64,000 nucleotides of DNA from the NCBI RefSeq assembly GCF_022811645.1, contig NZ_CP094534.1, positions 3,286,001 through 3,350,000 on the forward strand, in the 5' to 3' direction. Below, one piece after another: positions 1 through 64,000 of this stretch. This DNA comes from Hymenobacter monticola (lineage in GTDB: Bacteria > Bacteroidota > Bacteroidia > Cytophagales > Hymenobacteraceae). The notes under the pieces were generated by a model. The model was not told where the DNA came from. It saw nothing but the letters and a program-made list of their open reading frames with translations, and made no database searches. Both the position numbers and the translations under genes were made by a program. How positions within the stretch are numbered: the stretch's first letter is position 1; every line of letters begins with the position of its first letter.

Positions 1-1
1 T

Positions 2-385
2 ATGACTGTTTTTGCAGATAGGTACTTTGCTTATAAGTTGTATCTCATTAATGCTTCAAAAGATACTTCAAAAATCCCTGCGCAAGACGGCAGGATAAAG
101 ATTATTCAGCAAGCAATAAATAAGAATGGTGTGTGGCAGGATATTGAAAATTTTGTCAATAGCTTTTGTGGGAATAGTTATCATGTTCTATTACTTGCGC
201 CCGATGAATTTCAGATATTTGCATCACCAATATACAAAGGCACTTATAAGACTAAACTTCGCTATAGATTGAAGACAGGAGGAAAAGAGATTTATTCGAA
301 TGTCTTCACGGGAACAATTAATCCAGAACAGTTTCTGCAAACACGAGATAAGCCAAAATCTGAAATATCGTTATGGGTGAATTAA
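2..385 (+). CDS. hypothetical protein, possibly 5'-truncated by the window edge
   Basis: Not recognised. The reading frame gives 127 residues from an ATG at base 2 to a TAA at 385. The true start may lie upstream of the window, because no ribosome-binding context is visible. The product is soluble-looking and rich in Lys, Tyr, Phe and Ile, with no membrane segment. The stretch is clearly AT-richer than the CAZyme genes that follow, like the other small orphan genes in this window (15712, 45870, 49026), which suggests separate acquisition or relaxed composition. The codon pattern and clean stop support a real gene. No function can be given. Confidence 0.55.
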   Translation: MTVFADRYFAYKLYLINASKDTSKIPAQDGRIKIIQQAINKNGVWQDIENFVNSFCGNSYHVLLLAPDEFQIFASPIYKGTYKTKLRYRLKTGGKEIYSNVFTGTINPEQFLQTRDKPKSEISLWVN

Positions 386-607
386 TTCTGTTGACGCGAA
401 TTCAGTTGCGAATACTTACCCCCATTCCACCATCCTCCCCACACCATGCATAAATCGACCAGATTCGTGCTAACATCCTAGAATAACGGGAAGCAAAAAA
501 GTCCGAACTATGTGGGTGCCGAACTGCGCCCCGCGCACCCCCCAGCCGGCCCGGTGGCCGAGGCGCTTGCTCTACGCTGGGGCGGGCGCAGGGGGGAGGC
601 TCCGACT
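386..607. other. intergenic region upstream of the first rhamnosidase
   Basis: No gene is seen. A GTG at 512 opens the frame of the downstream gene 32 codons early, but the stretch 512-607 encodes a Pro/Arg/Gly-rich peptide unlike an export signal. A purine-rich run (about 590-599) stands just before the preferred ATG at 608. No clear TAnnTTTG promoter is seen. Confidence 0.5.
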
Positions 608-3364
608 ATGACTGCCCGACTCCTGTTACTTCTGCTTACTTGTTTGTCGCTCACGGCGTTGGGGGCTGTGCCGCCCGCCGCCGTGCAGCTTCAGCGGCTG
701 CGCTGCGAGCTGCTGACCAACCCCGAAGGCATCGACGCCACCGCCCCGCGCCTGAGCTGGGAATTGCGCAGTGCCGCGCGTGGCCTCACCCAAACCGCCT
801 ACCAGGTGCTGGTGGCCTCGACCCCCGAAAAGCTGGCCGCCGACGAAGGCGACCTCTGGAACTCGGGTAAGGTGGCGTCGGGCCAATCGGTGCACGTGGC
901 CTACGCCGGGGCGCCGCTCCGCAGCCGTGCCCGCTGCTACTGGAAGGTGCGCACCTGGACCGACCAGGGCGAAACCGCCTGGAGCCCGCCCGCTCGCTGG
1001 AGCATGGGCCTGCTCAACTACCTCGACTGGAAAGGCCGCTGGATTGGCCTGGACCGCGCCTTTCCCTGGGACGATGAATCGACCCACGCCCGGCTGTCGG
1101 CCCGCTATTTCCGCAAGGAGTTCAAGGCCGACAAGCCCGTGAAGCAGGCCACCGCGTCCATTATCGGGCTGGGGCTGTACGAGCTCTACCTCAACGGCCA
1201 GCGCGTGGGCGACCAGGTGCTGGCGCCCGGCCCCACCGACTACACCCAGGGCGTGAAGTACAACACCTTCGACGTGACCGCGCTGCTGCGGCCCGGCGCC
1301 AACGCCCTCGGTACGGTGCTAGGAAACGGCCGCTTCTACGCCATGCGGCAAAACTATAAGCCGTACAAAATCAAGACCTTCGGCTACCCCAAGCTGCTGA
1401 TGCAGCTCGACGTGACCTACGCCGATGGCAGCCACGAGGTCATCAAAACCGACGAAACCTGGCAGGCCACCGCCGACGGCCCCATCCGGGCCAACAACGA
1501 GTACGACGGCGAAGAATACGACGCCACCAAGGAAATGCCGGGCTGGGCCACCGCCGGCTTCGACGCTAAAAAGTGGCTGAAAGCCGAGCTGGTGCAGGAG
1601 CCCGGCGGCGCCTTCGAGGCCCAGATGAACGAGAACATGAAGGTGATGGAAACCCTGAAACCGGTGGCCCTCAAACCGCTGGCGGGCGGCAAGTTCATCC
1701 TCGACATGGGCCAGAACATGGCCGGCTGGCTGCGGCTGCGCGCCACCGGCAAGCGGGGCGACAAAATCACGCTGCGCTTTGCCGAGACGCTGCAAAAAAC
1801 CGGCGAGCTGTACGTGGCCAACCTGCGCGACGCCCGCGTGACCGACGTGTACACGCTGCGCGGCGGCGCCCGCGAAACCTGGGAGCCGACGTTTGTGTAC
1901 CACGGCTTCCGCTACGTCGAAATCAGCGGCTACCCCGGCACGCCCACGCTGGCCGATTTCGACGGCCGCGTGGTGTACGACGACCTGGCCACGACGGGCG
2001 AGTTTACCACCTCCAACGCCACTATCAACCTGGTGTATAAGAATGCCTACTGGGGCATTCGGAGCAACTACAAGGGCATGCCCATCGACTGCCCGCAGCG
2101 CAACGAGCGGCAGCCCTGGCTCGGCGACCGCACCACCGGGGCCTACGGCGAGAGCTTCGTGTTTGATAACTCGCGGCTGTACGCGAAGTGGCTCGACGAC
2201 ATTGCGCAGGCCCAAAAAGCCGACGGCAGCATCCCCGACGTGGCCCCCGCCTTCTGGCGCTACTACGGCGACAACGTGACCTGGCCCGGCACCTACCTCA
2301 CCATCGCCGACATGCTGTACTCGCAGTATGGCGACGCCCAGCCCATCGCCAAGCACTACGACTCGATGCGCCGCTGGCTCGCCTACATGCGCGCCAACTA
2401 CATGACCGCCGGCTACCTCGTGACCAAGGACAAGTACGGCGACTGGTGCGTGCCGCCCGAGTCGGAGAAGCTCATCCACTCCCAAGACCCCGCCCGCAAC
2501 ACTAGCGGCGAGGTCATCGCCACCAGCACCTACTACCACCTGCTGACCCTGATGCAGCGCTTCGCCACCGTGCTCGGCAAGCCCGCCGATGCGCAGGAAT
2601 ACGCCGCCCTAGGTGCCAAAATCAAGGACGCCTTCAACCAGAAGTTCCTGAACGCCCAAAACCAGCAGTACGCCAACAACACCGTGACGGCCAACCTGCT
2701 ACCCCTGGCCTACGGCATAACGCCGGACGCCGAGCGCGGCAAGGTGTTCCAGAACATTGCCGATAAAATCTTGGTCGAAAACAAGGGCCACATCAGCACC
2801 GGCGTCATCGGCACGCAGTGGCTCATGCGCGGCCTCACCGCCGAGGGCCGCCCCGACATCGCCTACAAACTGGCCACCAACCGCGACTACCCCAGCTGGG
2901 GCTACATGGCCGCCAACGGCGCCACCACCATCTGGGAGCTCTGGAACGGCAACACCGCCGACCCCGCCATGAACTCCCAAAACCACGTGATGCTGCTCGG
3001 CGATTTAATCATCTGGGACTACGAGAACCTGGCGGGCATCAAATCGGCCGCACCTGGTTTTCAAGAGCTTGAAATGAAACCCGCCATGATTGACGGGCTA
3101 ACGTCGGTGCAGGCGTCTTATCAATCGGTGCGCGGCTTGGTGCGCAGTAGCTGGACGCGGGATGCCAAGCGCTTCACCTGGAACATCACGGTGCCAGGCA
3201 ATTCTAAGGCGCTGGTGTATGTGCCGACTAAGGATGCCAAGGACGTGACGGAAAGCGGCAAAAAGGCTTCTGGCGCGGCTGGGGTGAAGTTTTTGCGGAT
3301 GGAAGGAACGCGGGCGGTATTTGAGGTTGGGTCGGGGGAGTATGCGTTTGTGGCGAAGCAGTGA
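608..3364 (+). CDS. GH78 alpha-L-rhamnosidase, secreted
   Basis: Predicted inverting alpha-L-rhamnosidase releasing terminal L-rhamnose from rhamnogalacturonan-type or other plant glycans, exported to the periplasm. I chose the ATG at 608 because it begins a signal peptide (MTARLLLLLLTCLSLTALGA) preceded by a purine-rich run. The 918-residue product shows the usual GH78 order: N-terminal fibronectin-like domain (about 20-140), beta-sandwich domains including a GLGLYELYLNG segment (about 180-450), the (alpha/alpha)6 barrel (about 470-820) and a C-terminal beta-sandwich. The family signature appears as DCPQRNERQPWLGD near residues 494-507 (canonical DCPxRDERLGWTGD, with Asn in place of one Asp), and the C-terminal catalytic-glutamate motif as TTIWELWNG near 775. 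It is the first of nine co-directional genes; GH105 follows after 184 bp containing palindromes. Family assignment is firm; the exact substrate is not known. Confidence 0.93.
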   Translation: MTARLLLLLLTCLSLTALGAVPPAAVQLQRLRCELLTNPEGIDATAPRLSWELRSAARGLTQTAYQVLVASTPEKLAADEGDLWNSGKVASGQSVHVAYAGAPLRSRARCYWKVRTWTDQGETAWSPPARWSMGLLNYLDWKGRWIGLDRAFPWDDESTHARLSARYFRKEFKADKPVKQATASIIGLGLYELYLNGQRVGDQVLAPGPTDYTQGVKYNTFDVTALLRPGANALGTVLGNGRFYAMRQNYKPYKIKTFGYPKLLMQLDVTYADGSHEVIKTDETWQATADGPIRANNEYDGEEYDATKEMPGWATAGFDAKKWLKAELVQEPGGAFEAQMNENMKVMETLKPVALKPLAGGKFILDMGQNMAGWLRLRATGKRGDKITLRFAETLQKTGELYVANLRDARVTDVYTLRGGARETWEPTFVYHGFRYVEISGYPGTPTLADFDGRVVYDDLATTGEFTTSNATINLVYKNAYWGIRSNYKGMPIDCPQRNERQPWLGDRTTGAYGESFVFDNSRLYAKWLDDIAQAQKADGSIPDVAPAFWRYYGDNVTWPGTYLTIADMLYSQYGDAQPIAKHYDSMRRWLAYMRANYMTAGYLVTKDKYGDWCVPPESEKLIHSQDPARNTSGEVIATSTYYHLLTLMQRFATVLGKPADAQEYAALGAKIKDAFNQKFLNAQNQQYANNTVTANLLPLAYGITPDAERGKVFQNIADKILVENKGHISTGVIGTQWLMRGLTAEGRPDIAYKLATNRDYPSWGYMAANGATTIWELWNGNTADPAMNSQNHVMLLGDLIIWDYENLAGIKSAAPGFQELEMKPAMIDGLTSVQASYQSVRGLVRSSWTRDAKRFTWNITVPGNSKALVYVPTKDAKDVTESGKKASGAAGVKFLRMEGTRAVFEVGSGEYAFVAKQ

Positions 3365-3385
3365 TGGGAGATTGTAACCAAAAGA

Positions 3386-3413
3386 GCGTCATGCTGAGCG
3401 CAGCGAAGCATCT
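3386..3413. repeat. family-A repeat, single arm
   Basis: One arm of the recurrent palindrome with core GAGCGCAGCGAAGCATCT, here without its inverted partner. Other copies are at 5966, 13931, 33558 and 47081. It lies 22 bp after the GH78 stop. Confidence 0.7.
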
Positions 3414-3432
3414 CTACCGCTCCGTTCAACGG

Positions 3433-3491
3433 GGCGCCTCACCCCCCGGCCCCCTCTCCGAAAAGGAGAGGGGGCTAGGGGGTGAGGCGCC
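3433..3491. repeat. family-D palindrome, compact form
   Basis: A near-perfect 59-bp inverted repeat: a GGCGCCTCACCCCC-type arm runs into CTCTCC-GAAA-GGAGAG and back to GGTGAGGCGCC. It would form a long hairpin between the GH78 and GH105 genes. It is the same sequence family as the start-codon-bracketing repeats at 9490, 25470 and 36974, but with no spacer. Confidence 0.85.
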
Positions 3492-3548
3492 ACTGTCGGC
3501 GAGCTTCTTGCACTACCCCCACATGCTAATTATTCAGACTTCCGCTTA

Positions 3549-4781
3549 ATGAATCAAACACGAGCTATAAATAAGCTGACAATAAAGGCCCTAGCCATAG
3601 CCTCCGCGCTGCTACTAGCCAGCGCCCCAGCCGCCCACGCCCAAACCCCAGCGCCCACCACTACGCAAATCTCCACCACCGCCAAGTGGTCGGAGCGGAT
3701 GGCGCTGTCGGTGCTGAAGCGGAGCCCGTGGTTGCAAGACCCAGCCCTAGGGGACTCGTGGGGCTACACCCAGGGGCTGCTGATGCACGCGCTGGAAGCG
3801 TTGGAGCACCAGAACCACGACCCGCGCTTGCGCACCGCCTTGCAACAGTACGGCGACAAAATGGTGGACGCCCAGGGCCAGATTCACAACAAAGACTACA
3901 AGCCGCTGGACAACAGCCTCGACAACATCAACTCGGGCAAGCTCCTGTTTCAGCTCTACACGGATACCAAGCAGGAGAAGTATAAAATTGCCCTGCAAAA
4001 GCTGCACGCGGAGCTTCAGCAACAACCCAAAACCAGCGACGGCGGCTACTGGCACAAGAAGAAATACCCCAGCCAGATGTGGCTCGACGGGGCCTACATG
4101 GCCAGTCCATTCGTGGCGCAGTACGCGGCGTACTTTAAGGAGCCGGCCGGGTTTGATGAGGCCGCCAAGCAGTTGCTCTTGCTCGATAAGCACCTGCGCG
4201 ACCCCAAAACCGGCCTGCTCTACCACGGCTGGGATGAGAAGCACGTGCAAGCCTGGGCCAACCCCCAAACCGGCCAGTCGCCCAACTTCTGGGGCCGGGC
4301 CATCGGTTGGTACGGCATGGCCCTAGTCGATGTGCTCGACTACCTCCCCACCCAGCACCCCGACCGCCCCAAGCTAGTGCAGGTGCTCGACCGGCTGGCC
4401 GTGGCCATCCAGAAATACCAGGACCCCACCAGCGGCCTCTGGTACCAGGTGGTGGATAAAGGCGGGCAGCCCGGCAACTACCTCGAAGCGTCGGCCTCGT
4501 GCATGTTCGTGTACACGCTGGCCAAGGGCGTGAACAAGGGCTACCTGAACAAGAAGTACCGCCCGGTAGCCCAAAAAGGCTTCGACGGTATCACCACCAA
4601 GCTCATCGAAGTAAAGCCCGACGGCGAGCTCAACCTGTTGCAAGTGTGCGAAGTTGCTGGCCTCGGTCCCGGCACCGAGCGCAACGGCTCCTACGAGTAC
4701 TACGTGGGCGAACGCATCAAAATCAACGATTTGAAGGGGGTAGGGCCGTTCATCCTGGCCAGCCTCGAACTCAATAAATAG
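3549..4781 (+). CDS. GH105 unsaturated rhamnogalacturonyl hydrolase, secreted
   Basis: Predicted to hydrolyse the delta-4,5-unsaturated uronic acid that polysaccharide lyases leave at the non-reducing end, by enol-ether hydration. The 410-residue product begins with a signal peptide (hydrophobic core about 12-25, ending AHAQ) and continues as a YteR/RhiN-like (alpha/alpha)6 barrel. Visible family motifs are DNINSGK near 124-130, YPSQMWLDGAYM with the predicted catalytic Asp near residue 180, and WGRAIGWYGM near 248-257. Only 26 bp separate it from the following propeller gene, so the two are probably co-transcribed. No polysaccharide lyase that would make its substrate is found in this window, so that partner must be encoded elsewhere or the substrate comes from outside. 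Confidence 0.93.
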   Translation: MNQTRAINKLTIKALAIASALLLASAPAAHAQTPAPTTTQISTTAKWSERMALSVLKRSPWLQDPALGDSWGYTQGLLMHALEALEHQNHDPRLRTALQQYGDKMVDAQGQIHNKDYKPLDNSLDNINSGKLLFQLYTDTKQEKYKIALQKLHAELQQQPKTSDGGYWHKKKYPSQMWLDGAYMASPFVAQYAAYFKEPAGFDEAAKQLLLLDKHLRDPKTGLLYHGWDEKHVQAWANPQTGQSPNFWGRAIGWYGMALVDVLDYLPTQHPDRPKLVQVLDRLAVAIQKYQDPTSGLWYQVVDKGGQPGNYLEASASCMFVYTLAKGVNKGYLNKKYRPVAQKGFDGITTKLIEVKPDGELNLLQVCEVAGLGPGTERNGSYEYYVGERIKINDLKGVGPFILASLELNK

Positions 4782-4807
4782 CGGCTCCGGCCTTCCAACG
4801 TATCGCC

Positions 4808-5938
4808 ATGAGAAACCCCATTTTGCTACTGGCCCTCGGGCTGCTTGCGCACGGCGCCTCAGCCCAAACGCAGCCGTGGAAACAGGGCATCGTCACCGAC
4901 GAATTCATCTTCGAAAAAGCGCCCTTTCCCGAGAGCCACGCCGCCACCATCGCTGAGACGCCGAAGGGCCTCGTGGCCGCCTGGTTTGGCGGCACCAAGG
5001 AGCGCAACCCCGACGTGGGCATCTGGGTGAGCCGCCAGGAAAACGGCCGCTGGACCGCTCCCGTGGAGGTGGCTAACGGCATCCAAAACGAAACCCTGCG
5101 CTACCCCAGCTGGAACCCGGTGCTCTACCAAGCACCCGGCGGCGAGCTGCTGCTGTTCTATAAAATTGGCCCGAAACCCTCGGACTGGAAGGGCTGGCTG
5201 CGCACCTCTAAAGACAACGGCCTGACGTGGTCGGCGGCCCAGGCGCTGCCGGAAGGTTACATCGGGCCGGTGAAAAATAAGCCCGTGCTGCTCAAAAATG
5301 GCACCTTGCTCTCGCCCACCAGCACCGAGGGCAGCGGCGGCTGGCTGGTGCATTTCGAAGCCACCCCCGATTTTGGCAAGACTTGGACCAAAACCGCGCC
5401 CGTGCCCAACGGCGCGACCCAGGGTGCGATTCAGCCCAGCATCCTCACCTATAAGGACGGCCGCCTGCAAGCCCTCTGCCGCAGCCGCGACCGCGCCATC
5501 CTCGAAACGTGGTCCACGGACCAGGGCAAAACCTGGTCGCCCCTCGCCAAAACCACCCTACCCAACAATAACTCCGGCACCGATGCTGTGACCCTGAAAG
5601 ATGGCCGCCAGCTGCTGGTCTACAACCACGTGCTACCCCCCGGCACCCTCGCCAAAGGCCCCCGCACCCCCCTCAACGTGGCCGTGTCGAAGGACGGCAA
5701 AGAGTGGTACGCCGTAGCCATTCTGGAGGATTCGCCTATCAGCCAGTACTCGTACCCATCTGTGATTCAGACCAAGGATGGGCTGGTGCATTTCGTGTAC
5801 ACCTGGCGCCGCCAGCGCATCAAGCATGCCGTACTCGACCCCAAGAAAATGAAGCTGGTGAAGATTGAAAACGGCGTGTGGCCGGCGATGAAGGGGTACA
5901 AAGCGCCGGTGGGTGATGCAGAGATTACGAAGGATTGA
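4808..5938 (+). CDS. secreted sialidase-fold (BNR/Asp-box) beta-propeller, probable glycosidase
   Basis: The 376-residue product has a signal peptide (MRNPILLLALGLLAHGASA) followed by a six-bladed sialidase-type propeller of the BNR_2 type. Asp-box-like motifs are seen as SKDNGLTW, TPDFGKTW, STDQGKTW and SKDGKEW, and a conserved AAWFGG segment lies near residue 60. Proteins of this type are often labelled exo-alpha-sialidase, but the neighbours (rhamnosidases, GH105, GH127) argue for a plant-glycan target. Possibilities include a Kdo- or Dha-type sugar of rhamnogalacturonan II, or rhamnose linked to glucuronic acid; both are inference. It follows GH105 by 26 bp. The fold is confident and the substrate unknown. 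Confidence 0.8.
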   Translation: MRNPILLLALGLLAHGASAQTQPWKQGIVTDEFIFEKAPFPESHAATIAETPKGLVAAWFGGTKERNPDVGIWVSRQENGRWTAPVEVANGIQNETLRYPSWNPVLYQAPGGELLLFYKIGPKPSDWKGWLRTSKDNGLTWSAAQALPEGYIGPVKNKPVLLKNGTLLSPTSTEGSGGWLVHFEATPDFGKTWTKTAPVPNGATQGAIQPSILTYKDGRLQALCRSRDRAILETWSTDQGKTWSPLAKTTLPNNNSGTDAVTLKDGRQLLVYNHVLPPGTLAKGPRTPLNVAVSKDGKEWYAVAILEDSPISQYSYPSVIQTKDGLVHFVYTWRRQRIKHAVLDPKKMKLVKIENGVWPAMKGYKAPVGDAEITKD

Positions 5939-5965
5939 GGAGTCACCAGAACAGAACGAGAAAGG

Positions 5966-6063
5966 CCGTCATGCAGAGCGCAGCGAAGCATCTCGCTCGC
6001 TTCGTTGCTAACGTCATTGATTACTGAAGCACGCGAGATGCTTCGCTGCGCTCTGCATGACGG
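5966..6063. repeat. family-A inverted repeat, complete
   Basis: Two arms of about 30 bp (5966-5995 and 6033-6063) with core GAGCGCAGCGAAGCATCTCG and its inverse, separated by 37 bp. The loop resembles that of the copy at 33558 (TTCGTTGCTA...GATTA). It lies between the propeller gene and the esterase gene and may also act as a transcript-end hairpin. Confidence 0.9.
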
Positions 6064-6088
6064 TCTACACTAAAACGAATTCCCACCC

Positions 6089-7483
6089 ATGTCCAGATTC
6101 TTCCGCCTGCTCCTAGGTTCGCTTTTCCTCACTACCGCCGCCCAGGCGCAAAACTCCGACGACCAGTACCGAGAGCCGTTGCAGCAGGTGCTGGAGGAGA
6201 TTCAGCAGCGCTACGGGGTGAAAATCCGGCCCGATGCGGCCATGGTGAAGGACAAGTATGTGACCTACGCCGAGTGGCGCTTCCGCCCCGACGTGGACGA
6301 GACCTTGCGCAGTGTGCTGGCTCCATTCGACTACCAGGCAGCGAAAACCGGCGATAAAACTTACAAGCTCAAGACCTTCCAGTATCACCTCAAAACGCCC
6401 GACGAAGGCGCGGCCCAGTTGGCGCAGCTAGCCAGTCAGTACCACGACGCCGCCACCTGGGAAAAGCGCAAAGCCGAGTTGCGCAATTGCATGTGGTCGG
6501 CGTTGCGGCTGTCGCCGATGCCGGCCAAACCGGCCAGCAAGCCAATTATTACCAACAAGCGGCAATACGACGGCTACACGGTGGAGAATGTGGCCATCGA
6601 AACGCTGCCGGGCTACTACATGACCGGTTCGATTTATAAGCCGCTCAAATCCAAAGGCAAGGTTCCGGTCATTATCAGCCCTGACGGGCATTTTGGCGAC
6701 GGCCGCTACCGGGCCGATGCGCAGAAGCGCTGCGCCACGCTGGCCCGTATGGGCGCGATGGTGTACAGCTACGACCTGTTTGCCTGGGGCGAATCGCTGC
6801 TGCAATTTAAGGGCGAAGACCACCGCCGCAGCCTCGCCATGACGGTGCAGGCCCTGAACGGCGAGCGGGCCCTCGACTACCTGCTGTCGCTGAAAGACGC
6901 TGATAAAAACCGCGTGGCCATCACCGGCGGCTCGGGCGGCGGCAGCCAAACCATGCTGCTCACGGCCCTGGATGATAGAATCAAAGTGAGCGTGCCCGTA
7001 GTGATGCTCTCGACCTACCATAGTGGTGGCTGCCCCTGCGAAAGCGGCCAGCCCGTGCACCTCTGCGGCAACGGCACCAACAACGCTGAAATCGCCGCCA
7101 TGGCCGCCCCGCGCCCCCAATTAGCCATCACCGACGGCGGCGACTGGACTGCCCAAACGCCCGAAGTCGCCTACCCCTACCTCCAAAAAATCTATGGCTA
7201 CTACAGTAAAACAGACCTCGTGCAAAACACCCATCTGCCCAAGGAAGGCCACGATTACGGCCCCTCAAAGCGCCAGGCGATGTACGAGTTTCTGGCGAAG
7301 AACCTAGGGCTGAATCTGGCTGCCGCCGAGGATAAAACCGGCAAGCTGGACGAGTCAAAAGTGACCATCGAGAAGGAGGAAGCGCAGCGCGTTTTCGGGC
7401 CGAAAGGGGAGGGGCTGCCGGCCAATGCGCTGCACAGTTTCGAGGATTTGCAGACGGTTTTCGCAAAAGCGGTAGCGCCGTGA
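6089..7483 (+). CDS. secreted alpha/beta-hydrolase (acetyl-esterase-like) with N-terminal STN-like domain
   Basis: The 464-residue protein has a signal peptide (MSRFFRLLLGSLFLTTAAQA). About 80 residues follow that resemble the secretin/TonB short N-terminal (STN) fold, with PLQQVLEEIQQRYGVKI and a second half at VDETLRSVLAPF. From about residue 165 a dienelactone-hydrolase/acetyl-xylan-esterase-like domain runs to the end. Predicted nucleophile elbow is GGSGGGSQ near residue 277, and a catalytic His lies in EGHDYG near 392. A cysteine-rich stretch (GGCPCESGQPVHLCG) follows the elbow. It probably removes acyl groups from the glycan attacked by its neighbours. The STN-like domain on an esterase is unusual; the domain call rests on pattern only. 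Confidence 0.78.
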   Translation: MSRFFRLLLGSLFLTTAAQAQNSDDQYREPLQQVLEEIQQRYGVKIRPDAAMVKDKYVTYAEWRFRPDVDETLRSVLAPFDYQAAKTGDKTYKLKTFQYHLKTPDEGAAQLAQLASQYHDAATWEKRKAELRNCMWSALRLSPMPAKPASKPIITNKRQYDGYTVENVAIETLPGYYMTGSIYKPLKSKGKVPVIISPDGHFGDGRYRADAQKRCATLARMGAMVYSYDLFAWGESLLQFKGEDHRRSLAMTVQALNGERALDYLLSLKDADKNRVAITGGSGGGSQTMLLTALDDRIKVSVPVVMLSTYHSGGCPCESGQPVHLCGNGTNNAEIAAMAAPRPQLAITDGGDWTAQTPEVAYPYLQKIYGYYSKTDLVQNTHLPKEGHDYGPSKRQAMYEFLAKNLGLNLAAAEDKTGKLDESKVTIEKEEAQRVFGPKGEGLPANALHSFEDLQTVFAKAVAP

Positions 7484-7484
7484 A

Positions 7485-7600
7485 CGATGTAGAGACGCAA
7501 CATTTTGCGTCTCGTCGTTGGACGGTCGGCATCGCGCAGAACCGCTCATACTAAACAACATAAGCAACGACGAGACGCAAAATGTTGCGTCTCTACATCG
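7485..7600. repeat. family-B inverted repeat
   Basis: Arms of 36 bp (7485-7520 and 7565-7600) built around GTAGAGACGCAACATTTTGC and its inverse, with a 44-bp spacer. The arm ends 6 bp before the ATG of the next gene. Other copies are at 19847 and 39576. Confidence 0.92.
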
Positions 7601-7606
7601 CCCGAC

Positions 7607-9484
7607 ATGCTCCGAACAGTTATTCTTAAAGTTCTCTTTGCCCTCAGCCTGCTAGCCGCCGCGCCCGCCCGCGCCGCCGACATCTGGGTAGCGCCCACCG
7701 GCTCCGACCGCAACCCTGGCACCCAGGCCCAGCCGCTGGCCACCCCAAATGCCGCCCTGCGCCAAGCTCGCGACCTGCGCCGCCTGCACGATGCCTCGGT
7801 GGCCGATGGCGTGCACATCTGGCTGAAGGGCGGCGAGTACCGATTGACGGAACCGTGGTTTTTTTGGCCCGAGGATGCGGGCACGGCCGCCAGCCCCACG
7901 GTGGTAGCCGCCGCGCCGGGCGAGCACCCAGTACTGAGCGGCGGCGTGTCGGTAACGGGCTGGCATAAAGCAGTTGGTAAAGTTGCTGGTCTGCCGGCTA
8001 TCGCGCAGGGCCAGGTTTGGGTAGCCGCCGCGCCGCTGCTAGCAGGCCGCGCCCTCAACTTTCGCCAGTTGTGGGTGAATGACCGCAAAGCCACGCGCGC
8101 CCGCACGCCCAACCACGACAACCTGCCCCGCCTGCTTACCTGGGACACCGACAAGCGTGAAACCACCGTGCCGGCTGCCGCCCTAGGTGGCATAAAGCAA
8201 CCCATCCAGCTGGAAATGGTTCTGCACCAGATGTGGGCCGTGAACGTGCTTCGGGTAAGAAACCTGGCCGTGCAGGGCGACAAAGCCCGGCTAACGTTTC
8301 AGGAACCCGAAAGCCGCGTGCAGTTTGAGCACCCGTGGCCTCGGCCCATTATCAATGGCAAAAACGGCAGCTCGGCCTTCTACCTAAGCAATGCCATCGA
8401 GCTGCTCGACCAGCCCGGCGAGTGGTTTTATGACGCCCCGCACGGGCAGGTGTACTACTGGCCCCGCGCCGGCGAAAACCTGGCCACTGCCAAAGTGGTA
8501 GCGCCGGCCTTGGAAACGCTGGTGCAAGTGCAGGGCACCCTTGACCAGCCGGTGAGCTACGTGCAGTTTAAGGGGCTGACCTTTTCCTATACCACCTGGC
8601 TGCGGCCGTCGCAGCAGGGCCACGTGCCGCTGCAAGCCGGCATGTACTTGCTGGATGGCTACTCGCTGGCCAAGCCGGGCACGCCCGACAAAGCCGGCCT
8701 CGAAAACCAGGCCTGGATAGGGCGGCCACCGGCCGGGGCGCAGGTGCAGGGCGCGCACCACACGCGCTTCGAGCGCTGCCAGTTCCTGCACATGGGCGCT
8801 ACGGGGCTCGATTACCAAAGCGGCACCCACGACGATGCAGTGGTGGGCTGCACCTTCCGCGACGTGGCTGTGAATGGCCTGCAACTGGGTAAGTTCTCGG
8901 ATGAGGGCGTGGAAACCCACCTGCCTTACAACCCAAAGGATGAGCGCGAAATCTGCACCACTGAACTGATAGAAAACAACCTTGTCACGGACTGTGGCAA
9001 CGAGGACTGGGGCGCGGTAGGCATCGCCGCTGGTTTCGTGCGCAATACCACCATCCGGCACAACGAGGTGGTGCAGGTGCCCTACACCGGCATCAGCCTG
9101 GGCTGGGGCTGGACCAAAACGGCCAACGCCATGCGCGATAACCGTGTGCAGGCCAATTACATCCACCACTACGCCCAGCACACCTACGATGTGGCGGGCG
9201 TGTACACGCTCTCGGCCCAGCCGGGCACGGTTATCAGCGAAAACCGGGTCGATGAAATCGGCCGGGCGCCCTACGTGCACGACCCCGACCACTGGTTCTA
9301 CCTCTACCTCGACGAGGGCTCCTCCAACATCACGGTGCAGGACAACTGGTGCCCGGCCGAAAAATTCCTGGCCAATGCCAACGGTCCGGGCAACGTGTGG
9401 AAGAACAACGGCCCGATGGTGAGCGAGTCAATAAAGCAGGCAGCAGGGCTGGAAGCGGGGTATCAGGATTTGCGGAACCCCTGA
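7607..9484 (+). CDS. secreted right-handed beta-helix glycosidase, GH141-like
   Basis: The 625-residue product starts at the ATG at 7607, which gives a signal peptide (MLRTVILKVLFALSLLAAAP); the frame is open upstream only because it runs through a family-B repeat. After a DIWVAPTGSDRNPGT segment, typical of parallel beta-helix enzymes, come an inserted domain (about 110-290) and a long beta-helix (about 300-600). Motifs such as GVYTLSAQPGT near 535 and YLDEGSSNI near 570 match my recollection of family GH141, which includes an alpha-L-fucosidase used on rhamnogalacturonan II and a xylanase. It may therefore remove a deoxy-sugar side group. Assignment to GH141 rather than another beta-helix family is tentative; secretion and fold are clear. 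Confidence 0.75.
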   Translation: MLRTVILKVLFALSLLAAAPARAADIWVAPTGSDRNPGTQAQPLATPNAALRQARDLRRLHDASVADGVHIWLKGGEYRLTEPWFFWPEDAGTAASPTVVAAAPGEHPVLSGGVSVTGWHKAVGKVAGLPAIAQGQVWVAAAPLLAGRALNFRQLWVNDRKATRARTPNHDNLPRLLTWDTDKRETTVPAAALGGIKQPIQLEMVLHQMWAVNVLRVRNLAVQGDKARLTFQEPESRVQFEHPWPRPIINGKNGSSAFYLSNAIELLDQPGEWFYDAPHGQVYYWPRAGENLATAKVVAPALETLVQVQGTLDQPVSYVQFKGLTFSYTTWLRPSQQGHVPLQAGMYLLDGYSLAKPGTPDKAGLENQAWIGRPPAGAQVQGAHHTRFERCQFLHMGATGLDYQSGTHDDAVVGCTFRDVAVNGLQLGKFSDEGVETHLPYNPKDEREICTTELIENNLVTDCGNEDWGAVGIAAGFVRNTTIRHNEVVQVPYTGISLGWGWTKTANAMRDNRVQANYIHHYAQHTYDVAGVYTLSAQPGTVISENRVDEIGRAPYVHDPDHWFYLYLDEGSSNITVQDNWCPAEKFLANANGPGNVWKNNGPMVSESIKQAAGLEAGYQDLRNP

Positions 9485-9489
9485 CATGG

Positions 9490-9649
9490 GCGCCTCACCC
9501 CCGGCCCACTCTCCGAAAAGGAGAGGGGGAGCCTGATGAATGCACGGAATGAACAATTGATTTTTATGAAAGAAAACACCAAAGCCGCCACAAGAAAGTT
9601 GTCTGGCTCCCCCTCTCCTTTTCGGAGAGGGGGCCGGGGGGTGAGGCGC
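9490..9649. repeat. family-D inverted repeat enclosing the start of the next gene
   Basis: Arms 9490-9533 and 9605-9649 are nearly perfect inverse copies (about 44 bp), each itself an imperfect hairpin (CTCTCC...GGAGAG). The 71-bp spacer holds ATG codons at 9536 and 9566. The right arm is translated as the SGSPSPFRRGGRGVRR part of the next protein and ends in an in-frame GTG (9641). Confidence 0.92.
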
Positions 9650-11800
9650 ACCGTTTGGGCAGTTCTGCTCTTGTTTTCAACTCTCCCCAGCTTCGCCCAA
9701 CGCGCCACCTGGATTTGGTATCCCGGCGACTACGAAATCTGGCTGGGCAACCAGATGCAGAACCGGCGCACCGAGCGCGGCACCTTCTTCCCGGTATTCT
9801 GGCGGATGGACAGCCACTACGTGCTCATCGACTTCCACAAGGATTTCGACCTTACGCAGCCCGAGGAAGTGGAACTGCGTGCCGAAGGCCAGTACAATGT
9901 GAAGCTCGACGGCAAGCCCCTGACCGGCGCGCCCACCCGCCTAACAGTGCCGGCCGGCAAGCACCGCATCAATATCAAAGTATATAACCAGGCCACGCCG
10001 CCGGCCGTGTTTGTGCGCGGCAAAACCATTGCCTCCGATGCGTCGTGGCTGGTGACTTATGAGGACAAGGAGTGGATTGACGCCTCGGGCAAAACCTCCG
10101 ACCAATCGGGCACCACCTGGCTGCAAGCCGGGGCTTGGAATTTTGACTCGCTAGAGGCGCGGCCTTCCACTTTCAAGCTGCCGACCGAGATGCGGCGGGC
10201 TGCCCGTGTGGAACGCAATGGGCAAAATATGGTGGTCGATTTTGGGCGCGAAACCTTCGGCTACATCAAGCTGCACGGGGTGAAAGGCAAAGGGCAGGTG
10301 GCCGTGTATTTTGGCGAATCGAAGGAAGAAGCTTTAGCAACTGAAACCGGCGAAACGCTGGAATACCTGGCCGTGGACCAGCCGCAGAAGGGCGACCAAA
10401 CCACGAGTTTATCCAAAGCGTTTCGCTATGTAAACATCCGGCCCGGGGCAGGCGTCAGCCTCGATTCGGTGTCGATGCTCTACGAATATGCGCCGGTGGC
10501 GGAGCGGGGTAAATTCCGCTGCTCCGATGCGCAGCTGAATAAAATCTGGGACGTGGCGGCTTACACCATGCACCTCAATACGCGGGAGTTTTTCATCGAC
10601 GGTATTAAGCGCGACCGGTGGGTGTGGTCGGGCGACGCTTACCAGAGCTATTTGATGAATTACTATCTGTATTTCGACACGCCGACCGTGAACCGCACGC
10701 AGTTTGCGCTGCGCGGCAAAGACCCGGTGACCAGCCACATCAACACCATCATGGACTACAGCTTCTACTGGTTCATCAGCGTATACGATGCTTACCAATA
10801 TACCGGCGACAAGGCCCAGGTGCAGCAGCTCTACCCCCGCATGCAGAGCCTGATGGACTACTGCCTCGGCCGCCGCAACAAGGACGGTCTGATGGAGGGC
10901 TTGGCTGGCGACTGGGTGTTCATCGACTGGGCCGATGGGCTGAGCAAGAAGGGTGAAGTGAGCTTTGAGCAGCTGCTGCTGTGCCGCAGCCTCGAAAGCA
11001 TGGCGTTGTGCGCCAAGCTAGTCGATGACCGGGCTGGCGCGCAGAAATACCAGCAACTGGCCACTGACCTCAAGGCCAAAGTCTTCGCCACCTACTGGAA
11101 TGCCGGCAAGGGCGCGCTGGTGCACAGCCGCGTCAACGGCCAGCCTACCGACAACGTGACGCGCTACGCCAACATGTTCGCCATCTTCTTCGACTACCTC
11201 AGCCCCGAGCAGGAGCAGCAGGTGAAGAAATCGGTGCTGCTGAACCCGCAGGTGCCCAAAATCACGACGCCCTACATGCGCTTCTACGAGCTGGAAGCGC
11301 TGTGCGCGATGGGCGAGCAACCCTACGTGCTCAAGGAAATGAAGTCGTACTGGGGCGGCATGTTGAACGAGGGCGCCACGTCGTTTTGGGAGGAATACGA
11401 CCCCACTAAAAAAGGCACTGAGCACCTGGCCATGTATGGCCGGCCCTTCGGCAAGAGCCTGTGCCACGCCTGGGGCGCCAGCCCGATTTACCTGCTGGGT
11501 AAGTACTACCTCGGCGTGAAGCCCCTCACGGCCGGCTACGCCACCTACGAAGTAGTGCCCAACCTTGGCGGCCTGCAATGGATGGAGGGCACCGTGCCCA
11601 CGCCGCAGGGCGACATCACGGTGGCCGCCAGCCCCAAGCAACTGAAGGTGAAAGGCGCGATGGGTACCGGCACGCTGCGTTTCAAAAGCAAGTCAAAGCC
11701 TTCTTGCAAGGGTGGCAAAATCGTTTCGAAAGGCAGCGAGCAGTACGAGCTAACGCTGGAAAAAGGGCGCGAATACGTGGTGACTTATCAGGCGCTGTAA
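9536..11800 (+). CDS. GH78-type alpha-L-rhamnosidase, secreted
   Basis: Predicted alpha-L-rhamnosidase of 754 residues. It shows a beta-sandwich N-terminal half and an (alpha/alpha)6 barrel with the subfamily motif DGIKRDRWVWSGD near 350-362 and, in the C-terminal half, GATSFWEEYDP near 616-626, which supplies the predicted catalytic Glu. The start is ambiguous. ATG codons at 9536 or 9566 give a long n-region, partly encoded by the family-D repeat, before the hydrophobic core WAVLLLFSTLPSFAQ. A GTG at 9641 inside the repeat would give a tidy signal peptide beginning MRRTVWAV. The stop overlaps the next start (TAATG), implying translational coupling with the mutarotase-like gene, which fits joint handling of released rhamnose. 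Confidence 0.88.
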   Translation: MNARNEQLIFMKENTKAATRKLSGSPSPFRRGGRGVRRTVWAVLLLFSTLPSFAQRATWIWYPGDYEIWLGNQMQNRRTERGTFFPVFWRMDSHYVLIDFHKDFDLTQPEEVELRAEGQYNVKLDGKPLTGAPTRLTVPAGKHRINIKVYNQATPPAVFVRGKTIASDASWLVTYEDKEWIDASGKTSDQSGTTWLQAGAWNFDSLEARPSTFKLPTEMRRAARVERNGQNMVVDFGRETFGYIKLHGVKGKGQVAVYFGESKEEALATETGETLEYLAVDQPQKGDQTTSLSKAFRYVNIRPGAGVSLDSVSMLYEYAPVAERGKFRCSDAQLNKIWDVAAYTMHLNTREFFIDGIKRDRWVWSGDAYQSYLMNYYLYFDTPTVNRTQFALRGKDPVTSHINTIMDYSFYWFISVYDAYQYTGDKAQVQQLYPRMQSLMDYCLGRRNKDGLMEGLAGDWVFIDWADGLSKKGEVSFEQLLLCRSLESMALCAKLVDDRAGAQKYQQLATDLKAKVFATYWNAGKGALVHSRVNGQPTDNVTRYANMFAIFFDYLSPEQEQQVKKSVLLNPQVPKITTPYMRFYELEALCAMGEQPYVLKEMKSYWGGMLNEGATSFWEEYDPTKKGTEHLAMYGRPFGKSLCHAWGASPIYLLGKYYLGVKPLTAGYATYEVVPNLGGLQWMEGTVPTPQGDITVAASPKQLKVKGAMGTGTLRFKSKSKPSCKGGKIVSKGSEQYELTLEKGREYVVTYQAL

Positions 11801-12549
11801 TGCAACAACCTCTGTGTACCTCTGCGAAACCCACTGCGTACCTCTGCGGGAACCGTCGTCTGCTCAGCCTGCTACTGTGGTTGCTATTGCCGCTGACGGC
11901 CTCTGCGCAAGCCGGCGAAAAGATGTCGGTGGTTGAAATCATTGGCCCCGGCAAAGCGCCCGTTTCAGCCAGCAGCTTGGTGGCGTTGTGTCAGAAATAC
12001 AAAGTGCCGACCTCGGGCATCTACAGTTGGCAAAACCACCTCGTTGCCTATGGCAAAGCCGCCAGCATTCAGGACCTGCGGAAGAACCTGGCCGCTGTCT
12101 ACGCGGGCAACGAAGTGAAATTCTACGCCGCGCCCTTCTACCAATTCGACCGACATTACTGCGCCGATAAAACCACGGCCGGGCAGTGGGACAACATCAT
12201 CCTAACGGCAAACCTGGTCAACGACCCGAAGAAGCAACAGGAATACCTGAGCTACCACGCCACCCAGTTTCAGCAGTGGCCCGAAGTGGCGCAGGGTTTC
12301 TGCAATGCCAGTTTTCAGCAGCTGCTGGTGTATCGGCAGGGGCGGCAGCTGATGCTGGTTATCAGCATTCCGCACGGCGAAAGTTTGGACAAGTTGAACC
12401 CGAAAACCTCGCTCAACAACCCGCGCGTGGACGACTGGAATCGGCTGATGAAGCAATACCAGGAAGGCTTGCCCGGCACCAAGCCAGGGGAGGTGTGGGC
12501 GTTTCTGAAACCGGTTGCGGTGAAGCAGCCAGTGCTCCATAAGCCATGA
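11800..12549 (+). CDS. exported L-rhamnose-mutarotase-like protein (RhaM/COG3254 domain)
   Basis: The 249-residue protein starts at ATG 11800, overlapping the upstream stop by one base. The signal peptide has a core LLSLLLWLLLPLTASAQ. The C-terminal half (about 130-245) resembles the ferredoxin-like L-rhamnose mutarotase domain: EYLSYHATQFQQWPEV near 151-166, QLLVYRQGRQLMLVI, then NNPRVDDWNRLMKQYQE and a PGEVWAFLKPV ending. The N-terminal half has a related alpha-beta look and may be a degenerate second copy. Mutarotases equilibrate alpha- and beta-anomers of free L-rhamnose and are normally cytosolic; here export is predicted. The n-region is encoded by a short repeated sequence (TACCTCTGCG twice). 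The family call is good, the exported role inferred. Confidence 0.8.
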   Translation: MQQPLCTSAKPTAYLCGNRRLLSLLLWLLLPLTASAQAGEKMSVVEIIGPGKAPVSASSLVALCQKYKVPTSGIYSWQNHLVAYGKAASIQDLRKNLAAVYAGNEVKFYAAPFYQFDRHYCADKTTAGQWDNIILTANLVNDPKKQQEYLSYHATQFQQWPEVAQGFCNASFQQLLVYRQGRQLMLVISIPHGESLDKLNPKTSLNNPRVDDWNRLMKQYQEGLPGTKPGEVWAFLKPVAVKQPVLHKP

Positions 12550-12844
12550 AAAATCCCCCGCACCCCCGCCGGCACCTCGCTGCCAACTCAGGCCCCGCCA
12601 TTTCCAATTCCACGACCGCCAGCACCGGTTCCAGGTTAGGCAGTAGGATATCTTTAAGCGCCAGTAGGATATCTGCAAGTGCAGGCAACTTGTCAGTGCC
12701 GGATATTAGGATATATTCTATAGCAAGTAGGATATAAGCGGCATGCAGTAGGATGTCTTTCAGCGCCAGTAGGACATCTTCAATGGTCACCCACGTTTCA
12801 GTGGCTGGAATAACTTATTCTTCAACTTCCCTAACCACCCTGTA
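12550..12844. other. intergenic region with minisatellite
   Basis: Apart from the 21-bp tandem repeat described separately, no gene is supported. Short frames exist on both strands (12546-12737 plus, 12790-12413 minus), but the minus one overlaps the mutarotase gene and starts with GTG. Confidence 0.6.
12642..12788. repeat. 21-bp tandem repeat, seven units in strict register
   Basis: Units start at 12642, 12663, 12684, 12705, 12726, 12747 and 12768. Six carry AGTAGGAT, ATTAGGAT or AGTAGGAC at the unit start followed by a variable half; the third is degenerate. A weaker unit may precede at 12621. The period of 21 keeps frame: read on the minus strand the units give heptads such as ALKDILL, HAAYILL, ALADILL. 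No stop codon interrupts it in that frame. Confidence 0.85.
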
Positions 12845-13915
12845 ATGCTAACCCTCGGAATCCTGGGCCTCGGCGAAGGCCGCAGCACCATGTCGGCCGC
12901 TCTGAACAGCCCGAAATGGACCCTTAAAACCATCTGCGACCGCAACGAAGACCTGTGCCGGCACCGCGCCGAGGAATTCAACTTCCCGCACTACACCACC
13001 AAGTACCAGGACCTGCTCGATGACCCGGAAATCGACGCCGTGGCCATCTACACCCCGGACCACCTGCACGCCGAGCACGTGGCCCAGGCCCTGCGCGCCG
13101 GCAAGCATGTGGTATGCACCAAGCCCTTTATTGACGACCTCAGCAAGGCCAACGAGCTGCTGGAGCTGAGCCGCACCTCGGGCAAAAAGCTGTTTGTGGG
13201 CCAAAGCTCACGGTTTTTCGAACCTATGAAGAAGCAACGGGCCGACTACGAGGCCGGCCTCATCGGCGAGCTCATCACCATCGAAGCCTACTACCACGCC
13301 GACCACCGCTGGTTTCTGGAAAAAGGCTGGTCCCTGGAAAACGCCTTCAAGTGGCTCTACGGCGGCCTCAGCCATCCCGTAGATTTTATCCGCTGGTACC
13401 TGCCCAACATCGAGGAGGTGATGGGCTACGGGATGCTGAGCAGCAACGGCGCCAAGGGCGGCCTCAAGCACCAGGATACCATGCACTTCATCTTCAAAGC
13501 CACCGATGGCCGCGTGGCCCGCGTGAGCGGCTGCTACACCGGCCCCGTGCAGCCCGTGACGCGCGACTCGGAGATGAGCTGCATCCTGCGCGGCACCGAG
13601 GGCGCCAGCCAGGGCGACTACATGGACCTGCGCTACGCCATCACCGACAAGACCGGTGAAGAAAGAATCATCACCTGGGAGCATAAGCTCAAGCACTACT
13701 TCCGCTTCGAGGGCAAGAGCCACCACGCCGGCGAGTACCAGAACTACCTGGAGTATTTCGCCGATTCTATTGAGCAGGATTTCACGGCTTACCCCGATTT
13801 GAAGGAAGGCATTGGCACCATCGCCCTTTTACAGGCCATGGACCGCTCGCTGAGCACCGGCCAGCCGGTGAAGGTGCAGGCGCTACTAGCCGAGCACGGC
13901 ATTGCGCTTGATTAG
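12845..13915 (+). CDS. Gfo/Idh/MocA family NAD(P)-dependent oxidoreductase
   Basis: The 356-residue protein has no signal peptide and is probably cytosolic. The N-terminal Rossmann fold begins LTLGILGLGEGRS (residues 2-14), a slightly altered GxGxxG, followed by ICDRNEDLC. The family motif is CTKPFIDD near residues 92-99 (usual EKP replaced by TKP). A central YGGLSHPVDFIRWYLP near 173-188 supplies the conserved His/Asp region of the substrate site. Members oxidise or epimerise sugars, sugar acids or inositols at a carbinol carbon. Located between rhamnose-releasing enzymes and a sodium symporter, it probably acts on an imported sugar from the same glycan. The true substrate cannot be read from sequence. 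Confidence 0.88.
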   Translation: MLTLGILGLGEGRSTMSAALNSPKWTLKTICDRNEDLCRHRAEEFNFPHYTTKYQDLLDDPEIDAVAIYTPDHLHAEHVAQALRAGKHVVCTKPFIDDLSKANELLELSRTSGKKLFVGQSSRFFEPMKKQRADYEAGLIGELITIEAYYHADHRWFLEKGWSLENAFKWLYGGLSHPVDFIRWYLPNIEEVMGYGMLSSNGAKGGLKHQDTMHFIFKATDGRVARVSGCYTGPVQPVTRDSEMSCILRGTEGASQGDYMDLRYAITDKTGEERIITWEHKLKHYFRFEGKSHHAGEYQNYLEYFADSIEQDFTAYPDLKEGIGTIALLQAMDRSLSTGQPVKVQALLAEHGIALD

Positions 13916-13930
13916 AACGGATTAGAAAAC

Positions 13931-14061
13931 GGTCATGCAGAGCGCAGCGAAGCATCTCGCGTGCTCCGTCATGTCCTGCTGAGCGCAGCGAAGGACCTTG
14001 TCAGGTTAGAATGCTTAAAGTTCAATGGGGTAATAAGGTCCTTCGCTGCGCTCAGCAGGAC
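13931..14061. repeat. family-A compound repeat
   Basis: A lone GAGCGCAGCGAAGCATCT arm (13931-13965) is followed at once by a complete variant inverted repeat: GAGCGCAGCGAAGGACCTT (about 13979-13999) and its inverse at about 14035-14061. This suggests one element landed in another. It lies between the oxidoreductase and the symporter gene. Confidence 0.85.
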
Positions 14062-14111
14062 AGACGATTTAATTCTCCAAAATTCCCACCACCCTAAACC
14101 CCTCCGCTCGC

Positions 14112-15695
14112 ATGGGCAACAACCTACTCGGCCACCTCACCGCCTGGGACTACGCCATTGTCGCGGCTTACGTCGTGATTCTAGCCGGCATTGGCTACCG
14201 GGCCAGCGCTGCCAAGAAAACCGAAGAATCCCTGTTTCTGGCCAACAAGTCGCTGGGCTGGGCCAGTATCGGGTTCAACATGTGGGGCACCAACGTGGGG
14301 CCGTCGATGCTGCTGGCGTTTGCCAGTATTGGGTACAGCACGGGCATCGTAGCGGTGAATTTTGAGTGGTATGCCTTCGTGTTTTTGTTTTTGCTGGCGG
14401 TGGTATTTGCCCCGCGCTACCTGGCGGCCAACGTGAGCACCATGCCGGGGTTTATGGGGCGGCAGTACGGCGACTCGACGCAGAACATCCTAGCCTGGTA
14501 CGCGCTGATTAAAATCCTGATTTCGTGGCTGTCACTGGGCTTGTTTTCGGGCGGGCTGCTGGTGCGGCAGATTCTGGGTATCCCCATGTGGCAGTCGGTG
14601 GTGGTGCTGGTGCTGTTTGCGGGCGCGTTCACGTTTGCGGGCGGGCTCAAGGCCATTGCGCGCGTCAACGTGTTTCAGATGCTGCTGCTTATTGGCGTGT
14701 CACTCACGCTCACCGTCATCGGCGTAATGAAAGTGGGCGGGCTGAGCGAAGTGTTCCACCGCGTGCCCGGCCACTACTGGAACCTGCTGCACCCAGCTTC
14801 CGACCCCAAGTACCCGTGGTACGCCATTCTGCTGGGCTACCCGGTGTCGGCGGTGGCGTTTTTCTGTACCGACCAAGCCATGGTGCAGTCGGTGCTGGGG
14901 GCCAAAAGCTTGGAGCAGGGCCAGCTAGGTGTGAACTTCATCGGTTGGCTCAAAATCCTGTCGCTGCCGCTATTTATTCTCACCGGCGTGCTGTGCTACA
15001 TCCTATTCCCCGACCTGAAAGACCCCAAAGAAGCCTACATGACGATGGTGACGAGCCTGTTTCCGGCCGGTATGAAGGGCCTGGTTATCGTGGTGCTCAT
15101 TGCCGTGCTGGTGGGCACCATCAGCTCCTCGCTCAACGCCCTGAGCACCGTGTTTGCGATGGACGTGTACGCCCGCAACATCAACCCACAGGCCACTGAC
15201 GCCGACGTGGTGCGCGTGGGGCGGCGCACGGTGCTGGTGGGCTGCGCCTTCGCGGTGCTCATGGCCCTGGCCATCGACTCGGTGAAAGGTCTCAACCTGT
15301 TCGACGTGTTCCAGGCGGTGCTGGGCTTTATTGCGCCGCCGCTGGCGGTGGTGTTCCTGCTGTCGGTATTTTGGGCGCGTACCACGCAGCGCGCCGTCAA
15401 CGGCATCCTGTCGTGGGGCTCGGCCTTGAGCCTGAGCGTGGGCGTGCTCTACCTCTGGGTGCTTCCGCCCGACACGCACCCCTTCTGGCCGCACTACCTG
15501 ATGCTGTCGTTCTACATTTTCGCGGCGCTCTTTGCCGCCGCCGTGCTCATTTCCCTCACCGACCCAGCCGGCCAGGCCTGCCGCCAGGCCGTGGACTACG
15601 GCGTGCTGGCCCGGCCCACGCACCGGGTGCAGTTCCTCTGGGCCGCGCTGGCCGTGGTGATGGTGGGGCTGTACGTGGTGTTCAACGGGCACTGA
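14112..15695 (+). CDS. sodium:solute symporter (SSS/SLC5 family)
   Basis: The 527-residue integral membrane protein has about 13 hydrophobic segments, starting at AIVAAYVVILAGIGYRAS (14-31). It has the SSS features GWASIGFNMWGTNVGPSMLLAFASIGYSTG near 50-80 and the conserved GTISSSLNALSTVFAMDVY near 335-353. It probably imports a sugar or uronic acid released by the neighbouring enzymes, coupled to sodium. It closes the plus-strand block and faces the minus-strand block. Together with the FucP-like permease at 25632 it gives the locus two ion-coupled importers, which would move monosaccharides across the inner membrane; no outer-membrane SusCD pair is seen. Confidence 0.93.
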   Translation: MGNNLLGHLTAWDYAIVAAYVVILAGIGYRASAAKKTEESLFLANKSLGWASIGFNMWGTNVGPSMLLAFASIGYSTGIVAVNFEWYAFVFLFLLAVVFAPRYLAANVSTMPGFMGRQYGDSTQNILAWYALIKILISWLSLGLFSGGLLVRQILGIPMWQSVVVLVLFAGAFTFAGGLKAIARVNVFQMLLLIGVSLTLTVIGVMKVGGLSEVFHRVPGHYWNLLHPASDPKYPWYAILLGYPVSAVAFFCTDQAMVQSVLGAKSLEQGQLGVNFIGWLKILSLPLFILTGVLCYILFPDLKDPKEAYMTMVTSLFPAGMKGLVIVVLIAVLVGTISSSLNALSTVFAMDVYARNINPQATDADVVRVGRRTVLVGCAFAVLMALAIDSVKGLNLFDVFQAVLGFIAPPLAVVFLLSVFWARTTQRAVNGILSWGSALSLSVGVLYLWVLPPDTHPFWPHYLMLSFYIFAALFAAAVLISLTDPAGQACRQAVDYGVLARPTHRVQFLWAALAVVMVGLYVVFNGH

Positions 15696-15711
15696 TTAGC
15701 CAACTGGGGAA

Positions 15712-15996
15712 TTAATCTTCATACTGAGTATTATCAATTACCAATTCCCAAGGCGCAGAATTTCTGATTTCCTTTGAGGCAGGGCGCTTTAAAATCTTGG
15801 GCCCAAAGCTGTATTGGTAATAGATAACTACATAGTCTTTATCGAACTCAATCCGATACTCTGTTTCCGGCGATTCCAAACGGTACTCGGTATCAGTAGT
15901 TAGTTCCAACTCATCGCAGCTCAGCTCTATCCAGAGGAGCAACTTGGTTGCAGTACGATTATAGAACTCTATACCAATTATTGGGCTGTTTGTCAT
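15712..15996 (-). CDS. hypothetical protein
   Basis: Not recognised. A 94-residue acidic protein (many Glu and Asp, pattern TEYRLESPETEYRIEFDKDY) with no signal peptide or membrane segment; alternating hydrophobic residues suggest beta strands. The gene is much AT-richer than its neighbours and sits in the gap between two converging CAZyme blocks. It could be a recently acquired orphan. Confidence 0.6.
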   Translation of the reverse strand: MTNSPIIGIEFYNRTATKLLLWIELSCDELELTTDTEYRLESPETEYRIEFDKDYVVIYYQYSFGPKILKRPASKEIRNSAPWELVIDNTQYED

Positions 15997-16032
15997 GGTG
16001 AGAGGCGCTGATTATGCAGCTCATTGCCGTGC

Positions 16033-18402
16033 TTAATTCATTACAATTACATCCGCCCTCCGCGCCTCCGGCCATACGTGTAGCACCTGTGCCTTCCCAT
16101 CCTTCACCACTACCTCCACCGTCGTCTGGTAGGGCGCGTGGAGCTTGAAATGCACATCCCAGGTCTTAGGCCAGGCGGGCAGCAGAATAATCTTCCGGCC
16201 CTCGGTTTGCAGCAGCATTTCCTGCAGGCCTATCATGCCAGAGCCGCCCCAGTTGTGGTCGGGTGCCCAGTCGTAGCCCGGCCCCCAGAAGGCCGGGAAG
16301 CGGCGGCCCGAGTCTTGCAATTTCTTCACCGTCAGCTCGGCGGCTTCGTCGGTCAGGCCGAGGCGGGCGGCGAAGATATTGTGCTGCTTCCAGCCCACGT
16401 GGCTACGAAATTTCTGTACGTCGGCGTCATACAAGTAGGTGTTGCGGGCGGTGTCAAGGCCGGGTTTTCCCACGCCGTAGAGGGCCCACGGAAACACCGG
16501 GTAGAGTTGGGGGCTTTCGGTGTTGTTGATGCGCTCCCAGCTTTTAGCTGGCGCGATGGTGGGGCGGCCCTGGCTCTCGCGGAAGCTGATGGCCGGGATG
16601 CGGCCCAGCATGGTGGTCCACTTTTGGCGCTGCGCGGGCGTGCCGTAGCGCGGCGGCAGTTCCAGCAGGCGCGTGAGCACCGTGCGCAGACCGGCGATGG
16701 TAGCGGTGGAATTGTAGGCCATTTTGTACGTCTCGGCCCCCGAGCCGGGGTAGAGAACCAGGTGGCCGGCGCCGTCGAGGGCCTTGGCACCGCGCTGCCG
16801 GGCCAGGTACTGGTAGTGCTCGTCGAAAAAGACGAGGCAGCTTTCTACGAAGGGCAGGTAGGCAGCCACATCGCGCCCGGCGTAGCGCTCGGTTTCGAGC
16901 ATCATGAGGCAAAACTCCAGCACGGTGTCCCACTCGTATTCCAACCAGGCGTTGTATTCCAGGCCATTGTCGAAATCGGCGGGGCGCTTCCAGTTGTATT
17001 CGGCAGGATTGGGCAAGCCGAAGTTTTCGAGCTGCTCGGTGAAGCTAGCGCCACCGTGATGCCAGTAGGTCTGGCTGCGCAGCTCGGCGTTTTTAAGCAG
17101 GCGGAGGTAGAAATCGAACTGTGGTTTCAGCAGCTCTGTGTCCCCGCTTTTGAGCATCGGCCAGTACACGAGGCGCTGATTCTGGGCTGTGTGGGTGCCG
17201 CCGCCCCAATTGCGGAAGTCGGGCGTGAATTTGAGCGTGGAATCCGTCAGCACCGGGTCGTAGGTGAAGAGGCCGCCGTTGAACTTGGTGGGCCACTGGC
17301 CGAAGGCGTCGCAGCCCAACATGTAGCGCATGAGCTGGTAGTTGCGGCCCGCCTGCCACTCGGGGGCTTTGGCAGCGGCTTTATCAGGCTGAATGTGGAT
17401 GAAGCTACGGTTCCAGTAGTTGCGCCACCAAGCCACCGTGCGGCGCCGGGCAGCCAGCTGGTTCGGGAGAGTTGCCAGTAGCTTTTGCAGCCCGGCTTGC
17501 CACTGTACTCGAGCCGGTGAATTAATGGCAAGCAGGCCCAAATGCCCCTGCTCGGAGTTTTCGTAAGCCGTGTGCAGCACCAGGGTGAGTGAATGATTAC
17601 GCGCGGCGGTGCGGCTTTTCAACTGCCAGCCGCGGTAGGGCGTGCGCAGGTATTGCCCGTCGGTGGTGCCGGCGGGCAGCATGTTTTCGCCCCACAGCAT
17701 ACCGCCAAAAATCAGGTTTTGCAGGGGATTGTAGAGTTGGCCTTTCACCGCCGCCAGGCCCTGCTGCTGCACGGCCACATCGAACACCGTTTGCGGCTGG
17801 TTCTGGTGGAAAAACTCCACGGTGTGCCCCCGGAAACCGATGCTGTCGTGCCGGGTCTTGACCTCGCCCTGCGGCGCCCACTTATAGGAATTCTGGTTGT
17901 TTTCCTTACCCTTCAGCACCCGGTCCTGAAAGCGCCAGCTTTCGTAGCTAGCGGTAGCCATGAGCTTCTCGCTGCTGTTCACCTCCAAGTGCACCACAGG
18001 CCGAAATACGTCTACCCAAACGTGCACCCGGGCGGTGGTTTTGCCTACCGTGCCGGTGAGGGTAACGTCTCCGGTTTGTAGCGCCAGCTCTTGTTTAAAA
18101 GTGCCTTGCTTAAAGGGATTGGGCGTGAGGTGCAGGCGCACCCGGCCCAGCTTCAGCAGGCTGTTGTTCTCATCAAATGTGCCGCTGCGGGCGATGTAGA
18201 ACAGCACGTCGCCGTTTTCGGCCCACACGTTCAAGCCAATGTCGCCGCCACCGCAGGGCATGGATTCGCCGGCGTTTTTGCTGGTGCTGGTCCAGGTGAT
18301 GTTGTTGGTAGCTAGTTCGGGGCTTTGGGCTTGGCTGAGGAAGGGAAGGAGGAGCAGAAATAGCATCCCAGCGCTGCCCTTAAACGTCAATAAATAACTC
18401 AT
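16033..18402 (-). CDS. secreted DUF5703-type protein, GH95-like putative glycosidase
   Basis: The 789-residue protein starts at ATG 18402, whose ATGA overlaps the stop of the upstream esterase gene; this gives a good signal peptide (core MLFLLLLPFLSQAQ). The N-terminal domain (about 30-280) matches the DUF5703 pattern, with NITWTSTSKNAGESMPCGGG and GDIGLNVW. A presumed (alpha/alpha)6 barrel follows, with MRYMLGCDAFGQWPTKFNGG near 362-381 and a PDHNWGGSGMIGLQEMLLQ segment near the C-terminus. DUF5703 proteins are distant relatives of GH95 fucosidases/galactosidases and mostly lack a characterised activity. The overlap with the esterase implies coupled expression and perhaps action on the same acetylated side chain. 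Confidence 0.82.
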   Translation of the reverse strand: MSYLLTFKGSAGMLFLLLLPFLSQAQSPELATNNITWTSTSKNAGESMPCGGGDIGLNVWAENGDVLFYIARSGTFDENNSLLKLGRVRLHLTPNPFKQGTFKQELALQTGDVTLTGTVGKTTARVHVWVDVFRPVVHLEVNSSEKLMATASYESWRFQDRVLKGKENNQNSYKWAPQGEVKTRHDSIGFRGHTVEFFHQNQPQTVFDVAVQQQGLAAVKGQLYNPLQNLIFGGMLWGENMLPAGTTDGQYLRTPYRGWQLKSRTAARNHSLTLVLHTAYENSEQGHLGLLAINSPARVQWQAGLQKLLATLPNQLAARRRTVAWWRNYWNRSFIHIQPDKAAAKAPEWQAGRNYQLMRYMLGCDAFGQWPTKFNGGLFTYDPVLTDSTLKFTPDFRNWGGGTHTAQNQRLVYWPMLKSGDTELLKPQFDFYLRLLKNAELRSQTYWHHGGASFTEQLENFGLPNPAEYNWKRPADFDNGLEYNAWLEYEWDTVLEFCLMMLETERYAGRDVAAYLPFVESCLVFFDEHYQYLARQRGAKALDGAGHLVLYPGSGAETYKMAYNSTATIAGLRTVLTRLLELPPRYGTPAQRQKWTTMLGRIPAISFRESQGRPTIAPAKSWERINNTESPQLYPVFPWALYGVGKPGLDTARNTYLYDADVQKFRSHVGWKQHNIFAARLGLTDEAAELTVKKLQDSGRRFPAFWGPGYDWAPDHNWGGSGMIGLQEMLLQTEGRKIILLPAWPKTWDVHFKLHAPYQTTVEVVVKDGKAQVLHVWPEARRADVIVMN

Positions 18403-19826
18403 TGCGCCCAATCATCCGTGCGGAACGACGACACCGGCAGGCCCTCGTTGCTGAACAGCGTGGCCTTGGTGAAGTCCTGGAACGCGTAGCGCACCGCCAC
18501 GGGCGCCTTCACCGCCTCGGCCGAAACGTTGATACTGCTGCCGCTGATGCTGGCTTTGGCCGGGTACCATTTCTGGTCGGCGCCGGCTATTTCGAAACCG
18601 GTCAGCTCTTGGCCGAAGGTTGTCATTCCCATGGGCGAATTCTTGAAGCGCACGGTGGCGGTGTTGTCTTTTATAGTCAACGACTCATACGTCGGGCTGA
18701 GGGCGCCGAAGCCTTTGCGGCCGTAGGTTTGGGCCAGGGCCAGCAGGGCCAAGCGGGTGCCGCCGGGCTCCTTGCGCATGGGGTGGATGCTGGTTTCCTC
18801 GCCCACGTCGAGCAGCACGGCCATGCCGGTATTGGGCACCTGGTCCGGCAGCTTGCGCTGCGTGTCGCGGATAAAGGCCGAGTTGTACTTACCGCCCTTG
18901 TTTTTGGAGGTACGGGTGTAGTCGAAGGGCGCAATCTGGGCGAAGTAGAACGGGAAGTCGCCCAGGCCCCACTTCGTGCGCCACTGCTTCACCATGGCGG
19001 CAAACAGCTGCGCGTACTCGTCGGCCCGGTCGTAGTTCGACTCGCCCTGGTACCAGATGGCGCCCTTAATGCCGTAACCCTCGATGGGGTGCAGCATACC
19101 GTTGTAGAGCGTGGTGGCCGTGCGACTCACCAGCTTGATGGTGTCGCCTTTGGCCGGAACCTTCACGCCGGCAAACTGCCGCAGGTTCTCCGCGTCCATC
19201 CAGGCTTCGATGAAGGAGCCGCTGTAGCTGCAGTGCAGCAGGCCCACCGGCACCTGCAGCTGCTCCTGCACCAGCCGCCCGAAGTAGTAGGCCGTGGCGC
19301 TGAAGTTGCTCACGGCCTCGGGCTCGGCCAGGCGCCAAGGCGAGGGCTTGCTGTTTTCCTGGGGCTCAGTTACCGAGGAGCGGGGCACGTTGTAGAGGCG
19401 CAGCTGCTCGTTACGGGAGTGCAGAATGGCCTCGTTCGAGCCCAGCACGGGCTGACCTTTGAAGCCCTTCATCGGCATCTCCATGTTCGACTGCCCACCA
19501 CACAGCCACACTTCGCCCACCAGCACGTTTTTGAGCTGCACGACCGGCCCGTCGCCGCTGATGCTCAGCGTGTAGGGAGTGTAGCTCGCGGCCGGCGTTT
19601 TCACCTTCAGCCGCCACTTGCCGGCCGCGTCGGCCTGGGCGGTGTATTTCTGCTTGCTCCACGAGGGGCTGACGGTGATGGTGTTGCCGGCTTTGGCCCA
19701 GCCCCACACAGCGCATTCAGCCTGCTGCTGCAGCACCATGTTGTCGGTGAAGAGGGAAGGCAGGCGGAGCTGGGCGTGGGTGAGGAAGGGGAGGAAGACG
19801 AGGAATAGAAAGGCTTTTGTGTTCAT
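18399..19826 (-). CDS. secreted sialate-O-acetylesterase-type carbohydrate esterase (SASA/CE20-like)
   Basis: The 475-residue protein has a signal peptide (MNTKAFLFLVFLPFLTHAQ). The SGNH-type esterase core shows VWLCGGQSNMEMP with predicted nucleophile Ser113, an IWYQGESN motif near 259-266 and a late TSIHPMRKEPGG with the probable catalytic His. A beta-sandwich jelly-roll lies between residues 20 and 100. It is expected to remove O-acetyl groups; in this setting the target is more likely an acetylated plant sugar than sialic acid. Its TGA overlaps the ATG of the DUF5703 gene. A family-B palindrome separates it from the GH127 gene upstream. Confidence 0.9.
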   Translation of the reverse strand: MNTKAFLFLVFLPFLTHAQLRLPSLFTDNMVLQQQAECAVWGWAKAGNTITVSPSWSKQKYTAQADAAGKWRLKVKTPAASYTPYTLSISGDGPVVQLKNVLVGEVWLCGGQSNMEMPMKGFKGQPVLGSNEAILHSRNEQLRLYNVPRSSVTEPQENSKPSPWRLAEPEAVSNFSATAYYFGRLVQEQLQVPVGLLHCSYSGSFIEAWMDAENLRQFAGVKVPAKGDTIKLVSRTATTLYNGMLHPIEGYGIKGAIWYQGESNYDRADEYAQLFAAMVKQWRTKWGLGDFPFYFAQIAPFDYTRTSKNKGGKYNSAFIRDTQRKLPDQVPNTGMAVLLDVGEETSIHPMRKEPGGTRLALLALAQTYGRKGFGALSPTYESLTIKDNTATVRFKNSPMGMTTFGQELTGFEIAGADQKWYPAKASISGSSINVSAEAVKAPVAVRYAFQDFTKATLFSNEGLPVSSFRTDDWAQ

Positions 19827-19846
19827 GCTTCAAGTGACCGCAAGAG

Positions 19847-19954
19847 GTAGAGACGCAATATTTTGCGTCTCGTCGTTGCTGATGTTGTTTAATCTGCGCG
19901 GTTTAGTGAGGTTCCGGTCGTTCAACGACGAGAGGCAAAATATTGCGTCTCTAC
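19847..19954. repeat. family-B inverted repeat
   Basis: Arms 19847-19878 and 19923-19954 around GTAGAGACGCAATATTTTGC and its inverse with one mismatch, with a 44-bp spacer, the same spacer length as the 7485 copy. It is located between the GH127 stop (19968) and the esterase start (19826). Confidence 0.92.
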
Positions 19955-19967
19955 ACCGTTCCAAAAT

Positions 19968-22019
19968 CTACCGACTCACCGGAATCCACACCTCCATATC
20001 GGCATGGCCGCGGTTGCCCCAGGCGTAGTAGGGGATGAGCGTGACCGGGACCGTGGCGGGCTTTTCGGCGGGCAGCTTGCGGTAAAGCTGCGAGCCCCAC
20101 TGCGCCGCTGCGGGCATGAGCGTGGCCTGGCCGGTGAGGAATACAACGTCGCTGTTTTCCACCTGCTGGTGCTGCGGTGTGAAGCTGGCCGCCGCGGGCA
20201 GCGTGAGGCCCGAGAGCTTCTGGCTGGCCGGCAGGTCCTTGGCTTCGAGGCAGTACACGATGGGGCCGCGCTTCACGGCTACCTGGTTGCGGGTTTCCTC
20301 CACCAAAGGGTTGGCTTCCACGAGCTGGGCGGGCATGGGCAGGCTTAGCTCCACCCGGTCGCCTGCTTTCCACTGGCGGTTGATTTCGGCGTAGCTGCCG
20401 GGCGTGAGCGTGGCCGCCACGGGCTTGCCGTTGACGAGCACCGTGGCGCCCTCGCACCAGCCCGGCACCCGCAAAAACATCGAAAACGCCTTCTTGGGCG
20501 CCTGGTCCAGCGTGAGCTTCACGGCGCCGTCCCAGGGGTAATTGGTTTCCTGGCGCAGCTTCAGCGGAGCACCATCTTTCAGCTTGGTGTTCAGGGTGCT
20601 GCCGCCGTAGAGGTTCACCCACAGGCCTTTGTCGGAAGTGCTGTACACGTAGTTGTTCACCTCCGCGATGGTGCGCACCACGTTGGGCGGGCAGCAATTG
20701 GAGAGGCTGATGTAGTCGACCCGGTCCTTGGACCAGCGCTGGTGGAAGGGCAGCGCGTCGGAATACGCCAGCGGATTGGTGTAGAGGAAGCGCTGGCCGT
20801 CGAGGCTGATGCCGGAGAGCACGCTGTTGTAGAGGGCGGTTTCCAGTACGTCGGCGTACTTGGCGTCGCCGGTCACTTGCAGCATGCGCCAGTTCCAGAG
20901 CACGTTGCCGATGTTGGCGCAGGTTTCGCCGTGGGCAGTGTAGTTGGGCAGCTGGTAGTCGCGCCCGTAAGCTTGGTGGATTTTCTGCACCGTATCGGGC
21001 TTGTAGGCCGTGCCGTCGGGCGACACGCCGTCGTACAACGCCCCGCAGGCACCGGTCACGTACATTTTATGCTGGGTCACGTCGTCCCACATCTTGTTCA
21101 GGGTCGTGAGCAGGGTCGCGTCGCCGGTTTCGGCGTACACGTCGGCCGCGCCGGCAAAGAGGTAGTTGGCCCGCACGGCGTGGCCGCCGGCCTTCTGCAT
21201 CTGGCGGAACGGAATGCGGTCCTGGTTGTCGTCGGTGCCGATGTCGGCCGCCAGCCCGCGGATGTCAATCAGGCTCTTGGCCAGCTCCAGGTAGCGCGGG
21301 TCGCGGGTGGTGCGGTACATCTCCACCACGCCCATGTAGTGCGCTGGGCAGATGGCGTTGCGAGCCAACTCGGGCGAGGCCGTTTTGTAGAAGTTGTACA
21401 GGTAGTCAGTGGCTTTCTTCGCGGCATTTAGCAGCGTGGTCTTGCCCGTGGCGCGGTAGTGCACGCAGCCGGCCGTCATCAGGTGGCCCAGGTTGTAGGT
21501 CTCGAAATTCAGCCGGTTTTTAAATGCGGCCTTCTGGCTCGGATTGTTCAGCTCCGCAATGGTGCTCTGGGTGCTGATGTAGCCATCGGGCCGCTGTACT
21601 TTCACCACCAGCGCAATGGCCTCGTCGAGCTGCTGGTCCAGCTTGGGGTCGTGCGTCACGGCGTAAGAGGCCGACAGTGCTTCCAACAGCTTGAAGAAAT
21701 CGCCGTCGTGGAAGGGAGGACCCTTGTGCTCCCCTTTCTCCAGGCCGGCCGCAATCTCGAAGTTCTTGTAGGCGTGGTTGCGGTCGGAGTGGTAGAGCGC
21801 CCACATCGTCGGAATCATCGACTTCTGGCACACGTCGAACCGCTCGGCCCAGAAGCCATTAGTCCACTGCACGCTGCCCATGTCCACGCTGCTCAGCTTG
21901 GCGTGAGTGCTGGTCGACGTGTTCACGAGGGCCTTTTGCTGCGCCTTCGCGGGCACAGCTGCCAAGGCCAGACCAAGCCCGAGAATACCCAGGCGAATTA
22001 CAGAATTTGACACGTTCAT
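19968..22019 (-). CDS. GH127 beta-L-arabinofuranosidase family enzyme, secreted
   Basis: The 683-residue protein starts at ATG 22019, giving a signal peptide (core LGILGLGLALAAVPAKAQ). The (alpha/alpha)6 barrel contains the GH127 zinc/cysteine site: HGETCANIG with Glu365 and Cys367, and SNCCPPN with Cys442 and Cys443. In the characterised family member HypBA1, one Cys is the nucleophile and three Cys plus a Glu bind zinc. C-terminal beta domains follow (about 480-680). Family members remove beta-L-arabinofuranose, and one acts on aceric acid in rhamnogalacturonan II. The start lies 4 bp after the GH106 stop, so both are co-transcribed. Family is firm, substrate not. Confidence 0.93.
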   Translation of the reverse strand: MNVSNSVIRLGILGLGLALAAVPAKAQQKALVNTSTSTHAKLSSVDMGSVQWTNGFWAERFDVCQKSMIPTMWALYHSDRNHAYKNFEIAAGLEKGEHKGPPFHDGDFFKLLEALSASYAVTHDPKLDQQLDEAIALVVKVQRPDGYISTQSTIAELNNPSQKAAFKNRLNFETYNLGHLMTAGCVHYRATGKTTLLNAAKKATDYLYNFYKTASPELARNAICPAHYMGVVEMYRTTRDPRYLELAKSLIDIRGLAADIGTDDNQDRIPFRQMQKAGGHAVRANYLFAGAADVYAETGDATLLTTLNKMWDDVTQHKMYVTGACGALYDGVSPDGTAYKPDTVQKIHQAYGRDYQLPNYTAHGETCANIGNVLWNWRMLQVTGDAKYADVLETALYNSVLSGISLDGQRFLYTNPLAYSDALPFHQRWSKDRVDYISLSNCCPPNVVRTIAEVNNYVYSTSDKGLWVNLYGGSTLNTKLKDGAPLKLRQETNYPWDGAVKLTLDQAPKKAFSMFLRVPGWCEGATVLVNGKPVAATLTPGSYAEINRQWKAGDRVELSLPMPAQLVEANPLVEETRNQVAVKRGPIVYCLEAKDLPASQKLSGLTLPAAASFTPQHQQVENSDVVFLTGQATLMPAAAQWGSQLYRKLPAEKPATVPVTLIPYYAWGNRGHADMEVWIPVSR

Positions 22020-22023
22020 ACAG

Positions 22024-25000
22024 TTAGTGGGTTTGCGAGTCAGTAGATTGGCTGGTGCTGAGGCGCACGGGGCCCAGCAGGCCGGCCGGCAGCAGCGGCT
22101 TGTTGGCGGCCGGCGAAGCGGCCGTGGTTTGGGTGAGGCGCTTTTCGGGCGGCAGGCTTTGGTCACCGATGAGGCGGTTGGCCCAGGTGTTGGTGACGAG
22201 GATGCGAAGCTCGTTGTCGCCTTTCCGGATGGCGTCGGTGATGTCGAGGCGGTAGGGGGCCGTCCAGGCAATGCCGCAGGGCTTGCCGTTTAGCTGCACT
22301 TCGGCGATGTTGGCGAGCTGGCCCAATTCCAACCACACGCGCTGCTGCGTCCCTTTCGCCGGTTTCCACTTGAAAGTTTGGCTGTACTCGGCGGTGCCGG
22401 AATAATGGCTGATGGCCGCATTCGGGTGCTTGCTCCAATCGGTGAGTTGAGCGAAGGCCACCGGCTGCGCCGGACCGCCCATTGTGGGGTCGAAGCGCAC
22501 TTGCCAAGCCCCGTTCAGGGTCTGCACCGGCCGCGTTTCCGTCCAGTTCACACCCGCGTGGGTGCCAGTCTGCGTGCTCGGCTCGCGGAAAACCACGAAA
22601 ACAGAACCGTTGCGGTCCAGGTGAAGCGGCAGCAGCGTGCGGCCGTTTTCAGTTTTCCAAGCGGAAGCCGGGCGAGTTTCACCGGTTACGGCATCCCACA
22701 ATTCCGGCTTGCGGCCCGCTACGCGCAAACTGAGGTCGATGGTGCGAGCCGAATCGAGCTGGTTGGAAATGAAATAGATGTCGAAATTCGGCGCGGTGCG
22801 GTGCGTCCAGGCGATGCCATTGGCGCGTTGGCCGCTGGTAGCGTTGGCGGTTACATCGGGAGCTAACCCTCGCCCTAACGATGCGAAGGAAGCACGAGTG
22901 TAGGGGCCACGTAGCACGAGGCCATCACCGCGTCTGCTAATAGGGTCAGGCAATGTTACAGTATCCGCTAGTGCTGCAAATTTTGTTATCTCTTGTTGCA
23001 CCGCTACATCAGCAGTGGGGTAGTTCTGAAATGATGGCGAATGATTGGGCTGCCGGTTGAGCAACACCGCGGCTCCAGCATCTACTAGCTCCCGAAGCTT
23101 CTTCGCCACTTCCGGTGACATAGCGCTGCTATCCGGACTCATTTTCAGCGCACCAGGCACCACCAGCAGGCCGTAGCTGGCGCCGCCCGGCAGAACGATG
23201 CGGCCGTTTTCTACCTTCGCCAGCCGCAGCAGCGCGTCCTTGTTGAAGGAATCGTATTGGTAGCCGTGCAGCGGGTCCACCAGCATGTCGGCCGTTTCCA
23301 TGTTGGCCGAGGCAGATACTTTTTCGGGTTGCTCGCGCATGGGCAGGCCCGCGTTGGCAAGGCGCTTTTGCTCGGCGGCCACAGCTTGCGGGCCGAGAAT
23401 GCCGGGCAGGTCATTCACCAAGCGGTTGGGCAGGATGGCCCGGCGCGGCGTTTCCTCGCCCGTAAACACGGCCACGTCTACCACCGGGCGGCCGAGCTGC
23501 AGCAGCGCCTGGCAGCGGCGGGCATAGTCGACCCAGGCGCGGCCGGGTTTCCACCAGGTTTGGTCGCGCTGGAAAAACAGGCCGATGCTGCTCAGCGTCA
23601 TGCCCGGCTTGCGGTCGAGCCAGGGGTTGTGCACGAACACGTGGTACACCAGGCGGTTGACACCCAGCGCGTAGTTACGGTCTTGCAAGGCTTTGAGCAT
23701 GCCGGGATGTTCGTCCCAGGCCAGTTTCAGCTCCGTGAAAGCCTCGGCCTGCACAATTTTTTTGCCGTAGATGTGCGCGCCCGACACGGCGTCGAGCATG
23801 TCGTTGGGCTTGTCGTGGGTGGGGCTGCGCAGCCAGAATTCACCCATCGGCGCGTCGGCGTGCTGGTAGTGCAGCAGGCCGTCGCTCACCATGGTGGGCG
23901 CGATGGCCTCGGCGGAAAATGTGCAGCCTTTGGCGTGCGCCAATTCCTTTAGCGTTACATAAAACTTATCGTTCACCAGCTCTGCAATGGTCTGGCGCAC
24001 ATCGAACAGCACCCGCTCCGACTGGTCGGCGCTGCCCAGCGGCACGCCGGCCATCACGGGCAGCCAGGGCAGCAGGTCGTAGCCGCGCCGCTGCTTGAAC
24101 TCCGATGGAAAGTTGGCCGACCAGTTCTGCGAGCCGCACTCCCAGCTGTCGACGTGGAAGACCTTGAGCACCCGCGCCGCCAACTCCGGCCCGCCCTGCC
24201 GCACGGCCTCGCCAAACCACTTGTCGAACTGCAGGCTCACGGCGGCGGGGTTGAACTTGTCGCACTCCAGCCCGCGCCCGCCGCCGCCGGTGGTGTTGAT
24301 TTGGCCGGTGCTGGTGTGGCCCATGCGCAGGATGGTCCAGCGGCCGGGCGGCGCGGTCCAGGTCAGGCGGCCGTTGGCGTCGAGCTTGTCGGTCAGGTTG
24401 AGGATTTTGCTCAGCGGCACGCACTGCGCGTGGGGCAGTTGGGCGGGCGTGGTGCGCTGGCTCACGCGCCACACGTCGCCGTTTTTGCCCTCGAACTGGT
24501 GAATGTGCGCCTCACCCGACAGCTGGATTTCCGACACTTTCAGGCTTTGCTTCCACTTGGCCGCGTCAAGGTCTTCGGCGCCCGGCTCCGAGCCGGCGGG
24601 GTCGTAGGCAAACCGGAAAAACCGGGCCGTGGTGGCAGGCAGCGCGTGGGTCACGGCGCTGCTGTCCTGCCAGCCGCTGCGGGGGGGCTGCAGCCGTGTC
24701 ACCTCACTATAAGTACGGCCGTCGTCGCTCACTTCCACCCGCAGGCGGTTGGCTTGGTAGTTATAGCCGTTGGACCGGATGCGGATAGAGCGGCAGGTGA
24801 AGGGCTGGTCGAAGGCGTACTGAATCCAGCCCGATTCGCTGGTTTTGAAGCCTTTCTTATTGCCAGCCGTGGCCAGTAGCTCCAGGTTTTCGCCGGTCAG
24901 GCTGCTGGTTATGGTAGGCTTAATCGTGGCTGTTGAAACACCGCTACCGATTGGAGTGGGAAAGGCGTACACCGCCACGTCGCGGTAGTAGCCCTGCATT

Positions 25001-25551
25001 CGGGGCGGCTGGGGCAGCGTCAGGCTCAGCTTTTTGCCGCCGGTCACTTGCGTTTGGGCCGATACCACGTGCTGCATCGACAGCTCCGGCGTTATCCATG
25101 GCCCGCCGGCCAGCGCAAAACCGTCGCTCACGTGCATGGCCAGTTTCAGGCCCAGTCGGTCGGCTTCCTGCATGGAGTGCTTCACCATAGCCCACCATTG
25201 CGGCGAGAGCTGCCGGGCGGGCGGCGAAATGGCCGGCGGGTTTTCCACATCCTTTATCGGCATCAGATATGCCCCGCCGATGCCGGCTTCCTTCATGGCT
25301 TCCAGGTCGGCGGTGATGCCGGCCGGGGTCACGGCTCCGTTCATCCAGTACCAAAACACCCACGGCCGTGCCGCTTCCGGCGGGTTTTTGAAGACGGATT
25401 CTAAATCGGGCGCCTGCTGGGCGCACACCGGGGCCGGCAGGGCGCACGCCAGGAGTAGCCCAAACGCCAAACCCCACCCCCGGCCCCTCCCCTCTGGGGG
25501 AGGGGAGCCTGATGCTAAGACAGTAGGGCTAATTTTTTTATTGATAATCAT
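22024..25551 (-). CDS. GH106 alpha-L-rhamnosidase, secreted
   Basis: A large 1175-residue enzyme with the GH106 opening ARPWVFWYWMNGAVTP near residues 60-75 and GITADLEAMKEAGIGGAYLM near 77-96, then a TIM-barrel-like core. C-terminal beta-sandwich domains include a galactose-binding-like module (GTQQRVWLELGQLANIAEV near 1080). In Bacteroides thetaiotaomicron GH106 cleaves an alpha-L-rhamnosyl bond in rhamnogalacturonan II. The residues after the annotated ATG (LASGSPPPEGRGRGWG) are encoded by one arm of a family-D repeat and form the n-region before the signal core LAFGLLLACALPAPVCAQ. No ATG or GTG lies between repeat and core, although a TTG does. It is co-directional with FucP upstream and only 4 bp from GH127 downstream. 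Confidence 0.92.
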   Translation of the reverse strand: MIINKKISPTVLASGSPPPEGRGRGWGLAFGLLLACALPAPVCAQQAPDLESVFKNPPEAARPWVFWYWMNGAVTPAGITADLEAMKEAGIGGAYLMPIKDVENPPAISPPARQLSPQWWAMVKHSMQEADRLGLKLAMHVSDGFALAGGPWITPELSMQHVVSAQTQVTGGKKLSLTLPQPPRMQGYYRDVAVYAFPTPIGSGVSTATIKPTITSSLTGENLELLATAGNKKGFKTSESGWIQYAFDQPFTCRSIRIRSNGYNYQANRLRVEVSDDGRTYSEVTRLQPPRSGWQDSSAVTHALPATTARFFRFAYDPAGSEPGAEDLDAAKWKQSLKVSEIQLSGEAHIHQFEGKNGDVWRVSQRTTPAQLPHAQCVPLSKILNLTDKLDANGRLTWTAPPGRWTILRMGHTSTGQINTTGGGGRGLECDKFNPAAVSLQFDKWFGEAVRQGGPELAARVLKVFHVDSWECGSQNWSANFPSEFKQRRGYDLLPWLPVMAGVPLGSADQSERVLFDVRQTIAELVNDKFYVTLKELAHAKGCTFSAEAIAPTMVSDGLLHYQHADAPMGEFWLRSPTHDKPNDMLDAVSGAHIYGKKIVQAEAFTELKLAWDEHPGMLKALQDRNYALGVNRLVYHVFVHNPWLDRKPGMTLSSIGLFFQRDQTWWKPGRAWVDYARRCQALLQLGRPVVDVAVFTGEETPRRAILPNRLVNDLPGILGPQAVAAEQKRLANAGLPMREQPEKVSASANMETADMLVDPLHGYQYDSFNKDALLRLAKVENGRIVLPGGASYGLLVVPGALKMSPDSSAMSPEVAKKLRELVDAGAAVLLNRQPNHSPSFQNYPTADVAVQQEITKFAALADTVTLPDPISRRGDGLVLRGPYTRASFASLGRGLAPDVTANATSGQRANGIAWTHRTAPNFDIYFISNQLDSARTIDLSLRVAGRKPELWDAVTGETRPASAWKTENGRTLLPLHLDRNGSVFVVFREPSTQTGTHAGVNWTETRPVQTLNGAWQVRFDPTMGGPAQPVAFAQLTDWSKHPNAAISHYSGTAEYSQTFKWKPAKGTQQRVWLELGQLANIAEVQLNGKPCGIAWTAPYRLDITDAIRKGDNELRILVTNTWANRLIGDQSLPPEKRLTQTTAASPAANKPLLPAGLLGPVRLSTSQSTDSQTH

Positions 25552-25612
25552 CTGTATGAGCCTTTAACGTCAGGCTCCCCTCCCCCGGAGGGGAGGGGCC
25601 GGGGGTGGGGTT
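25470..25612. repeat. family-D inverted repeat enclosing the GH106 start
   Basis: Arms 25470-25512 and 25571-25612 (about 42 bp) are inverse copies with one or two differences. The 58-bp AT-rich spacer contains the minus-strand ATG at 25551. The inner arm is translated in the GH106 signal peptide. A short GATGCCGGGGGTGGGGT echo follows at 25616. Confidence 0.92.
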
Positions 25613-25631
25613 AACGATGCCGGGGGTGGGG

Positions 25632-26936
25632 TCATACCAGCCGCCCTTTCACCCGGTAGCCGTACATGCCAAACAGCAGAATCACCAGGTAGCACACCAT
25701 CGGGATGAGGTAGCCAATCTGAATATTGTCGCCGCGCAGGTCGATGAGCGTGCCCATAAGCGGGGGCATGATGGCGCCGCCCACGATGGACATCACCAGC
25801 CACGACGAACCTGGCTTGGTGTCGTCGCCGAGGCCGGCGATGCCCAGGGCGAAAATGGTGGGGAACATAATACTCATAAAAAAGCCCAGTCCGCCCAAGG
25901 CGTAGATGACATAAGCCCCGTCGCCGAACACGGCCACCGCGCACAGCGCCATGGCGACCACCGCATAAACCGAGAGCAGCTTCTGCGAGGCGATGTACTT
26001 CAGCAAAGCGGTGCCAATGAAGCGGCCCACCATGAACAGCAGCCCGTACACGGCCAGGTAGTAGCTGGCCGTTTTTTCATCTACTCCCGCACCCTGCTTG
26101 GCCATCCGAATGAAAAAGCTGGTGACGCACACCTGCGCCCCTACGTAGAAAAACTGCGCCACCACGGCCCAGGTAAGGTGCCTATGCTTGAGCACTGCGA
26201 AGAAGCCTCCACCCGACGAGGGCTCGGCTTCGGCGGCCTTCACTTCGGGCAGGCGGCTGAAAAAGAAGAGCACGGCCACAGCCACCAGCACGCCGCCCAG
26301 CACCAGATAGGGCAACTTCACGGCGGCGGCCTCGTGGTTGAGGTAGGTGGTACGGGCGGCCTCGCTCATGGCGGCCAGCTGGTCCTTGCTGTACTCCTTG
26401 CCCGACAAAATCATGTTGGCCCCGATGATGGGCGCTACAAACACGGCCAGCCCGTTGAAGGACGCCGCCAGGTTCAGCCGGCTCGTGGAGGACTCCGGCG
26501 GGCCGAGCACGGCGGCGTAGGGGTTGGCGGCCGTTTCCAGCGTGGTCAGGCCGCAGCCGATGATGAACAGCGCAGTCAGAAACAGGCCGTAGGAGCGGGC
26601 ATCGGCGGCGGGCACGAACAGGAAGGCCCCGCCCGCAAAGGCGAGCAAGCCTAGAATAATAGTGGCCTTGTAGCCCAGTCGCTTCAGCAGGATGCCGGCC
26701 GGAATGGCCATCAGAAAATACGCCAGAAACACGGCTGTGTCCACCAGCGTCGACTGCCGGTTGTTGAGCTGGCAGGCTTTCTGGAGGTGCGGAATCAGAA
26801 TAGAATCGAGGCTGTGCGCCATGCCCCAGAGAAAGAATACGCCCACCACCAGGATGAACGGAAACAGAAAGCGGTGGCCATCGCCGGAGCTATCGGACAG
26901 CGTGACGGTGGGAGTGGAGCTTGGGGCGAGGGCCAT
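25632..26936 (-). CDS. MFS sugar:proton symporter, FucP family
   Basis: The 434-residue, 12-helix membrane protein begins with RFLFPFILVVGVFFLWGMAHSLDSILIPHLQKAC, the typical FucP start (FFLWG...N/L..ILIPH). AYFLMAIPAG near 72-81 and a central LETAANPYAAVLGPPESS near 128-145 follow, also family hallmarks. FucP relatives import L-fucose, galactose or other 6-deoxy sugars with protons; in this rhamnose-rich locus L-rhamnose or L-fucose is a reasonable guess. Its stop lies close to the family-D repeat before GH106, with which it is co-directional. Confidence 0.92.
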   Translation of the reverse strand: MALAPSSTPTVTLSDSSGDGHRFLFPFILVVGVFFLWGMAHSLDSILIPHLQKACQLNNRQSTLVDTAVFLAYFLMAIPAGILLKRLGYKATIILGLLAFAGGAFLFVPAADARSYGLFLTALFIIGCGLTTLETAANPYAAVLGPPESSTSRLNLAASFNGLAVFVAPIIGANMILSGKEYSKDQLAAMSEAARTTYLNHEAAAVKLPYLVLGGVLVAVAVLFFFSRLPEVKAAEAEPSSGGGFFAVLKHRHLTWAVVAQFFYVGAQVCVTSFFIRMAKQGAGVDEKTASYYLAVYGLLFMVGRFIGTALLKYIASQKLLSVYAVVAMALCAVAVFGDGAYVIYALGGLGFFMSIMFPTIFALGIAGLGDDTKPGSSWLVMSIVGGAIMPPLMGTLIDLRGDNIQIGYLIPMVCYLVILLFGMYGYRVKGRLV

Positions 26937-26999
26937 TGGGGTGGGCGTTTGAGTAGGTTAAAGAGGTAGTTGCGCAGGAGTGGAGGCCATGTGGCTCTG

Positions 27000-27443
27000 C
27001 TAGCCGCGTAATTTCACCACCAGTAGGTGGTCGCAGGCCAGCACCACTTCGCCGTGCTCGTTAATGACTTCCACGTGCTCGGTCACGGTGCCGTAGCCGG
27101 GCTTTTTGCCTTCCTCCTTGGCCGAAATCGTGACTTCGGAGTGGATGGTGCTGCCGATGAACACGGGCTTCACAAAGCGCAGTCGGTCGTAGCCTTTGGA
27201 GAAGGCTTCGGGGTTGATTTCGGAGGCAGTGAGGCCGATGCCGATGCTGAAAATCATGGTGCCGTGCGCGATGCGCTGGCCAAACGGCTGGGTTTTGCAC
27301 CACTCCGCGTCGAGGTGGTGGGGGAAAAAGTCGCCCGTATGCCCGGCGTGTACCACGAAGTCGGTTTCAGTAATGGTGCGGCCGAGGGTCACGCGCTTGT
27401 CGCCGAGGGTGTAGTCTTCGAAAAAGGTCGATTTGAAGTACAT
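27000..27443 (-). CDS. MaoC-like hot-dog (R)-specific hydratase
   Basis: The 147-residue single hot-dog-fold protein shows the MaoC active-site pattern [17 protein letters not shown] near 32-48, with the predicted Asp/His pair, and [10 protein letters not shown] near 54-63. Family enzymes hydrate enoyl-CoA thioesters or dehydrate hydroxyacyl-CoA in the cytosol. No fatty-acid gene is near; it lies immediately downstream of a Gfo/Idh/MocA oxidoreductase, solute-binding-fold proteins and a CoA-transferase, so it may act on a CoA thioester of a sugar-derived acid. A family-C palindrome separates it from that block. Confidence 0.88.
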
Positions 27444-27452
27444 GAGAGAGAA

Positions 27453-27576
27453 GTAGCTTGGACTCTGCGAGTCCGAGCGCGAGCGCAGCGAGCATCTGCG
27501 TTTGCGTGGTTTAGAAAATTTACCTTGGCGCAGATGCTCGCTGCGCTCGCGCTCGGACTCGCAGAGTCCAAGCTAC
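27453..27576. repeat. family-C inverted repeat, downstream copy
   Basis: Perfect-looking 48-bp arms (27453-27500 and 27529-27576) with core GGACTCTGCGAGTCCGAGCG and its inverse. Each arm also holds a nested palindrome (GGACTCTGCGAGTCC). The outer end GTAGC supplies the TAG stop of the oxidoreductase gene at 27573. The second copy is at 32269. Confidence 0.93.
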
Positions 27577-28640
27577 TGTTTGCCGTCGCTCGAAGCGTAG
27601 GCGGCCTCTACCACGGCCATGGTTTTTATCACGTCTTCCACGCTGGTGGGCAGCACGTCGGTTTCGCCGTTTTTGTAGCGCATCAGGCTGCCCATCGTGC
27701 CCATGAAGGCATCCGGAAACCAGGAACCTTCCAGCGCCACAGTGTGCCACACCGGCTTTTCGTCTTCGCGCATGAGGCAATATTCGAACTTGTCGGGCAC
27801 GCCGTTCGGGTAGTCCATCAGCAGGCCCATGCGGGCCTTAATGGCGCCTTTAGTGCCTTCCCACTTGATGAAGCTCTCCTGGTTTTCGGGGCCGAAAGAG
27901 TGGTCGTGGTTGGTGTTGATGACGGCGTGCATGGTGTCGCCGTAGTCGAACAGAATGGTGGAGCGCGACGACGACAGCGCCTTGGCCGGATGCCGCAAGG
28001 TCTTGGCCATAACTCGGTTTGGCTCGCCCAGGAAGCTGCGAATCAGGTCGATGTAGTGGATGCTGTGGTACTGAATTTCGAGGCGCGGGTGCACCATCAC
28101 GTGGGGGAACAGCTCCCAGGGCGTTTCCAGCGTCACGCGCACTTCTAGGTCGTACAGCTCGCCGATGAGGCCCTGGCGCAGCATCTCGCGGGCGGCGGAC
28201 ACGTAGGGCGCAAAGCGCAGCTGGCAGTTGATGGCGGCCACCAGGTTCTTGCGGCGGCACACGTCCAGGATTTCCTGGCTCTGCCAGAAGTAGTCGCCCA
28301 TGGGCTTCTGAATCAGCACGCCCGCTCCGTCGGGCAGTTGCTCCAGCGTCTCCACAAACTGCTCGGGCATGATGGTGATGTCGTACACGGCGTTGGCGGG
28401 CGCGTGGGCCACGGCCTCGGCCACCGAATCGTACACGTGCGGGATGCCCCAGGCGGCGGCCAGCTTCTCGGCCCGGGCGCGGGTGCGGTTGGTGATGCCT
28501 ACAACTGCAAAACCGGCCTTGCGGTAGGCCGGCAAATGCGCGTCGTTCACGATGCCGCCGGCGCCAATGATGACGATGGGCAGTGGCCGCTGCGGCAGCA
28601 CGGGCAGGTAGTTGATTTCGTGGCTGTCGATGTTAAACAT
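27573..28640 (-). CDS. Gfo/Idh/MocA family oxidoreductase
   Basis: The 355-residue cytosolic protein starts at ATG 28640, inside the last codons of the upstream solute-binding-fold gene (8-bp overlap, so translationally coupled). The Rossmann start IVIIGAGGIVNDAHLPAY (about 22-39) carries a GxGxxxxxxH variant. The cofactor/catalytic motif is VLIQKPMGDY near 108-117 and the substrate-side segment is IQYHSIHYIDLIRSFLGEP near 192-210. It is distinct from the family member at 12845. In the module it could oxidise or epimerise a sugar or sugar acid handled by the adjacent CoA-transferase. Its stop codon is formed by the end of a family-C repeat. Confidence 0.88.
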   Translation of the reverse strand: MFNIDSHEINYLPVLPQRPLPIVIIGAGGIVNDAHLPAYRKAGFAVVGITNRTRARAEKLAAAWGIPHVYDSVAEAVAHAPANAVYDITIMPEQFVETLEQLPDGAGVLIQKPMGDYFWQSQEILDVCRRKNLVAAINCQLRFAPYVSAAREMLRQGLIGELYDLEVRVTLETPWELFPHVMVHPRLEIQYHSIHYIDLIRSFLGEPNRVMAKTLRHPAKALSSSRSTILFDYGDTMHAVINTNHDHSFGPENQESFIKWEGTKGAIKARMGLLMDYPNGVPDKFEYCLMREDEKPVWHTVALEGSWFPDAFMGTMGSLMRYKNGETDVLPTSVEDVIKTMAVVEAAYASSDGKQ

Positions 28641-29874
28641 GGTCGAGCGAATTGATTTTTTCCTGGCCGGCGGCGAGCAGCTCGGCCACGGGCGCGTCGG
28701 TGTTGATGGCTTGCAATACCACCTCGTCAATAATAGCTGCGATGCGCGCCCAGTTGGTGTGGCGGGGCAGGGTTTCGGCTTGCTGATGCAGCTGCTCCAG
28801 CTTGTGGTAGTAGGGCACGAGGGCGTTGATGTCGGCGTCGTGCCAGGTCGAAATCCGGCAGCCAATGCCGCCTTCCAGCGTCAGCAGTTTGTCGTTTTCG
28901 GGCCGGGTGGCGTAGCGCAGAAACTCGTACGCCACGGCCTTGTGCCGGCTACCAGCGCCAATGGCGTAGAGCCAGTACACGTTCAGCGAAGCCGACTGCC
29001 CGCCCGCGCCGTGCGGAATCGGGGCAATATCGACCTGGCCGCGCACCGGGCAGGCGGCGTCCACGTCGCATACCGCCGCAAACCCAAACCAGTTGACCAT
29101 CAGCGCGGCCTCGCCCCGCGCAAACGCCTGACCCGCCGCCACCGATTCATAGTGCATGGTCTGCGGATGCCCGGCCGTTTGGTCGCGCAGCAGCTGCCGG
29201 TAGAAAGCCAGGCCTTCGATGGCTGCGGCGCCGTCGATGCGAACCCGGCCTTGGCTGTCAACCAGCTGGCCCGCGCGCGTCCAGAGGTGCAGGCAGAAGT
29301 CAAAAACCGTGTTGTGGCCATCGGGGAAGCCGGCGGCTACGAAGCCGGACAGGTTATCGGCCGGGCGCTGGAAGAAGCGCGCCACGGTTTGAAAATCCTC
29401 CCAGGTTTCGGGCACTTGCAACGGCCGGCCATGCTGTTGCCGGAAGGCCGCTTGCTCGGCGGGGTTCTCGAATAAGTCGCGACGGTAGATGAGGCATTCC
29501 GGCCCATCGTGAAAGGGCAGGCCCAGCACGGTGTCTCCAAATTGCTGCATTCCCAGCAGCGAGGGGCTCCAGCCCTGCGGAAAGTCGGCGGGCGGGTTCG
29601 CGGTGAGGTAGGGCGTTAGGTTTTCGAGGGCCCCGGCGGCGTGGGCTTCGGCCAGCCAGTCGGTGTTGATGTGGGCCACGTCCCAAGCGCCGTTTTTCAA
29701 GCCTTCATCCGTGAGCAGGCTGGCGTGTAGCTCGTGCAAATCCATGGGCACCATCTCCACGGCCAGCGGGCAGCCAGTTTCCTGGCAAAAGCTGGCCCAT
29801 AGCTTCGCCGTGGCACTTTCAAACGGGCCAAACTTGCGCACGGCAATGCGGAAAACGGCGGGCTCAGGCGTCAT
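28633..29874 (-). CDS. solute-binding-protein-fold protein without signal peptide (SBP1)
   Basis: The 413-residue protein resembles type-1 extracellular sugar-binding proteins of ABC importers: [22 protein letters not shown] at the start, [15 protein letters not shown] near 64-78, a hinge segment [14 protein letters not shown] and a C-terminal [10 protein letters not shown]. The start [12 protein letters not shown] carries no signal peptide or lipobox and overlaps the CoA-transferase gene by 11 bp, so no longer N-terminus is likely. No ABC permease or ATPase gene is in the window. The protein may therefore bind a ligand in the cytosol or have become an enzyme or scaffold. It is translationally coupled on both sides. 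Confidence 0.8.
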
Positions 29875-32251
29875 AGCGGGCGGGTTGGGAGGTGGCGATT
29901 TCGGCCAGGATGGCGGCGTTGTCCTGGCCCAGCTGGGGCGAACCGATGGGCGAGGTCAGCAGCTCGCCGTCGAAGCGGATGGGGCAGCGGGTGGTGCGGT
30001 ACTGGTAGCCGTCGGCCATCGTCACTTCCTGCACCATGTTCAGCGCTGCGAAGCCTTCGTGGGCCAGCAGCTTGTCCCAGGTCAGCACGTTGGCACACCA
30101 GATATCGGCAGGTTCCAGCACGGCCAGCCAGGCTTCGGTGGTGTTAGTGCGCAGGTGCGTGGCCAGCGTGGCTTTTATCTCGTCGCGCTGGGTAAAGGCT
30201 TGGGCGGGTTCGGGGTAGCTGAGCAGCGGCTCGCAGCCCAGCAAATGGCCCAGCTTTGGTATCGAGCCCATGGCTAGGGCCAAAATGCCGTTGCTGGTTT
30301 GGTAGACGCCGTAGGGCGCGCCGAGGTAGGCGTGGGCGTTGTTGTGTTGGGTCCGCTCGGGCAGGGCGCCCCCGTCGTTGAAAAAAGTGGTGATGGTTTC
30401 GAACTGAAAGTCGAAGGCCGATTCCAGCATGCTCACCTGCACCAGCCCACCCGCGCTGCTCCGGCCGCGCCGCACCAGGCAGGCCAGCAGCCCTTGCGCC
30501 AGGTGGGCCCCCGCCAGCATGTCCACGATGGACAAACCCATGGGCACGGGGCCGGCGTCGGCGTTGCCGCTCAGCCAGGTTAGGCCCGACACGGATTGCA
30601 GCAGCAGGTCCTGGCCGGGTTTGTCGCGCCAGGGGCCTTCGGAGCCATAGCCGGAAATCTCGCCGTACACCACGCTGGGGTTCTGCGCTTGCACGCGGGC
30701 GTAGTCGAAACCCAGGCGCTCCATCACGCCGGGGCGGTAGTTGTGCATCACTACATCGGCGCGGCGCAGCAGCTCCCACACTTGGGCCTTGTCATCCTCG
30801 TTCTTGAGGTCGACGGCGAAGCTTTCCTTGTTGCGGTTGATGGCGTGAAACACCGACGACTCGCCATTCATGATGACGTTCGAGGTGTAAAGGTGACGGC
30901 AGATGTCGCCCGTTTCGGGCCGCTCTATTTTGATAACGCGCGCCCCCATGTCAGCCAGCCGCAGGGCGGCCGAGGGGCCGGAGAGGAACTGGCTGAAATC
31001 GACCACCATTAGGCCGGCGAGGGGCTTCTGGCTGTCGGTTTCCAGCAGGTTTTGTGCGTTGCGAAACGTTTGCGAATCAGAAGCCTGGTGCGAAAAAGAG
31101 CCGACCAGCCCAAACTCCTCGCCAATGGCCGCTGTATCATGCCCCGGCTTCGGCGCGGCCTTATCCGAATACAGCTTCTCCCCATCAATCCGAATGGGGC
31201 AGCGGGTGGTAGCCAATTGCTGCCCGTCGCTAAGCTTCACCAGTTGCTTCATGCCCAATACCTCGAAGCCGGGGCTGCGGGTGGCTTGCTGGTAGTTCAG
31301 CACCTCGGCACACCAGATGCCCAGCGGCTCCAGCTTCGCCAGCCAGGTGGCGGTGGGGGCTTCGCGCAAAGCAGTAGCAAGGCGGGCGCTGATGTCGTCG
31401 CGGCCATCAAACCAGGAGCTGGCGGTGGGGTAATCGGTTAGAATATCCAGCTTCAGCGTGGCGTCGAGCTTATCCAGGTTGCCCATGGCCAGCGCCAGGT
31501 AGCCGTCCTGGGTTTGGTAGATGCCGTAGGGGGCGCTCAGGTAGGGGTGGGCGGTGCCGCGGGCCGCGCCGCGCTGCGGGAGCTGGCCGCCGTCGTTCAG
31601 GTGGGTGGTGAGCAGCTCAAACTGCATGTCGAGCACCGATTCCAGCAAGCTTACCTCAACCAGCGCGCCCCGGCCGGTGCGGTCGCGCTTAAGCAGCGCG
31701 GCCAGCAGCCCCTGCGCGAAGTGCGAGCCGCAGATAATATCGGCCACGGCAATGCCAAAAGGCGTCGGCCCATCGTCTTTCGTGCCCGACAAATACGTGA
31801 GGCCCGACATCGACTGAATCAGCAAATCCTGTCCCGGCTTGGTGGCCCAAGGGCCGGTGGAGCCGTAGCCCGTCACCACACCGTAGACAAGGCGCGGGTT
31901 CAAGGCGCGCACGTCGTCGTAGCCCAGGCCGATTTTCTCCATGATGCCCGGCCGGAAGTTGTGGGTCATCACGTCGGCGCGGGCCAGCAGCTGCTTCACC
32001 TGGGCCAGGTCATCGGGGTTCTTGAGGTCGGCAGCGTAGGATTCCTTGTTGCGGTTGATGGTGTGAAAAACCAGGCTGCTACCTTCCACAAACAGGTTTT
32101 TGATGGCAATCTGCCGGCCGGCCTCGCCGGTGCCCGGCCGCTCAATTTTAATGACGCGCGCGCCCAGGTCGGCCAGCCGCAGGCCCGCTGAGGGGGCGGC
32201 CAGAAATTGGCTGAACTCGATAACTAAAAGACCGGAGAGGGGAAGGGACAT
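29864..32251 (-). CDS. tandem-domain CaiB/BaiF (class III) CoA-transferase
   Basis: The 795-residue protein starts at ATG 32251 ([20 protein letters not shown]). It consists of two complete CaiB/BaiF domains, about 1-385 and 410-795, joined by a linker ([20 protein letters not shown]). Both keep the start [21 protein letters not shown] / [21 protein letters not shown] and the predicted catalytic Asp in KPGQDLL (Asp142 and Asp548). Class III transferases move CoA between carboxylic acids and usually form interlocked dimers of single-domain chains, so this chain could fold as its own dimer. The high similarity of the halves suggests an internal duplication. The two-domain layout recalls DddD, but no DMSP gene is near. 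SBP1 overlaps its stop. Confidence 0.9.
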
Positions 32252-32268
32252 GGGGGTATGATTGGAAT

Positions 32269-32382
32269 GTAGCGTGGACTCTGCGAGTCCGCGCAACGAG
32301 CATAGCGAGTAGTAGCGTGAGGGCATTGTAGGCGCGAGCTACCCGCTGCGCTCGTTGCGCGGACTCGCAGAGTCCACGCTAC
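32269..32382. repeat. family-C inverted repeat, upstream copy
   Basis: Arms about 32269-32315 and 32336-32382 with GTGGACTCTGCGAGTCCGCG and its inverse, less perfect at the inner ends than the 27453 copy. The outer GTAGC forms the TAG stop of the SBP2 gene (32379). With the 27453 copy it brackets the CoA-transferase/SBP1/oxidoreductase genes. Confidence 0.9.
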
Positions 32383-33536
32383 ATCGTTTTGGATTTCACA
32401 TACAGCTCGTTCAACTCGCGTAGCAGCGCCCGCTCGTCGCCGCCGTTCATCAGGTACTGGCGCACGGGCTCGCCGGCATGGTCCTGGAAGAACATGTGGC
32501 CGTGGTAGCGCGGGCGCAGAAAGGCGCGCTGCAAAGCGGGCAGCGTGGCGGCGAAGTAGTTGCTGGATTGGGCGTTCACCGGCGCATCCTGCCAGGCGCT
32601 GAGGTGGCCGGGCTGGCCGCCGTTGTCGAAGTACAGCGTTTGCTGGCAGGCGGGCGAGGCCACGAACTCGGCGTAGCGCACGGCGGTGGCTACGTCGGCA
32701 CATTTGGCCGAGATGGCCAAGCCGGTGCCGCCGAGCGTGCTGCGCAGGCGCGTGCCACCGGGTGCTAGGCTTACCATGTCGTGGAAGTGCAGCAGGCGGC
32801 GGGCGTAGCCGCGGCGGGCGTAGTTGGAGTAGCCGTAGGCGAAGGGGCAGTAGGCCAGCGCGTCGGTCTGCGTCATGGCCTCGTACACCTGGATGGGGTT
32901 GCGCTGGAAGCAGGCCGGGTCCACCTTGCTGGCTAGCTCGCGGAACATCTGCAGGGCCTGCACGCCCACTGCTTCGCTCACCACTTCGGTCTCGCGCTGG
33001 CAGGGGTCTTCGCCCAGCGAGCAGCAGAACATGTAGAAGCTCATCAGCGTGTCGATGGGGATGAGCGCGAAAGCCACCAGGCCGCGGTCGGCCAGGGCCA
33101 ACAGGTCGGCGAAGGTTTCGGGCAGAGCTAGCCCGTGCTGGGCCAGCAGGTCGGGGCGGCTGGCGGCCACGGGCGTGGCCGCGTCGATGGGCAGCGCCCA
33201 CTGGTGGCCGTTGAAGTTGTAGCTCTCGAAGGAATGGCCCACGGTGTTGGCCTGCTGGTCGACCATAAAATCGGCCGGCAGGTACTCATCCAGCGGCAGA
33301 ATGGAGCCGGTGCGCGCCGCAAAACCGGCCCACGGGTGGTCAATCACCAGCAGGTCGAACCGCTCGGCCAGCTGCTGAATCGACTCATCGGCAAACTGCT
33401 GCAGGGAGCGTTTCTCCCAGGTGATGCTCACGTGGGGGTTTAGCTCGGCGAAGCGCTGGGCGGTGGCGGCCATCGGTACGAAGCCGCGGCTGTGGTTCCA
33501 GGTGATGCCTTTGAGGTGGAGGTGGGAGGAGGGCAT
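32379..33536 (-). CDS. second solute-binding-protein-fold protein without signal peptide (SBP2)
   Basis: A 385-residue protein of another branch of the solute-binding-protein fold: LKGITWNHSRGFVPMAATAQRFAE near 8-31, ITWEKRSLQQFADE near 38-51, FDLLVIDHPWAGFAA near 60-74 and LGGTGLAISAKCADVATAVRYAEF near 266-289. Like SBP1 it starts directly in the mature fold (MPSSHLHLKGITW) with no export signal, and no ABC transporter partner is present. It lies upstream of the CoA-transferase, separated by a family-C repeat, and probably belongs to the same transcription unit. Function unknown; ligand binding inside the cell is inference. Confidence 0.8.
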   Translation of the reverse strand: MPSSHLHLKGITWNHSRGFVPMAATAQRFAELNPHVSITWEKRSLQQFADESIQQLAERFDLLVIDHPWAGFAARTGSILPLDEYLPADFMVDQQANTVGHSFESYNFNGHQWALPIDAATPVAASRPDLLAQHGLALPETFADLLALADRGLVAFALIPIDTLMSFYMFCCSLGEDPCQRETEVVSEAVGVQALQMFRELASKVDPACFQRNPIQVYEAMTQTDALAYCPFAYGYSNYARRGYARRLLHFHDMVSLAPGGTRLRSTLGGTGLAISAKCADVATAVRYAEFVASPACQQTLYFDNGGQPGHLSAWQDAPVNAQSSNYFAATLPALQRAFLRPRYHGHMFFQDHAGEPVRQYLMNGGDERALLRELNELYVKSKTM

Positions 33537-33557
33537 TTTTGTTATTTCTATTTACAA

Positions 33558-33655
33558 GGTCATGCTGAGCGAAGTCGAAGCATCTCTACCGCTTCGTTGC
33601 TACCAGCATTGATTAGTTATGCGGTAGAGATGCTTCGACTTCGCTCAGCATGACG
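33558..33655. repeat. family-A inverted repeat, sequence variant
   Basis: Arms 33558-33592 and 33620-33655 with GAGCGAAGTCGAAGCATCTC and its inverse. The loop (TTCGTTGCTA...GATTAGTTA) resembles that of the 5966 copy. It lies between the GH2 stop and the SBP2 start. Confidence 0.92.
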
Positions 33656-33661
33656 TCTATT

Positions 33662-37133
<3,472 letters not shown>

Positions 37134-37136
37134 ACG

Positions 37137-39557
37137 TCAGGGCTTGCTTTGAAGCGCCACCGAAGCTCCCGCCAGCCCCTCGGTCTCTGCCCGCAGCGTA
37201 ATCTGTCCGCCCTGCTCCTTCGTCTGAATAATGGCCAGTGCCATCCCGTTATAGGCCTTGCGCTCTGGCGCCTTGAACGATTCCATACTGGCCTGGTAAC
37301 CATTATCCACGCCCGCCACAAAGCCCGGCCCGTTCACCGTGAATTTCACCAGATTAGCCGCGTCGGGCACCAGGTTGCCATTAGCGTCCAGCACGCGCAC
37401 CGTCACGAAGGACAGGTCTTTGCCATCGGCTTGGAGCTGGCTTCGGTCGGCCATGAGTTCAATCTTGGCGGCAGGTCCGGCGGTTTTTACGGTGCTGGTG
37501 AGGACGGTTTTCCCGTCGCGGCGCGAAATGGCTTGCAGGGTGCCAGGGGCGTAGGGCACGCGCCACATCACGTGCAGGTCGTCGGGGCCTTTCTTTTTAG
37601 TGCCCAGCGACTTGCCGTTGAGAAAAAGCTCTACCTCATCGGCCTGGCTGTAGTAGGCCCACACGTCCACGGTTTGGCCGGGGCGCCAGTTCCAGTGGGG
37701 CAGCAGGTGCAGCACGGGCTGGTTGGTCCATTCGCTTTGGTACAGATAGTAAGCGTCTTTGGGGAAGCCGGCTAGGTCGATGAGGCCGAAGTACGAACTG
37801 CGGGCCGGCCAGGGGTAGGGCAGGGGCTCGCCTAGGTAGTCGAAGCCGCTCCACACGAAGGCTCCGCTAATGAACGGGCTGTTGCGTACGGCGCGCCACG
37901 CGGCCTCATGGGTGGCGCCCCAGTAGGGCGCGGCGTGGTCGTAGCTGGAGGCGGTGAAGTCGGCGTTGCCGGTGGTGAGCTTGGTTTTGCCGTCTTTGGG
38001 CCAGATGCGCAGGCTGTCGGAGGGCAGGTCGTAGTGGCCGCGCGTTTCGTAAGCCGCCGCGATTTCGGTTGCCAGGAAATGCTGGCCGGGGAAGCTGGTG
38101 GGCAGTTTGGGGTATTCAGCGTGCTTGTAGTTGAAGCTCAATACGTCGAGCACGCCGGCCTGGCTGATGAAGTTCTTGGCCGGTTCCTGCTCCGTGAGGG
38201 CGGAGGTGACGGGTCGCGTGGGGTCGAGGCGCTTCACGGTGGTGGTCAGCTGGCGGGCCAGGCGGGTGCCGGTGCTGTCGAACTGCTCGCGGATTTCGTT
38301 GCCGATGCTCCAGATGAATACGCTCGGGTGGTTGCGGTCGCGCCGAATCTGGTCTTCCAAATCGCGCTGGTGCCACTGCTTGAAATCGAGGTGGTAGTCC
38401 TGCGAGTTCTTCTTTTTCTGCCACATATCAAACGCCTCGTCCATTACCAGAAAGCCCATGCGGTCGCACAAGTCCAGCAACTGAGGCGCGGGCGGGTTGT
38501 GCGACATGCGAATGGCGTTGCAGCCCATGGCGCGCAGCAGCTGCAGCTGCCGCTCGGCCGCCCGCCCGTTAAACGCCGCCCCCAGCGCCCCCAGGTCGTG
38601 GTGCTGGTTCACGCCTTGGATGCGCAGCGGTTGCCCGTTCAGCAAAAAGCCTTTCTGCTTGTCGAATACGCAGGTGCGCACGCCCAGCGGCGTTTCGTAT
38701 TCGTCCGCCACTGCTTTACCGGCCAGTACCGTTGTTTTCACTCGATATAAATAGGGTTTCGTCACGGACCAAAGCTGCGGGTTCTTCAGGGTAAGTTTCT
38801 GCGAAACCGTGCCCGTCGCGCCGTTCAGCTTCACGCCGCCGCTTAGCTGCCGCGCCACTTCCTGGCCGCTTTTATCCAGCAATGTCGTTTGCAGCGTCAC
38901 CGTTTGAGGCTTGCCGGTGGCGTTGCGCAAGTGGGTTTGCACGGCCACGGTGGCGGCATGCGCGCTCACGGCGGGCGTCGTCACAAAAGTGCCCCACTCA
39001 TCTACGGCTACCTGGTGCGTCGTCACCAGCCGCACGTTGCGGTAGATGCCTGAGCCGGTGTACCAGCGCGAGTCCGGCTGGGGCGAGTTATCGACGCGCA
39101 CGGCCAGCACGTTGGGCTGGCCGCTGGGGCGCAGGTAGGGCGTCAGCTCATAGCGGAAGGAGATGTAGCCGTTTGGCCGGTAGCCCAGCGAATGGCCGTT
39201 CAGCCATACCTCGCTGTGCTTGTACACGCCATCGAACTCGACAAACACATTGCGGCCCGTGGTGGCCGGCAGGGTAAACGTCTTGCGGTACCAGCCGATG
39301 CCGGTGGGCAGGCCGCCGCCCTCGGGTTTAGAAGGATTCTTCTCGTCAAATTTTCCCTCGATGCTCCAGTCGTGCGGCAGCGTGAGTAGGCGCCACGCGG
39401 CGTCGTTGAAGGACGCTTCTTTGGCGCCGGCTTCGTCCCCGAGGTAGAACTTCCAGCCTTTGTTGAAGCCGGTGGTCACCCGCACTGGCGGCGGTGCGCC
39501 AAAAGACGCATTTGATGCGCCGAGCAGCAGCAGAAACAGGATGAGCAGACGGGACAT
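37137..39557 (-). CDS. GH2 family glycosidase with C-terminal Ig-like domains, secreted
   Basis: The 806-residue protein starts at ATG 39557 (signal core MSRLLILFLLLLGASNASFG); the frame is open further upstream only across a family-B repeat. The N-terminal jelly-roll has WKFYLGDEAGAKEASFNDAAW. The TIM barrel follows with the predicted acid/base in IWSIGNEIREQ near 420 and nucleophile in FLATEIAAAYE near 497. A DUF4982-like and a bacterial Ig-like domain (AKIELMADRSQLQADGKDLSFV near 700-720) end the protein. This layout is common in Bacteroidetes GH2 beta-galactosidases and beta-glucuronidases. It is the second of two adjacent but dissimilar GH2 genes, suggesting two beta-linked residues in the target glycan. 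Confidence 0.9.
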   Translation of the reverse strand: MSRLLILFLLLLGASNASFGAPPPVRVTTGFNKGWKFYLGDEAGAKEASFNDAAWRLLTLPHDWSIEGKFDEKNPSKPEGGGLPTGIGWYRKTFTLPATTGRNVFVEFDGVYKHSEVWLNGHSLGYRPNGYISFRYELTPYLRPSGQPNVLAVRVDNSPQPDSRWYTGSGIYRNVRLVTTHQVAVDEWGTFVTTPAVSAHAATVAVQTHLRNATGKPQTVTLQTTLLDKSGQEVARQLSGGVKLNGATGTVSQKLTLKNPQLWSVTKPYLYRVKTTVLAGKAVADEYETPLGVRTCVFDKQKGFLLNGQPLRIQGVNQHHDLGALGAAFNGRAAERQLQLLRAMGCNAIRMSHNPPAPQLLDLCDRMGFLVMDEAFDMWQKKKNSQDYHLDFKQWHQRDLEDQIRRDRNHPSVFIWSIGNEIREQFDSTGTRLARQLTTTVKRLDPTRPVTSALTEQEPAKNFISQAGVLDVLSFNYKHAEYPKLPTSFPGQHFLATEIAAAYETRGHYDLPSDSLRIWPKDGKTKLTTGNADFTASSYDHAAPYWGATHEAAWRAVRNSPFISGAFVWSGFDYLGEPLPYPWPARSSYFGLIDLAGFPKDAYYLYQSEWTNQPVLHLLPHWNWRPGQTVDVWAYYSQADEVELFLNGKSLGTKKKGPDDLHVMWRVPYAPGTLQAISRRDGKTVLTSTVKTAGPAAKIELMADRSQLQADGKDLSFVTVRVLDANGNLVPDAANLVKFTVNGPGFVAGVDNGYQASMESFKAPERKAYNGMALAIIQTKEQGGQITLRAETEGLAGASVALQSKP

Positions 39558-39575
39558 TGGGTGGGAGTTTGAGAG

Positions 39576-39716
39576 GTAGAGACGCGACACTTCGCGTCGC
39601 GTCGTTAGCTTCGCTGAACTGCGTTTGCGGATGTTGTTTGGGCTGCGCGGGTTGAATGCAAACGGCGCGGTTCTGGTCGTTCTGGCAGGAGACGCGAAGT
39701 GTCGCGTCTCTACATC
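39576..39716. repeat. family-B inverted repeat, GC-rich variant
   Basis: Arms about 39576-39606 and 39688-39716 around GTAGAGACGCGACACTTCGC and its inverse, with a longer spacer (about 80 bp) than the other family-B copies. The right edge abuts the stop of the propeller gene at 39719. Confidence 0.88.
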
Positions 39717-39718
39717 GT

Positions 39719-40852
39719 TCATTTTTTGGCTTCTTTCGGTTTCTTCACTGGCGGCGCAATGAAGGCCACCGCACTCTTGCCCAAATCCTTTGACGTAGCC
39801 ACGGCAATGCCGCGCTGGTCGGCCTTGTTCACGGCGCAGTAGTAGTGGTACACTACGCCTTTGTATTTCAGTACGAAGGACTTGTGGGCAAACAGCTCAT
39901 CATAAGGCTCGGAAGGCTCCACCAAATTTGCCCCCGTCCAATCGGTCCAGTGGGTGAGGTCGTAGGAGCAGGCGAAGCGGTTCACGGCGCCCTTCACGCC
40001 GGGGTAGAAGGCGCCGAAGTAGAACATCACCCACAGGCCGCTGTCCATCTTCTGCAGGTAGGCGTCGCCGGTGATGCCGGTGTGGTGGTTGAGCACGGGG
40101 TTGCGCAGGTAGCGCGTCCAGTGCGTCATGTCGTCGCTCACGGCCATGCCGATGCGCTCGGCCCCGCGCTTGGCGTTGAGGCTGTCGCCGTTGGCGTTGT
40201 AGTACATCACAAAGGGATGGCCGGTGAGCTTGGCCCGGTCCCAGGTCACGGAGCTTTTGTAGATGGTGTGGTTTTCCCACCAGCGCACATCCTTGTCGTC
40301 GGGGCGCAGCACGGGCTTGGCCAGGCGCTGCCAGGTGGGCAGGGTGGTGGGGTCCTTGTAGGTCGAGGCGAGGCTGATGGAGAGCAGGCCCTTTTCGTAG
40401 CCGCGCGAGTTGCCGCCGAAGTACGACAGCCAGTACTTGCCCTGGTAGGGCTGCCACTCGTAGCTGCCGCCCCACTTAGCATCTTGCAGGGCCACGTAGC
40501 CGGCTTTTTGGTTGGTGTCCCAATCCGTTGTGTCGGTGAAAGCCAGGATTTTGCCCTTGGTTTCCCATTTCAGCAGGTCCTTGCTCTGAGCCAGCCAGGT
40601 TTCGTAGCCGCGCCCGTCGAAGATGATGTAAGTCATCCACCACTGCCCGTTTTTGCGGAACACCGTGGGGCAGTCCATTTTCTTCTGGTTGTCGTCCGTC
40701 ACCAGCACGAGGCCGTATTTGTGGGGCGTCTTCACCTCCTCGTACACCTTCTGCATCTCGGCGGCGGGCACGTCTTTGGGCAGCACTTTCTGCGCCCAAG
40801 CCGGTTGGCACAGGCCGCTGATGAGCAAGAGGGAGGCAAGCTTGATTTTCAT
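39719..40852 (-). CDS. secreted five-bladed-propeller glycoside-hydrolase-like protein, family unclear
   Basis: The 377-residue protein starts at ATG 40852 (signal MKIKLASLLLISGLCQPAWA), 4 bp after the GH78 stop, so it is co-transcribed with that gene. The mature part looks like a five-bladed beta-propeller: repeated strand pairs such as KMDCPTVFRKNGQWWMTYIIF near 67-87, GKYWLSYFGGN, HPFVMYYNANG, GLWVMFYFG and GVVYHYYCAVN. An acidic residue early in blade 1 (MDCPTVF) is typical of GH43-, GH117- and GH130-type enzymes. I cannot place it in one family. The Lys-rich tail (PPVKKPKEAKK) is notable. Confidence 0.75.
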   Translation of the reverse strand: MKIKLASLLLISGLCQPAWAQKVLPKDVPAAEMQKVYEEVKTPHKYGLVLVTDDNQKKMDCPTVFRKNGQWWMTYIIFDGRGYETWLAQSKDLLKWETKGKILAFTDTTDWDTNQKAGYVALQDAKWGGSYEWQPYQGKYWLSYFGGNSRGYEKGLLSISLASTYKDPTTLPTWQRLAKPVLRPDDKDVRWWENHTIYKSSVTWDRAKLTGHPFVMYYNANGDSLNAKRGAERIGMAVSDDMTHWTRYLRNPVLNHHTGITGDAYLQKMDSGLWVMFYFGAFYPGVKGAVNRFACSYDLTHWTDWTGANLVEPSEPYDELFAHKSFVLKYKGVVYHYYCAVNKADQRGIAVATSKDLGKSAVAFIAPPVKKPKEAKK

Positions 40853-40856
40853 GCGA

Positions 40857-43673
40857 TTACAGGGTGGAGTTAACCTCAAAATGATAAGTCCCCGAGCCCA
40901 CCTTCACCCGCGCCCGGCCCTCGGCAAAGCCCAGCGACTGCAGCTCCGGGTGTTTCGCCAGTGGCTGGCCGCCTTCGGTGATGCGCGCCGAAGCAGTGGC
41001 CGGCAGGTAAATGGTAGCCGTGGCGTTGACCGGAATGGTCACCGTCAGCGCAAAGCCGTAGCCGACTTTTTTCCAGTCGCTCACAATCAGCCCGTAGGGC
41101 GAAAGGTGCGTGGCGCGGGCGCTGCGCACGTCGCCCACCGGCTCGGGCCGGATGTCGATTTTATCAAAAGCCACCGACTCTTCGGCCGGCCGAATCCCGG
41201 CCAGGCCGCCGTACAGCCATTCCTGTAGGTGGCCCAGCATCAAGTGGTTGTTCGAGACGGTGGGCAGGGCGGCCCACGACTCGGTGAGGGCCGTGGCGCC
41301 GTGGGCCAGCTGGTAGCCATAACCGGGCACGTCGGAGCGGTTGTTCATGGCAAAAATGACGTCGGAGCGGCCGGCGTCTTCCAGCACGCGCAGCAGGTAG
41401 CGGTAGCCGATGTCGCCGGCCGTCAGGGTATTGTCGCGGCTGCGGATGTCCTGCACGATGTTTTCAATCACCGCAGCCTTATCGGCTGGCGCCACCAGGC
41501 CCATGTACATGGCCATGGCATTGGCGGTCTGGCTGCCGGTAGCGTACTGCTTAGTGGCGGGGTTGAAAAACTTCTGGTTGAAAGCTGTTTTCACCTCCGC
41601 ACCCAGCTGCTCGTAGGCCGTGGCGTCGGCGGTTTTGCCCAGCAGGCGGGCAATTTGGGCCAGAATGCTGAGGTCGTAGTAGTAAGTGGCCGTGCCCGTC
41701 ACGCCCATGGGCGTAAGCTGCGAGGTGCCCGGCGGCTTGGGGCCGAGGTCGTACCAGTCGCCCAGACCTTTGGTGATGATGTGGCCGTTGGCCTGCGTGC
41801 CGAGGTAGGCCACGTAGCGACGCATCATCTCGTAGTTCTCGGCCAGCGCCGGCCGGTCGCCGTACCACTGGTAGAGGTACCAGGGCAGGATGATGCTGGC
41901 GCTTCCCCACTCCGGCGAGTCGCGGAAAATGTCGCCGCCCCACTCAAACTTCACGTACTCGGGCGCGATTTCCGGCACCAGCCCCTCGGCCGTTTGCGAG
42001 GCGCGCATGTCGGCCAGGGTTTTGCGGCCCAGCGCGGCAATGTCGTAGCCGTAGCGCATGGAAGCGCCCATGAGGTGGGTTTCCTCCAGCCAGCCCAGCT
42101 TTTCGCGGTGCGGGCAGTCGGTGAACACGCTGGCCAGGTTGCTTTTGATGGACCAGTCAATGAGCTTGTGCGTGCGGTTGAGCAGGTCGTTGGAGCATGA
42201 AAACTCGCCCACCTGCGCCGCCGCGTTGCGCGTGTGCAAGGCTGCGAGGCCGACAATTTCGGGCCGGTGCTGCGGGTTGCTTTCGCCTTTGGGCACGCCG
42301 CCCTCTACTTGCGCGTAGCGGAAACCGTAGTAGGTGAAGCGCGGGCGCCAGGTTTCCACGCCGTTGCCTTTCAACACATAGGTGAAGTAGAAGCCGCGTC
42401 CCACATTCTTCTGGGTGATGGTTTTATCGGCGGCCAGCAGCTCGGCGGGCGCAATGCGGACGGTGTCGCCGCGGCGGCCTTTCACCTGCAGCTCGATGAT
42501 GCCCGAGGCGTTCTGGCCGTAGTCGTACACCCACTTGCCGGGCTGGACCTGGGCGACGCTTTGCGCTCTAAAGGTGTCAAAAACCCGCAGCGGCTCCTGC
42601 TGCTGCGCCACCAGTTCAGCGGGGCCGTCGACGGCGATGACGGGCCGCCACTTGTGCGCGTCGAAGCCGGCCGTGGCCCAGCCGGCCTGCTCCAGCGTGG
42701 CGTTGTAGTCCTCGCCGCCGTAGATGCTGCTGAAGGTGACCGGCCCGGCGGCGGTTTGCCAGCTGGGGTCGCTCACCACGTCCTGCTGCGTGCCGTCGGC
42801 AAAATTTAGCGCCAGCCGGCAAATCAATTTCGGGTAGCCAAAAGCCGACTTGAGCTTGCGGTACCGCTCCTTCACCGGGGGCACGTAGTAGAAGCCGTTG
42901 CCGAGCATCACGCCCAGGGCATTGGCCCCGCCCTTTACCTGGCTGGTCACGTCGAAGGCTACGTACTGCGCCTGCTTATCATACTTGGTCCAGCCCGGGT
43001 CGAGGAAGTGGTTGCCGACTTTTTGGCCGTTCAACACGGCTTCAAACTGGCCCAGCCCGCTGATATACAGCGTGGCTTTGACGGGCTGCTTTTTGGCGAC
43101 GAACTGCTTCCGCAGCAGCGGCAGGGTGTTGTTGCCGTTGTAGGCGTCCTTTTTGCCATCCACGGGCAGCACGGTCACGCGGTCGGCGGGCAGCTGCTCG
43201 TAGGCTATCCAGGCGGCGCCTTTCCAGTCGGAAGGCGCGAACAGGCCCGTTTGCCACTCGGCCGGGGCCGACCACTCCGAAGCGCCGCTCTGGTTGTCCC
43301 AGGTTTTTACCTTCCAGAAATAGGTGGTGGCCGGCTGCAGGGCCCGGCCCGCGTAGCTCACCTGAATGGAAGAGCCCGACTGGGTTTTGCCCGAGTCCCA
43401 AACATTGCCCAGGTTTTTGTCGAGGCCTTGGCGGCTGTCCGAAACCAGGATGTGATACGCGGTTTGCCGCACGTTGCGGCGGTCAGAACGTAGCTGCCAG
43501 CTCAAGGCGGGCGTGGCCGCTTGCACGCCCAGCGGGTGCGGCTGGTCCGCGCATTTGAGGTTCGCCACGCGCAGCTTTTGCGCCGTGGCCGGATGATAAA
43601 TCAGTACAATAAGCGTGAGCAGGGCGGCAGCGGCAGGCGAGGGCAGGAAGGAAAGAAAAGACCTTATTTTCAT
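40857..43673 (-). CDS. GH78 alpha-L-rhamnosidase, secreted
   Basis: The 938-residue protein has a signal peptide (core AAAALLTLIVLIYHPATAQ) and the full GH78 order: fibronectin-like domain with LRVANLKCADQPHPLGV, beta-sandwich domains with YISGLGQFEAVLNGQKVGN near 197-215, an (alpha/alpha)6 barrel and a C-terminal beta domain. The signature is the subfamily form DCPHREKLGWLEE near 518-530, where Glu replaces the Asp of the canonical DCPxRDERLGW. The second catalytic region is HGATALTESWAA near 790-800. It heads the fourteen-gene minus-strand block. A 17-bp palindrome lies about 84 bp upstream of the ATG and may be its operator. Confidence 0.93.
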   Translation of the reverse strand: MKIRSFLSFLPSPAAAALLTLIVLIYHPATAQKLRVANLKCADQPHPLGVQAATPALSWQLRSDRRNVRQTAYHILVSDSRQGLDKNLGNVWDSGKTQSGSSIQVSYAGRALQPATTYFWKVKTWDNQSGASEWSAPAEWQTGLFAPSDWKGAAWIAYEQLPADRVTVLPVDGKKDAYNGNNTLPLLRKQFVAKKQPVKATLYISGLGQFEAVLNGQKVGNHFLDPGWTKYDKQAQYVAFDVTSQVKGGANALGVMLGNGFYYVPPVKERYRKLKSAFGYPKLICRLALNFADGTQQDVVSDPSWQTAAGPVTFSSIYGGEDYNATLEQAGWATAGFDAHKWRPVIAVDGPAELVAQQQEPLRVFDTFRAQSVAQVQPGKWVYDYGQNASGIIELQVKGRRGDTVRIAPAELLAADKTITQKNVGRGFYFTYVLKGNGVETWRPRFTYYGFRYAQVEGGVPKGESNPQHRPEIVGLAALHTRNAAAQVGEFSCSNDLLNRTHKLIDWSIKSNLASVFTDCPHREKLGWLEETHLMGASMRYGYDIAALGRKTLADMRASQTAEGLVPEIAPEYVKFEWGGDIFRDSPEWGSASIILPWYLYQWYGDRPALAENYEMMRRYVAYLGTQANGHIITKGLGDWYDLGPKPPGTSQLTPMGVTGTATYYYDLSILAQIARLLGKTADATAYEQLGAEVKTAFNQKFFNPATKQYATGSQTANAMAMYMGLVAPADKAAVIENIVQDIRSRDNTLTAGDIGYRYLLRVLEDAGRSDVIFAMNNRSDVPGYGYQLAHGATALTESWAALPTVSNNHLMLGHLQEWLYGGLAGIRPAEESVAFDKIDIRPEPVGDVRSARATHLSPYGLIVSDWKKVGYGFALTVTIPVNATATIYLPATASARITEGGQPLAKHPELQSLGFAEGRARVKVGSGTYHFEVNSTL

Positions 43674-43756
43674 TGCCTTGAAGTTCGCTGCGACGATGCT
43701 GGGCTAATAACGGGGAAGCAACCGGGAGAATGGACCGGGCCTGAAACAGGCCATTG

Positions 43757-43773
43757 ACAAATGTATAATTTGT
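43757..43773. promoter_or_regulatory. 17-bp perfect inverted repeat between divergent genes, candidate operator
   Basis: ACAAAT-GTATA-ATTTGT: perfect 6-bp arms with a 5-bp centre, 83 bp upstream of the minus-strand GH78 gene and 158 bp upstream of the plus-strand lipoprotein gene. TATAATTTG inside it is close to, but not exactly, a Bacteroidetes -7 element. This is the only such site I noticed near a block boundary. Confidence 0.4.
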
Positions 43774-43931
43774 GCGGGCCGGGGCCGTGCCGGGCGTTGG
43801 CAACTTGTTGTAGGATGTTAGCAAGCGCCCCGGGGCGGCGGCGGCCCCGCTTTTTGGGGCCAACCCTGGGGCCGTGCGGCCCGTTTAGCCTTGGCTCCCG
43901 CCGTATGGCGCGGGAAGTATTGGGAAGCACG

Positions 43932-44177
43932 ATGAGAAAGAAAATAATGGCTCTGGCGGGGGCGGCTGTGGTGACCAGCGCCCTGCTCGGGGCCTGCCAG
44001 GAGAAGCCCTCCCAACCCACCGCCAGCGCCGCCGCCGCCGCCCCGGTAGCCGACAGCACCGCCGCCGATACCCTCCGCCGGGTGCGTGGGCCCAAAGAGA
44101 AGGTCCCCTTTGTGGCCCCCACCAAAATCGGGCGCATCCTCGGCGCCCAAAGCCCCTCGCCGCCCGGCACCCGCTAG
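43932..44177 (+). CDS. small lipoprotein, function unknown
   Basis: An 81-residue protein starting at ATG 43932: MRKKIMALAGAAVVTSALLGAC is a lipoprotein signal with the lipobox LLGAC (Cys22). The mature part is a low-complexity Ala/Pro/Thr stretch followed by a conserved-looking basic tail (RRVRGPKEKVPFVAPTKIGRILG). It is divergent from the GH78 gene. The frame is open further upstream, but that part overlaps the intergenic palindrome and has no signal peptide. No function can be assigned. Confidence 0.65.
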   Translation: MRKKIMALAGAAVVTSALLGACQEKPSQPTASAAAAAPVADSTAADTLRRVRGPKEKVPFVAPTKIGRILGAQSPSPPGTR

Positions 44178-44375
44178 GCCGAAGCGCAGGCGCGAGGTGG
44201 CACAGCCGCTGTAGCCGGCGTCGGCCACTTAAAGCCGGACCAATCCCACCGGGGGAGGTCATGGTACCAGGGGGCGCTACAAGCTGAATGAGCGCCTGGC
44301 ACCCCTTCCCTTCAGAGGGGGCCGGGGTGAAATGATACGCTAGAACGGCATATTGCATTTATTTACCACATCCAC

Positions 44376-45830
44376 ATGCCCGATTCTACCTATGATGCCG
44401 TCGTTGTCGGTTCCGGCCCCAATGGGCTGGCCGCCGCCATTGCCATGCAGCAGGCGGGCCTGTCGGTGCTGCTGATTGAAGGCAAGAACGAGCTGGGCGG
44501 CGGCCTGCGCACCGCCGAGCTGACGCTGCCCGGTTTCCGCCACGACATCTGCTCGGCCATTCACCCGTTGGCCGCCGCTTCGCCCTACTTCCAAACGCTG
44601 CCGCTGGCCCGGTACGGCCTCGACTACCTCACGCCGCCCGTGGCCGCCGCCCACCCCTTCGACGATGGCACCGCTGCGGCCGTCCTCACCTCCATTGACG
44701 CCACCGCCGCCACCCTCGGCCCCGACGCCGATGCCTACCGCAGCCTGCTGGCCCCGCTGGTGGCGCAGTGGCCCAGTCTTGTGCGCGACGCGCTGGGCCC
44801 GCTGCGTTTCCCGCCGAATCCGGTGGCGCTGGCCCGCTTTGGCCTGTCGGCGCTGTTGCCGGCCACGGTGCTGGCCCGTCGCCTCGCGGGCGAGAAAGCC
44901 AAAGGGCTGCTGGCCGGCATGGCCGCCCACAGCATTCAGCCGCTCAGCAACCTCACCACTTCAGCCATTGGCCTGGTGCTGCTGATGGCGGCGCACCGCG
45001 GCGGCTGGCCCCTGGCGCGGGGGGGCTCGCAGTCCCTTGCCGATGCGCTGGTGGGGCACTTCCGCGCCCTAGGCGGTAAAGTCGAAACGGGTACCTTCGT
45101 GCGCTCACTCGGGCAACTGCCCGCAGCCCGCGCCGTGCTGCTCGACGTAACGCCGGCGCAACTGCTCCAGATAGCCGGCCACAGCCTCTCCGGCATCTAC
45201 CAGTGGCAGCTGCGGCGCTACCGCTACGGCATGGGCGTGTTCAAGATTGACTGGGCCTTGGGGGCGCCCATTCCCTTCGCGGCGCCCGAGTGCGCCCAGG
45301 CCGGCACCGTGCACCTGGGCGGCACGCTGGCCGAAATTGCCGCCGGCGAGCAGGCCGCCGCGCGCGGGCAGCACCCGGCCCGGCCCTTCGTGCTGCTGGC
45401 CCAGCAAAGCCTGTTCGACGCCACCCGCGCCCCGGCCGGGCAGCACACCGCCTGGGCCTACTGCCACGTGCCCAACGGCTCGCGCCAGGACATGACCGCC
45501 GCCATCGAAAGCCAGGTGGAGCGCTTCGCGCCGGGCTTCCGGGAGCGCATCCTCGCCCGCCACACCTTCGACCCGCTGCAGATGCAGGCCCACAACCCCA
45601 ACTACGTGGGCGGCGACATCAACGGCGGCGTGCTCGACATCGGGCAACTGTTCACCCGCCCGGCTCTGCGCGCCTCCAACTACCGCACCTCGCAGCGCGG
45701 GCTGTACCTGTGTTCTTCAGCCACGCCGCCCGGCGGAGGCGTGCACGGCATGTGCGGCTACCGCGCCGCCCGCCTGGCCCTGCGCGACGTGTTTGGGCTG
45801 GACGCGCCGCCGCTGCACGGGGAGGGGTGA
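44376..45830 (+). CDS. FAD-dependent oxidoreductase, phytoene-desaturase-like (COG1233)
   Basis: The 484-residue protein begins with a dinucleotide-binding motif VVVGSGPNGLAAAIAMQQAG (residues 10-29) followed by LLIEGKNELGGGLRTAEL, the second FAD-contact region of the carotenoid-desaturase/amine-oxidase superfamily. A C-terminal FAD signature appears in GLYLCSSATPPGGGVHGMCGYRAA near 446-469. It has no signal peptide. Related proteins are widespread in bacteria with unknown substrates; carotenoid genes (crtB, crtY) are not next to it. It stands alone between a lipoprotein and a hypothetical gene. Confidence 0.88.
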   Translation: MPDSTYDAVVVGSGPNGLAAAIAMQQAGLSVLLIEGKNELGGGLRTAELTLPGFRHDICSAIHPLAAASPYFQTLPLARYGLDYLTPPVAAAHPFDDGTAAAVLTSIDATAATLGPDADAYRSLLAPLVAQWPSLVRDALGPLRFPPNPVALARFGLSALLPATVLARRLAGEKAKGLLAGMAAHSIQPLSNLTTSAIGLVLLMAAHRGGWPLARGGSQSLADALVGHFRALGGKVETGTFVRSLGQLPAARAVLLDVTPAQLLQIAGHSLSGIYQWQLRRYRYGMGVFKIDWALGAPIPFAAPECAQAGTVHLGGTLAEIAAGEQAAARGQHPARPFVLLAQQSLFDATRAPAGQHTAWAYCHVPNGSRQDMTAAIESQVERFAPGFRERILARHTFDPLQMQAHNPNYVGGDINGGVLDIGQLFTRPALRASNYRTSQRGLYLCSSATPPGGGVHGMCGYRAARLALRDVFGLDAPPLHGEG

Positions 45831-45869
45831 GGATATTGAAACAATTCTTACTACTGCTACTTTAGTGTC

Positions 45870-46277
45870 ATGCTTTCACTTTACTCCGCGCAAAGTCTAG
45901 CTTTCCTGTTGGAAATAATTCCAGACTTGCGGCCTTTAGTCACGGAGCAAGCAGATTGGTTTGAAATAAATACGGTATCCCCTTCTGGGTGGGAGTTTTG
46001 GGTTTCATCAGCGGAGGATGAAATCACCGTTGGGTTTGCTGAATATCATACCCACTTTGGCTGGCATGAAGGCGACCCCGCAGATGATGGAACTGATGCA
46101 GCCGACTTTATTTGTTCTCTCCGCACCGGGCAACTGATGCTTGCAGTTTGGTATGAAGGCGAAGAGTACGTGAGTTCTTGGCCGGTTGAATCGATTCAGG
46201 AAGCACTGCCAAAGACGTGGTTTCAGCGGTGGTGGAGACGAAAGCAACGGCTTCAAATCAAAAAATGGATTGAATAA
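45870..46277 (+). CDS. hypothetical protein
   Basis: Not recognised. A 135-residue acidic, Trp-rich soluble protein (SGWEFWVSSAEDEITVGFAEYHTHFGWHEGD near 38-68) with a basic Trp/Arg cluster near the C-terminus (FQRWWRRKQRLQIKKW). The gene is AT-richer than its neighbours. The pattern recalls small proteins found in immunity or contact-dependent gene clusters, but no toxin is nearby, so no role is claimed. Confidence 0.6.
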   Translation: MLSLYSAQSLAFLLEIIPDLRPLVTEQADWFEINTVSPSGWEFWVSSAEDEITVGFAEYHTHFGWHEGDPADDGTDAADFICSLRTGQLMLAVWYEGEEYVSSWPVESIQEALPKTWFQRWWRRKQRLQIKKWIE

Positions 46278-46283
46278 CTGCTC

Positions 46284-47051
46284 TCAAAACCCAAACGCCA
46301 GCGCCCCGCCGTCCACGCTGAAATCCTGGCCGGTGATGTAGGTGGCGCTGGGCGGGGCCAGGAAGCACACATGCGCCGACAACTCCTCGGGCCGGCCAAA
46401 ACGGTGCAGGGGCATGCGCTGCAGGATTTTTTGCCGGCGGCCGGCGTCCATCACCTGCTGGCTCATTTCGGACGGAAACCAGCCGGGCGATACAGAATTG
46501 ACCAAGACGTTCGATTGGCTCCACTCCACGGCCAGGCCCCGGGTGATGCCCAGCACCGCCGACTTGCTGGAGCTATACGGCACCACCTCTGCAAACCCGA
46601 GGTAGGAAGCCATCGAGGAGGTGTTGATGATGCGCCCGACGTGCGGCGACTTGCTCAGGTACGGAAATGCGAGCCGGCAGCAGTTGAACACGCTGGTCAC
46701 GTTCACGGCGTGAATGGCCTCCCACTCGGCCGTGCTAAGTGCCTCGGCCCGCTTGCGCTGCGTGATGCCGGCGTTGTTTATCAGCACATCGATGCCCCCG
46801 TCGGCGCCGGTGGCGTCGAACACTTCCTTGATGGCCGCTTCATTGGTCACGTCCAGCTTCTGGAAGGTAATGTTTTCGGGCACCAGTCCTTCCTGGGCCA
46901 CCTTGATGCCGCCGGAGCGGCTCAGGGCAAACACGTCGGCGCCGCATTGAGCCAGCGTAATGGCCTAGTCGAGCCCTAGGCCGCTAGAGGCGCCGCTGAC
47001 GATGATGCGCTTGCCACGCAGGGAGAAAATGGCGTTGAATTTGGGGTTCAT
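46284..47051 (-). pseudogene. SDR-family dehydrogenase interrupted by an in-frame amber codon
   Basis: Reading from ATG 47051 gives MNPKFNAIFSLRGKRIIVSG, then ASSGLGLD, then TAG (46967-46965) at codon 29, then AITLAQCGADVFALSRSG in the same frame through to the stop at 46284. Apart from the TAG, the 255-residue protein is a complete classical short-chain dehydrogenase: cofactor motif SGASSGLG, NNAG near 95, catalytic Tyr-Lys in YSSSK near 162-166, and the C-terminal YITGQDFSVDGG. A CAG-to-TAG change (Gln to stop) would explain it. Restart downstream would lose the cofactor motif, so the gene is probably inactive. Homologues include sugar dehydrogenases such as L-rhamnose 1-dehydrogenase, which would fit the adjacent enolase-superfamily gene. 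Confidence 0.8.
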
Positions 47052-47080
47052 AGCGGGGGTGGGGTAGTAATTTAATCACC

Positions 47081-47166
47081 TGTCATCCTGAGCGCAGCGA
47101 AGGACCTTATCACATTTGAATCTTACTCCTAACGTGATAAGGACCTTCGCTGCGCTCAGGATGACA
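47081..47166. repeat. family-A inverted repeat
   Basis: Arms 47081-47113 and 47134-47166 with GAGCGCAGCGAAGGACCTTA and its inverse, with a 20-bp loop. It lies between the broken SDR gene and the enolase-superfamily gene. Confidence 0.93.
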
Positions 47167-47181
47167 AACGGCACGGGTCGG

Positions 47182-48255
47182 CTAAATTTCCGTCAAGCCA
47201 GCATCCTTGAAGCCGAAACCCCAGCCCGGGCGGTTGTGCGGACGGGCCAGGCCGTTCACGATTTCCAGCGGGTGGTCGATGAGCGGGTCTATCCAGTCGA
47301 AAGATTCGGCGCCGGCGCCGTTGGGAATGGTGCAGAGCAGCGGAATGTCGTAGTCTTTGTAATAGTGCGGCAGCACCGGAATGTTGAAGCTGCCGGCCAG
47401 CGCGGCGCTGTTGCGCCAGGCTTCCACTCCCCCCAGCCGCAGGATGTCGGGCTGCCAGATGTCGATGGCGTTGCGCTGAAGCAGTTCGCGCAGCGGCAGC
47501 GTAGAGTATTCGCGCTCGCCCATGGCCAGCGAAATACCCGCCTGGGTGCGCAGCAACTGGTAGCCCTGATAATCGTCGTGGGCAATGGGCTCCTCAAACC
47601 ACTGGATGTTGAGCTCGCGGGCGGCGCGGGCCAGGGCCAGCGCGTTGGGCACGGTCATGCCCTGGTTGGCGTCCATCATGATGCCAATGTCGAGGCCCAC
47701 GGCCTCGCGCACCAGCCGCAGGCGTTCCAGGTCTTCGCGCCAGTCGGGCTTGCCTACCTTGATTTTCACCGCCCGGAAGCCGCGCGCCTTATAGCCGCTC
47801 ACCTCGCCGATGAGCTCTTCGACGGAATAGGAAATCCAGCCGCCGCTGCCGTAGATGGGCACTTCGGTGCGCGACGTGCCCAGCACTTTCCAGATGGGCT
47901 GGCCCAGGATTTTGCACCAGGCGTCCCACATGGCAATGTTGTAGGCGGCCTGCGCCCAGCGGTTGATGCCCTCCATGCCAAAGTACTCATTGGCGTGGTT
48001 GAGGTGCTCGAACACCTTCACCGTGTCCGATACTTCGGCCCCGAGCACCCGGTTGCCGGCGTCCTTCAGCGCCCCGGCAATGGCGAGCGGGCTGTACTGA
48101 AAGCTGAGCAGGTAGGCCTCGCCCACCACGCCGGTTTCGGTGGTGATGCGCAGCACCAGAAACGAGATTTCCGTGAGCGTGTGGGTGGCGTCGGAAATGG
48201 GTTTTTTTAGATTGGCTTTGGCGGTGAAGACGTTGAAGCTCTTTATTTTATTCAT
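47182..48255 (-). CDS. enolase-superfamily (mandelate racemase/muconate lactonizing) enzyme, probable sugar-acid dehydratase
   Basis: The 357-residue protein has the two-domain MR/MLE layout: capping domain about 1-125, then a barrel with VKIKVG (Lys164, Lys166), metal ligands in MMDANQ (Asp195), FEEP (Glu221) and GER (Glu247), and a late PHYY (His297). Family members abstract a proton alpha to a carboxylate; in sugar metabolism they dehydrate L-rhamnonate, L-fuconate or galactonate to 2-keto-3-deoxy acids. With the adjacent SDR it would make the first steps of a non-phosphorylative deoxy-sugar route. No aldolase follows here. Cytosolic, no signal peptide. Superfamily firm, substrate inferred. 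Confidence 0.88.
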   Translation of the reverse strand: MNKIKSFNVFTAKANLKKPISDATHTLTEISFLVLRITTETGVVGEAYLLSFQYSPLAIAGALKDAGNRVLGAEVSDTVKVFEHLNHANEYFGMEGINRWAQAAYNIAMWDAWCKILGQPIWKVLGTSRTEVPIYGSGGWISYSVEELIGEVSGYKARGFRAVKIKVGKPDWREDLERLRLVREAVGLDIGIMMDANQGMTVPNALALARAARELNIQWFEEPIAHDDYQGYQLLRTQAGISLAMGEREYSTLPLRELLQRNAIDIWQPDILRLGGVEAWRNSAALAGSFNIPVLPHYYKDYDIPLLCTIPNGAGAESFDWIDPLIDHPLEIVNGLARPHNRPGWGFGFKDAGLTEI

Positions 48256-48273
48256 GTGAAAGGGACAGGCGTT

Positions 48274-49008
48274 TTAGATAGAGAAGCAGCATAGAGAAGG
48301 CGCTGCCGCGCGCCAGGAACGAACCTGCCGCGCCATGATGGTCAGCACGGGCGCCACCAGCAACTGGGAAGCAGTGGCATCGAGGTGCAGGCCGTCGGCA
48401 GTCATGGCGTTGATGTCGAGGCCCGGCGTCTGGTAGCCGTTCACAAACAGACAGTGGGTGCGCTTCGCAACCTTCTGGAAGGCGGTGCTCAAGGCGCGCA
48501 CCCGCGCGTCGCCGCCCTGGTATTTGGGCAGGGCTTCGGCTTTGGCGCCGTAGGGCGGGGGCGAGATGATGATAATGCGGGCCTGGCGGATGGCGGGGTA
48601 GGGGCAGGTTTTGATTTTGGTAATGAGCTGCTCCAGGTTGGCCGGTACTTCTTTCTGGCGGTCGGCAAAAACGGCTTTGGCGTCGTTGGTGCCCAGCTCC
48701 AGCACCACAAAATCGAACGGCCGACCCTGGGTAAACTCCGCCGCTTTCCGCAGATTCTCATCGATGACCAGCAGCGAATTCAGCGTGCTGTCGCCGTTGT
48801 TGACAAAGCCAACGGTGCGGCCCGATTTGCTGATGTTGAAGACTTGCGCGCGGGGCAGGGCCAGTTCCAACTGCCGGGGCCAACTGTGCGGAAACGTGCC
48901 GTTGCTGTCGCCCAGGGTAAAGATGTTGAGGGCCTTGTCCGAAGCCGCCGGGGCTTGCGCGGGCAGCAGGGCCGGCAGGAGCAGCAGAAACAGGAGAAGC
49001 TTTTTCAT
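48274..49008 (-). CDS. secreted SGNH/GDSL esterase
   Basis: The 244-residue protein has a signal peptide (MKKLLLFLLLLPALLPAQA). Block I is FTLGDSNGT with the predicted nucleophile Ser35, Gly/Asn blocks follow at SKSGRTVG and ELGTNDAK, and DGLHLD near 210-215 supplies the Asp/His pair. Such enzymes deacetylate pectins or other glycans (for example rhamnogalacturonan acetylesterase), which suits the neighbourhood; lipase activity is also possible. It lies 18 bp upstream of the enolase-superfamily gene and is probably co-transcribed with it. Confidence 0.88.
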   Translation of the reverse strand: MKKLLLFLLLLPALLPAQAPAASDKALNIFTLGDSNGTFPHSWPRQLELALPRAQVFNISKSGRTVGFVNNGDSTLNSLLVIDENLRKAAEFTQGRPFDFVVLELGTNDAKAVFADRQKEVPANLEQLITKIKTCPYPAIRQARIIIISPPPYGAKAEALPKYQGGDARVRALSTAFQKVAKRTHCLFVNGYQTPGLDINAMTADGLHLDATASQLLVAPVLTIMARQVRSWRAAAPSLCCFSI

Positions 49009-49025
49009 GGCAATGGACAGTTATC

Positions 49026-49400
49026 CTAATCAGGTAGAAACTCCCCTACATGAGGGGTTACATACCATGTATATCCACCTCCTAACTCTTGCGATGAAAA
49101 CTCCACAATGTTTGAATTAAAATGGAGGTAAAGAAACCTTGCCGTATGCACATTATTGCCCTGCCGCAGGGCAAAGGTGTGTAAACCTGGTCTCAGCCTT
49201 GTGGAATATTCCTCAAACTTGAAAGGGGTGTTTTTGACTTGAAAAACAGGTCTCTGGTCAATCAACACAGTGGCTGGTATTGTGGGATTTTCTGCATCGA
49301 AATACATTAGATGGAATGTGGCTTCTGATTTTATCATGCACGCCAATACCAGCAATATGGCCACCAAGCTCATGCCGATTCGATTTGGTTGGACTTTCAT
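49026..49400 (-). CDS. hypothetical exported or membrane-anchored protein
   Basis: Not recognised. The 124-residue protein has an N-terminal hydrophobic segment (IGMSLVAILLVLACMIKSEA) that could be a signal peptide, a membrane anchor or an imperfect lipobox (VLAC). The remainder is beta-rich (ATVLIDQRPVFQVKNTPF, LRPGLHTFALRQGNN). The gene is AT-richer than its surroundings. Confidence 0.6.
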   Translation of the reverse strand: MKVQPNRIGMSLVAILLVLACMIKSEATFHLMYFDAENPTIPATVLIDQRPVFQVKNTPFKFEEYSTRLRPGLHTFALRQGNNVHTARFLYLHFNSNIVEFSSQELGGGYTWYVTPHVGEFLPD

Positions 49401-49827
49401 GCGAAGAAGTTAAATGTTATAATAGCCTCCAGCGTCTTCTACTTTCAGTCAGTAAGCAGTCAACTTACTTGGCGCACCTCATTTCAATTACTTCCCCACC
49501 TGCACCGAACTGTCGTTAATTCCATACGGGCACTGCTTAAGCAGCTGAGTGATTTTGGCACCGGCCAGCGGCAGGGAATAGAAGACCTTAAGGCACCGGC
49601 GCATGGCAGCAAGAATGGCATTGGCCGGCCAAGGTAAAAGCCAGGCCCGGGCAGATTCTCCTGCGCTGTCCTGCTTCACGGCTTACAAGGGCAGGACACC
49701 GCAGCGCAACAATAACTGCTCAGCTCTATCCTAATCCCGCAGACTACTAAGTGTTTCTCCCATATTGCATTAGGTGCCGCGCCAATCCATGTTTCCAAAA
49801 GGCGTAAAGCGCAACGCGGGCCAGCGC
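49401..49827. other. 427-bp stretch without a supported gene
   Basis: Short frames exist on both strands, but none has a convincing start, composition or family pattern. No tRNA, hairpin array or palindrome of the window's repeat families was seen. Confidence 0.5.
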
Positions 49828-50610
49828 TCAGGTATCGGTCGAAACGTCATCCCACGCCTGGTCCAGGTAGCCAATCAGCCAGTTCAGGGCGTGGTGCCGC
49901 TCCACTACCACTTCCGGATTGAGGTTGCCGGCCACCGGCTGCTGGGTCACGCGGGCCTCGTTGCAGGCCCAGTCAAGTCGCAGCACGAGGTCGGCCTGGT
50001 CCAGCAGCTCGCGCTTGCTGCGCAGCCGCGCCCGCGTCCGAAACTGCCGCTCCGAAAGGTCGTGGATGATGGCTGCGTCGTGGGCCACGTTGCACAGGTG
50101 GTCGGGGTAGTCCAGGGTGTCGGCGTAGCCCAGCGCCCAGAGCAGCACGTGCAGGCCCTCGTAGCGCCAGTTGGCGTCGAGCCGCTGCTGCCGGGTGGGC
50201 TGCGCCGCCTCCACGTAGGCCCGCTCCAGCGGCGAGAGCTTGGAGGAAATGTGGTAGGCCCGGTCCATTGCTGCCAGGCGTGCCGGCGAAAGTCCCTCGC
50301 TCTTCAGCCCGATAAAGCACAGCGCCAGCGCCCGGTCCACCACCTCGTCCGGGGTCCGGATTCGGGTTGCCGCTTCCGAATCCGTGAACAGCGCGTCGGG
50401 ATTGTGGTAGAGGGGCACGCCACGGGCCCGGCAGTACGCTTCCGACCTGGCCCGGCGCGCTTGCTGGTCGGGGGTGGGAGTGATGTGCTCGACCGGCACT
50501 CCGGTACGGGCCTCCTGCGTCGCGGGCTCGTTGCAGGCCGAAAGCACCAGGGCCAGGCAGCCAATGAGCCGTTGGGCCACCGAAAGGCAATTAAACCGGC
50601 GAGTGTTCAT
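49828..50610 (-). CDS. DUF4272 lipoprotein
   Basis: The 260-residue protein starts at ATG 50610; the N-terminus (MNTRRFNCLSVAQRLIGCLA, then LVLSAC) ends in a lipobox with Cys near residue 26. The mature part matches the DUF4272 pattern: SEAYCRARGVPLYHNPDALF near 55-74, RTPDEVVDRALALCFIGLKSEG near 84-105 and DANWRYEGLHVLLWALGYADTLDYPDHL near 146-173. DUF4272 proteins have no established function; most are cytosolic, so the lipoprotein form is slightly unusual. Stand-alone gene. Confidence 0.82.
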   Translation of the reverse strand: MNTRRFNCLSVAQRLIGCLALVLSACNEPATQEARTGVPVEHITPTPDQQARRARSEAYCRARGVPLYHNPDALFTDSEAATRIRTPDEVVDRALALCFIGLKSEGLSPARLAAMDRAYHISSKLSPLERAYVEAAQPTRQQRLDANWRYEGLHVLLWALGYADTLDYPDHLCNVAHDAAIIHDLSERQFRTRARLRSKRELLDQADLVLRLDWACNEARVTQQPVAGNLNPEVVVERHHALNWLIGYLDQAWDDVSTDT

Positions 50611-50716
50611 GCAAAAAGCGCGCACCGACCGGATTGTTGGGACGGAGCGCATGGCCGCAAGGTAGCCCTAGCCCACCAAATGGCCGGGTGGTTTCGGCCG
50701 AGGCTTAGGCAAAGCC

Positions 50717-51535
50717 TTAGCCGGCCGGCAGCACCAGAACCGGCAGCGGGCTGGCCACCAGCACTTGCGCCGTAACGCTGCGGTGGAACAGGCGGCCCAT
50801 GAAGCTGCGCCGCCGGGCCATGAGCACCACCAGGTCGTAGGCTCCCGACTGGGCCGCTTCCAGAATGGCGGTGGCGGGATGCGCGCTCACCACGGAGTGG
50901 CACTGCACCGCCGACAGCCCCAGGGTGAGGCCCGTGCGCAGGACTGAATCGAGCACGAGGGGCGGCAACTCATTGGGGCCGGTTGTGGGCACTGCGTGGA
51001 AAACGGTGACTTCGGCCCCCAGCGCGGTCAGGATGTGGTGCGCGGCGGCTTGGTGGTCGCCCAAGGAGAACGGCTCACCGTCGACGGCCAGCAGCACGCG
51101 GCGCGGCGGGCGCGCGCCGGCCACGCCGTGGGGCACCACCAGCATGGGGTAGGGGGCGTGGCGGAGCAGGTCGAGCGAGGCGGTTTGCACCAGCTCGTCG
51201 GGCGTGTCTGAGTAGTCGGGGCGGCCCAGCACCACCAGCAGCGGGTGGTGCTCGCGCACGGCTTCGGCCGCGGCGGGCGCCACCTGGCCGTGGCCCACTT
51301 CAGCCTCCAGGGGCACGGTGGTTTGGCGGGCCGCGCTGCGCAGGGCCAGGGTGGCGGCCTGCGGGCTTTCGTGCGCGCTCGCGCCGGTGAACATTTCGGG
51401 GTCCAGCAGGGAGTCGCGGCGCACGTGCAGCAGCACCAGGCGGGCCTTCAGGGGTTCGGCCAGGCAAGTGGCATAGTCCAGGGCCTTGTTGGCGGCCGGA
51501 AAGAAATCGGTGAGGATGAGCAGGGAGGGTTTCAT
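50717..51535 (-). CDS. universal stress protein, two Usp domains
   Basis: The 272-residue protein starts at ATG 51535 (MKPSLLILTDFFPAANKALD). Two tandem UspA-like alpha/beta domains are seen (about 1-135 and 140-272). The second has LLAVDGEPFSLGDHQAAAH and a MARRRSFMGRLFHRSVTAQVLVASPLPVLVL tail, a variant of the nucleotide-binding G-2x-G-9x-G(S/T) region. Tandem Usp proteins bind ATP or act as stress regulators. A second Usp gene lies just upstream on the same strand. Confidence 0.88.
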   Translation of the reverse strand: MKPSLLILTDFFPAANKALDYATCLAEPLKARLVLLHVRRDSLLDPEMFTGASAHESPQAATLALRSAARQTTVPLEAEVGHGQVAPAAAEAVREHHPLLVVLGRPDYSDTPDELVQTASLDLLRHAPYPMLVVPHGVAGARPPRRVLLAVDGEPFSLGDHQAAAHHILTALGAEVTVFHAVPTTGPNELPPLVLDSVLRTGLTLGLSAVQCHSVVSAHPATAILEAAQSGAYDLVVLMARRRSFMGRLFHRSVTAQVLVASPLPVLVLPAG

Positions 51536-51886
51536 GGGCCGGGGCGGAATGAGCGGTGATGACGGCCACAAAGAACCCTGCGCGGACCACGCCGAAACCT
51601 GTTCAGGATTAGCCGGCCGCTTGATTTTTGTCATGGGTTGGCGGGGCCAGCCGCCGAAACCTGGCCATACTCCTTGATACCGTGGGCGCCGCCCATGCCG
51701 CCTACCTGGCCCTGCAAGCCGTCCCGGAAGTGCATGCCTTATTTATTTGGCGCGAAGAGAACGGCCGCAAGCGAATAGGAGCAGCTTTTCCTGGTTTGAT
51801 GAAAAGCTGCTGAAGGGCTGACAAAATTCACAAGCCCAAAGGCCCAACCGTGGTTGCCCGGCCTTTTGACTGAATGATTCGTGGCA
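51536..51886. other. 351-bp stretch between two Usp genes without a supported gene
   Basis: Contains only short frames. No clear palindrome, RNA gene or promoter is seen; an AT-richer patch (about 51735-51830) could hold the promoter of the downstream Usp gene. Confidence 0.45.
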
Positions 51887-52756
51887 TTAACCCAGCTGGA
51901 ACGTGAGCACCGGCGGGAAGGCGTGGGTGGCCACGTTTTCGGCAATGCTCGCTTGCAGGAAGCGGCTCAGCCCGGTGCGACCGTGCGTGGGCAGCAGCAC
52001 CAAATCGGCTTGCATTTCCTGCGCAAAAGCCGTAATGCCGGCGCTGGGACTGGCAGCCGCCGTTGCGGCAGGCTCGTAGCGGCCCAGCTGATGGCGCTGG
52101 GCAAAAGCGGCAATTCTTTCGAGCGCAGCCGGCTGCTGCCGGGCATCGGCCACCACGCACAGTAGGTGCAGCACGGCCTCGGGAAACAGAGCCAGCAGGC
52201 GGCGTAGCTCGGGCAGGGCCCGGTCGGCCTCGGCCGAAAAGTCGGAGGGAAACAGCAGCTTCTGCACCCGGAATTCGCCCGCCGGGTGCTTCACCGCCAG
52301 CACCGGGCAGGGGGCCGTGCGCACCAGCCGCTCGGTGTTCGAGCCAAAGAAAAAATGCTCCGAAGCAGAATGGCCCTGTGCGCCAATCACCACTAGGTCG
52401 ACGGCGTGGTGCTCGAACATGTTGGCGATGGCCTCGCGCAGGCGGGCGGCCCGTACCACGTGCTGCACCGGCACCTCGGGCGCCAGGGCCGCGGCTTCGG
52501 CCACGAGGCGGTGCATCCGGATTTTAGTGGCCTGCAACAGCTTGAGCACGTACACTTCCTCCTCGCTGCCCCTGCTGTTGGGCAGCTCGGAGCCGCCCAC
52601 CGGGCCGCCGTAGGTGCTGAAATTGGCCGTTTCGGGCAGCTCCACGGCGTGCAGCAGCAGCACGCGGCCGTGGGTGCGCGCCGCCAGGCGCACGGCCACC
52701 TCAAAAGCGTGGTGCGATTCGGCCGAGAAATCGGTGGGAACGAGAATGTTTTTCAT
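51887..52756 (-). CDS. universal stress protein, two Usp domains
   Basis: The 289-residue protein starts at ATG 52756 (MKNILVPTDFSAESHHAFEV), a classic Usp opening. The first domain (about 1-155) ends with VVIGAQGHSASEHFFFGSNTERLVRTAPCPVLAV, which keeps the G-2x-G-9x-G-S/T ATP-binding pattern. The second (about 165-289) has LLFPSDFSAEADRALPEL and LLPTHGRTGLSRFLQASIAENVA. It is paralogous to the 50717 gene and located before a divergent truncated haemoglobin gene, suggesting a low-oxygen or respiratory stress group. Confidence 0.92.
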   Translation of the reverse strand: MKNILVPTDFSAESHHAFEVAVRLAARTHGRVLLLHAVELPETANFSTYGGPVGGSELPNSRGSEEEVYVLKLLQATKIRMHRLVAEAAALAPEVPVQHVVRAARLREAIANMFEHHAVDLVVIGAQGHSASEHFFFGSNTERLVRTAPCPVLAVKHPAGEFRVQKLLFPSDFSAEADRALPELRRLLALFPEAVLHLLCVVADARQQPAALERIAAFAQRHQLGRYEPAATAAASPSAGITAFAQEMQADLVLLPTHGRTGLSRFLQASIAENVATHAFPPVLTFQLG

Positions 52757-52980
52757 GAAGAAAAAAGGTTGGGTTAGGAACTGCTGCCGTCGCCAGGGCG
52801 AGGGTCGGCCCACTCGGTAGGCAGAGCAAAAGTTCAGCGCCAGCCGCACGCGGCGCATGACGCCAATCAGGCCCGCTCCTGATTCTGGTCAGTACGCGGC
52901 GGGTAATTGCCAAGGACTTTTGACCCGCGCTCCGGCCCCAAGTCCGGTGTGCAGCTCTCGACCCTCTTTTCTTTTATGCT

Positions 52981-53385
52981 ATGACTTCTTCCCTGCTTCC
53001 CGACATCCAAACCGAGGCCGACATCAACGCCCTGCTCCACACGTTCTACGAAAAAGTGGGCCTGGATGAGCGGCTCGGTCCGCTCTTTCAGGCCGATGCG
53101 CAGGTGCACTGGCCCCAGCCGCTCGTGACCATGCGCGCCTTCTGGCAGCGCGTGTTGCTCCGCACCGGCGGCCAGGACGGCTGGCCCTTCCCCAGCCACC
53201 TGGTGCTGCCCGCCGAGGGCGATTTTTTTCAGCGCTGGCGGCGGCTTTTCCTGGCCGCCGTGGAGGAAAACTTTACCGGCCCCATCGCCGAGGCCGCGAA
53301 GGCCACCGCCCAGGAGGTAGCCCGACGGTTTGAGTACCAGCGCCCGCCCCGCCCGCTGCTCAGCTTTTTGAAGCACGAAGTATAG
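52981..53385 (+). CDS. group III truncated haemoglobin
   Basis: The 134-residue globin has the group III (2/2-fold) pattern: INALLHTFYEKVGLDERLGPLF near 16-37, W43, MRAFWQRVLLR near 51-61, the predicted haem-ligating His in PFPSHLVL near 72, FFQRWRRLFLAAVEENFTGPIAEAAKATA near 82-110. These small haemoproteins bind oxygen or NO in the cytosol. It is divergent from the stress protein gene at 51887. A rho-independent hairpin lies about 90 bp downstream. Confidence 0.9.
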   Translation: MTSSLLPDIQTEADINALLHTFYEKVGLDERLGPLFQADAQVHWPQPLVTMRAFWQRVLLRTGGQDGWPFPSHLVLPAEGDFFQRWRRLFLAAVEENFTGPIAEAAKATAQEVARRFEYQRPPRPLLSFLKHEV

Positions 53386-53473
53386 CCCCAAGGCTCAATG
53401 GCGCAGCCTTGTTTTCTAGGTTTCACATGCTGAGTCGCTCAGCCAATCAACAACCAAATTGACACACAAAGAA

Positions 53474-53498
53474 AAAGGCGCCCTCTGGAGGCGCCTTT
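53474..53498. terminator. hairpin terminator just outside the left end of the integrated element
   Basis: AAAGGCGCC-CTCTGGA-GGCGCCTTT: 9-bp stem, 7-nt loop, with T-runs in both directions. It lies 2 bp from the left attachment repeat, so it was probably the original terminator of tRNA-Glu before insertion. It can also end the globin transcript. Confidence 0.8.
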
Positions 53499-53499
53499 C

Positions 53500-53525
53500 T
53501 TGTAGTCCGTAGGGGAAGCGAACCC
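53500..53525 (-). other. left attachment site (partial tRNA-Glu copy)
   Basis: TTGTAGTCCGTAGGGGAA, then G instead of T, then CGAACCC: identical to the tRNA-Glu 3' end at 60168-60193 except for one base. The rest of the tRNA is absent here, as expected for the displaced end. Confidence 0.85.
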
Positions 53526-53545
53526 AATTATGACACATTGCTACC

Positions 53546-53671
53546 AGTATCGCTTTAAGGATACTTGAAGGCGGTTTTTGATTCTTTGGGCTCCCCAGTT
53601 ACTTCTATAATCTTTCCCATTTCGATACTTTTTTGATACTAACCGATACTTATTCGATACTCTGCGATACT
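53546..53671. promoter_or_regulatory. phased GATACT repeats upstream of the integrase, candidate arm-type or operator sites
   Basis: Direct copies of (C/T/G)GATACT start at 53559, 53623, 53634, 53644, 53655 and 53665, and an inverted copy at 53546. The last five are spaced 11, 10, 11 and 10 bp, one DNA helical turn each. They lie between the left attachment site and the integrase start (53710). Matching copies occur at the right end (60089-60112). Confidence 0.7.
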
Positions 53672-53709
53672 ACCTTTGGGGTATTGTTTCACCCCTCAGA
53701 ATACCCACC

Positions 53710-54984
53710 GTGAAGACCAAAACCACCGCTGCCAGTCTGCAACTCCGTAACCCCAACGGCAAGCTTTCAACGCTTACAGTCGAGTACCGGGACCCCGAAA
53801 GCAAATTCAAGCGGATATCTACCGGCGTGAAGGTTGTCAACACGAAAAGCGCCAAAGGGGAGTACATGTACTTTGATGGGGAAACAATCAAGGCCAACGG
53901 CTCCCCAGACCCCAAAACCGACACACAGACGGCCCGCGAACTCCTTGCCGATACCAACGCCGTAATCGATGCCTTAGAGCGCAAGTTGAAGCGGTGGCCC
54001 CTCGTTTCCGAACTCACAGCCGCACTGGCAACCCAAGCGGCCCCGAAGCCCGATACGCTTACCGTGGTGGCTGCCATTGAAAACTACATGCAGCACGAAG
54101 GGCACGACTGGGCACCCTCTACCATTAAATCCCACCGGACCCTTATCAACTGCATCAAACACTACGAAGCGACAAACAACAAAGAGCTAATTGCTGCCAG
54201 CATAACGGTTGAAGACGTGAAAGCCTTCCAAGTCTGGCTGCGCGAAACCCAAGACTACGAAAATTCAACGCTTGGGCGGCGCGTGACGATACTCAAAAAG
54301 GTATTGCGGCACGTGGGCATGTCGCAGCCCCTTGCGCTCAACACAGACCAAATAAAGCCACTTCACACCCTCGCAGAAAAGAAGCCTTTCACCCTCAGTT
54401 TTGCCGATATCAAGGCAATACTAGCTCTTGACTTACCCACGGGCGGCTACTTGGAGCGGACACGGGACTTGCTAATTCTCCAAACCATGACGGGCCTACG
54501 TTGGTCCGATATTGAGAGACTACAAGCCAGCCACATTACCTCACAAGGGGTATTGATAGCAGCCACAAAAACAACCAAATACGTAGCTGCTCCCTTGCTT
54601 GAACCCGGTAGGGGAGTTATCAACAAATACACCACGGAAACCGGTAGCTTGGAACTACCCCGGCGCTCTAACCAGAAACAGAATAAATATCTGAAAGAGC
54701 TTGCTCAGATGGTCCCCAGCTTAGACCGGCCCGTTACCGTCATTATCGACAAAGGAGCCCGCACAAAGGAAGAAACGGTACAAGCTTGGGAAGCGGTAAG
54801 CACCCATACCGCCCGGCGTTCCCTCATTACGTGCGCCCTCGACTTGGGGCTCCCGATTCACGTGGTAAAATCCTGGAGCGGCCATTCCTCAATGTCTGCT
54901 TTCCTTCGTTACGTCAACCCTCACAACATCCTACAAGAATCGGCAGACAAGTTCAATACTGCCTTTCTAGCGAAAATCAGCTAG
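53710..54984 (+). CDS. tyrosine recombinase (integrase) of the element
   Basis: The 424-residue protein starts with GTG at 53710. The N-terminal part holds an arm-binding-like region rich in Lys/Thr (LQLRNPNGKLSTLTVEYRDP), then a SAM-like core-binding domain (AIENYMQHEGHDWAPSTIKS near 120-140). The catalytic domain shows Arg in TGLRWSDIERL near 261, HTARRS near 367 with the His-x-x-Arg box, SGHSS near 390, and the predicted nucleophile Tyr in FLRYVNP near 401. It should integrate and excise the element at the tRNA-Glu attachment sites; its position next to the left site supports this. A hairpin terminator follows. Confidence 0.93.
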   Translation: MKTKTTAASLQLRNPNGKLSTLTVEYRDPESKFKRISTGVKVVNTKSAKGEYMYFDGETIKANGSPDPKTDTQTARELLADTNAVIDALERKLKRWPLVSELTAALATQAAPKPDTLTVVAAIENYMQHEGHDWAPSTIKSHRTLINCIKHYEATNNKELIAASITVEDVKAFQVWLRETQDYENSTLGRRVTILKKVLRHVGMSQPLALNTDQIKPLHTLAEKKPFTLSFADIKAILALDLPTGGYLERTRDLLILQTMTGLRWSDIERLQASHITSQGVLIAATKTTKYVAAPLLEPGRGVINKYTTETGSLELPRRSNQKQNKYLKELAQMVPSLDRPVTVIIDKGARTKEETVQAWEAVSTHTARRSLITCALDLGLPIHVVKSWSGHSSMSAFLRYVNPHNILQESADKFNTAFLAKIS

Positions 54985-55006
54985 ACAACAAGCCCTAACA
55001 GAAAGC

Positions 55007-55036
55007 AAGCCCAGCCTATCCGGTTGGGCTTTTTTG
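55007..55036 (+). terminator. rho-independent terminator after the integrase
   Basis: Stem AAGCCCAGCC / GGTTGGGCTT (one G-T pair) with a short loop, followed by TTTTTTG on the plus strand, 23 bp after the integrase stop. Confidence 0.8.
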
Positions 55037-55102
55037 TTTTCGTCGCTTTTTCAACCGGGGTATATTTAGTTAGTGTGCCCACAATGGCAAACACTTATCT
55101 AC

Positions 55103-55130
55103 CCATACCCACCCTATTTAGTGGGTATGG
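55103..55130. promoter_or_regulatory. perfect 10-bp inverted repeat before the small DNA-binding gene, candidate operator
   Basis: CCATACCCAC-8 bp-GTGGGTATGG, ending 7 bp before ATG 55138. It fits an autoregulatory operator of a ribbon-helix-helix protein, or an RNA hairpin that hides the start. Confidence 0.55.
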
Positions 55131-55137
55131 ACACCAC

Positions 55138-55293
55138 ATGAAAAAATCAACACGCTTTGCTTTTCGGGCTCCCGTTGCCCTTCTCGATAAGGCTAACGCT
55201 ACAGCTCAGCAGAACTGCCACAACCTATCGGCAGTGCTGCGCAAAATGCTAGAGGCTTACGTCTCCGAACAGCCAACAAAAAAGGCTGCCTAA
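55138..55293 (+). CDS. small ribbon-helix-helix-like protein
   Basis: A 51-residue basic protein (MKKSTRFAFRAPVALLDKAN, then ATAQQNCHNLSAVLRKMLEAY) whose beta-strand, helix, helix pattern resembles CopG/Arc/MobC-type DNA-binding proteins: F-x-F-R-x-P strand, then LLDKANATAQQN and LSAVLRKMLEAYV helices. I chose ATG 55138 because the frame upstream runs through the terminator and inverted repeat. It precedes the Rep_trans-type gene by 26 bp and may regulate it or assist at the origin. Confidence 0.65.
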   Translation: MKKSTRFAFRAPVALLDKANATAQQNCHNLSAVLRKMLEAYVSEQPTKKAA

Positions 55294-55319
55294 CCCCTTC
55301 CGTTCACCTTTTTATAACA

Positions 55320-56522
55320 GTGCCAGATGTTATCAACCGTTACGCTATCAATGTCGATTTACACCGCGTACACGTTCAACCCGCTACAACCCTATCTATC
55401 GACGGCCCCGCCCCGGTAGACCTCTTTACCCTCACGTACTCGGAAAGCAAAGACAGCTACACAGCCGGGGAATTCACCGTTGAAAAGGAACGCAGCAATG
55501 ACGCTGCCTATCACTTGCGGCTGAACATTTCATACCGTGGCCAGCCGTTTGCTTTCATGCTGACAGACCGGACCAAAAAGTACGGCTTCAGCAAAAATCT
55601 ACGGCCGCTGCACGTCACAAATGAGGCATTTTATACCCTCAGCCACGGCAGCATATTGGCCGCTTTCCTTCGCGCTTTTGGGTTGGAAATTGCAAACCAT
55701 AGCCAGCTAGATATCTGCCTTTATACGCAGCAGTGTGACCCCGCCAAGCTAATCCAGCGGCTGACCGGTAAGAACGGCAAATACCAACGTATACTGCGCA
55801 AAAATGACAAGGCCGAACACGTTATTGGGGCCAAGGACGCAACCACGGGCAAACTCATCAATACGACCTACTACGGAAAGGACAGCGAGACTGTGACCGT
55901 AAAGATTTACGACAAGTCTCACGAACTCCAAGGCAAGCCCAAACAGTATATTTCCGACTGGCACCTTGCCCACGGGCTCGACCCCACAAAGCCCGTGTAC
56001 AGCCTTGAAATCAGTATCAAGGCCCGCGCCTTGAAAGAGTATCGCACCTACGCCGTGAGTGAAACGGGCGAACAAACGAGCGTGTACCGTGCTACTAATA
56101 ACAATGCCGTTTCAAAAGCAAGCAAACAGACCGAAATAACGAGCTATAACATTGAAATAGAAAAGCTTAACAATCCCGCTTATCTATCGATGCTACTACA
56201 GCAGTTCTGGCCGATTGACATCAGAAAAAAGGATGCTACACGTCCCACCAATTGCACCCGTATTTCACTCATAGACTGGACTATTTACCCAACGGAAGCA
56301 ATCAACAAAACCGTAGCTATCCGCCCAACAACTAACACCCTTGCAAAGCAAAAGAAAATGCTCAAAGACCTCGTTACCTTTTATGCAGAAACCGGCATCC
56401 AATCGGCACTGGATACCGCCCGCGCCATTGCGGCCCGTGACCAGCTTACCGAAACCCTTGCCAAACTGCTAGCCAAGATTGCCCCAGAGAGCCCAGCAGA
56501 ACCCCAGCAACTAGCAGCGTAA
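55320..56522 (+). CDS. Rep_trans-type replication initiator / MobT-like relaxase
   Basis: The 400-residue protein (GTG start, 55320) carries the pattern of the replication initiation factor family (phage CTX RstA, Tn916 Orf20-like): a central INTTYYGKDSETVTVKIYDKSHELQG near 180-205, where the YxG...S...R/KIYDKxxE motif is the hallmark. LEISIKARALKEYRTY near 229-244 and a basic C-terminal helical part follow. Such proteins nick an origin for rolling-circle replication or transfer. I see no partner coupling ATPase, so its role in this element may be copying the excised circle or being mobilised by a helper. A 32-bp internal segment is repeated just after its stop. Confidence 0.75.
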   Translation: MPDVINRYAINVDLHRVHVQPATTLSIDGPAPVDLFTLTYSESKDSYTAGEFTVEKERSNDAAYHLRLNISYRGQPFAFMLTDRTKKYGFSKNLRPLHVTNEAFYTLSHGSILAAFLRAFGLEIANHSQLDICLYTQQCDPAKLIQRLTGKNGKYQRILRKNDKAEHVIGAKDATTGKLINTTYYGKDSETVTVKIYDKSHELQGKPKQYISDWHLAHGLDPTKPVYSLEISIKARALKEYRTYAVSETGEQTSVYRATNNNAVSKASKQTEITSYNIEIEKLNNPAYLSMLLQQFWPIDIRKKDATRPTNCTRISLIDWTIYPTEAINKTVAIRPTTNTLAKQKKMLKDLVTFYAETGIQSALDTARAIAARDQLTETLAKLLAKIAPESPAEPQQLAA

Positions 56523-56879
56523 GCACTGCTAATAACAATGTCGTTTCAAAAGCAAGCAAAACCTATGTAAATAAATCTATACCAGTCAGTTAGTTCGCAA
56601 AGGCTCTGAAGTATCAAAAGCAATCGGCTGGCACTGGTTGTGAAGATGCTTCGGGGCCTTTTGCGTTCTTCAATCCTCAACAATTCCAAGGCTTACGGGA
56701 GAGGAAAGAGCAGCGGCCCGCAAGGGCTTGGCATTATTGCAGCGCAGCGGAAAGAATGGCAACAAGCTGCGACTGGTGAGCCCCGTGGCCTCGGGCCCAA
56801 GCTAGGAATGCAGCGCAGCGGAAAGAGTAGCGCAGAGGGAGCGCAGAACATGTTGACTGCCGCCTTTACCGGGTAACCT
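56523..56879. other. 357-bp noncoding stretch with direct repeats, possible origin region
   Basis: Contains a 32-bp copy (56529-56560) of a segment inside the upstream gene (56095-56126) with one mismatch, and two copies of TGCAGCGCAGCGGAAAGA (about 56738 and 56809). A weak plus-strand frame at 56640-56876 has no recognisable features. It lies between a Rep-type gene and convergent cargo genes, a plausible place for an origin or small RNA. Confidence 0.45.
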
Positions 56880-57587
56880 TCACTTGATTTCTGGGTACTT
56901 CATTTCCGTGCGAACAATTGCAATTCCCCGGCGCAGTACCCACGCATGGGCTTCAAGGATTTCGAGAATCTGCCGCACTTTGAACACTACTGCCCGCTCA
57001 GTGGCCTTGTTCGCATTATCCAAAGCCATGTAGGTAATGGGGTGTTGGGTAGAAACCATTTTGCCCATCAACGCAATGGAGTTTTCTACCCATTTCTTCA
57101 ATTCGGCTTGATATACTACTATTTTCCTTTCCAAATCAAGTTCCTCTCTCACTACTCCCACCGCTTCAGCAACCGTAGGGTCGATACCGAAATAAAGGTC
57201 AATCAAATCACTCACGTCTTTGCCTTCCTCTTGCATTCTTTTTGTAATGCTGGCCATATCCTCAGTATACTTCTGAGCTAAGAGGTACATATTGCTACCC
57301 GCGTACCCATCCTTGGCGATACGCTTGTAAAAGGTGCTTTGCAGTTCAATCCGGTTCAATAAGAGGGACCACTGTTTGACAATAGTTTCGGCTGCTTGGG
57401 CTCTCCGCTTTTGATTGTCCAAGTCTACAGAGTATTGGAAATCTTGCTTTTTTTGCTTGCTATCCAACTCTTTCAATCGCACCTCGTGGCGGTTTCGGTT
57501 TCGAGCAATCAGAAAGCTGCTAATGGCAGTAACAACGGCCGCAGCACTGCCGAGAATAATGGCTTGGGAGAATGTAAAATCGGGCAT
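56880..57587 (-). CDS. membrane-anchored coiled-coil protein, unknown function
   Basis: Not recognised. The 235-residue protein has one N-terminal transmembrane helix (IILGSAAAVVTAISSFLIA, about 10-28), a strongly charged helical stretch (RNRNRHEVRLKELDSKQKKQ, about 30-49) and a helical C-terminal domain. The design, one anchor plus a coiled coil, is common in phage-encoded immunity or superinfection-exclusion proteins, but this is only a resemblance. It is the downstream-most of three minus-strand cargo genes. Confidence 0.7.
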   Translation of the reverse strand: MPDFTFSQAIILGSAAAVVTAISSFLIARNRNRHEVRLKELDSKQKKQDFQYSVDLDNQKRRAQAAETIVKQWSLLLNRIELQSTFYKRIAKDGYAGSNMYLLAQKYTEDMASITKRMQEEGKDVSDLIDLYFGIDPTVAEAVGVVREELDLERKIVVYQAELKKWVENSIALMGKMVSTQHPITYMALDNANKATERAVVFKVRQILEILEAHAWVLRRGIAIVRTEMKYPEIK

Positions 57588-57622
57588 TGGGAGCAGCTAG
57601 GGGAGTAGTGCAAGCTAGGCAC

Positions 57623-57653
57623 AAAAAAAGGGCCTACCCCAGTGGGTAGACCC
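57623..57653 (-). terminator. rho-independent terminator after the RHH/226-residue operon
   Basis: Stem GGGCCTACCC / GGGTAGACCC with one mismatch and a 4-nt loop. On the minus strand it is followed by a run of seven T. It closes the 58609-57724 transcript and separates it from the 235-residue gene. Confidence 0.8.
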
Positions 57654-57723
57654 TTCACGGAATCGGGAGCGAAGCGCCGGGGGCTCTAGTCCCGACAGTT
57701 AATCATGCTTCGCCCGTTTCCGG

Positions 57724-58404
57724 TTATTTGCCCGTGGGTTGGGGTATCATTGCCAGCTTCCCAACCTTTTCCAAATCGGTAACCAGACGCATTACCGCGC
57801 CTTGGTCGGGTGTTAGGTCCCCTTCACCGCTCTCCCCAGTGTAGAAGCGTCCTAGCACGTGCAAGGAGTCGCCCAGCGTGTAGGATGACGAAACCGCCAC
57901 GCGCAATATTTCCCGTAGTTGCTGCAAGTGTTGGCCCAACTCACGGAAGTATTCGAGTACATGTTCACGGCCAGTAAAATCGTAGGTTTTTGAATCCAGC
58001 AGCAACCCCAAATCCAGTTCGCACACGTCGGCAAATGTGGTGAAGGATACCACATTCTTGATAAACCCAGCGCCACGGCTATAAACCCCGTTATAGGCCC
58101 TTTCTAGCTCCTTCACGGCACTCGCAATGTCGTCAATGATATCGTACCCAGTTAGGTCAATGGTATCGCCTATGAGCTTCAAACGGGCCTCGTTAGACTT
58201 CAGCATATCAAAGCGCATCTTCAGTCCCTTATCGGCTCCTAGCAGCTTTTGGAAAAGCTGGGTTCTCAGCGTTGTCTTTATCAGTTCCACGTCAATAGTC
58301 AGCGGGAAATCATTGGCAGCAAGCAACGCCTTGTAGTCGGCAGCAAGTGTAGTAAAATGGGCATTTGCGGCAATGGTAGCCGCGTTTTCTGCTTGGGTAA
58401 TCAT
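57724..58404 (-). CDS. unknown helical cargo protein, paired with an RHH gene
   Basis: Not recognised. The 226-residue protein starts at ATG 58404 (MITQAENAATIAANAHFTTL), 13 bp after the stop of the upstream ribbon-helix-helix gene. It is predominantly helical and acidic, with no membrane segment or catalytic motif that I can name; AYNGVYSRGAGFIKNVVSFT (about 122-141) is the most distinctive segment. The two-gene layout resembles toxin-antitoxin or partition pairs, which is inference from arrangement only. Confidence 0.7.
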   Translation of the reverse strand: MITQAENAATIAANAHFTTLAADYKALLAANDFPLTIDVELIKTTLRTQLFQKLLGADKGLKMRFDMLKSNEARLKLIGDTIDLTGYDIIDDIASAVKELERAYNGVYSRGAGFIKNVVSFTTFADVCELDLGLLLDSKTYDFTGREHVLEYFRELGQHLQQLREILRVAVSSSYTLGDSLHVLGRFYTGESGEGDLTPDQGAVMRLVTDLEKVGKLAMIPQPTGK

Positions 58405-58417
58405 AGTATCGATAGGG

Positions 58418-58609
58418 TTAAGCTTTGTTGCCAGAAGTGAGGAAAGCTGCAATTGCAGCCCGCACCACATCGGAATAATTCAGATAGCGCGTAGCGGCGT
58501 AGCTCTGTAGCTCCATGAACTCGCGCTCACTGACGCGCACCGTCATTTGCCGAAAGCGACGCCCCGGCTTTTGCAGTCCCGCCAATAGTTTGGTAATCGA
58601 ATCTTCCAT
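58418..58609 (-). CDS. ribbon-helix-helix DNA-binding protein
   Basis: The 63-residue protein shows a RHH pattern: strand RFRQMTVRVSEREF (about 18-31), helix MELQSYAATRYL, turn NYSDVVRAAIAAFL (about 44-57), the sequence around N-Y-S-D being a typical second-helix start. Such proteins repress their own operons or act in partition or mobilisation. It is co-transcribed with the 226-residue gene. The upstream region contains CTACCGGTAGATA at 58626, with a CTACCGGTAG palindrome that could be its operator. Confidence 0.8.
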   Translation of the reverse strand: MEDSITKLLAGLQKPGRRFRQMTVRVSEREFMELQSYAATRYLNYSDVVRAAIAAFLTSGNKA

Positions 58610-58625
58610 AGGTAGTTAAATACTT

Positions 58626-58635
58626 CTACCGGTAG
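58626..58635. promoter_or_regulatory. 10-bp palindrome CTACCGGTAG upstream of the RHH gene
   Basis: Perfect palindrome 17 bp upstream of the ATG at 58609 on the minus strand, a plausible site for autorepression by the ribbon-helix-helix protein. Confidence 0.4.
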
Positions 58636-58826
58636 ATAAGTAAAACCCGAAAAACATCCGTAATCACAGCCGACAAGCCGACAAAACGCTTCTCACTGGC
58701 CACATAACTAATTATTCACCAATAATCTACCCTTGGGAATAGTTGATAACAAAGCACCCCAATACCCCCAAACTTCACTAGTGAGCTGCAAACCCACTTT
58801 TTACTGTAATTCTTACCCCGAAAAAC

Positions 58827-59078
58827 CTATTCGCGGGGCTCCCTCGGTGTTCCATTGTTGGAAATACCACCAGAGCCACTGAAAGGGTCCAATACATTCG
58901 GCTGGGGCGGTTGCTTCAATTGTTGCTGGGCCCCGGCATTAATGAGAGCAACTGCTACCGTTGCTTGGGCTGCAAGCCGGGCAGTTTCTTCTTGTGCGCG
59001 GGCATTCCGGCAAACCCCTCGATACGTGAGGTAAGCCGAAATCACGACGCCAGCGAAGACAAAAAACTCAGTGAGCAT
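58827..59078 (-). CDS. small membrane protein, unknown function
   Basis: An 83-residue protein starting at ATG 59078 (MLTEFFVFAGVVISAYLTYR). It has one N-terminal membrane helix (about 4-20), then an Ala-rich amphipathic helix (AQEETARLAAQATVAVALINAG) and a Gly/Pro/Asn tail. The size and topology resemble small phage or plasmid membrane proteins; no family is recognised. The frame is open upstream but runs through the paired GGCCC-type repeats. Confidence 0.6.
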   Translation of the reverse strand: MLTEFFVFAGVVISAYLTYRGVCRNARAQEETARLAAQATVAVALINAGAQQQLKQPPQPNVLDPFSGSGGISNNGTPREPRE

Positions 59079-59192
59079 AAGGGGCGGGGTAAGGTTTCCG
59101 CAAACGTGAGAAGGGGCACGGGCGGGCCGAAAGCCGGGGTATTGCCGTCTGTGATTCAAACTTCCCTCACGGCATAGCCAGCCGCAAGGAAA

Positions 59193-59230
59193 GGGCCCAA
59201 CACGGGCCTTGTGAGGGCCCAACATGGGCC
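59193..59230. repeat. two 16-bp iterons, each an inverted repeat
   Basis: GGGCCCAACACGGGCC at 59193-59208 and GGGCCCAACATGGGCC at 59215-59230, spaced 22 bp (two helical turns). Each contains GGCCC-5 bp-GGGCC. They lie 115-152 bp upstream of the minus-strand ATG at 59078. Confidence 0.6.
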
Positions 59231-59454
59231 GTGCAACTGCTTGAGCAGCGCGGAAGACGAAACAATAAATTTCATAAATGAGGGCTTTTGTAAGTAGACC
59301 TAGCTAAGTTCGGGACTATCGGGGCGGGATTTGTCTGATAGCAAAAGTTTTACTGCGGCGAACCGTTGGAGCGGTCAAAAACCCCATTACTCAAATTTCA
59401 GAATGTGACTGCCGAGCCCGCAAACTTTGGCGGGGGAAAGCGGGGGACAAACAA

Positions 59455-59488
59455 AAAAGGGCCTTCCCACTATGAGAAAGGCCCTTTT
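59455..59488 (-). terminator. rho-independent terminator downstream of the excisionase-like gene
   Basis: Stem AAAAGGGCCTT / AAGGCCCTTTT around a 12-nt loop; on the minus strand it is followed by TTTTTTG. It lies about 108 bp after the stop of the 59596 gene. Confidence 0.8.
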
Positions 59489-59595
59489 AGGCAGTAGACA
59501 AGAAGTGTTCCGTTACATCGGAGAATTATGATATGCCCTCAGTAGCATGTAAAGCCGTTTTCGGTAGGATTCAATTTTTCCCCGCTTTCCCCCGC

Positions 59596-59928
59596 TTATC
59601 GCTTCCGTGCCACGGAACGCCCCCGGTTACGGGCATTGCGAATAATTACTGGGTTGTTATCGTAGAACTCCCAAAAGGCAGCAACCGAAACCCGGTATAA
59701 CGGCCGCTTGTCGCTTCCCCAGTCTGCCGTGGCCCGCAGCTTACCGCTTGCAATCCAGTTTTCAACGGTTTTGCGCACCACCCCGGCATTATCGGCCACC
59801 TCATCAACTGTGAGTAGCTTCATGCTTCCCCGGCCGCTCTCAGAGGCTGGAATGAGCAGCGGCAACAATACCGCTTTCAGTTGGTCGGCAAGGGTATTAA
59901 GTTCTTCGGGGGCTAAGGAGAGTATCAT
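59596..59928 (-). CDS. excisionase-like helix-turn-helix protein
   Basis: The 110-residue protein has an N-terminal helix region (LAPEELNTLADQLKAVLLPL) followed by a MerR/Xis-type winged helix-turn-helix: LLTVDEVADNAGVVRKTVENWIASGKL near 38-64, then PLYRVSVAAFWEFYD. This is the layout of Bacteroidetes HTH_17 excisionase-type proteins. Lying near the right attachment site, it may direct excision or repress the element. A 13-bp palindrome (59954-59966) lies 25 bp upstream of the start. Confidence 0.8.
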   Translation of the reverse strand: MILSLAPEELNTLADQLKAVLLPLLIPASESGRGSMKLLTVDEVADNAGVVRKTVENWIASGKLRATADWGSDKRPLYRVSVAAFWEFYDNNPVIIRNARNRGRSVARKR

Positions 59929-59953
59929 ACTGCGAAGTGTTAGGCTTACTGTG

Positions 59954-59966
59954 ATTCGCAGCGAAT
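59954..59966. promoter_or_regulatory. 13-bp perfect palindrome upstream of the excisionase-like gene
   Basis: ATTCGC-A-GCGAAT, 25 bp upstream of ATG 59928 on the minus strand; a candidate operator. Confidence 0.4.
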
Positions 59967-60088
59967 ACTATCCTAGAGCCCCGCAACTTACCCGCCATGC
60001 TAGCCAACGCTCCCCAGCATCTAGCACCCAACCCCAGAACCCGATATGAAATTTGGAAGAATCTAGCCCTTTCCAGCCACCCCAGAAG

Positions 60089-60112
60089 CGATACCGATAC
60101 TTAACCGATACT
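60089..60112. promoter_or_regulatory. right-end CGATACT repeats, candidate integrase arm sites
   Basis: CGATACC (60089), CGATACT (60095) and CGATACT (60106), the same orientation and sequence as the left-end cluster at 53559-53671. They lie about 56-79 bp inside the right attachment site. Confidence 0.65.
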
Positions 60113-60122
60113 GGCGGAAAGC

Positions 60123-60162
60123 AAAAACTCCGCAACACGCTCAAATTGAGCACATTGCGGAG
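60123..60162 (-). terminator. element-borne terminator placed behind tRNA-Glu
   Basis: Outer stem CTCCGCAA / TTGCGGAG and inner stem GCTCAA / TTGAGC, followed on the minus strand by GTTTTTGC. It is 5 bp inside the element's right end and takes over the terminator function that insertion removed from the tRNA. Confidence 0.75.
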
Positions 60163-60170
60163 CATTGTTG

Positions 60171-60242
60171 TAGTCCGTAGGGGAATCGAACCCCTGTTGG
60201 TAGAATGAAAATCTACTGTCCTAACCCCTAGACGAACGGACC
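60171..60242 (-). tRNA. tRNA-Glu (anticodon TTC)
   Basis: The minus-strand sequence folds as a tRNA: acceptor GGTCCGT with ACGGACT, D arm TCTAGGGGTTAGGA, anticodon stem GTAGA / TCTAC around loop TTTTCAT (anticodon TTC, Glu), T arm AGGGGTTCGATTCCCCT. The 3' CCA is not encoded. It is intact although it is the integration site, since the element restores the 3' end (60168-60193). Confidence 0.93.
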
Positions 60243-60261
60243 GTTGTTCGTTTTGATGATG

Positions 60262-60292
60262 CAAAGGTACGGCGCGCGGCCTTTCGTGCAAG
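60262..60292 (-). promoter_or_regulatory. Bacteroidetes-type promoter of tRNA-Glu
   Basis: On the minus strand a perfect -7 element TACCTTTG (60269-60262) is preceded, with a 19-bp spacer, by CTTG (60292-60289), matching the TTTG/TAnnTTTG rule. The tRNA begins 19 bp downstream of the -7 element. Confidence 0.75.
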
Positions 60293-60425
60293 TATTGGGC
60301 CTAAAAAAAATGGCCTGCGAATGGAAATAGCCTGTTTTTCAGGCTGAAAAATTTGCGCACGATTCGAAGTATGGTCGTTTGCTGGTGGGCAGAAACCCCA
60401 GCCGAGGCTTGTCGGTTGTTGCAGT

Positions 60426-60446
60426 GGGTAGGGGAATCGAACCCCC
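60426..60446 (-). other. tRNA-like T-arm fragment
   Basis: The minus strand carries GGGGGTTCGATTCCCCTACC, which looks like a T arm plus acceptor start. No matching 5' acceptor (AGTGGGT) or proper anticodon arm is found in the next 90 bases. It may be a tRNA remnant or a leftover of an earlier insertion; an unrecognised tRNA is not excluded. Confidence 0.3.
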
Positions 60447-60511
60447 GTTGCCCCATCTTGGGGAATGCGCCGCCAACCCGCGCCATTCTACTATCTTCGC
60501 CCCGATTTTAA

Positions 60512-61567
<1,056 letters not shown>

Positions 61568-61631
61568 TTTTTGATGTGAAGAAATGCTGAGTGTGAAAAT
61601 GTGCGTAACGGCGGATTTTCGGCATAGCAAC

Positions 61632-61661
61632 AAAAAAGCCTGCCTTCCGGCAGGCTTTTTT
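61632..61661 (+). terminator. rho-independent terminator after gap
   Basis: AAAAAAGCCTGCC-TTCC-GGCAGGCTTTTTT: perfect 13-bp stem with a T-run, 64 bp after the gap stop; symmetrical, so it could work in both directions. Confidence 0.9.
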
Positions 61662-61740
61662 GCTTTGAAAACGTAATCCCTATTGCTGCCTTTTCCTTCC
61701 CCCCATTCTACTCATTTCCCACATTCTTACGCTAAATAAA

Positions 61741-62610
61741 TTGCCCAAAACCTGCTTCATCCTCAACCCCAAAGCGGGCCCCAGCCGCCGACACGACATG
61801 CCGGCGCTCATTGCCCAACACTTTGGGACGCGGGAGGCCAACTACGAAATCCGGCAAACCGAATACGCCGGGCACGCTGTGGAGCTTGCCCAACAGGCAG
61901 CGGCCGAGGGATTTGCGGTGGTGGCGGCGGTGGGCGGCGACGGCACGGTGAACGAAGTGGGGCGGGGCCTGCTGGGGACGGAGGCGGCTATGGGCATCAT
62001 TCCGCAGGGCTCGGGTAATGGCCTGGCGCGCCACCTCAAGGTGCCGCTGGGCTTGCCGGCGGCGTTGCGGCGGCTGGCCGCACCCGCATTCAGCCGCATG
62101 GACGTGGGCGTGATGAACGGGCACCCGTTTTTCTGCACCGCCGGCCTGGGCTTCGACGCGCACGTGAGCCAGCACTTTGCCCAGGCCGGCTCGCGCGGGC
62201 TGAGCACCTACCTACGCGTGACGCTGCGCGAGTACCGCCGCTACCGCCCGGTGGCCGTGGAAGTGTACCTGGCCGGCCAGCACCTGGCCACCGACTGCTA
62301 CGTGCTGGCCTTCGCCAACGCCTCGCAGTATGGCAACAACGCCTACATCGCGCCCCTGGCCGACCTTCGCGACGGCCTGCTCGACGTGTGCCTGATTGAT
62401 GCGCTGCCCGCCGGCCGGGCCTTTCGGGTGAGCCTGGCCATGGCCCTGGGCACGCTGCCCCAAAGCAAAGCGGCGGAGTATTTTAGGGTGCCGCAGGCCC
62501 GGGTGCAAGCCGTGGTGCCCATCGGCTTCCACGTCGACGGCGACTACCTGGGGCACGCCACCGAGTTCAGCGTGGAGCTGATGCCGCTGGCATTAGCCGT
62601 GGCAGTTTAA
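61741..62610 (+). CDS. diacylglycerol-kinase-family lipid kinase (YegS/DgkB-like)
   Basis: The 289-residue protein has the DAGK catalytic signature: NPKAG near 8-12, AVGGDGTVNEVGRGL near 62-76 (nucleotide-binding GGDGT) and QGSGNGLARHL near 88-98. A C-terminal beta-sandwich ends with PIGFHVDGDYLGHA. It phosphorylates a lipid or lipid-like alcohol at the membrane. The apparent start is TTG at 61741, since no ATG or GTG is in frame upstream before the first conserved residues; a TTG start is rare and worth checking. Confidence 0.9.
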   Translation: MPKTCFILNPKAGPSRRHDMPALIAQHFGTREANYEIRQTEYAGHAVELAQQAAAEGFAVVAAVGGDGTVNEVGRGLLGTEAAMGIIPQGSGNGLARHLKVPLGLPAALRRLAAPAFSRMDVGVMNGHPFFCTAGLGFDAHVSQHFAQAGSRGLSTYLRVTLREYRRYRPVAVEVYLAGQHLATDCYVLAFANASQYGNNAYIAPLADLRDGLLDVCLIDALPAGRAFRVSLAMALGTLPQSKAAEYFRVPQARVQAVVPIGFHVDGDYLGHATEFSVELMPLALAVAV

Positions 62611-62612
62611 GC

Positions 62613-62732
62613 CATTTAACATGTATCAATTAACATTTAACAGCTCTTTTAGCGCGCTTTATACCGCCATTGCTGGTTGATTGAAAAGGCAAAATCCTGG
62701 GTGTTAAATGATAATTGTTAATTGTTAAATGA
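62613..62732. repeat. family-E AT-rich inverted repeat enclosing a start codon
   Basis: Arms about 62613-62642 and 62701-62732 built of CATTTAACA and AATTAACA words and their inverses. The right arm contains the ATG of the next gene (62729). Confidence 0.7.
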
Positions 62733-63073
62733 ATGAAATGAAACAGAACCGCACCGGCGTCGTCTATTCGACCAATCCTGATTTCTCCTACCAAAGCAAC
62801 GAGCCGGCCGAAGCCACCACGCTGCCACCCCAGCAGCAACAGCTGCGCGTGCAGCTGGACAAAAAGCAGCGCGGCGGCAAGCAGGTGACGCTCGTGACCG
62901 GTTTTGTGGGCACCGATGCCGACCTGCAGGCCCTGGGCAAGCTGCTGAAAACCAAGTGTGGTGTGGGCGGCAGCGCCAAAGACGGCGAAGTGGTGGTGCA
63001 AGGCGACTTCCGCGACAAAGTGCTGGAAGTACTGCTCAAAGAAGGTTACAAAGCCAAAAAGGCCGGCGGGTAA
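62729..63073 (+). CDS. SUI1/eIF1-family translation factor (YciH-like)
   Basis: The 114-residue protein matches bacterial YciH/SUI1: a Gln-rich linker ([27 protein letters not shown] near 53-79) and the core [38 protein letters not shown] near 84-109. YciH resembles eIF1 and can affect start-site fidelity on the ribosome; in most bacteria its role is minor or unclear. ATG 62729 lies inside a repeat arm; the ATG at 62738 is an alternative start. Confidence 0.92.
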
Positions 63074-63119
63074 CCAGCAATAGCCGTACTGTCAAGCTAT
63101 TATCTAACCTCCTTTGCCT

Positions 63120-63554
63120 ATGCTCCTGCTCCAATTTGCGGCTTTGCCCGAAGCGGCCCGCGACGTTACTTCCGTGCACGGACAGGCTGAAAGCGGCGTC
63201 ATCAGCGCTGTGCTGTGGCTGAAGCTGGGCGTGGAAACGGTGGGCGCTACCATCATTGCACTGGGCATACTCAGCGCGGTCTGGCTGTTGCTGAAGGCAT
63301 TAGCGAAGCGTCAGACGGCCGATTTTACGGCCATCCGGCTGGCCCTGGCGCGCTACCTGGCCTTGGCGCTGGAGTTTCAGCTAGGGGCCGACATTCTCTC
63401 AACGGCCATTGCGCCAAGCTGGGAGCAGATAGGCAAGTTGGGTGCCATTGCCGTCATTCGAACGGCACTGAACTACTTCCTCTCCCGCGAGATGCGCGAG
63501 GAGCGGCACGAAGCCACGCCCGAAAACCACGTGGTAGAGCGGGCAGATAGTTGA
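63120..63554 (+). CDS. DUF1622 membrane protein
   Basis: The 144-residue protein starts at ATG 63120. It has hydrophobic helices near 26-58 (LKLGVETVGATIIALGILSAVWLLL) and 75-130, including the DUF1622 signature RYLALALEFQLGADILSTAIAPSWEQIGKLGAIAVIRTALNYFL, then a charged tail. It is an inner-membrane protein of unknown function found in many bacteria. It converges on kdsB. Confidence 0.88.
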   Translation: MLLLQFAALPEAARDVTSVHGQAESGVISAVLWLKLGVETVGATIIALGILSAVWLLLKALAKRQTADFTAIRLALARYLALALEFQLGADILSTAIAPSWEQIGKLGAIAVIRTALNYFLSREMREERHEATPENHVVERADS

Positions 63555-63581
63555 AGATTAGGAAAAAACAAGGAGCACGTC

Positions 63582-63608
63582 ATGCTTCGGCTGCGCTCAA
63601 GATGACGG
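63582..63608. repeat. family-A-like short hairpin
   Basis: GTCATGCTTCGGCTGCGCTCAAGATGACG between convergent genes: a shortened relative of the family-A palindrome with GTCAT/ATGAC ends. It may serve as a shared terminator. Confidence 0.5.
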
Positions 63609-63613
63609 TTTTT

Positions 63614-64000
63614 TTACTTCCCGCTGCTTCTCAGCCTCTCCTTCGCCCGTTCGGCGTCCTCCGGCGTGTCGATGCCGAAGGCTTCGAGCTCGGTTTCGGC
63701 GCATTGAATGCGGAAACCGGCTTCGAGCCAGCGCAGCTGCTCCAGGCTTTCAGCGGCTTCGAGCGGCGACACGGGCAGGCGGGTGAGCTGCTCCAGCACG
63801 GCGGGCTTGTAGGCGTAGAGGCCCAGGTGGCGCAGGTAGCGGTGGTGCGTCAGCCATTGCTCGGACGCGTGGCCGCGCTGGTAGGGCAGGGGGTGGCGGC
63901 TGAAATACATGGCGTGGCCCTGCTGGTTCAGCACCACTTTGGGCAGGTGCGGGCTGAACAGCTCCTCGGCTGTCAGCACGGGTTTTACCAGCGTGGCGAT
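63614..64000 (-). CDS. kdsB: 3-deoxy-manno-octulosonate cytidylyltransferase, C-terminal part (runs off the right edge)
   Basis: The visible 128 residues match the C-terminal half of KdsB (CMP-Kdo synthetase), which activates Kdo for lipopolysaccharide synthesis in the cytosol. Motifs: AMYFSRHPLPYQRG, RHLGLYAYKPAVLEQLTRLPVSPLEAAESLEQLRWLEAG and GIDTPEDAERAKERL at the end, the usual KdsB finish. The frame stays open to base 64000 (IATLVKPVLTAEEL at the edge), so the N-terminal half is outside the window. The stop is at 63614. Confidence 0.93.
   Translation of the reverse strand: MATLVKPVLTAEELFSPHLPKVVLNQQGHAMYFSRHPLPYQRGHASEQWLTHHRYLRHLGLYAYKPAVLEQLTRLPVSPLEAAESLEQLRWLEAGFRIQCAETELEAFGIDTPEDAERAKERLRSSGK

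Follow-up and report, generated by a model that had tools for sequence, protein, structure and literature searches.

Rickettsia palindromic elements (RPEs) are described as palindromes of about 150 bp that are located between genes and also, in frame, within the genes of unrelated proteins (excerpts of PMC10969869 and PMC2229807). REP sequences and REPINs include GTAG- and CGTC-tagged superfamilies that occur in high copy number as inverted dimers with spacers of 20-100 bp, and the excerpted 2013 survey places REPs mainly after genes and some of them inside genes (PMC3733652). The same text warns that many REPs at the N-termini of ORFs may not be codogenic and are perhaps a product of misannotation (PMC3733652). 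In Yersinia, a copy of the small mobile repeat RU-2 makes up residues 1-30 of the predicted signal peptide of YPO1552 (excerpts of PMC2759123 and PMC2229807). While that case concerns one putative protein of 144 residues, the pattern of the repeat analyzed here, family D, comprises 11 kinds of protein identified by Pfam, the three of the window included, in many species and with orthologues that test the reading frame. A literature search covering titles and the opening lines of abstracts returned no account of palindromic repeats encoding signal-peptide n-regions in Bacteroidota. In-frame RPEs, intragenic REPs and one partly repeat-derived signal peptide in Yersinia were already known; the arrangement described here differs from them in its recurrence and in the orthologues that put its frame to the test.

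The window is a stretch of 64,000 nucleotides (G000:C1:3286001-3350000) of the 6.12-Mb Hymenobacter monticola genome. An earlier note on this DNA had claimed that three inverted repeats with a common layout bracket the start codons of secreted glycosidases. The three repeats are real and their pairs were recovered at all three sites, but the dimensions had to be corrected, since the arms are 39, 49 and 37 nt long instead of about 44 bp and the spacer of copy 2 is 45 nt instead of 58-71. In copy 1, on the forward strand, the pair 9498-9536/9602-9640 (39 nt, 95% complementary) is 65 nt apart, and the outer limits 9490 and 9649 take in adjoining similar bases. The TGA stop codon of the upstream GH141-type gene (9482-9484) lies within the outer end of this copy and is followed by the left, non-coding arm found by the repeat search (9490-9536), an ATG in the spacer that is shared with the orthologue L126 (9566-9568; an additional in-frame ATG is found earlier, at 9536), and the right arm (9602-9649), translated as SGSPSPFRRGGRGVRR and identified from the repeat pair, the translation and the orthologues. 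The n-region of the GH78-type alpha-L-rhamnosidase (9566-11800; ORF and Pfam) would come from this arm. Copies 2 and 3 are on the reverse strand. Copy 2 consists of the pair 25470-25518/25564-25612 (49 nt, 94% complementary, 45 nt apart), of which 25564-25612 is the outer, non-coding arm and 25470-25518 the inner arm, translated as SGSPPPEGRGRGWG; the spacer ATG (25549-25551), located by sequence and translation, opens the GH106 alpha-L-rhamnosidase (22024-25551; Pfam and 28 aligned loci), whose start appears to be repeat-encoded. Copy 3 has the pair 36982-37018/37090-37126 (37 nt, 100% complementary, 71 nt apart), an outer, non-coding arm at 37090-37133, an ATG in the spacer at 37061-37063 (sequence and translation) and an inner arm at 36974-37018 that translates into 14 residues and would supply the n-region of the GH2 beta-galactosidase (33662-37063; Pfam and orthologues). 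The stop codon of the gene upstream (37137-37139) falls in the end of copy 3. The stop codon of the upstream gene is found at or beside the element end in all three cases, so each element occupies the whole intergenic gap. A single family-D palindrome between genes (3429-3490, strand not assigned) has no visible coding role.

A family-D doublet is a spacer flanked by arms, each composed of a tail (e.g., CCTCACCCCC), a hairpin (e.g., CCCCTCTCC-loop-GGAGAGGGG) and an inner AGCC; copy 2 has the variant CCCCTCCCC. The conserved outer end extends about 16 nt past the TGAGG of the arm. The assignment of the three enzymes to GH78, GH106 and GH2 agreed with Pfam, and the ATG in the spacer and the in-frame inner arm are present in all three copies, with the translated arms as previously quoted. 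Translation from the spacer ATG would give MKENTKAATRKLSGSPSPFRRGGRGVRRTVWAVLLLFSTLPSFAQ in GH78, MIINKKISPTVLASGSPPPEGRGRGWGLAFGLLLACALPAPVCAQ in GH106 and a stretch of 47 residues in GH2, with predicted n-region net charges of +8, +3 and +6, respectively. The arm ends GTGAGGCGC and GTGAAGCGC, which had been put forward as an alternative GTG start, exist in two of the three copies, where the in-frame GTG would yield an n-region of 3-4 residues. The closest relatives of the GH78 enzyme are from Hymenobacter species (94-96% identity).

The distribution of family D in the genome was determined by exact-pattern searches, which returned 79 GAGGGG(N)CCGGGGG tails and 178 CCCCTC...GAGGGG hairpins, another family being included among the latter. 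Sixty stretches were sampled; among the matches listed, hairpin places extended up to 2.98 Mb, so that variant copies beyond that point are under-sampled. Genes were called over 751 kb, window included, using our own codon model, which is poor at choosing starts, and claims on starts rest on orthologues instead. In these 751 kb, 93 elements were recognized by pattern (56 doublets, 33 halves and 4 singles), a few of them doubtful halves (e.g., C1:1043655, C1:1037887 and C3:28514). The N-terminus of a protein is encoded by four elements, the three window copies and one in a VWA-domain protein gene at C1:3133079, and three more are in frame within longer ORFs, coding for a DUF3686/AAA protein, for Pnkp and for Hen1, where the copy separates the Hen1_L domain from the methyltransferase domain. 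The remaining 86 elements are intergenic. The proposal that the coding site is always the signal peptide does not hold, because three of these seven coding copies are inside other ORFs. The suggested link to carbohydrate-active enzymes also fails, with VWA, efflux and Omp85 proteins carrying the same arrangement. A genome-wide preference for gene starts, which the earlier note had named as a test, is not supported either (4 of 93 elements). On the 3′ side of genes, a stop codon was no more than 25 bp away in 47 of 90 flanks (median distance 23; 41 of 54 and median 17 for doublets), and on the 5′ side a called start was equally close in 11 of 94 (median 64.5), two of which belong to coding copies; family-D copies are therefore closer to gene ends than to gene starts. 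There was no preference for a type of gap: the 91 classifiable elements were in 72 tandem, 11 divergent and 8 convergent gaps, compared to 254, 73 and 40 among 367 reference gaps, which are all those of at least 100 bp in the same stretches, element-holding gaps included. Preservation of the coding arm (13 versus 1) was rejected as evidence of domestication because intergenic copies are equally biased (34 versus 11 in 62 intergenic elements).

Family D resembles REPINs in consisting of many inverted dimers (56 doublets among 93 elements) located mainly after genes. Membership in the tagged superfamilies was nonetheless rejected: CGTC is found in 17 of 71 type-A and in none of 22 type-B arms (background, 5%), and GTAG in 1 of 71 and 0 of 22. 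No family-D hairpin or tail was present within about 1.5 kb of the four Y1_Tnp loci of the genome (loci of about 3.2 kb), one of which, L062, has the GTCATGCTGAGC motif of another family, so that no link to a RAYT gene was seen. As for a MITE-like origin, these Y1 transposases were the candidates examined for a parent element, and empty sites were read in Pnkp. Other repeats were observed in the region. A second doublet family (GTAGAGACGC...GCGTCTC), with GTAG near its outer end (window 7486-7520), is found near gene starts at 7482-7600, 19844-19961 and 39573-39721 of the window, and in other species its arms are translated in GH2 signal peptides. Yet another family is formed by inverted repeats of 46-49 nt, perfect or nearly so, beside gene starts (window 27452-27577 and 32267-32384). 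The repeats of other families at 7482-7599, 32267-32384 and 39573-39721 of the window, which enclose the starts of ORFs, were considered as coding and rejected, as the ATG follows the element. Some family-D spacers contain the palindrome TAGCGYGGACT...AGTCCRCGCTA (near C1:3074157, C1:17802 and C1:552062; L070, L112 and L090, respectively), that is, repeats nest in repeats. Elsewhere in the window, the segment 53497-60450 looks like a small integrated element: a 35-nt repeat occurs at 53497, 60165 and 60416, its middle copy overlapping a tRNA (60171-60242), and the copies enclose a gene of the phage-integrase family (53710-54984). When Rfam was searched at gathering scores, a tRNA was the only hit in the window.

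Orthologues selected by the mature protein were used to examine the reading frame. For GH78, the window gene and 18 loci (L125-L142, from Hymenobacter and one Hymenobacteraceae MAG) were compared. An in-frame family-D arm was found in six (the window, L126, L129, L133, L136 and L142), all with an in-frame ATG upstream of the hydrophobic core; 11 loci have a different upstream palindrome and a short signal peptide (e.g., MIKPYLKRV), and in L132 and L140 no repeat was noticed. The arm of L129 is, by our count, 6 nt shorter, yet it remains in frame, and the GTG there is out of frame. Among the GH2 orthologues, 15 loci have a family-D arm and six have, in the same place, the unrelated GTAGAGACGC palindrome, translated throughout (RREVSRLYIVLVGFF or similar). 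An in-frame ATG was found 28-57 codons ahead of the core in 21 of 22 (family D 15/16, GTAGAGACGC family 6/6), the exception being the pseudogene L227, where the frame is closed. L226, from a close relative, has no element and a plain MKKLALAFLFL signal; L228 yielded no alignment, and more distant matches were left out. In L218, L222 and L223, among others, the left arm is not recognizable and the frame is kept. In a tree of 24 rows, many of its branches weak, the repeat type switches at least five times, at least three of them forced by starred branches. In the G112 locus (L209/L294), apparently two tandem arms are both in frame ahead of the core.

GH106 behaved differently in that, of the 28 loci aligned out of 30 fetched, the repeat is used as a start in the window alone. 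Many of the 28 begin with MKTRLLPKALL or similar, a start that the window gene has lost, and in L246, L247, L255 and L258 a family-D copy or half ends just ahead of the native ATG; a second species with a repeat-encoded start was not among the aligned loci. The VWA protein has a match in all 120 genomes of the genus, and the best 30 loci were fetched. An element or its remains was present in 25 of them (21 flagged by pattern, four by eye: L442, L444, L448 and L449), open in frame in every case, and absent from the other five. The ATG is mostly outside the left arm, so the entire element is within the predicted coding sequence; it is present upstream of the core in 24 of 25, the remaining locus, L442, being at a contig end. 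Alignment of orthologues that lack the repeat, a check that had been suggested, showed short signal peptides (L226 in GH2 and the five VWA loci) or, in many GH106 loci, a native start. The claim that the inner arm is translated as the n-region is supported by the conservation of the ATG-arm-core frame between species whose arms and spacers differ, and to judge from these sequences it looks correct.

Taken over the element-bearing loci, an upstream in-frame ATG was found in 51 of 53 (family D alone, 45 of 47). As a null, the 49 intergenic family-D doublets were read in a comparable manner, a reading being counted when it is open through the tail from an ATG in the element or at most 30 nt from it; 33 of 294 readings were open when all frames were taken together, and 13 of 85 when the GTG-AGG frame was considered alone. 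The spans of these doublets modulo 3 (0, 1 and 2) were 16, 14 and 19. The orthologous loci are related by descent and their counts are not independent; because of this shared ancestry and of slightly differing count windows, no p-value is given. These counts bear on the possibility that family-D copies are ordinary intergenic repeats, open by chance next to misannotated starts, with translation beginning at the GTG or TTG of the arm end to give MRR or MKR signal peptides. In its favor, a GTG or TTG lies in frame no more than 15 codons from the core in most loci, two of the window's three genes among them, many copies in this genome precede a gene that has its own ATG, and the 2013 REP survey warns of N-terminal copies in the excerpt cited (PMC3733652). 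Moreover, L206 has an ATG where other loci have GTG, and in L206, L444 and L449 the core is preceded by an ATG at a distance of 6-8 codons, a point in favor of a short start in these loci. This explanation leaves the excess of upstream ATGs over the null unaccounted for, as it does L129, L136, L429 and L438, which lack any ATG, GTG or TTG over the 15 codons next to the core. In these four loci the upstream ATG seems to be needed, which argues against a GTG start; the GTG start that the earlier note proposed is not available in every orthologue. A GC-rich hairpin would also be a poor setting for initiation, and we regard misannotation as unlikely.

The arrangement is not limited to the proteins of the window. 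A DNA pattern joining tail and core matched 31 places, spread over 26 of the 120 genomes of the genus, compared to 2 for the reversed pattern, with 10 of the 30 loci examined not being coding arms. An arm-plus-core profile built from 17 rows had matches in at least 96 of the 120 genomes, many of those listed being arms alone; since its rows combine the Arg-rich frame with the core, its matches favor this frame as well as exported proteins, and it is unable to measure frame or export bias. In 50 profile loci, 45 ORFs had an in-frame core; two of these ORFs (L312_+_1665 and L319) look spurious and were not counted. Pfam was applied to nine and identified GH2 with malectin, BT_1020-like sialidase, DUF5703, SASA esterase, DUF4450, OEP efflux, Omp85 and VWA proteins, one having no match. 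We take L317 to be GH3-like and L312 to be TolC-like. In a SASA esterase of H. monticola (L399), a GTAGAGACGC-family element is likewise in frame. Judging by their hydrophobic cores, the 11 kinds of protein are probably exported. At the family level (100 genomes), matches were found in two of six genera; the five loci examined from the second genus are GH78, GH2 and DUF5703-like, as judged by sequence.

A different coding context is provided by the Pnkp gene, in which a copy is inserted in frame at G000:C1:4166750-4166919 (L084). In many genomes, residues 1-231 and 285-932 of this protein have a match and the stretch between them has no counterpart. Among the orthologues (L345-L390), the comparison covered 12 empty sites (VRVTPPAGRRAIFLG and similar) and 34 that are occupied; the set is not random, since 30 of the 34 were the best full-length protein matches, which favors kept frames, and 16 were hand-picked. 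Visual inspection assigned 17 of the occupants to family D, eight to the GTAGAGACGC family and five to the ACTAGTTTCTAG family; one more is a nest of two, and three are decayed or unrecognized. The gaps measure 90-201 nt, of which about 15 nt are native, and are a multiple of 3 in 32 of 34; in the other two, L387 (G091) and L388 (G064), the gene halves are in different open frames. A tree of the flanking DNA required 17 state changes over 46 loci. Different families interchange in frame at this site, and such interchange is therefore not special to export signals. The likeness to RPEs noted earlier is sound, as family D is in frame within conserved protein genes (Pnkp, GH2, GH78 and VWA), and it is one of arrangement. 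Unlike RPEs, family D has the signal-peptide n-region as one recurrent coding site, and a single site can exchange one repeat family for another.

The arms could also act as RNA, pairing in the mRNA and gating the start codon as a translational switch for genes of polysaccharide use. The RNA 9486-9660 has a predicted free energy of -108.7 kcal/mol (z = -10.45), not equaled by any of 200 shuffles, so the repeat of copy 1 is not due to chance, and the arms are still complementary in many orthologues. Complementarity is, however, expected of such an element regardless. The predicted unpaired probability of the ATG bases was mixed (0.72-0.99 in GH78, 0.12-0.85 in GH106 and 0.40-0.66 in GH2), leaving the start neither cleanly hidden nor cleanly exposed. 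A recognizable left arm has been lost with the frame kept in L218, L222 and L223, and the VWA ATG is outside the left arm in most loci. A regulatory role modeled on this fold is very improbable. It is rather doubtful, too, that the element is favored as a portable module of stop, start and n-region and spreads by selection instead of tolerance. The upstream stop at the end of all three window copies, with the gap filled, and the swapping of unrelated families at the same signal peptide would suit such a module; against it, no more than 4 of the 93 elements in the sample code for an N-terminus, close relatives have element-free loci (L226), and the same interchange takes place in the Pnkp loop, where no benefit to export is expected.

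We consider it highly probable that family D consists of palindromic dimers similar to REPINs and RPEs that are tolerated in stretches of protein where they cost little and were then captured as n-regions. The dimers are probably mobile, presumably by means of a moving enzyme, and most would settle in intergenic gaps, where the outer end often lies at the stop codon of the preceding gene. A copy that enters or replaces the start of an exported protein would be kept if an open frame from an ATG to the core remains, the ATG being either within the spacer or a short way beyond the element and the frame passing one or both arms. The Arg-rich reading of the arm (one reading is RRGGRGVRR) would provide a positively charged n-region. 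Little else may be needed, as the Sec pathway would tolerate n-regions of great length and signal peptidase would remove the peptide on export. After loss of the native start, we propose, the frame and the ATG would be held by purifying selection, with charge as the putative selected property. More tentatively, several unrelated Hymenobacter palindrome families might constitute an exchangeable pool of N-terminal modules, in which one replaces another with the frame kept; mobile DNA would then supply start codon, n-region and upstream stop, and selection would act on frame and charge.

The comparative data bear on the common criticism that repeats at N-termini reflect faulty annotation, and they offer a testable case of repeat DNA repeatedly becoming functional parts of proteins. 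The Pnkp site provides dozens of natural alleles for studying the arrival and loss of intragenic palindromes. In exported proteins, a cleaved n-region that needs little but positive charge would serve as a cheap landing site.
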